Assembly (NCBI GenBank): GCA_003229235.1
Contig: QIIH01000308.1
Coordinates: 1-24,192, forward strand
Length of the DNA stretch: 24,192 bases
Origin: Flavobacteriales bacterium
GTDB taxonomy: Bacteria > Bacteroidota > Bacteroidia > Flavobacteriales > Flavobacteriaceae
Reading direction: 5' to 3'
The position numbers were made by a program, and so were the translations under genes. The notes under the pieces are model-generated. The model worked only from the letters and a program-made list of their open reading frames with translations. It searched no databases and was not told where the DNA came from. How positions within the stretch are numbered: the stretch's first letter is position 1; each line of letters begins with the position of its first letter. Shown here in pieces: positions 1 through 24,192 of this stretch.

Positions 1-3000
1 AGTTGGCAGCGAATAATTGTAGCCATATTGTGCTGATGAAAATCGTCCCAAGGCATCTTGGTTTTCTAATTCGGCCCCAAAAGGACTGTACTGCGAAACA
101 CGACTAGCAAAGGTCCAATTAGTATTGTCCCAAAGCCAATTGATTCCTTCATCGTCTAGGGTATAAAACGGGCTAAAGGCATCAAAAAAGCCTTCAAATC
201 TTGGCGACGAAGTACCGATTTCATGAGAAACCCTTCCCGTCAAATGTGCATACGAGCGTTTAGCTCTCCAATCGCCCCTTACATTGTATAAATATGGGTT
301 GTACCCATATTCTTTTTCGTCTACATCTGCATACGGCTGGGCACTTCCATAAGTGATCCCATCAAATATACCTTCATGGCCATCTGTAGTAAACGGAAGG
401 CCCTGTTCCCATTGAGCTGCCCATGCCTCACTATACTGAATTGCGTTTGCATTTACAATACGTAAAGCGTCAGGGTCGCCAGAGGAAACTCTAAACGTCT
501 CGTACGAAAGGTCTTGATCTAAGGTATCGTCTCCAGATGAAGAAAAAGGGTTTTTCATGCTAGTAACGGAGGCCATCGAAGCCATTTGTTGGTTTCTGTA
601 ACCCGAACGAACAATGGTAAAATCAAAGCTTACTTCGTCACAATCGTCATTAAAAAAAGTGCCGTCTTCTTTCATTAACCATAAATTCTCTGGTGCGGTT
701 TCAATACCTGCTACCCATGCTCTAAACGAACTAATACCGTCGGTTAATTTTAACTCGTCACCCAGATAGAAATAATCTGTAAGAGCTCCTGATTGATCTA
801 ATTGAACAGATTGGGTATTGTAGGTTCTTGTTAACGATCCTGTAATGCCGAGGTTTTGAGAAGCAATATCCATTCCTCTGTAAAACCAGTGGGCTGGATA
901 GCTAAACGAATAGTAACTATCGTTGTATTCATTTTCTGTTTTGGTAAGTAAAACCTGCCCATTGTGAGCATCCCATACTAAGTTTTTAGTACTAACCGAT
1001 GCTCCTAGATCATGGGCGATTTTTTCTGTCATAATCGCCGATCTATGAATTACCTTAGTTGTAGACGCTGTTCTTAATTTGGTTTCGTGATATGCAAAAT
1101 TAGGAATGGGTAATGGCACTACAACCGGCACAACAAAGATTACAAAACCAGCAGTATTAAAAGAAAAGCCTTGCGTTGTCGATTCAGAATAGTTTTCTCT
1201 AAAATCATTATAAACATCGTAGGTAATCCCGGCTTGACTTTCTGTATCTAGATTACCCAGATTATCTACCGTTGGTATCACACTTGATACTTCGCCCTCT
1301 GGTGTAATATTGTATTTATACTCTACGCCAGAGATTGCAGCTTCTTGTCCTTCTGGATACACCCATTCAGACTTTTTACGACCATTCATGTCATTTGTTT
1401 GCACGACAAATCCTTGCGAAAAAGCCAAGTGATTGCGCACATTTATACTAAAGATGCTCGACAAGGGTCCTGGTGGGTCAAAAATTGGGTTGATCTCTGT
1501 ATAATCGGTTTTAGTCGGAAAATCTCTAGTTGTATAAAACTCGTGTACGACTTTCCCTGTGGCATGTTTGCCAACAACCAACCCTCCATTTTCTCTGGCA
1601 ATATTCTTTACGGTTATTTTACTGTAAGTAACATTTGCAGATGGGAAGAATGATTCCCCAAACGGTTTTTCTGTATAATTAAATTCCTTAGGCGACACTA
1701 ATTTGTCAATCCCAGTAGTTGAATTGTCAAAAAACGGTTCAACAAAAGGGTTTTCTTTACTACCATTTGGCTCATAAGAAGCAACACCGCTTGTAAGACC
1801 ATTGTCTTGAGTATAATCATATTCTTGCCCGTAAAACTGTTGGTAAAGTGGGTTGTCTTGGTTTACACCATCTTGAAACATTTGATCCCACTGATCGTGC
1901 AGCTCAATTTTTGTAACACGTAATCCACCGCCCAACTTTTGCGCATTTGGATTTTGTAGGCGAATCCAAGATTTATCTAAAACTGCCTCTTTTGCACATT
2001 GCTTTTCTTGTAATTTGGTGTTAGGCCCAGTAAATATTTCGAATACTGCTCCTAAACTAGAGACCAAGTCTTCTACAATCGAAACAAAATTGGTGTTGCT
2101 AGGGTTTCCACCAAGACTATAAACAACTCGATTAAGTTGATTACGTCCAAAATACCATCCTGCTTTAGTAATAGGATTTACCAAGTTATTACTGTCTACC
2201 CAGCCACCTTCGTTGTCTAACATTAAAAGCGGAATCGCCACATAAGTACCACTGGCATCATCTACAATATTAAAATCGGTTGGGTCCACAGCTGTTCCGC
2301 CATCTATCATAAAATATCCCGATACGTAATCGTATTGATAGGCAGAATTCTTAACCATATTGAGCAATGACCTAAAGTAAATTGGCTTGTTTGCATTAAG
2401 CCCTAGATAATCTTCAAAAAATTGTTCTTCAGAGTATAAAGGATCTTGCTCCTCTTTGATTTTTACATACATAAAATTCATGTGTTCACTGCCTTGATAC
2501 AACTCATCCAGTGGTGTGGATAATGAAAGAGGATTATCGTCATCTCCAAACCCGTAAATCTTAAACATCTGCATGGCCCGTCTGTCTTGTACATATTGAT
2601 AATCGTCTGCTTCTGTTTCTATTTCTAATTTACCGCCCGATGGCATGTCAATTGAGGTGAGCATCCAAGCAGCAGTATTTACATCGGCAATTTCCTTGTC
2701 TTGTTCAACAAATGGAAATTCGGAGTTGTTTAATGGGCTTCCTAAACCACATCCTGTGGCTTCATTTTGTTTATAATTCCCCCAAATGTCTTGTCCTTTA
2801 ATATGGTAATTAGGATTATTATCAATGATTCCGTCGCCATCCAAGTCTTTTACATAATTAAAAGAATAAGGTGTAAAGCGGCCCATATTTGATCCTCTGT
2901 AGGTAAAGAACACTTTCTTAAGAGTTAATTTTCCGCCTTGATTGGCTGTTTCTACTGGTAAGTCAAAACCAGAAGTACTATTTGGAATTCCCTGGCACAG

Positions 3001-5403
3001 TTCGTAATCATAAATAAAATGTGCAGTTTTAATAGCTTTAGCCACAATATCCTCGGCAGACATTCCATCTATCGCAGATTCAATCAGTTTAAACTCGGGC
3101 TTAGTAAACAAAAAGATGTTGTCTATTTTCTTTTGAAAATCAGGGCCGCCATCGGCTTCTTGCCCGTCTTTTCTATCTGATAATCTAAAGTAAGCTACAT
3201 GTGTTTTTGTCTCAATGGTGCGCACATAACGTAATTCTTTACTTCCTTTAATAATCGTTGCTTTTTGATCCTCTTGGTGAGATTTTAGACCCTCGTTATA
3301 ATTTGCCTTCCCAGACTGATAAGGGGTTTTCCAATTATAGTTTGGCACATAATAATCTGTGGTCGAGCTAGAAATAGCTCCATAATTAAAGCGGGTATAA
3401 GCACCCAAATCATCTTCTGTTGGGCCATCGCCGGTAAGGTCTTCATAATCTGCCGATAAAACCGATGATAGTAAGAACGAATGCGCATAGGCTGGAGTCG
3501 TGATAATGTTTTTATATTCGTCACTGTTACCCGCTCCATTAACATTTCCGTTATTAGTGATTAAGCCCGTAACACAGTCTCCTGTTGTACCCGTAGCATC
3601 TACCGTAATTTCTTTTTTCTCCCAGTTATAGGCTGTGTCCCCAAAGACGTAGTGCGAGCCGTCTGGTTTCAAAACTTTTATCCCAGCTGTGTGATGTGAT
3701 TTCACTGCAGGATTAGCAACTAAATCTCGCTCATTAAACAGGCCTTGGTTTTGAGCGAGTTCTTGAGTAACTTGAAATATTGAGGTGTTTCTTGTCTCGC
3801 GCTCATCTCTTTTAATCTTTCCATTAATAGTTGGATAAGTATAAGTTGCAGCTCCAGATGGCAAATAGTCCTTTACGCGATAGGCAGACTCTAATGTTCT
3901 GTTATATTGATTTCCCCCTAATGCCAAATCCATGGCTTTATTACCATGTAACTCATCTGTAAACATACTGGCCTGCACGTCTACATTCATCTCGCCTACT
4001 TGCTTAAAATAAACGCCTTCATAGTCGAGAGAATTAGGATCGGTGCCACTCTCGCTAAATCGACTTAACGCATAATTGCCATCTTCCCATCCGCCAGTAT
4101 AACTATACGAATCAGAGAATTTTGCGTCTACCCCAACGTGCACATTCCAGCCAACTCCAAATTCGACACCAGCACTTATCCCATCTCCTAAATCGACAAC
4201 TCTATTGTCGCTTAAGTAACTAACTTGCCCTCTATGCGGACGGAACATCCCAGAAAGGCCTTGTCCTTGTAATGTATAAATGTCGTAAGTATAATTTGGA
4301 ATAGGTACAACCGTTGTGTTTTTATCAAAAGACCTATCTTTTTCCCTTGTAAAATCCATGACAGAATTGCCCTTATCTGCAAACTCAGAGAAGTTATAAC
4401 CGTATCCAGGAACAATCTTGTCTTTTTCTTCGCTTCTAATTTTTTGATATGATCCGTAGCCCATTACATGGCCTTGAATTTCTACCCCAACGACCTCAGT
4501 ACCCACAGCAGCATTAAAGGAAAAACTCCCGTTTATATTTCCCGCTCGCTTAAATGGAGTATAATCGTTATTATTATTAAAAGATATCATCCCTGAGGCA
4601 CCTCCAGAGAAAGAATACTCAGGTACATCAAAAGTTCCTAAGAATGGAAACGATTGTGCGGTTTTTTTAGTTCTTTTGGCTGAGGTAGAAAGGCTAAGAC
4701 TTTCGATACCTTTTCGTGAGTTCAGACTTAATCCAACCGATCCTGAGATATCCGTTGTTGTCTTTTTATCTCTGTTTCTTAATTTTTCTGATACTTTAAT
4801 TGACGGAGTTACTGTAGCACCACCAGCAGTACTGGAAGAAATATTTAGTCCTACTTGCACATTGTCACTAATCCCAAATGAAACTCCATATGAAGGATGA
4901 AAAGTAATCCCTTCGTAATTGTTGTATTGAACACCCATCCCTAAGCTTAAACCAGTACTACTAGGAAGACCAAATAAGGAGCCTTGGATTCCAAAGTTAG
5001 AGCCAACGGTTATGTTCTCCTTAATATCATTCTCATAACGCATCCCGTCTCCTTTAAAGTCGTCGGGTAATCCGCGCACTTGGCGTCCTATCTGGCCGAT
5101 ACTTAAATTCCATCCAAGACCTACCCACGAAGCTTCTTGATCCATAGTAGCACCAGAGCTATAAGCAATATTTAAAGGATATCCTCCTACATCCATAATA
5201 GGCAGGTTGTAATTAAAATCACCTGAACTTAGACCAACCATATTTGAAGTGCCAATAGGGGTAAAGGCATTAAATTCTGGTTGGGTTGGCCCGCTAGATA
5301 TTGCATAAATAAGCATGGGCTGAATTATTGTAATAACCATTTGTATCGCCAAATAAGAGGCGACGATTTTAGAAATACGACTGGTTCTGATTTTTTGTAT
5401 CAT
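1..5403 (-). CDS. Giant SpvB/RHS-like secreted surface protein, C-terminus beyond the window
   Basis: One uninterrupted frame runs from an ATG at 5403 through 1801 codons to the left edge with no stop, so the gene is partial. The N-terminus is basic (MIQKIRTSRISK) followed by a hydrophobic stretch at about residues 13-35, consistent with a signal peptide or signal anchor. Residues about 37-120 contain a conserved block: GPTQPEFNAFTPIGTS, GDFNYNLPI, GGYPLNIAYSSG and WVGLGWNL, then GLPDDFKGD. The pattern of GxFxYxxPI, YxSG and GxGWxL matches the start of SpvB/TcaB/RHS-type proteins. The remainder is rich in Tyr, Asn, Gly and Asp, as in repetitive extracellular beta-proteins. A DxDxDG calcium-loop-like motif lies near residue 850. 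Proteins of this type are common and very large in Bacteroidota, and their function is not known to me. It sits 12 bp after a lipoprotein gene, probably in one operon. Any toxin, core or sorting domain at the C-terminus cannot be seen here. Confidence 0.85.
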   Translation of the reverse strand, partial: MIQKIRTSRISKIVASYLAIQMVITIIQPMLIYAISSGPTQPEFNAFTPIGTSNMVGLSSGDFNYNLPIMDVGGYPLNIAYSSGATMDQEASWVGLGWNLSIGQIGRQVRGLPDDFKGDGMRYENDIKENITVGSNFGIQGSLFGLPSSTGLSLGMGVQYNNYEGITFHPSYGVSFGISDNVQVGLNISSSTAGGATVTPSIKVSEKLRNRDKKTTTDISGSVGLSLNSRKGIESLSLSTSAKRTKKTAQSFPFLGTFDVPEYSFSGGASGMISFNNNNDYTPFKRAGNINGSFSFNAAVGTEVVGVEIQGHVMGYGSYQKIRSEEKDKIVPGYGYNFSEFADKGNSVMDFTREKDRSFDKNTTVVPIPNYTYDIYTLQGQGLSGMFRPHRGQVSYLSDNRVVDLGDGISAGVEFGVGWNVHVGVDAKFSDSYSYTGGWEDGNYALSRFSESGTDPNSLDYEGVYFKQVGEMNVDVQASMFTDELHGNKAMDLALGGNQYNRTLESAYRVKDYLPSGAATYTYPTINGKIKRDERETRNTSIFQVTQELAQNQGLFNERDLVANPAVKSHHTAGIKVLKPDGSHYVFGDTAYNWEKKEITVDATGTTGDCVTGLITNNGNVNGAGNSDEYKNIITTPAYAHSFLLSSVLSADYEDLTGDGPTEDDLGAYTRFNYGAISSSTTDYYVPNYNWKTPYQSGKANYNEGLKSHQEDQKATIIKGSKELRYVRTIETKTHVAYFRLSDRKDGQEADGGPDFQKKIDNIFLFTKPEFKLIESAIDGMSAEDIVAKAIKTAHFIYDYELCQGIPNSTSGFDLPVETANQGGKLTLKKVFFTYRGSNMGRFTPYSFNYVKDLDGDGIIDNNPNYHIKGQDIWGNYKQNEATGCGLGSPLNNSEFPFVEQDKEIADVNTAAWMLTSIDMPSGGKLEIETEADDYQYVQDRRAMQMFKIYGFGDDDNPLSLSTPLDELYQGSEHMNFMYVKIKEEQDPLYSEEQFFEDYLGLNANKPIYFRSLLNMVKNSAYQYDYVSGYFMIDGGTAVDPTDFNIVDDASGTYVAIPLLMLDNEGGWVDSNNLVNPITKAGWYFGRNQLNRVVYSLGGNPSNTNFVSIVEDLVSSLGAVFEIFTGPNTKLQEKQCAKEAVLDKSWIRLQNPNAQKLGGGLRVTKIELHDQWDQMFQDGVNQDNPLYQQFYGQEYDYTQDNGLTSGVASYEPNGSKENPFVEPFFDNSTTGIDKLVSPKEFNYTEKPFGESFFPSANVTYSKITVKNIARENGGLVVGKHATGKVVHEFYTTRDFPTKTDYTEINPIFDPPGPLSSIFSINVRNHLAFSQGFVVQTNDMNGRKKSEWVYPEGQEAAISGVEYKYNITPEGEVSSVIPTVDNLGNLDTESQAGITYDVYNDFRENYSESTTQGFSFNTAGFVIFVVPVVVPLPIPNFAYHETKLRTASTTKVIHRSAIMTEKIAHDLGASVSTKNLVWDAHNGQVLLTKTENEYNDSYYSFSYPAHWFYRGMDIASQNLGITGSLTRTYNTQSVQLDQSGALTDYFYLGDELKLTDGISSFRAWVAGIETAPENLWLMKEDGTFFNDDCDEVSFDFTIVRSGYRNQQMASMASVTSMKNPFSSSGDDTLDQDLSYETFRVSSGDPDALRIVNANAIQYSEAWAAQWEQGLPFTTDGHEGIFDGITYGSAQPYADVDEKEYGYNPYLYNVRGDWRAKRSYAHLTGRVSHEIGTSSPRFEGFFDAFSPFYTLDDEGINWLWDNTNWTFASRVSQYSPFGAELENQDALGRFSSAQYGYNYSLPT

Positions 5404-5415
5404 GTGTACTATGAT

Positions 5416-6021
5416 TTATAATTTTATTGAGTCTTCGTTAAAGTCGAAGGAAAAGTTTCCGTTGTCGAATAATTGGTCGTTGTAAATAATTTTGATAGTT
5501 TCATTTGAATCAATTCCGCCAAAAAATAACAGCACTCGTTTAAATGGGCTCACTTTAAAATGACGTTCAAATAATACCCCACTACAGGCAATCGTGTCGT
5601 TAGAAGAAGTGACTGCAATAAAATCTTTTTGAATGGTAGAAGACATATAAACCACGGCATCGTCATAGCTCAAATTGTTGTACTCTTCTTCTAATAAGTC
5701 CTTGCCTTTTATATGCTCAAACTCGAATTCGATAATGCGCTCACTTGCGTGTGCAGCTACAACAGAATCAAAAGCTTTTGCGTCTGTCGTGCCTTGATTT
5801 TTAATGAGATAATATTCAATTGGGACTTCTGTTGCTCGATATTGAATATCTGCTGTAAAGTTGATTACTTGATTGGACTTCCATCCTCTTTCTTGATACT
5901 CAAACAATCGTTCAGACGTTGAAGTCTTGGACCATTGTTTCTCTATTTTGTTTTTACACGCACTTAAAGAAAGTGCTAAAAACACTAGCAAATAGGTTGT
6001 AATATTTTTAATTGTTTTCAT
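5416..6021 (-). CDS. Small predicted lipoprotein upstream of the giant protein
   Basis: The 201-residue product starts MKTIKNITTYLLVFLALSLSACKN. This is a lipoprotein signal peptide with lipobox LSAC, so the cysteine at residue 22 would be lipidated. An in-frame start 14 codons further upstream exists, but it would bury the signal peptide, so the ATG at 6021 is preferred. The mature part is about 180 residues, acidic in places, with alternating beta-type hydrophobicity and no motif I recognise. It ends only 12 bp before the giant SpvB/RHS-like gene and has the same orientation, so the two are probably co-transcribed. It may anchor, chaperone or protect against its large partner, but that is inference from position only. 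No strong -7/-33 promoter is evident in its 5' region. Confidence 0.8.
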   Translation of the reverse strand: MKTIKNITTYLLVFLALSLSACKNKIEKQWSKTSTSERLFEYQERGWKSNQVINFTADIQYRATEVPIEYYLIKNQGTTDAKAFDSVVAAHASERIIEFEFEHIKGKDLLEEEYNNLSYDDAVVYMSSTIQKDFIAVTSSNDTIACSGVLFERHFKVSPFKRVLLFFGGIDSNETIKIIYNDQLFDNGNFSFDFNEDSIKL

Positions 6022-6187
6022 TGTATAAAAATTCTGATTCAGTATAAATACCGCAGGACTCACGGCTTAGTACTTAAATGTAATTGAGATTTATGAGTTG
6101 TGTAAGAGGGAATATCCAATCGCAAGGACACAATTGATATTCGCGCTGATTTAATTCATATTTGAATTTTGAACTTGCCATCATAGT

Positions 6188-6221
6188 TAAAAAAAGATGA
6201 GCCTCCTAAAGAACAGGAGGT
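6188..6221 (-). terminator. Rho-independent terminator after the first T9SS-sorted gene
   Basis: Read on the minus strand, CCTCCT (6220-6215) pairs with AGGAGG (6207-6202) around a 7-nt loop. It is followed after a few bases by a run of seven T (6195-6189). It lies 30 bp downstream of the stop of the 703-residue T9SS-sorted protein and upstream of the lipoprotein gene, so it would separate the two transcription units. Confidence 0.7.
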
Positions 6222-6250
6222 CCATCAACCAACTAAACCAATCTAAATTC

Positions 6251-8362
6251 CTATTCGATTAGCAATCTTTTTATTTCTTTTTTGCCACTTTCAGAATCAA
6301 TGACGGTCACAAAATACAATCCACTTTTTAAGCTCGATGTATTACAGGTCAGTATAGATGTTTTACCAAACTTTTCTGTTATTAAAATGTGACCAAAAAC
6401 ATTCATAATTTGCACTGTTCCTGATTCGATTTGTGTCTTTGAAAAATCAATCAACACCTTATTTTTAGCTGGATTTGGAAAAAGTTTCATTCCACTAGCA
6501 CGACATTTTAATGACAAATCTTTCTCTACATACTCTGTGCAAATTGCGCCATCAATACCATACTTGATAGTTAATTTTATTTCTGGCTCAAGCAGGTCAG
6601 GCCCTGCAAAACTCTGTGTAGGAGGCACTGGATCTCCAGATACATTTCCGTTAGAAAATACCCATTCGTAAGCAATCCAATCTAAATTAGAACAGTTGGG
6701 CAAGACTACCGTGGCTTGTACTTCACAACCATTTTCAACAGTTTCTATAATAGGGTTCAAATCGCCACAACTGCATTCAACAGCGCAGGCCTCAATAGTA
6801 ATCGTATTCTCTCTGATACAACCCGCCTGATCGTTCACAAGAATCGAATACGTTCCTGATGTGGTAATATCTATTGCTTGGGTAGTTTCTCCCGTAGACC
6901 AAGTATACTCGGTATTAGTTGAAGATTCGTCAAAGGGACCATCTGCCGTTAAGGTTAATGTCTGGCCTGAGCTAATACAATTAACTATGGGGTCGACTAG
7001 AATATTAACTGGTGTATACGAAGGGTCAGAAACTCCCCAATTATCACAGAAAGTACCAGGATCGGCCATTACCAATATATCTCCTACCAGATCATTAGTT
7101 AAATAAAAATCAACTAAGAATATTTTTGTACAATCATTGATTAATCCATCTGTCAATAATGCATCCACACCAAATGGATAACCAATTCCACCATTGCCTA
7201 ATGTAACCGATGCAGCCGGATCTGAACTTGCTATTTCGAAATCAATTGTTCCATTCGAGTTATAAGTGGCATCCAAAGAAAAAGAGACTGGAAAATCTGG
7301 ACTCATAGAAAATTGCACGTTGTGAATTTCGTCCTGATAGTATTCGATAGTTCCTCTTAATTTTTTGACTAAATGAAATGGCCTCTTAACTCTCAATCTG
7401 CTTGTGATTGGGTCGTTTGCCTCCAAGTCCTCTGATACCATGCACCAGCCGTCGGTCATTCCACCAGGGCAACCATAAATAATATTCATTTTATGACATA
7501 CTTGTTCTGTAGGCTGAAATGCGCCTATAGGTGCTAATATACACTCAGCTACAGGCTCGTATTCAAAACAATTCTGCCATAGGTATCCATCAACAAAATC
7601 GGTGTCACTACAGGCGGAATATCTAAACTTAAATTCTGTTACTCCCGCGGGGATTGCAATACATCCTTCTAAATCCACATTGTTTAAGGTCATCATACCA
7701 TCACGTGTTACAGTATTGGTGCCCTCATAATCAAATGTGCAACTTATTGGGTCTCCAATAGGCGTACATGTGCCGTCTGGATTAGTTAAATAATCATCAT
7801 ATCCATTCACGTTTGCGAATTCTCTATAGTTTAAAAATTGGGGAATAGGACTTGTTATGGTTATCGACCAGTCAAATGTTCCTCCTAAATAAACATTGTT
7901 AGAACCCATTACATTGCCAGAAGTAGGTCGCTTTGCGAGTTTCACAGCTTCTACAGGTGCAGATGCTGCCTGAGTATTTAAACATGTTCTGTCTGTTAAG
8001 TCCATTGTTTTGGTTCCGAAGCATTCTGCTGCTGGAGTGCTAACAATAACTTTCATGGTTAAAGTGTCAATATTGTCCATTGTCTCGTATAAAAACAAGG
8101 GGCTTGTGCCAGTACTAATAGAGGCCCCGCCATTTACCGACCATCCATACTCAATTATTTCTAAACAATCACTTCCTGCATCACCCATAAATCCAACCAC
8201 ACAAGTGTCTGGGTCAGAAACAAAAGTAAAACTAGGATCTAAGTCTGCACTACATGTACATGTTGCGCTGCCTGGGCTATCATCATCGCTTTGGATAGCA
8301 TAGGTATGTTGCCAAACAAAACAGGCCAACATTAAACTAATTAAGAATGTAAAATTTTTCAT
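6251..8362 (-). CDS. Secreted multidomain protein with T9SS type A C-terminal sorting domain (paralog 1)
   Basis: This 703-residue protein starts with a signal peptide (MKNFTFLISLMLACFVWQHTYA). The mature N-terminal region has paired cysteines and a PKD/Ig-like stretch (DPSFTF, DCLE, YGWSVNG). The middle contains the conserved segment YGCPGGMTDGWCM. A later Ig-like domain has the familiar YTWSTGETTQAI and TSGTYSILVNDQAGC features. Residues about 625-703 form a T9SS type A sorting domain, with KLFPNPAKNKVLIDF near its start, LKSGLYFVTV and a basic KEIKRLLIE end. Such domains direct export through the Por/T9SS translocon and usually cell-surface attachment. It is a tandem paralog of the gene at 8534-10609, sharing architecture throughout and a near-identical DNA tract near the 3' end. 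No enzymatic motif is visible, so an adhesive or structural role is a guess. It has its own candidate promoter and a terminator. Confidence 0.88.
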   Translation of the reverse strand: MKNFTFLISLMLACFVWQHTYAIQSDDDSPGSATCTCSADLDPSFTFVSDPDTCVVGFMGDAGSDCLEIIEYGWSVNGGASISTGTSPLFLYETMDNIDTLTMKVIVSTPAAECFGTKTMDLTDRTCLNTQAASAPVEAVKLAKRPTSGNVMGSNNVYLGGTFDWSITITSPIPQFLNYREFANVNGYDDYLTNPDGTCTPIGDPISCTFDYEGTNTVTRDGMMTLNNVDLEGCIAIPAGVTEFKFRYSACSDTDFVDGYLWQNCFEYEPVAECILAPIGAFQPTEQVCHKMNIIYGCPGGMTDGWCMVSEDLEANDPITSRLRVKRPFHLVKKLRGTIEYYQDEIHNVQFSMSPDFPVSFSLDATYNSNGTIDFEIASSDPAASVTLGNGGIGYPFGVDALLTDGLINDCTKIFLVDFYLTNDLVGDILVMADPGTFCDNWGVSDPSYTPVNILVDPIVNCISSGQTLTLTADGPFDESSTNTEYTWSTGETTQAIDITTSGTYSILVNDQAGCIRENTITIEACAVECSCGDLNPIIETVENGCEVQATVVLPNCSNLDWIAYEWVFSNGNVSGDPVPPTQSFAGPDLLEPEIKLTIKYGIDGAICTEYVEKDLSLKCRASGMKLFPNPAKNKVLIDFSKTQIESGTVQIMNVFGHILITEKFGKTSILTCNTSSLKSGLYFVTVIDSESGKKEIKRLLIE
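6540..6671. repeat. 132-bp near-identical direct repeat, copy 1 (partner at 8826-8957)
   Basis: These bases match 8826-8957 with one difference by eye (A at 6594, G at 8880), which changes Leu to Pro in the product. The repeat lies inside the coding sequence of the first T9SS-sorted paralog. It covers the segment just upstream of the sorting domain, including EWVFSNGNVSGDPVPPTQSF and IKLTIKYGIDGAICT. Confidence 0.9.
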
Positions 8363-8375
8363 GATAAAGTTATTT

Positions 8376-8406
8376 TAAACATATTATTATCGAATATAGT
8401 TTTCAA
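8376..8406 (-). promoter_or_regulatory. Candidate Bacteroidota-type promoter for T9SS paralog 1
   Basis: On the minus strand there is a -33 TTG (8406-8404), a 20-nt spacer and TATGTTTA (8383-8376). TATGTTTA is one mismatch from the -7 consensus TAnnTTTG. The predicted leader before the ATG at 8362 would be only about 10 nt, which is short, so the call is tentative. The upstream gene ends in a strong terminator, so a promoter in this 171-bp gap is expected. Confidence 0.4.
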
Positions 8407-8479
8407 TTATTAATATTAAAATAGGCTATGTAAAAGCGTGACTATATTTTTCAAAACCGCATTAAACAGACGTATAACA

Positions 8480-8509
8480 AAAAAGCCTTTCCGATTGGAA
8501 AGGCTTTTT
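8480..8509 (-). terminator. Strong rho-independent terminator after T9SS paralog 2
   Basis: AAAAAGCCTTTCC (8480-8492) and GGAAAGGCTTTTT (8497-8509) form a perfect 13-bp stem around a 4-nt loop. On the minus strand the stem ends in a T run that continues past the hairpin. It lies 24 bp after the stop of the gene at 8534-10609. Because the stem is symmetrical with A and T tails, it could work in both directions. Confidence 0.9.
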
Positions 8510-8533
8510 AAACTAATTAAAACATCGAATAAA

Positions 8534-10609
8534 CTATTCAACCAACATTCTTTTTAGGGTTTGCGCTCCTGTTTTTTGGTCTGTAATTCTAACGAAATAC
8601 AAACCGCTTTTAAGGGTGCTAATGTTACATTCTAATGGCTCTACAATATTGCTAAAAGTCTCTTGAATTAATACATTCCCAACCATACTAACGATTTCTA
8701 TCGTCCCAGAATTCACAGCAATTGATTCAAGATCAATCATCACATAATCCTTGGCTGGGTTTGGGTAAAGCTTTAATCCCTTACTACGACACGCAAGGCT
8801 TAAGTCCTTTTCTACATATTCTGTACAAATTGCGCCATCAATACCATACTTGATAGTTAATTTTATTTCTGGCTCAAGCGGGTCAGGCCCTGCAAAACTC
8901 TGTGTAGGAGGCACTGGATCTCCAGATACATTTCCGTTAGAAAATACCCATTCGTAACTAATCCATTCGATATTGGCACAGTTGGGGAGTTCAGCCACCA
9001 TATCTACTTGACATCCGTTCTCGTCGGTAACAATTAATGGATTTAAACTACCACATTCGCACATCTCAAGACAAGTGGGCATTACCAATGTGCGTTCACG
9101 TACGCATCCTTTTTGATCGGTAACAACTACAGTATAAGATCCTGCATCCGTAATGACTCTTTCTTGATTTGTCGAACCATCGTCCCACACATACGTGGAG
9201 TTTTCTTCTTCAAATGGACCATCTGCTACCAATGTAATTGGAGTGCCACTATAGCAAAAAGTCCCCATAGGATCGGTCAAAATGATGGCTTCTTCGTATG
9301 GCGGATCCGAAGATGCATAATCTGTACAAAATACGCCAGGATCTGCAAAAGGTGTCTGATCACCAGTTAAACCGTTACTGATTACAATATTTTCTGCAAA
9401 AATAACACTACAACCGTCTAAATCATTAATTAGTTCTCCTTCCCAAAGAAGGGGGTATCTAATAGCTCCGCCCAAATTAAATGTGGCCGAAGGATTAAGT
9501 GGGTTCCAAATAATAAAATCGATATTACCCTCGCCGTCGTCATCTGTATCAAGGACAAACCCTGTTGGGAATAAATCACTCAAAGTAACAGAAACGCTTT
9601 GAAAATCGGAGGTGTCATGAGATAAAGTACCTGTCATGGTTTTTGCGCCCCAAAAATTACGCTTAAGATATAATTCACTCTCAATGGTATCACCAGCTTC
9701 CAAATCTGTCTCGTCCATACAAAAACCATCGGTCATCCCCATAGGGCAACCGTATCGAATCTCTACGGTATCGCAGGCTTCGTCTGTTGGGCCACTTGGC
9801 GCTCTGCCATCTAAACTAATACATGGGCCGCCGTTACCGTCGTATTGAAAACAGTTGGTCCATTGTACGGTTCCAGATAACAATCCGTTACCGCAAGCGC
9901 GATATAAAAAGCGAATCTCGGTAATTCCTGCTGGTAAGCAAAGGTCACCAGCAATTGGGAAATTTGGCACGGTTACATCAGGGATACCCGAAGAAGCTGG
10001 ATAATCGATAAACGCACTGTTTTGATAAACAAACGGGCAGTTCACTAAAGGATCGTCAGCAGGAATGTTGGCAAATTCGATATAATTAAAAAAGTTGTCG
10101 TCAGATGTGCTATTTATTGTAATAACCCATTCGAAAAGCATCGATGTATAAAGAACATTTATTTCGTTAGACCCACCAACGCGCTCAGCGTGTTTGGTAA
10201 CGTCAAACTCAAAAGGTCCTCCCGAAGTGTTTTCGCAGGTAAAAATTGTCAACCACATATTAGCACTCTCTATACATCGCACTGGCCCAGCACTAGCTTC
10301 TACAGTTAATGTTAGTGCATCAATATTATCGATGGTTTCGTATATAAAAATTGGACTACTGCCAGTGTTGAAGCCCAATGGTGAGCCATTTACGAACCAA
10401 GTAAAATCTAAGTCGCTAAGACAATCTCCGCCAGCATCACCTACAAAAGTTACAATACAGGTTTCTGGATCAGAAGAAAAGGTAAAACTCGGTTCAAGTG
10501 CTTCAGAACAATCACAAGGTTCGTCTTCCCCTCCTTTTTCTTGAGCGAAGGAAAATTGTCCAAAACTGTTAAATAGCAATAGACAAAGTAATATGGTAAA
10601 AATTTTCAT
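8534..10609 (-). CDS. Secreted multidomain protein with T9SS type A C-terminal sorting domain (paralog 2)
   Basis: This 691-residue protein begins with a signal peptide (MKIFTILLCLLLFNSFGQFSFAQ) and follows the same plan as the gene at 6251-8362. It has a cysteine-containing PKD/Ig-like N-terminal region (CDCSEALEPSFTFSSDPETC), a middle segment YGCPMGMTDGFCM, and an Ig-like domain (YVWDDGSTNQERVI, AGSYTVVVTDQKGC). Residues about 612-691 are a T9SS sorting domain (KLYPNPAKDYVMIDL, LKSGLYFVRITD, LKRMLVE). The sequence differs widely from its paralog except for a tract of about 44 residues before the sorting domain, which is almost identical even in DNA. It lies 110 bp downstream of the secretion operon in the same orientation. 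I see no convincing terminator between them, so read-through from the operon is possible. Its function is unknown; export to the cell surface by T9SS is well supported by family knowledge. Confidence 0.88.
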   Translation of the reverse strand: MKIFTILLCLLLFNSFGQFSFAQEKGGEDEPCDCSEALEPSFTFSSDPETCIVTFVGDAGGDCLSDLDFTWFVNGSPLGFNTGSSPIFIYETIDNIDALTLTVEASAGPVRCIESANMWLTIFTCENTSGGPFEFDVTKHAERVGGSNEINVLYTSMLFEWVITINSTSDDNFFNYIEFANIPADDPLVNCPFVYQNSAFIDYPASSGIPDVTVPNFPIAGDLCLPAGITEIRFLYRACGNGLLSGTVQWTNCFQYDGNGGPCISLDGRAPSGPTDEACDTVEIRYGCPMGMTDGFCMDETDLEAGDTIESELYLKRNFWGAKTMTGTLSHDTSDFQSVSVTLSDLFPTGFVLDTDDDGEGNIDFIIWNPLNPSATFNLGGAIRYPLLWEGELINDLDGCSVIFAENIVISNGLTGDQTPFADPGVFCTDYASSDPPYEEAIILTDPMGTFCYSGTPITLVADGPFEEENSTYVWDDGSTNQERVITDAGSYTVVVTDQKGCVRERTLVMPTCLEMCECGSLNPLIVTDENGCQVDMVAELPNCANIEWISYEWVFSNGNVSGDPVPPTQSFAGPDPLEPEIKLTIKYGIDGAICTEYVEKDLSLACRSKGLKLYPNPAKDYVMIDLESIAVNSGTIEIVSMVGNVLIQETFSNIVEPLECNISTLKSGLYFVRITDQKTGAQTLKRMLVE
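8826..8957. repeat. 132-bp near-identical direct repeat, copy 2 (partner at 6540-6671)
   Basis: This is the second copy of the tract shared by the two tandem T9SS-sorted genes, with 131 of 132 bases identical to 6540-6671 by eye. The flanking coding sequence diverges quickly on the side toward the N-terminus. On the sorting-domain side it stays partly similar for a short distance. Confidence 0.9.
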
Positions 10610-10719
10610 TGGATTGTGGTTTAGAATTAATATTCGAAAAACTAAACTAAACTTAGTCGCTAACTAAAAAAAGAGAGATTGTATAAGTGGCTATAACTGA
10701 TTCAAAAGCGTCTACATTA

Positions 10720-11196
10720 TTAATTTTTTACAAAGCTTTTAACCTCCTTACCTAGCTGAATGTGAACAGAATCCCTAAACACTTTCTTTACCAAAATCTT
10801 TTCAAATTTTTCGCCTTGACGCAATCGTTTCAATTTATTATTTATCGTTAAAAGAACCAAAGGAGCAGACTGATCGTTACTTTTAACAAACCCGAAATAC
10901 GCAATATTTGGCCATACTGTTTTGATGTTTTTCGAGTCTGACTTCGGTCGGCCCTTTGGCATATTTTCAGTCTTTTTTATTGGCATAACCCTTGAGTTTA
11001 AATAGGGGTCTCGGTTTAAAATCACAAGAACGAATGGATTCTTCTCAAATGGCAATTCATTTTCTTGAATAAATTCATTTGATGTTTTAAGTGGTTGCAT
11101 AGTAGCATTATTTGGCCAAAAAAAGCTATACCCAACAAAAGACCAGATAAGGGCTAATGCCACAATTAAAATTTTATTTATTCGCGATTTATTCAT
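10720..11196 (-). CDS. Small GspC/PilP-like inner-membrane protein of the secretion machine
   Basis: The 158-residue product has a short cytoplasmic start (MNKSRINK), one transmembrane helix at about residues 8-27, a linker of about 65 residues containing a basic stretch, and a C-terminal domain at about 95-155. The C-terminal domain has the layout of the small beta-barrel of GspC (HR region) and PilP: IAYFGFVKS, then LVLLTINNKLKRLRQGEKF, then a terminal strand VHIQLGKEV. In those families it docks onto the secretin N-terminal domains from the periplasmic side. The protein is short for GspC and has no PDZ domain. The ATG at 11196 is chosen because it overlaps the preceding stop by 8 nt (ATGAATAA) and places the helix correctly. 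A start 12 codons further upstream would add an unlikely extension. It is the last gene of the operon. The assignment rests on architecture and position, not on close sequence recognition. Confidence 0.65.
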   Translation of the reverse strand: MNKSRINKILIVALALIWSFVGYSFFWPNNATMQPLKTSNEFIQENELPFEKNPFVLVILNRDPYLNSRVMPIKKTENMPKGRPKSDSKNIKTVWPNIAYFGFVKSNDQSAPLVLLTINNKLKRLRQGEKFEKILVKKVFRDSVHIQLGKEVKSFVKN

Positions 11197-12187
11197 TAAC
11201 AATAAACTTTCCGTTAAGATTATAGCCCCCAATGTTCCCCGCTAAGTCTTCACCTCTAACTCTCCAATAGTAAGTGCCAATGGCTGTAAATTCTTGACTA
11301 AACGACGTCCCTTCTGTATCGCCGTTTAGTACTACATTTGTAAAGCTTTTGTCTGATGCGACTTCATAAATACTAGTAACTGTAGAAACAACGGGACCAG
11401 AATCACTTGCATAATTCCAACTAAATGAAATTAACTCGTCTACAACAAATTCTTGCTCAAAAGTGGGGGTCAACAATGACGGAACACTTGGCACAACCGT
11501 ATCTATGCTAAAAGTTCTCGTACTAGCTGTGGTTTGGGTTTCGTTGTCTGTATTAACTGCAAATACTTCCCATTTATACACTGCGTCTTCTGATAATACC
11601 GAATCGTCTAAACTCAATGACGTTGTTGTTAAAGGCTCGGACTCATAAACAATGCTCTCTCCGCTTGTCGTCACTTTTATCAGTGCGAATTCGTAATGCG
11701 AAGCAAATTCTATTGCGGTCCAATTAAAAATAATTGAAGTGTCATTGGTATAAAGATCATCAGAAGGGCTTATTAACTCTATGACTTGTGCAGTCAAATC
11801 ATTGGTGGATTCTACGTTAAACTCTTGAGGAAATGTAAACGCTGTCTCATAGGCAAAATTCTCACCTTTTACCCGCCACATATACTCATCAGAGGGAAGC
11901 AACAATGATAAAAGCGCACTGTTTACCACAGAATCGATTACAATTCTGGCATCTTGATAAACCTGAACGTTGTAACTGTCTGCCCCCTCAAGAGAGAACC
12001 ATAAAAATTGCACTGTATTACCTTGAATGGTATCACCCTCTAAAGGGCTAACCAGATTGATTTGGTCGTTGGTGATGTCTTCTTCTAACACATCTTCACA
12101 GGCACTAAAACCTACGAATACTATAAGAAATGCCAACGTATTAATTTTTTTCGTACTGTCTAAAAAACAATTGACTAAAGAGTTCAT
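11189..12187 (-). CDS. Lipoprotein with about three fibronectin III-like domains, inside the secretion operon
   Basis: The 332-residue protein has a lipoprotein signal peptide ending in lipobox GFSAC, with the lipidated cysteine at residue 30. Three repeats of about 90 residues follow. Each has FN3-like strand signatures: VQFLWFSLEGADSYNVQVY and EYMWRVKG; IIFNWTAIEFASHYEFALIK and VYKWEVFAVN; ISFSWNYA and YYWRVRGEDLAGN. Each repeat opens with an SPLEGD, SPSDD or TPTFEQ turn. The gene starts inside the preceding GspM-like gene (47-nt overlap) and its end overlaps the GspC/PilP-like start by 8 nt, so all three are probably translationally coupled. In canonical systems an outer-membrane lipoprotein (GspS or PilW-type pilotin) helps secretin assembly. 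This one might do that or add a periplasmic or surface collar, but no pilotin motif is visible. The only ATG giving a signal peptide is 12187, and it carries a rather long 17-residue leader before the hydrophobic core. Confidence 0.82.
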   Translation of the reverse strand: MNSLVNCFLDSTKKINTLAFLIVFVGFSACEDVLEEDITNDQINLVSPLEGDTIQGNTVQFLWFSLEGADSYNVQVYQDARIVIDSVVNSALLSLLLPSDEYMWRVKGENFAYETAFTFPQEFNVESTNDLTAQVIELISPSDDLYTNDTSIIFNWTAIEFASHYEFALIKVTTSGESIVYESEPLTTTSLSLDDSVLSEDAVYKWEVFAVNTDNETQTTASTRTFSIDTVVPSVPSLLTPTFEQEFVVDELISFSWNYASDSGPVVSTVTSIYEVASDKSFTNVVLNGDTEGTSFSQEFTAIGTYYWRVRGEDLAGNIGGYNLNGKFIVNE

Positions 12188-12668
12188 TCTTCCTGGTTTT
12201 ATAGTTCTTTTTTAAATAAATGTTTACATGTGCAATTCTGGAGAGCTCAAATTTTGTCTCTAAATCGTGCATCGTTTTGAGCAACTCGTTAATGCCTCCT
12301 TGCAGGGTTAACGAGTTGGTGTATACTGTAAAATAATCGTCTTTGGCCTTGTGCATCGGGTCAAAAGACATGATTTTTATATCGTATGGCCGTGTTGCAA
12401 CGAATTCCATTATGGCGTTCTGAACCAAAATAGGATCGGTTGAATTTTTACCAATAATTGCGTCTAAATGATTATTTTTATTCAGAGCAATGCTTAAGCG
12501 CTGGTTAAGTGTTTGTGAATTCGCAATTTTTGCTTTGGCTGAATAGTATCCGTTTACCGTATTAAATGTAGGCCCGAAAGAGCGACTGTAAGCAATAAAA
12601 CATAGTAGCAGAGCCAAAACAATTAGTGCGTAAAATTGTTGTTTATATGTGAGCCTAGAGAGCTTCAA
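12141..12668 (-). CDS. GspM/PilO-like inner-membrane assembly-platform protein
   Basis: The 175-residue product has a short cytoplasmic N-terminus (MKLSRLTYKQQ), one transmembrane helix at about residues 12-28, a helical or coiled-coil region at about 35-75, and an alpha/beta periplasmic domain at about 85-155. This is the standard plan of GspM and PilO, whose ferredoxin-like domain pairs with GspL/PilN. The start overlaps the stop of the GspL-like gene by 4 nt (ATGA), the classical L-then-M order. Its 3' end overlaps the FN3 lipoprotein gene by 47 nt. Sequence identity to well-known GspM proteins is not obvious by eye, as is usual for this fast-evolving component. The assignment is based on topology and gene order. 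Confidence 0.75.
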   Translation of the reverse strand: MKLSRLTYKQQFYALIVLALLLCFIAYSRSFGPTFNTVNGYYSAKAKIANSQTLNQRLSIALNKNNHLDAIIGKNSTDPILVQNAIMEFVATRPYDIKIMSFDPMHKAKDDYFTVYTNSLTLQGGINELLKTMHDLETKFELSRIAHVNIYLKKNYKTRKNELFSQLFFRQYEKN

Positions 12669-13834
12669 ATTTCAATTTTTAAAGTGAATTCATAATTATT
12701 TCCGATTTGATTAAAAGCAATAAACTCGACCGTCTTGACCCATTGAATAGTTTTTAGTTTTGCAACCCAATCTGAGGCGGTCATAGCTTCATTACTCATT
12801 CCAGAGACCATAATTTGATTCTGGGTAAAAACTATTGCCTCTCCTTCTTTTATTTTTCGGATAAGAGGGAATACTTGCGTTTGTGATAAACCAATTTGAT
12901 CTGGCACAGACTGCGCTATTTCCCAAACAAATTGGCTTAAATAAGTACCGCTTCCCAATCCTGCAGCGCTTACGATAGTTTCTTTGTTAGCAATGTCTGT
13001 TTCTAGATTTGTAATTTGTTGTTCCAATTTTGTATTGATGTTCAATTGTGTTTGAATATTGGCATTCTTTTGGGCGTAAAATGCAGAAAGACTATAACTA
13101 AGAGCTAAACTCAAAAACAAAAATGCAACTGTGACAATCCCTGCTTTTTTGGTAAGTTGTTTAAACGTAAATCGCTCTTTAAGTTCTGTTACAAAAGCAG
13201 AGTAATTAGTATATTGATTACCAATAGTAAAGTGATGCACTAAGCTGGCAAACCCAACGGCACTTGAAGCATATATCGTATTATCTTCTAGAACAAATTC
13301 TGTAAGTTGGGTGACATCTCCTTCAAAAGTTACGAGCTCACAGGTATTGAAATCAAACTCATATTCTGGGGTAATAAATTTTGTCGTAGACTCGAATAAA
13401 GCAGAAAAACTTATTAGGGACCATGGGCCAACAAGCAAGTCAATAATTGCAATTCCAGCTGCAGAAAACACCTCAAGTAAGTCTTTTACAATTGATTTTC
13501 TAACAACTGCCACAAGTCTATTTTCTGCCTGTGGCCGGCTATAAATATAAAAATCTTCAGGGTTGCTGGTAAACAAAACTTCTTGTAAATAATTTGTTTT
13601 ATTCACCACGTTTTTAGCAATCACTTTATCGCCTGTAAGTGTTAGAATAACAGGAATACTTTTGGATAAATAGTCAAATAACTGCTGTCTAGATCTAAAC
13701 ACTTTCTGCTCTAAAACTTCTAGGGAGTTGTCCTTATAAAGGGACAAAACAGCATAAAAAATACAGTGCTCTCCTTCTAGATGCACTTGCACAGAGTATC
13801 GCTTTTTTGCTATATCTATTTTTGGAATTTTCAT
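12665..13834 (-). CDS. GspL-like (fused PilM/PilN-type) assembly-platform protein
   Basis: The 389-residue protein begins with a cytoplasmic region of about 228 residues that looks like a degenerate actin-like PilM/GspL domain (VVRKSIVKDLLEVFSAAGI, then LLVGPWSLISF, and a SSAVGFASLVHHF helix near residue 190). One transmembrane helix follows at about 231-253, then a predicted coiled coil at about 255-290, and a PilN/GspL-type periplasmic alpha/beta domain at about 305-389. In the family the cytoplasmic part binds GspE and the periplasmic part pairs with GspM. The actin-like ATP-binding motifs are not clear, as in GspL, which does not bind nucleotide in the PilM manner. The ATG at 13834 lies 4 bp after the secretin stop. 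A TTG start 15 nt upstream would overlap that stop and is less likely. Confidence 0.82.
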   Translation of the reverse strand: MKIPKIDIAKKRYSVQVHLEGEHCIFYAVLSLYKDNSLEVLEQKVFRSRQQLFDYLSKSIPVILTLTGDKVIAKNVVNKTNYLQEVLFTSNPEDFYIYSRPQAENRLVAVVRKSIVKDLLEVFSAAGIAIIDLLVGPWSLISFSALFESTTKFITPEYEFDFNTCELVTFEGDVTQLTEFVLEDNTIYASSAVGFASLVHHFTIGNQYTNYSAFVTELKERFTFKQLTKKAGIVTVAFLFLSLALSYSLSAFYAQKNANIQTQLNINTKLEQQITNLETDIANKETIVSAAGLGSGTYLSQFVWEIAQSVPDQIGLSQTQVFPLIRKIKEGEAIVFTQNQIMVSGMSNEAMTASDWVAKLKTIQWVKTVEFIAFNQIGNNYEFTLKIEI

Positions 13835-13838
13835 ATTA

Positions 13839-15758
13839 CTAATAAACAATAGTGGGTTTTATAAATACATGAAGTTTGGATTTTGACTTCGCTTTACGTT
13901 TACTGCTAAAAATCCATTTGATAACAGGAATACGCGATAAAAACGGTGTGCCTGTTCCTGAGTTTTCTTTATCAACCTCGTCCAGTCCGCCAAGCAAAAT
14001 CATTTCGTTATTACGCACGCGCACCAAGGATTCAAAATTTTGAGATGTTTTACCTGGAGGAGCATTCTCTGCCACGCGACCTAAAAAAGCACTCTTCTCG
14101 ACACTAATTTCTAAAGTAACATGCTCGTCTTTTGAAACATATGGTGTAATATTCACGCTTAAGTTTGCCTCAGTCGATTTCCAAGTACCAGAAGATGTAA
14201 AGCGATCAGCGCCTCCTCCTGAACCATTAATTAATTCGTTATTTTGTTCAAAGTACCAGCTAGTTTCTCCAACACTAATACTGGCTTGGTTACCACTAAG
14301 GGTTGCGATTTTCGGAGTCGATTGAAGACTAATAATTGAGTTGGACTCAAGTGTAGAAAGATTGGCATAAAAATTCTTGGTTACCTTGCCCAGAGTAACA
14401 ATGCCAAAACCGTTAAAAATGTCGATCAAGCTGTTAATCGAACTTGCATTTAAAGCAACGTTGGTGTTTGGGAACAAAACTCCTTGTGTTTCAACATCTT
14501 GCCCTTCATTGCCCAAAAGGGCTTGTAAACCAGTTTGTAAGTCGTACGACTTTTTATATTGTACAATCAATACCTCGATTTGCACCATGGGTACAATTCT
14601 GTCGATCTCCCTTATATAAGTTTTTAGCTCATCTATACGAGGTTTTGAGCCCGAGGCGACAAAGCCATTGAGCTCTTTTACTTCTCGAACATCTACTCCT
14701 TCTAATAAATCAGCTGGCAGCGTACTAATGACGGCTTCAATTGACCTATTTTCTAATTGAATTAGTTCAGAAACTCTGAGCCCTGCAGTATTTTGAGCGC
14801 CAATTATATACGCGCCATCATTTATCTTAAACGTATACTCAGATCCTTTGAAAATATGAGTAAGTAAATCATCAAAATCAATTTGAGATACTATTAAGGT
14901 GGCTGTTTCTGCTTTAGGGATGTCGTAAAAGAAGTAATCCAAATCTAGAGCTGCTGCACTTTGGGTAATAACACTTTCGAGGTCTGCTTCGTATGCTTTA
15001 ATTTTTAAATAGCCATTTTCATTAAGTGAAACATCTAAGGTGCCAGAGTTTGTTTTTTTAGTTTTAGCATTGCTCCCTCTTCCCTTTGTCGTTGCTGAGG
15101 TTTCTTCTTTTTTCTCTGTAGATTTTTCTAAAAAATAAAAGCCGTTCTCGTCTTTTGTAGCAACTAATTGGTTCGATTTTGCCATCATCTCTATTACCTG
15201 ATCAAATGGTCGATTCACGATATAAGCAGATACTTTAAATGTCTTTACCTCTGGAGAGAGTACTATGTTTTTATTTGTGAGTTCTGTGATGCGTTGTGCT
15301 ACACGAGGTAAAGAATCGTTTTTAAGCTTTACCGATAAAAAATCGTTTTTAGCACTGTACGTCACATCTACAGGTGGCATCTCCTTTTTGACTTCTATAA
15401 CGGGCTCTTGCTTCTTTTTATCGAAGGTGATAATACCGTTAACAAAGCCCAATTCTATGTCGTATTTCTGCACCAAAAACATGAAGGCATCACTTACTTG
15501 TACATCGTAAAAATTAGATCTAACCACATCGTTTAAAGCATCATCGACACTAACATTTAACTCATGTTCTTGGGCAATCGCGGCAATGAGATCATACAGG
15601 GAAAGGCCAGAAATATCGATGCGCATTTTTTCAAAAATCCCAGGTCTATCTTGGCCGATGTCCTCGAGTTGTGCCTCAAGTTTTTCGAGTTCGGTGTTTT
15701 GTCCCAACGTCGTAAAAGACATAAGCCAAAACAGGCTATAAAGAAATATGTTCCTCAT
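13839..15758 (-). CDS. gspD: Outer-membrane secretin (GspD/PilQ family)
   Basis: The 639-residue protein has a signal peptide (MRNIFLYSLFWLMSFTTLGQ) and an STN/N0-like domain at about residues 44-113. Two further STN-like modules at about 130-212 and 243-321 are separated by a Lys/Ser/Thr-rich linker (213-240). An N1-type ring-building domain lies at about 330-388, and the secretin channel domain at about 388-638. Diagnostic features of the channel domain are VPMVQIEVLIVQ, STPKIATLSGNQASISVGE, NNEMILLGGL and the C-terminal PFLSRIPVIKWIF. Secretins form the multimeric outer-membrane exit of T2SS and type IV pili. No S-domain for a canonical pilotin is evident, since the protein ends right after the channel domain (FIKPTIVY). 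It lies 10 bp after the ATPase gene and 4 bp before the GspL-like gene, which fits a single transcript. The tandem STN-like modules are more than in textbook GspD. Confidence 0.93.
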   Translation of the reverse strand: MRNIFLYSLFWLMSFTTLGQNTELEKLEAQLEDIGQDRPGIFEKMRIDISGLSLYDLIAAIAQEHELNVSVDDALNDVVRSNFYDVQVSDAFMFLVQKYDIELGFVNGIITFDKKKQEPVIEVKKEMPPVDVTYSAKNDFLSVKLKNDSLPRVAQRITELTNKNIVLSPEVKTFKVSAYIVNRPFDQVIEMMAKSNQLVATKDENGFYFLEKSTEKKEETSATTKGRGSNAKTKKTNSGTLDVSLNENGYLKIKAYEADLESVITQSAAALDLDYFFYDIPKAETATLIVSQIDFDDLLTHIFKGSEYTFKINDGAYIIGAQNTAGLRVSELIQLENRSIEAVISTLPADLLEGVDVREVKELNGFVASGSKPRIDELKTYIREIDRIVPMVQIEVLIVQYKKSYDLQTGLQALLGNEGQDVETQGVLFPNTNVALNASSINSLIDIFNGFGIVTLGKVTKNFYANLSTLESNSIISLQSTPKIATLSGNQASISVGETSWYFEQNNELINGSGGGADRFTSSGTWKSTEANLSVNITPYVSKDEHVTLEISVEKSAFLGRVAENAPPGKTSQNFESLVRVRNNEMILLGGLDEVDKENSGTGTPFLSRIPVIKWIFSSKRKAKSKSKLHVFIKPTIVY

Positions 15759-15768
15759 CGTTTAGGGA

Positions 15769-17172
15769 TCAGTCAATTAATAGTGCATATACCTCGGCAA
15801 TCGAAGTAATTCCGTCTCGAATTAATTCCAAGGCCTTTTGGGAGATTGGTTCGTATTGTATACTCGGAAGATTAGCAACTCCAGCGATATCATTCTGTTT
15901 GAGTAATTTTTTTACTTCGGCATTAATTGGGATACATTCATAAACTGCAACCCGCCCTTTATAACCTGTATAATAGCAAGTATCACAGCCCACAGGAACA
16001 AAATGAGTGTCAACAAGTGATAAAAGTCCATTGCCTCTTTCTTCTTCACTTAATAGTTGCTGCTCTTTACAGTCAGGACACAGCTTACGTACCAAACGTT
16101 GAGCTACCGAAATTTTTAAAGTCTCAGACAACAAAAAAGGAGGAACCCCCATATCGATGAGCCTCGAAAGGGTACCTGCAGCAGAATTAGTATGAATTGT
16201 AGACAACACCAAATGTCCAGTTAGACTTGCTCTAATTGCCATTTGGGCAGTTTTTTCGTCTCTAATTTCGCCCAACATAATGATGTCGGGGTCTTGACGT
16301 AAAAAAGACTTAAGTGCAGCAGTAAACGTAAGCCCAATATCTTCTTTCAGCTGAACTTGGTTAATTCCGTCTAGTGTATATTCGATTGGGTCTTCTATCG
16401 TAACAATATTGCAATCAATTTTATTAAGCAGCTTTAAAGTGGCATAAAGCGTGGTTGTCTTTCCAGAACCTGTTGGGCCAGAAATTAAGATAATCCCCTT
16501 TGACGCTTTCGCAGCTTCTAAATAATGTGCTTGTTCTGCGTTTTGCATTCCTAAACTCTCCATAGAGAGATGCGATGTATCTTTTCCTAGCAATCGCATT
16601 ACCACTTTTTCGCCATAAAGAGTAGGCAAGACAGAAACGCGTATATCAAAAGCGTCATATTGGATTCTCCCATCCTGTGGAAGCCTACGTTCTGTAATAT
16701 TGAGCTTGGCTTTGATTTTTATTTTGTTGATTAGCTCTGCATATTGGTCTGCTTTAACCGCATAGCGTTCTACTAAGCGACCATCCATTCTGAAGCGAAT
16801 GCGGGCCTGTTTTTTATAAATTTCGAAATGAATATCACTGCTATCTGTGGCTTTGGCATCGTGAATCAAATTCTCAAGAAAATCTGTACTCATTACAAAT
16901 TCGCTTTGGCTTGCACCAGATTTAGTAAGTCGATAATATTTGGACAGAGCCTGTTTTATAAGATCTTTGGGGGTTTCTTCTAAAAAGACTTCGGTTCCGA
17001 ATAACATGGCGAGTTCGTTTGTGACCTGTTTGTGATTGTTGCCAATAATTGCATAACAATAAAGCCCGCTCGCCGTTTGCTGCTTAGGTATTATCCCATA
17101 CCGATGTGCTATCTCCCTATGCACCAATTGTTGTGTTGCCGTGTCTATTTGTATGTGCTGTAGTGTTTTCAT
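15769..17172 (-). CDS. gspE: Secretion ATPase GspE/PilB family
   Basis: The 467-residue cytoplasmic hexameric ATPase is expected to drive pseudopilus assembly. All motifs are present: Walker A GPTGSGKT (residues 232-239), Asp box IEDPIEY (259-265), Walker B IIMLGEIRD (297-305), His box STIHTN (324-329), and the zinc-binding tetracysteine motif CPDC (365-368) with CDTC (396-399). That zinc motif is typical of GspE and PilB and absent from PilT. Residues 1-90 form a shortened N1E/GspE_N-like region that would contact GspL. The ATG at 17172 overlaps the peptidase stop by 4 nt (ATGA), and an extension of 15 codons upstream would run deeper into that gene, so it is rejected. It is the only such ATPase in the window; no PilT-like retraction motor is seen. 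Confidence 0.96.
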   Translation of the reverse strand: MKTLQHIQIDTATQQLVHREIAHRYGIIPKQQTASGLYCYAIIGNNHKQVTNELAMLFGTEVFLEETPKDLIKQALSKYYRLTKSGASQSEFVMSTDFLENLIHDAKATDSSDIHFEIYKKQARIRFRMDGRLVERYAVKADQYAELINKIKIKAKLNITERRLPQDGRIQYDAFDIRVSVLPTLYGEKVVMRLLGKDTSHLSMESLGMQNAEQAHYLEAAKASKGIILISGPTGSGKTTTLYATLKLLNKIDCNIVTIEDPIEYTLDGINQVQLKEDIGLTFTAALKSFLRQDPDIIMLGEIRDEKTAQMAIRASLTGHLVLSTIHTNSAAGTLSRLIDMGVPPFLLSETLKISVAQRLVRKLCPDCKEQQLLSEEERGNGLLSLVDTHFVPVGCDTCYYTGYKGRVAVYECIPINAEVKKLLKQNDIAGVANLPSIQYEPISQKALELIRDGITSIAEVYALLID

Positions 17173-17666
17173 AAAACATTTAGGTTGTTGGTAAAAAAGT
17201 TTAAATCTAACGCCCATCCGAGGCCTTTAAGAGCTAATATATAGCCTGATAAAATCCCCGCAAGCGGAATAGAATTAGAACTGATAAACCGTCCTGCGAT
17301 AATCATTAAGACAAGACTTAAGAGTAGCCCGCTAATAAAAAACACCATATAACTATAAAGGCTAAAAAATGGGATCACAGCTACAAAAAACAAGACATCA
17401 CCTACCCCAATATGTGCCTTTAAAGGATTTGTAAAATGCCTAGTTTTAAACCAAAGATAAAGGCACATGCCAGCCATAACCAATGCCGTAAATCCGAGCG
17501 AATACAGCCCCTCACTCCATGGCCGGTTAACTACCATAGCGTCAAAAACTCCTAATCCAAGCAGCAATACCAAAAACAAAACGTGTATTGCTCTAGCCTT
17601 AAAATCTTGATACGTGATTCCGAGCGTAGCGATGGTAAATGCGATATTTGATGCAATTATTAGCAT
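17169..17666 (-). CDS. Short prepilin peptidase (aspartyl protease A24 family, no methylase domain)
   Basis: The 165-residue polytopic membrane protein has about five to six hydrophobic helices. The two catalytic aspartates of A24 peptidases are recognisable: Asp21 in ITYQDFKAR and Asp90 in the HIGVGD motif (GxGD). It cleaves prepilin leaders at the cytoplasmic face of the inner membrane. Canonical GspO/PilD is about 270-290 residues and has an N-terminal cysteine-containing N-methylation domain, which is absent here. The size resembles TadV/CpaA or archaeal-type peptidases. Start ATG 17666 shares one base with the stop of the major pseudopilin gene (TGATG), and the preceding TTG codon is a less likely start. 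Its position between the pseudopilin and GspE genes indicates that its substrates are the operon's own pseudopilins. Confidence 0.87.
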   Translation of the reverse strand: MLIIASNIAFTIATLGITYQDFKARAIHVLFLVLLLGLGVFDAMVVNRPWSEGLYSLGFTALVMAGMCLYLWFKTRHFTNPLKAHIGVGDVLFFVAVIPFFSLYSYMVFFISGLLLSLVLMIIAGRFISSNSIPLAGILSGYILALKGLGWALDLNFFTNNLNVL

Positions 17667-18097
17667 CAATCTTTTGTTACCTCTTGAAGGTTTTTATTAT
17701 GATCTATTTCCCAAGTATTATAAACGCCGTCACCATCAAAGTCGGACAAAGCAACAGCTCGAGCCTTAAAAGAGTTTGTGCTAGCCTCAACAATCTGAAT
17801 ATTGTATACGGCTTGCCCTCCTTGATCTATAGTAGATTCTTGTGTAAACCCTAGTTCGTCAAAGTCTGAAGTATATCGCGAAAAGCGATAAAAATAACTT
17901 TTCTCTAAGGCATGTACTTGATTGAGCATACTCTGTGCCTCTATGGCCTTGGCTTGGCCAATAACAGCTGTCTGATCGGGTAATACCATTAAAATTAGGA
18001 TTCCAATAATACAGAGTACAATTAGGATTTCTGTCATAGAATAGGCAGCTAAAGAGCCTATCGATGTTTTCTTTTTTATTTGTGTTTTGTCTTTCAT
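17666..18097 (-). CDS. gspG: Major pseudopilin (GspG-like) with C-terminal EF-hand-like loop
   Basis: The 143-residue protein has a basic leader (MKDKTQIKKKTSIGSLAA) followed by YSMTEILIVLCIIGILILM, a class III prepilin segment. If cleavage falls between Ala18 and Tyr19, Glu23 is at +5 and Pro40 at +22, as in type IV pilins and GspG. The usual Gly at -1 is Ala. The globular part starts like GspG (AIEAQSMLNQVHALEKSYF) and ends with DFDGDGVYNTWE at 119-130. That is a full 12-residue EF-hand pattern with D1, D3, D5, G6 and E12. GspG proteins bind calcium near the C-terminus, so calcium-dependent folding is likely here by analogy, although the motif is of a different kind. The gene lies 21 bp after gspF and directly before the peptidase. 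Confidence 0.88.
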   Translation of the reverse strand: MKDKTQIKKKTSIGSLAAYSMTEILIVLCIIGILILMVLPDQTAVIGQAKAIEAQSMLNQVHALEKSYFYRFSRYTSDFDELGFTQESTIDQGGQAVYNIQIVEASTNSFKARAVALSDFDGDGVYNTWEIDHNKNLQEVTKD

Positions 18098-18118
18098 TAT
18101 TTTGCGATTATGGGTTTA

Positions 18119-19240
18119 TTAGCCCCCGATTACTTCACTTAGATTAAACATTGGTGCATACATAGCTATCATTATAACCCCAACTATGCTTCCGATAAAA
18201 ACGATAAGCATCGGCTCAATAACGGCTCCCATCATTTTGGTTTTATGGTCTACCTCTGTGTTATACTGTTTTGCTAGGGTATCGAACATACTATCGAGTT
18301 GGTTAACCTGTTCTGCAACGCTTACCATCGAGAGAATCTGATGGTCAAATATTTTATGTTTTTTCATAGATTGACTCAGTGATAAACCGTGCATTAAATC
18401 ACTTTTAGCTGCTATCAGAGCCTTTTCTAACGGATAAAAGCCTACAACTTTCTGAGCCATCTCGATAGAGGCTACAATTGATGTCCTTGCCAATAACAAG
18501 AGGGCCATGGCTTGACAAAACCGCGTTAAGTAAATCTCCCTTATCAGTTTCCCGAAAAATGGTATTCCCAACAATATTTTGGACTGTATGGCTCTAAACT
18601 TAGGTCTGTTTTTGACAACTCGATATACAAGAACTGTAACTGCAATTATTACTATGAAGGCTAAAAATATCAGATTAAATTTTTCTGACAGCGCCATAAC
18701 AAATTTAGTAATTGGTGGTAGTTCTTTATTAAATTGACTAAACACCGAACCAAACATTGGCACCACATAACTCAACATAAAATAGAGCGTTATCAAGGTG
18801 AGCCCTAGCACAAATGCCGGATAGGTTAGCATAGCGATCATTTGCTTTCTGAGCGCTACTTTTTTCTCAAAATATACTTGCAAAGCTGAAAGGACTTCAG
18901 CCAGTTTACGAGTTTCTTCCCCAATTTTTAAGCTGAAGATTTCGTAATCGGTAAAAGCTCCAGTGTCTTTAGCAGCCAGAAAAAACATTTTCCCCGCCAC
19001 AACATCGATCAAAATCGCGTCAACAATCGCTTTGGTTTTAGAATTCTTTTGCTGCTCTGACAAAATGGTTAAGGCAGTTTTAAAGTCTACTTGTGCAGCC
19101 AATAACATGGTAAAATCTTTATAAAATTGCATTTTTCGCTTGCTATTAAAGGCTGGCGTCCAGTTAAACAAGATGTCTTTTTTAACTTTTTTAGCGCGAC
19201 TCGCTTCTTGGGTCGATATGTTAGATAACGAGATACTCAT
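18119..19240 (-). CDS. gspF: Inner-membrane platform protein GspF/PilC family
   Basis: The 373-residue protein has two repeated T2SSF domains at about residues 38-160 and 238-360. Transmembrane segments lie at about 137-163, 188-208 and 338-363. Family features include KIGEETRKLAEVLSALQVYF followed by a basic segment and MLTYPAFVLGL in the first half, and SVAEQVNQLDSMFDTLA, then IEPMLIVFIGSIVGVIM, in the second half. GspF is the core on which GspE drives pseudopilin insertion. The cytoplasmic N-terminus of about 37 residues is basic. The ATG shares one base with the preceding pseudopilin stop (TAATG), indicating translational coupling. Confidence 0.94.
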   Translation of the reverse strand: MSISLSNISTQEASRAKKVKKDILFNWTPAFNSKRKMQFYKDFTMLLAAQVDFKTALTILSEQQKNSKTKAIVDAILIDVVAGKMFFLAAKDTGAFTDYEIFSLKIGEETRKLAEVLSALQVYFEKKVALRKQMIAMLTYPAFVLGLTLITLYFMLSYVVPMFGSVFSQFNKELPPITKFVMALSEKFNLIFLAFIVIIAVTVLVYRVVKNRPKFRAIQSKILLGIPFFGKLIREIYLTRFCQAMALLLLARTSIVASIEMAQKVVGFYPLEKALIAAKSDLMHGLSLSQSMKKHKIFDHQILSMVSVAEQVNQLDSMFDTLAKQYNTEVDHKTKMMGAVIEPMLIVFIGSIVGVIMIAMYAPMFNLSEVIGG

Positions 19241-19707
19241 TACATTTGTAATTTATTTGCAGCGAAATATTCTTTAAAAAAATAGAGTCGCAGGGGTTGT
19301 CCAAACAATCGGGTCTCTACCCATAATTCTCTTAGTAATGGACGTTTATCAGGCGTATTGACCTTTATGGCATTCACCTCAATTTGATTCACTGGAATAG
19401 AGTCTTTAACGGCTTCTTTTTGACGGTATAAAAAGGTGTTTTCTAGAATATAAGTTACTCTCGAAGCATCGTAATTAATTAAAGTAAATGCATTGGGTTC
19501 GTCCCAAAAAACATGAGTAGCCGTGGCCAGGTCTTCTTCTAAATGTTGTGAAAATGCCAGTAATTGTAAGTGTTCGTTAGCATTTTTAGAATAGTTATGA
19601 GCCCGCCCGCCTGCCATAGAAACGCTTGTATAAACTAAAGCAATAACAATGCTCAGCAACGCCATGGCAATTATCATTTCGAAAAGTGTGAAGGCAGCTA
19701 CTTTCAT
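19240..19707 (-). CDS. Minor pseudopilin (GspJ-like)
   Basis: The 155-residue protein has a very short leader, MKVAA, then FTLFEMIIAMALLSIVIAL. Cleavage after Ala5 gives Phe at +1 and Glu10 at +5, typical of pseudopilins except for Ala instead of Gly at -1. The globular part contains a beta-rich region ending in GQPLRLYFFKEYF. Length and the order with the next smaller pseudopilin suggest a GspJ role in the tip complex, but subtype cannot be fixed by eye. It overlaps the upstream pseudopilin gene by 4 nt and the gspF start by 1 nt. Confidence 0.8.
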   Translation of the reverse strand: MKVAAFTLFEMIIAMALLSIVIALVYTSVSMAGGRAHNYSKNANEHLQLLAFSQHLEEDLATATHVFWDEPNAFTLINYDASRVTYILENTFLYRQKEAVKDSIPVNQIEVNAIKVNTPDKRPLLRELWVETRLFGQPLRLYFFKEYFAANKLQM

Positions 19708-20051
19708 CGTTCTATTTTTTTAAATTCAAAAAGATCGAAGCGAAGTGTGTCTGTTTTATGAATAATCACCAAGGATTGTAAGTTTAAACCGTTTGATGAA
19801 TAGTCTAATGAGCCGTTCTGATGGTTTATAGACAAACCAGACTCTTTTGTTTTAAGCAAACCCAAAGTATCGGTATGAATAGCAATAGACTGCTTGAGTT
19901 TAGAATCCATGGTATAGTAATCGACAGGAGGTTGCACATTTGTTACTCGAACAAAAGTGCTTAAACCTATGGTTAAACAGAACGAAATAATCGCAATTGC
20001 AATTACTGCTTCTAAAAGCGAAGAGCCCGATATATGTACAGATCTCTTCAT
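19704..20051 (-). CDS. Minor pseudopilin (GspI/GspH-like)
   Basis: The 115-residue protein has leader MKRSVHISG followed by SSLLEAVIAIAIISFCLTIG. Cleavage after Gly9 places Glu14 at +5. It is the only pseudopilin here with the classical Gly at -1. The small size and beta-rich remainder fit GspI or GspH type minor pseudopilins of the tip. It overlaps both neighbours by 4 nt (ATGA), so it is probably produced together with the GspJ-like protein and the beta-helix protein. Confidence 0.78.
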   Translation of the reverse strand: MKRSVHISGSSLLEAVIAIAIISFCLTIGLSTFVRVTNVQPPVDYYTMDSKLKQSIAIHTDTLGLLKTKESGLSINHQNGSLDYSSNGLNLQSLVIIHKTDTLRFDLFEFKKIER

Positions 20052-21259
20052 ATTTTTTTTACAATTAGTGGAGCGCCACTGCCCAATTCTGGCAATTCAA
20101 TCCCAAAAAATAATTCTGGTTTTTCCAGTTTGCTAAGCGTAACATCTTTTAGCAAATTACTATAGCGAGTACTGGTGGTTTTATATAATAATGCCGAACT
20201 AAACACGGTTCCTTGTACATCTCCATAAAGCTCTAAAATTCCGTCACAGTAAAGTAGTCCTTCAATTTTTGCATCCTTTTGAACTACCAGCTCTTGCATT
20301 TTTTCGAAAGCCAATCCCGCTCCAGTGAGTATTACTGCGCCAGAGACTTTAGATTTTTCTCCAATCTCGATTCGACCAAGCTCATCACCACTTCCTGGCA
20401 CCACTAAAATAGAAGGGTAATAGAGTTGAACATTCTTGCCAGTTTGTATTTGAACACTGGCAATGACTTGTAGATTGCCTTTAAAATCGTCTTCGAAAAT
20501 TACTTTGGGAGCCAACACAATTATGTCTTCTAATATTGCTGATTTTTTAACGATTAGCGTGTCTGCAGATCGTACAATTATATTGCCTTTTAGCGTTACT
20601 AATTCTAAAAAATTAGAAACGTCAAATAGTATCGTCGGTTCAGAAAAATCTTGAATCAAGAGATTATTTTCTAGCCCTTCGATAAAGCCTTCTTCCCAAT
20701 TTTCAGGAATAAAATTGCTAGGCAATTCGTATTTTGGTAGAACTTTTTTTGAAATTAATTGCTGCCCCGAGTGTGTTGCTTTTTGGCTACTTTGCCCGTT
20801 TACTGATATTTTCTTGACTTTCTCAGGGCTGCTATAAATAGTTCCTTTAAGCGTGGTGTCTCCAGAAATTTTAAGAGGTTCGTCGTTATTTCGAATATAA
20901 AAGATAGGGTCATTATCTGCCTTACTCCATCCCATTAAATAATGTTGTATAAAATTTTCTTGTGCAATAAACATTTGTGCTTTAACCACCTCTAAAAAAC
21001 CCCATGGGCGCTTGCTTAGATCAATTCTCACGCCTTTTGATGGGTCTGCTTGATACTCAACTGGATTTTGCGAGAGTTCGTTAAAATGAGCCTTTGCCAA
21101 AGCTTGGGCTGAGAATCGCTGTCTTAGTAAGTCTGACCGCAATTGGTAGTGATCTTCTAATTGAGTATTCACAGAAAAAATCAACACAAAACCATAACAA
21201 AGTAGGGCTGTAATCACCGCCATAAAAATGGCATACGTTATAGAAGCCGCTTTTATCAT
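20048..21259 (-). CDS. Pseudopilin-like N-terminus fused to a bactofilin-like beta-helix domain (GspK position)
   Basis: The 403-residue protein begins MIKAASITYAIFMAVITALLCYGFVLIF. This is a short leader and a hydrophobic helix resembling a prepilin segment, with Ala5^Ser6 a possible cleavage site and no Glu at +5. GspK also lacks that Glu. Residues about 30-75 look helical. From about 135 to 370 there are regularly spaced short beta-turn units: LKGNIIVRSADTLIVKKSA, DIIVLAPKVIF, GRIEIGEKSKVSGAVILTG, VVQKDAKIEGLLYCDG and LELYGDVQGTVFSSALLYKT. This rhythm is like bactofilin/polymer-forming beta-helices. Gene order (tip pseudopilins next to it) suggests it caps or decorates the pseudopilus, replacing the globular domain of GspK. 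It is coupled to the MORN gene by TAATG and to the next gene by ATGA. The beta-helix reading is by eye. Confidence 0.75.
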   Translation of the reverse strand: MIKAASITYAIFMAVITALLCYGFVLIFSVNTQLEDHYQLRSDLLRQRFSAQALAKAHFNELSQNPVEYQADPSKGVRIDLSKRPWGFLEVVKAQMFIAQENFIQHYLMGWSKADNDPIFYIRNNDEPLKISGDTTLKGTIYSSPEKVKKISVNGQSSQKATHSGQQLISKKVLPKYELPSNFIPENWEEGFIEGLENNLLIQDFSEPTILFDVSNFLELVTLKGNIIVRSADTLIVKKSAILEDIIVLAPKVIFEDDFKGNLQVIASVQIQTGKNVQLYYPSILVVPGSGDELGRIEIGEKSKVSGAVILTGAGLAFEKMQELVVQKDAKIEGLLYCDGILELYGDVQGTVFSSALLYKTTSTRYSNLLKDVTLSKLEKPELFFGIELPELGSGAPLIVKKI

Positions 21260-21948
21260 TATTTCAATTTAATCTGAGTTGAATCACTTTTTTTTCTAAA
21301 CAAACGCTGGAACAAAGTGGATTTTTTGTCTTTGGGATTTGTCAAGGAATCTTGGGGCTTTTTCTTAAAAATCTTGTTCCAAAGCGAAACTTTTCCCGCG
21401 ATAGAATCTTCTCGTTTTTTTACAATACTGGGGCGTTCATTAAAAACTCTATAATCTCGATACCAAGTAGTATCCTTTAATTGATGATTAATCCATTTAC
21501 CTGCTTTTTGACCACCACGATAATGACCTGATATTAAAAGTTGACCTTTGGTGTCAAACTCCAGATATGCTCCTGATTTACGGCCACCTTTATAGCTAAC
21601 TTCTTTATAGTAATTGCCATTGGGATGCCAAGATTTCCATAACCCTGTTTTAAGCCCATAAATAAATTGCCCTTTTTGAGCTAGGTTGTTAGAGGCATAA
21701 TACTTCGTGTATTTGTCATGCAAAACGGCTCCTCCTGCAGAACTATAGGAGTTGTTGATTTGGCCTGATCGAAACCAAAAATAATGGCGGCCTTTTTCGG
21801 TAATGCGCTCTTTAGTATAAATGTAAAAGTGAATATCGTACTGCTGGGTTCTAATATACCGTTTGTGAAGATAATCGTTATAAAACGACATACAGAGACA
21901 TGCTGCAATGGCTATGGCCGTGTATATAAATACGCCTTGCTTTTTCAT
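21259..21948 (-). CDS. MORN-repeat membrane protein, first gene of the secretion operon
   Basis: The 229-residue protein starts MKKQGVFIYTAIAIAACLCMS, an N-terminal membrane anchor or uncleaved signal at about residues 5-21. Residues about 90-165 carry MORN-type repeats (GLKTGLWKSWHPNGNYYKEV, GGRKSGAYLEFDTKGQLLIS, GGQKAGKWINH). The C-terminal about 50 residues are strongly basic and low in complexity. MORN proteins of this sort are widespread in Bacteroidota, often mislabelled as antitoxins, with no defined role. Its stop overlaps the next start by one base (TAATG). This ties it to the secretion genes, perhaps as an accessory scaffold. The ATG at 21948 is chosen over a start 19 codons upstream because the upstream version would put a polar extension before the hydrophobic anchor. 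Confidence 0.8.
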   Translation of the reverse strand: MKKQGVFIYTAIAIAACLCMSFYNDYLHKRYIRTQQYDIHFYIYTKERITEKGRHYFWFRSGQINNSYSSAGGAVLHDKYTKYYASNNLAQKGQFIYGLKTGLWKSWHPNGNYYKEVSYKGGRKSGAYLEFDTKGQLLISGHYRGGQKAGKWINHQLKDTTWYRDYRVFNERPSIVKKREDSIAGKVSLWNKIFKKKPQDSLTNPKDKKSTLFQRLFRKKSDSTQIKLK

Positions 21949-22023
21949 TAGAATCAATATTTTATGTAGATTTCGGGACCAATTCCGCCAAGGGCGAAAA
22001 GGCACTTTACTTAAATCATAACA

Positions 22024-22053
22024 TAAAGGTATTTATCCCCTACTGTTATCAAA
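22024..22053 (-). promoter_or_regulatory. Candidate promoter of the 13-gene secretion operon
   Basis: On the minus strand TTTG (22053-22050) is followed after 18 nt by TACCTTTA (22031-22024), one mismatch from TAnnTTTG. Transcription would start near 22018, leaving a leader of about 70 nt before the MORN gene ATG. It is the only good candidate in the 272-bp divergent region for this direction. Confidence 0.45.
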
Positions 22054-22056
22054 CAG
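22043..22056. promoter_or_regulatory. Short palindrome overlapping the operon's -33 box
   Basis: CTGTT (22043-22047) and AACAG (22052-22056) form a perfect 5-bp inverted repeat around ATCA. It overlaps the predicted -33 element of the secretion operon and could be an operator. Such short palindromes also occur by chance, so the call is weak. Confidence 0.2.
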
Positions 22057-22184
22057 CAAATTCATAAGCGTAGCGATTCAATTAATAATAGTATTAGTTC
22101 CTTTAAAATCGCGTATAGGATTACTATTCTTTTAGGATGTTAATTGGGTGGTTTTAAATACAATCCCTAGTGCTGCAAAAACTG

Positions 22185-22192
22185 TATGTTTG
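22185..22192 (+). promoter_or_regulatory. -7 element of the symporter promoter (TATGTTTG)
   Basis: TATGTTTG is an exact match to the Bacteroidota -7 consensus TAnnTTTG. It lies 28 bp before the symporter ATG at 22221, giving a leader of about 20-25 nt. No clear TTG is found at the usual -33 distance. Its place downstream of the alternative GTG start at 22170 supports the ATG as the true start. Confidence 0.5.
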
Positions 22193-22220
22193 CAATACTC
22201 GTAGACAAACTATAAATACC

Positions 22221-23756
22221 ATGAGCTATCAATCCACCCTTATTATAGTAATGATTGTTTACATGGTACTGCTCTTGGGTTATGGGCTTTATCAAGGCAG
22301 AAAAGTTAAGAATGCTAGCGATTTTGCAATTGCTGGACGCAAATTACCCGGTTGGGTAGCTGCACTTTCTGAGCGCGCCACTGGCGAATCTTCTTGGGCA
22401 CTGTTAGGCCTTCCCGGAGCTGCTTATGCCACAGGACTCATGGAAGTTTGGACCGCCATTGGTTGTGTAATGGGGATTATTGTGGCTTGGGTATTTTTAG
22501 CACATCGATTACGCAAAGAGGCCGCCCATTACGAAGCCGATACCTTTATAGATTATATAGCAAAACGACATGGAGATGCTGGTAAATGGATACGTATTGT
22601 AGGGAGTACAACAATTGTGTTTTTCTTTTTCTTTTATGTTGGCGCGCAGTTTCTAGGCGGAGGAAAAACTTTGAATACCCTCTTCGGAATTGAACGCCAT
22701 TGGGCCATGCTTTTGGTTGTGTTTTTGGTAATTCCATATACCATTTATGGCGGGTTTAGATCGGTTACCTATACCGATGTAATCCAAGCCATATTGATGA
22801 TAATAACCCTCATTGCAGCGCCTATCGTAGGAATATTATATATGAGTGAAATGCCCGAGGGTAGTATTTATGCGTCTTCTGTATGGGAGGCACTAGAAAA
22901 AGCCGGGCCATCCTATAATACTATGACTGGCGGAGCCATTCTACAAGAAGATTCCGCTTTAGCGGGCACACTAAATAATGTGTTTTCGAACGGAGGAGAA
23001 ATCGTAAAAGGCATTGGTGCAGGAGTTATAATTGCGGGAGCCTTCTCTTGGTTTTTTGGCTATTTGGGAGGGCAACCTCAGCTCACTACTCGGTTTATGG
23101 CAATAAAAGATGCCAAACAGGCTAAAATCGCCCGTAATATTGGCGTTATATGGACGCTTGTTGTTTATACAGGTGCTCTATTTATTGGTTGGATGGGAAT
23201 TGCACTCTTTGGCCCAACAGGGCTTGCCGATCAAGAAACTGTTATGCCAAGAGTGTTAACTACCCTATTTAACCCAGTTATTGCAGGAATCCTAATAACA
23301 GGAGTGCTTGCCGCCGTTATTTCTACCGCAAACTCATTGCTTATTTTGTCTGCTACAGAGTTATCAGAAAACATTGTTAAGCCACTCCAAAAAACATCCT
23401 CCGACGCGCAATCTCTCTTTAGGTCTCGAGTACTTACAGCTCTTTTAGCCATCATTGCACTGGGCGTGGCTTATGTGCTCCCGAGCAAGCTAATTTATAG
23501 TATTGTAGGCTATGTCTGGGCCGGGATTGGGTCTACTTTTTCGGTAGTTATTTTACTCACTTTATTTTGGAAACGCTTTCATGGGAAGGCTGCACTATTG
23601 AGTATGATAGTAGGATTGGTATTTACCATTACTTGGATAAGTACAGGGATGGATCAAATAATTACTTCGAGATTGATGACTTTTATAGTCGTTTTGATAA
23701 CAGCCGTTGCGTCAACTTATTGGCTGAAATCTACAGCGAATAATCGCGTAGTATAA
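22221..23756 (+). CDS. Sodium:solute symporter (PutP-like SSS family)
   Basis: The 511-residue polytopic membrane protein is expected to have 13 or so helices and to import a solute with sodium. Family features are visible: SDFAIAGRKLPGWVAALSE with the following ATGESSWALLGLPG in the first helices, the YGGFRSVTYTDVIQA segment, LGGQPQLTTRFMAIKDA in the middle, and AAVISTANSLLILSATELSE. These match the sodium/proline (PutP) branch of the family, but the substrate cannot be fixed by eye, so no symbol is given. The start is the ATG at 22221. A GTG start 17 codons upstream would place polar residues before the first helix and precede the -7 promoter box. It is transcribed away from the secretion operon, and its stop is 2 bp from the stop of the ABC exporter gene on the other strand. 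Confidence 0.92.
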   Translation: MSYQSTLIIVMIVYMVLLLGYGLYQGRKVKNASDFAIAGRKLPGWVAALSERATGESSWALLGLPGAAYATGLMEVWTAIGCVMGIIVAWVFLAHRLRKEAAHYEADTFIDYIAKRHGDAGKWIRIVGSTTIVFFFFFYVGAQFLGGGKTLNTLFGIERHWAMLLVVFLVIPYTIYGGFRSVTYTDVIQAILMIITLIAAPIVGILYMSEMPEGSIYASSVWEALEKAGPSYNTMTGGAILQEDSALAGTLNNVFSNGGEIVKGIGAGVIIAGAFSWFFGYLGGQPQLTTRFMAIKDAKQAKIARNIGVIWTLVVYTGALFIGWMGIALFGPTGLADQETVMPRVLTTLFNPVIAGILITGVLAAVISTANSLLILSATELSENIVKPLQKTSSDAQSLFRSRVLTALLAIIALGVAYVLPSKLIYSIVGYVWAGIGSTFSVVILLTLFWKRFHGKAALLSMIVGLVFTITWISTGMDQIITSRLMTFIVVLITAVASTYWLKSTANNRVV

Positions 23757-23758
23757 AA

Positions 23759-24192
23759 CTATATTCTCGCTTGATAGGTGTACAAATCAAAATAACGCCC
23801 TTCGGTCTCCAATAAAGTATCATGCGTTCCCCTCTCTACAATCTTCCCTTCTTCAATAACCAAAATCTGGTCCGCCTTGCGTATAGTACTTAATCTGTGG
23901 GCAATAACAAAGGTGGTTCGGTCTTTAACCAAGGTTGCCAAACTCTTCTGAATTAAAGCTTCGCTCTCGTTATCTAGGTTTGATGTAGCCTCGTCTAGAA
24001 TCAATATTTTAGGGTCGGCCAAAATAGCTCTGGCTATTGCAATTCGCTGTCGTTGCCCCCCAGATAGCTTTACGCCTCGTTCGCCAATTAAAGTTTCTAG
24101 GCCTTCGTCAAAACGGTCGGTAAACTCGTCTACATAAGCAGCTTTTACAGCATTTTGAACATCTGCTTCGCTAGCGCCTGGCCTAGGGAACA
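23759..24192 (-). CDS. ABC exporter, C-terminal part of the nucleotide-binding domain (5' end beyond the window)
   Basis: The visible 143 residues are the end of an ATP-binding cassette. The signature motif [16 protein letters not shown], Walker [16 protein letters not shown] with its catalytic Glu, and the H-loop IAHRLST are all present. They are followed by the usual C-terminal [16 protein letters not shown]. The frame is open to the right edge with no start, so the gene is partial and the Walker A motif and membrane domain lie outside. The sequence is like MsbA/lipid-exporter type half transporters with the permease at the N-terminus. It converges with the symporter gene, with 2 bp between the stop codons and so no room for a separate terminator. 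Confidence 0.93.

Follow-up and report, generated by a model that had tools for sequence, protein, structure and literature searches.

GspK, a pseudopilin of type II secretion systems (T2SS), has no Glu at position +5. A related architecture has been described in ComZ: the passages of that paper concerned report a DNA-binding pilin placed at the pilus tip, in which a GspK-like pilin domain is combined with a beta-solenoid and which is proposed to cap the pilus (PMC6561018). In Cytophaga hutchinsonii, CHU_3200 and CHU_3201 are given as minor pseudopilins next to the T2S-F protein CHU_3199, and CHU_3202 is left unassigned in the cluster in the passages concerned (Wang et al. 2017, PMC5553014). 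For Flavobacterium johnsoniae, Table 2 of the same paper lists three minor pseudopilins (Fjoh_0611-0613) next to T2S-F (Fjoh_0614), and its account of Cytophaga T2SS mutants reports a defect in cellulose utilisation (PMC5553014). In the relevant sections of Denise et al., the Bacteroidetes system groups with type IVa pili and apart from the remaining T2SS, and the Cytophaga system is described as involved in protein secretion (PMC6668835).

The locus analysed here lies in a 24,192-nt stretch of a Flavobacteriales genome (contig QIIH01000308.1; the window). The protein in its GspK slot, named K, is a real, conserved feature and most likely a ComZ-like tip pseudopilin. The features of K and of its locus are as follows:

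20048..21259, minus strand: K, GspK-slot solenoid pseudopilin, 403 aa (ORF call, homologue family, structure model)
21248..21259, minus strand: putative prepilin leader of K, residues 1-4 (register against homologues with Gly at -1)
21089..21247, minus strand: N-terminal pilin helix of K, residues 5-57, without Glu at +5 (DSSP of the model, H2-46 and H48-57, and alignment)
20924..21061, minus strand: pilin-like antiparallel strands of K, residues 67-112 (DSSP of the model)
20132..20902, minus strand: beta-solenoid of K, residues 120-376 (model and structural matches)
20054..20071, minus strand: last strand of K, residues 397-402, probably pairing back to the pilin sheet (DSSP of the model)
19704..20051, minus strand: I-like minor pseudopilin, 115 aa, Glu at +5 (ORF, Pfam, prepilin-site scan)
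19240..19707, minus strand: J-like minor pseudopilin, 155 aa, Glu at +5 (TIGR02532 at 20.6 bits, cut-off 16.3; Pfam; prepilin site)
18119..19240, minus strand: GspF/PilC platform protein (TIGR02120 E 3.4e-62, below the cut-off of that equivalog)
17666..18097, minus strand: GspG-like major pseudopilin (weak family matches and a Glu5 site)
17169..17669, minus strand: putative prepilin peptidase (position and hydrophobic look; relatives carry related ORFs at this position; no NCBIfam match)
15769..17217, minus strand: GspE/PilB ATPase (TIGR02538 E 4.1e-140, below the cut-off of that equivalog)
13839..15758, minus strand: secretin, GspD-like (PF00263 E 9.7e-34)
12665..13849, minus strand: PilN/GspL-like protein (PF05137 E 0.0026, below cut-off)
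12141..12668, minus strand: GspM-like by position (NF040576 E 0.071, weak)
11189..12187, minus strand: Fn3-type protein conserved with the system, lipoprotein-like N-terminus by eye (fn3 E 1.9e-4, below cut-off)
10720..11232, minus strand: GspC-like by position alone (relatives directly upstream of K in many genomes)
21259..22005, minus strand: MORN-repeat protein, which opens the K-I-J-F run here (MORN_2 E 1.2e-5, below cut-off)

The genes run co-directionally in the order MORN, K, I, J, gspF, gspG-like, putative prepilin peptidase, gspE, gspD, PilN/GspL-like, GspM-like, Fn3 and GspC-like. By ORF coordinates, K and I overlap by 4 nt, I and J by 4 nt, and J and gspF by 1 nt; the initial annotation was thus right to place K next to two minor pseudopilin genes with 4-nt coupling. 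Both of these small genes carry Glu5 prepilin-type sites, and Pfam N_methyl matches one of them above its cut-off (E 1.5e-5) and the other below it (E 0.0098); for K, both N_methyl and TIGR02532 give no match. The end of the MORN-repeat gene overlaps the start of K by 1 nt, and relatives of it occupy the same place in four other loci (L057, L060, L061, L062). Directly beyond the T2SS-like genes lie two similar large proteins (6251-8362 and 8534-10609, minus strand), each with a Por_Secre_tail, the sorting tail of type IX secretion. A giant ORF (1-5403, minus strand) is open at the contig end; its sole relative among the compared locus ORFs is L061 16510-19899. By its look this ORF was suspected to be an Rhs protein; it has no NCBIfam or Pfam match and is therefore excluded from the Rhs counts below.

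Conservation of K follows one type of GspF. A single-sequence search retrieves 14 proteins at E <= 1e-3 (query included), and a single-sequence search of genomes finds K in 12 of 99, its own included; a 25-row profile finds it in 31 of 395 genomes of the phylum. Single-sequence scanning of public genome contigs returned no relative, but scanning with the family alignment did, and a 42-sequence profile search of a large protein set gave 10 proteins, 8 of them already known. The GspF type of the window occurs in 35/395 phylum genomes, with the class boundary drawn by eye where the scores drop sharply, from 294.9 bits (the lowest member) to 179.1. The profile detects K in 29 of these 35 genomes, and in all 29 a K match ends 737-1748 bp upstream of the gspF match on the same strand. 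In four of the six others the slot is occupied by a diverged K (G432, G113, G109, G104; E-values computed against a small set of local ORFs), and two have a broken or isolated gspF (G386, G312). In G386 the gspF is interrupted by a stop with no K adjoining (L076), apparently a decaying system. Of 34 K places, 3 lie away from gspF: a contig end (G195), an extra copy (G445) and a weak match (G366, E 6.3e-4). The extra copy (L066, G445:C5) has no gspF adjoining, and G445 has K matches on three contigs.

Gene order is similarly kept. The K-I-J-F order is found in 10/11 relative loci, the exception being L024, which is rearranged with K away from gspF. Among the best 80 of 164 public records, K, two Glu5 pilins and a gspF within 1.5 kb occur together in 76, and a GspC-like gene lies upstream in all 80; these records overlap the sampled genomes, so the counts are not independent. 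The four failures are two contig ends (L120, L148), an insertion before gspF (L117) and a locus with one pilin detected (L123). K is thus encoded with I- and J-type pseudopilins, as a GspK-type protein should be. Its assignment to the GspK slot holds, and the proposed check for conservation beside gspF in other Bacteroidota came out in its favour.

The prepilin-like N-terminus ascribed to K is supported, and its leader is a putative substrate of prepilin peptidase. Leader cleavage is putatively placed after Ala4, and a site after Ala5 is an admissible alternative. In the 42-member alignment, position -1 of the likely cleavage site holds Ala in 24 rows, Gly in 14 and Ser in 3, with one gap; position +3 is Leu, Ile or Met. 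The missing Glu at +5, also claimed from the single sequence, proves to be a family trait (0 of the 41 rows with a residue there). For the outer families, the alignment shows an ordinary prepilin site, its -1 residue being Gly. The K leader residue tends to track its siblings: in 10 loci every sibling pilin detected has Gly at -1, and K shares this Gly in 8 of them; of the remaining 19 loci, 17 have Ala or Ser in K, leaving two exceptions in each direction. This count covers 29 loci and ignores kinship. Two loci with no sibling pilin detected (L066, L072) were dropped, three have one detected sibling, and rows without locus DNA, loci in short pieces and loci added later are excluded; for L073, which lies outside the alignment, the K residue was read by eye. 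This covariation points to a single peptidase for K and its siblings. The ComZ precedent for cleavage is soft, because ComZ itself is not predicted as a prepilin peptidase substrate in the passages concerned (PMC6561018).

The predicted fold of K agrees with a beta-helical body. The AlphaFold2 model (pLDDT 89.3) begins with a pilin helix and a small antiparallel sheet, continues as a beta-solenoid and ends in one more strand, and the three beta-turn stretches quoted by the initial annotation are all present in the translation. Its beta-helix is therefore upheld, at high predicted confidence, and neither of the outcomes that it had named as refuting, another fold or a gene not conserved beside gspF, came up. 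In the K models four strands precede the solenoid and one follows it, an order of elements compatible with a ComZ-type insertion between the penultimate and the last pilin strand, the last strand probably returning to the sheet. ComZ is the top Foldseek match in the PDB (E 1.5e-3, probability 0.44), and no PDB match reaches E <= 0.001 for the window K model; for a distant K homologue, ComZ is again top (E 6.6e-5). By VIA-align Z, ice-binding proteins score level with or above ComZ. The models predict a pilin domain and a beta-solenoid in one chain, with the pilin part weakly matched, as the rmsd of 12.3 in the two-domain alignment with ComZ indicates. At the sequence level, searching the PDB with a profile of the 42 K members brings up neither ComZ nor GspK at E <= 10, and the single sequence finds nothing better than E 0.2.

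Profile tests address which known family, if any, K belongs to. The Pfam Bactofilin model scores 19.6 bits on the window K against a cut-off of 27.9 (E 0.0011), at residues 319-356 in the late solenoid turns, and matches 36 of 42 K members at E <= 1 (best 9.2e-7); Ice_binding matches 2/42 and PilX_N 1/42. The recurring Bactofilin match is read here as a likeness of short solenoid turns, although remote homology is possible. A specifically bactofilin-like helix, as first described, is not borne out: ComZ and ice-binding proteins head the structural matches listed, although the weak profile match does recur. Bactofilin and GspK chains do not figure among the matches listed, an absence that is not counted against a likeness to them. 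The lack of a detectable GspK domain does stand, with PF03934 (T2SSK) matching 0/42 members at E <= 1 and NCBIfam GspK NF037980 one (E 0.049). Over 39 genomes PF03934 matches in 31, with no listed place at K, but it also matches 10 of 14 control genomes and is therefore unspecific and uninformative on GspK elsewhere in these genomes. The matching ORFs are mostly of about 650-780 aa, presumably helix-hairpin-helix proteins.

A further property of the K system is its linkage to Rhs genes. Rhs_assc_core is present in all 39 K-bearing genomes given to the search, out of 42 (G195, G324 and G366 were left out). Across the phylum, Rhs cores occur in 139/395 genomes (E <= 1e-8): in 34 of the 35 with this GspF versus 105 of the 360 without (Fisher p 5e-16, a value that ignores phylogeny and genome size). 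A listed core lies within 20 kb of K in at least 29 of the 39 genomes, within 10 kb in at least 24 and within 5 kb in at least 13, against 1.9, 1.0 and 0.5 expected under uniform placement. The 20-kb count rises to 33/39 with near-K ORFs over the Rhs cut-off in G039, G052, G319 and G435, but these were picked by eye and 29/39 is the figure used. Scored as misses are G265 and G270 (listed cores beyond 200 kb), G071 (26 kb) and three genomes with none listed on the K contig (G099, G111, G000). In 13 of the same genomes, 14 other PilC-like loci are listed, of which 1 has a listed core at 20 kb or less, versus 11 of 13 for K. Clusters of Rhs-core genes near K-I-J-gspF are seen in, e.g. L014, L015, L019, L022, L057 and L060. 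The window contig has no Rhs-core match.

Taken together, K is probably a minor pseudopilin that replaces GspK at the pseudopilus tip of a Bacteroidota T2SS-like machine and resembles ComZ. Prepilin peptidase would remove the short leader; the hydrophobic helix without Glu5 would then pack with its counterparts in the I- and J-like pilins and so start the pseudopilus. By analogy with GspK and ComZ, K would sit outermost in the tip. The solenoid, predicted to lie between the last pilin strands in place of the helical insert of GspK, may form the tip face that meets cargo and secretin. The cap or secretin plug suggested by the initial annotation may still apply; its other idea, a polymerised scaffold, gained no support here. 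The recurring Bactofilin profile match would also suit a membrane-anchored scaffold, in which the helix stays uncleaved as an anchor and polymers of the beta-helix position the secretion machine. This reading is highly improbable, as the window K falls below the curated cut-off, its top structural matches are ComZ and ice-binding folds, its leader site tends to track the sibling pilins, and the modelled solenoid is flanked in the chain by pilin-like strands and a further strand, which should hinder end-to-end stacking. An unlikely but less remote alternative is a tip receptor for uptake or attachment on a short competence- or adhesion-type filament, the solenoid binding DNA or glycan as proposed for ComZ. 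In its favour are the closest two-domain fold, that of a reported DNA-binding tip pilin, and the placement of the Bacteroidetes system with type IVa pili, both as given in the passages concerned (PMC6561018, PMC6668835); against it stand the tight linkage of Rhs genes and, for the Cytophaga system, which presumably belongs to this kind, the cellulose defect of mutants and the role in protein secretion that the relevant sections describe (PMC5553014, PMC6668835).

If K is a secretion pseudopilin, its cargo comes into question. To our knowledge, the route by which Rhs proteins leave Bacteroidota cells without a type VI system is unsettled. Rhs cores lie near K far above expectation, which makes Rhs proteins candidate cargo; those near the system are the best candidates, and the transport step itself is put forward tentatively, at somewhat less than an even chance. 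The competing explanation, shared residence in variable islands while K serves other cargo (e.g. hydrolases), we hold to be evenly balanced between true and false. Rhs cores are common in the phylum, and the window has two T9SS-sorted proteins next to the system with no Rhs-core match; against this, nearly all genomes with this GspF have Rhs cores, compared with under a third of those without, and other PilC-like loci listed in the same genomes mostly stand apart from them. The broadest proposal, which is less likely than not, makes the Bacteroidota 'T2SS' a distinct export machine for giant Rhs-type proteins; its defining part would be a solenoid-bearing, ComZ-like pseudopilin at the tip, standing in for GspK and either engaging cargo or plugging the secretin. 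Among the titles and abstract openings listed, no paper ties Rhs to type II secretion or a pseudopilin in Bacteroidetes, Bacteroidota or Flavobacterium.

The K family can serve to mark the tip component so far missing from the Bacteroidota T2SS-like machine and indicates that a solenoid can stand where the GspK helical insert normally does in a secretion machine. It also ties the machine to Rhs proteins, a link that gives it a testable purpose. On solenoids with pseudopilins and GspK, the literature searched yielded the ComZ paper and a Streptococcus pilin paper; the titles listed in the other searches include none on a solenoid pseudopilin in Bacteroidota. The architecture has one solved precedent, ComZ; no T2SS-like machine using it phylum-wide came up in the literature searched. 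The 'new design' of the initial annotation is too strong a term, because ComZ of Thermus already unites a GspK-like pilin domain with a beta-solenoid in the passages concerned (PMC6561018).

Compared with known systems, K shares with bactofilin (PF04519) a weak profile similarity at its late solenoid turns, but the window K falls below that family's cut-off, and K has a prepilin-like helix and pilin-like strands and is encoded in a secretion operon. Ice-binding proteins of the DUF3494 type, unlike K, have no pilin part, and ice binding by K is not indicated. The T2SS of C. hutchinsonii and F. johnsoniae is presumed to be of the same kind as the K system; the passages concerned describe no solenoid or GspK replacement (PMC5553014). 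Judged by gene order, the K genes there would be CHU_3202 and Fjoh_0611, so one K gene may already be listed, in that paper's table, as a minor pseudopilin. Like GspK, K occupies the slot beside I- and J-like pilins, lacks Glu at +5 and carries a large extra domain; unlike GspK, whose insert is alpha-helical in the passages concerned (PMC6561018), it has a predicted solenoid there and no T2SSK match. K differs from ComZ in its shorter solenoid (about 257 residues versus about 380, as given in the part of the source concerned), in the lack of a sequence match between its family profile and ComZ, and in its setting: ComZ belongs to a competence pilus, whereas K is encoded alongside T2SS-type components, namely a secretin, an ATPase, a platform protein and pseudopilins. 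Like ComZ of Thermus thermophilus (PDB 6qvi), as far as the relevant passages describe it, K is predicted to combine an N-terminal helix, a GspK-like pilin domain and an ice-binding-type beta-solenoid, in K probably inserted late in the pilin sheet as in ComZ, its gene adjoins another pilin gene (PilA2 for ComZ), and a position at the tip is proposed (PMC6561018).
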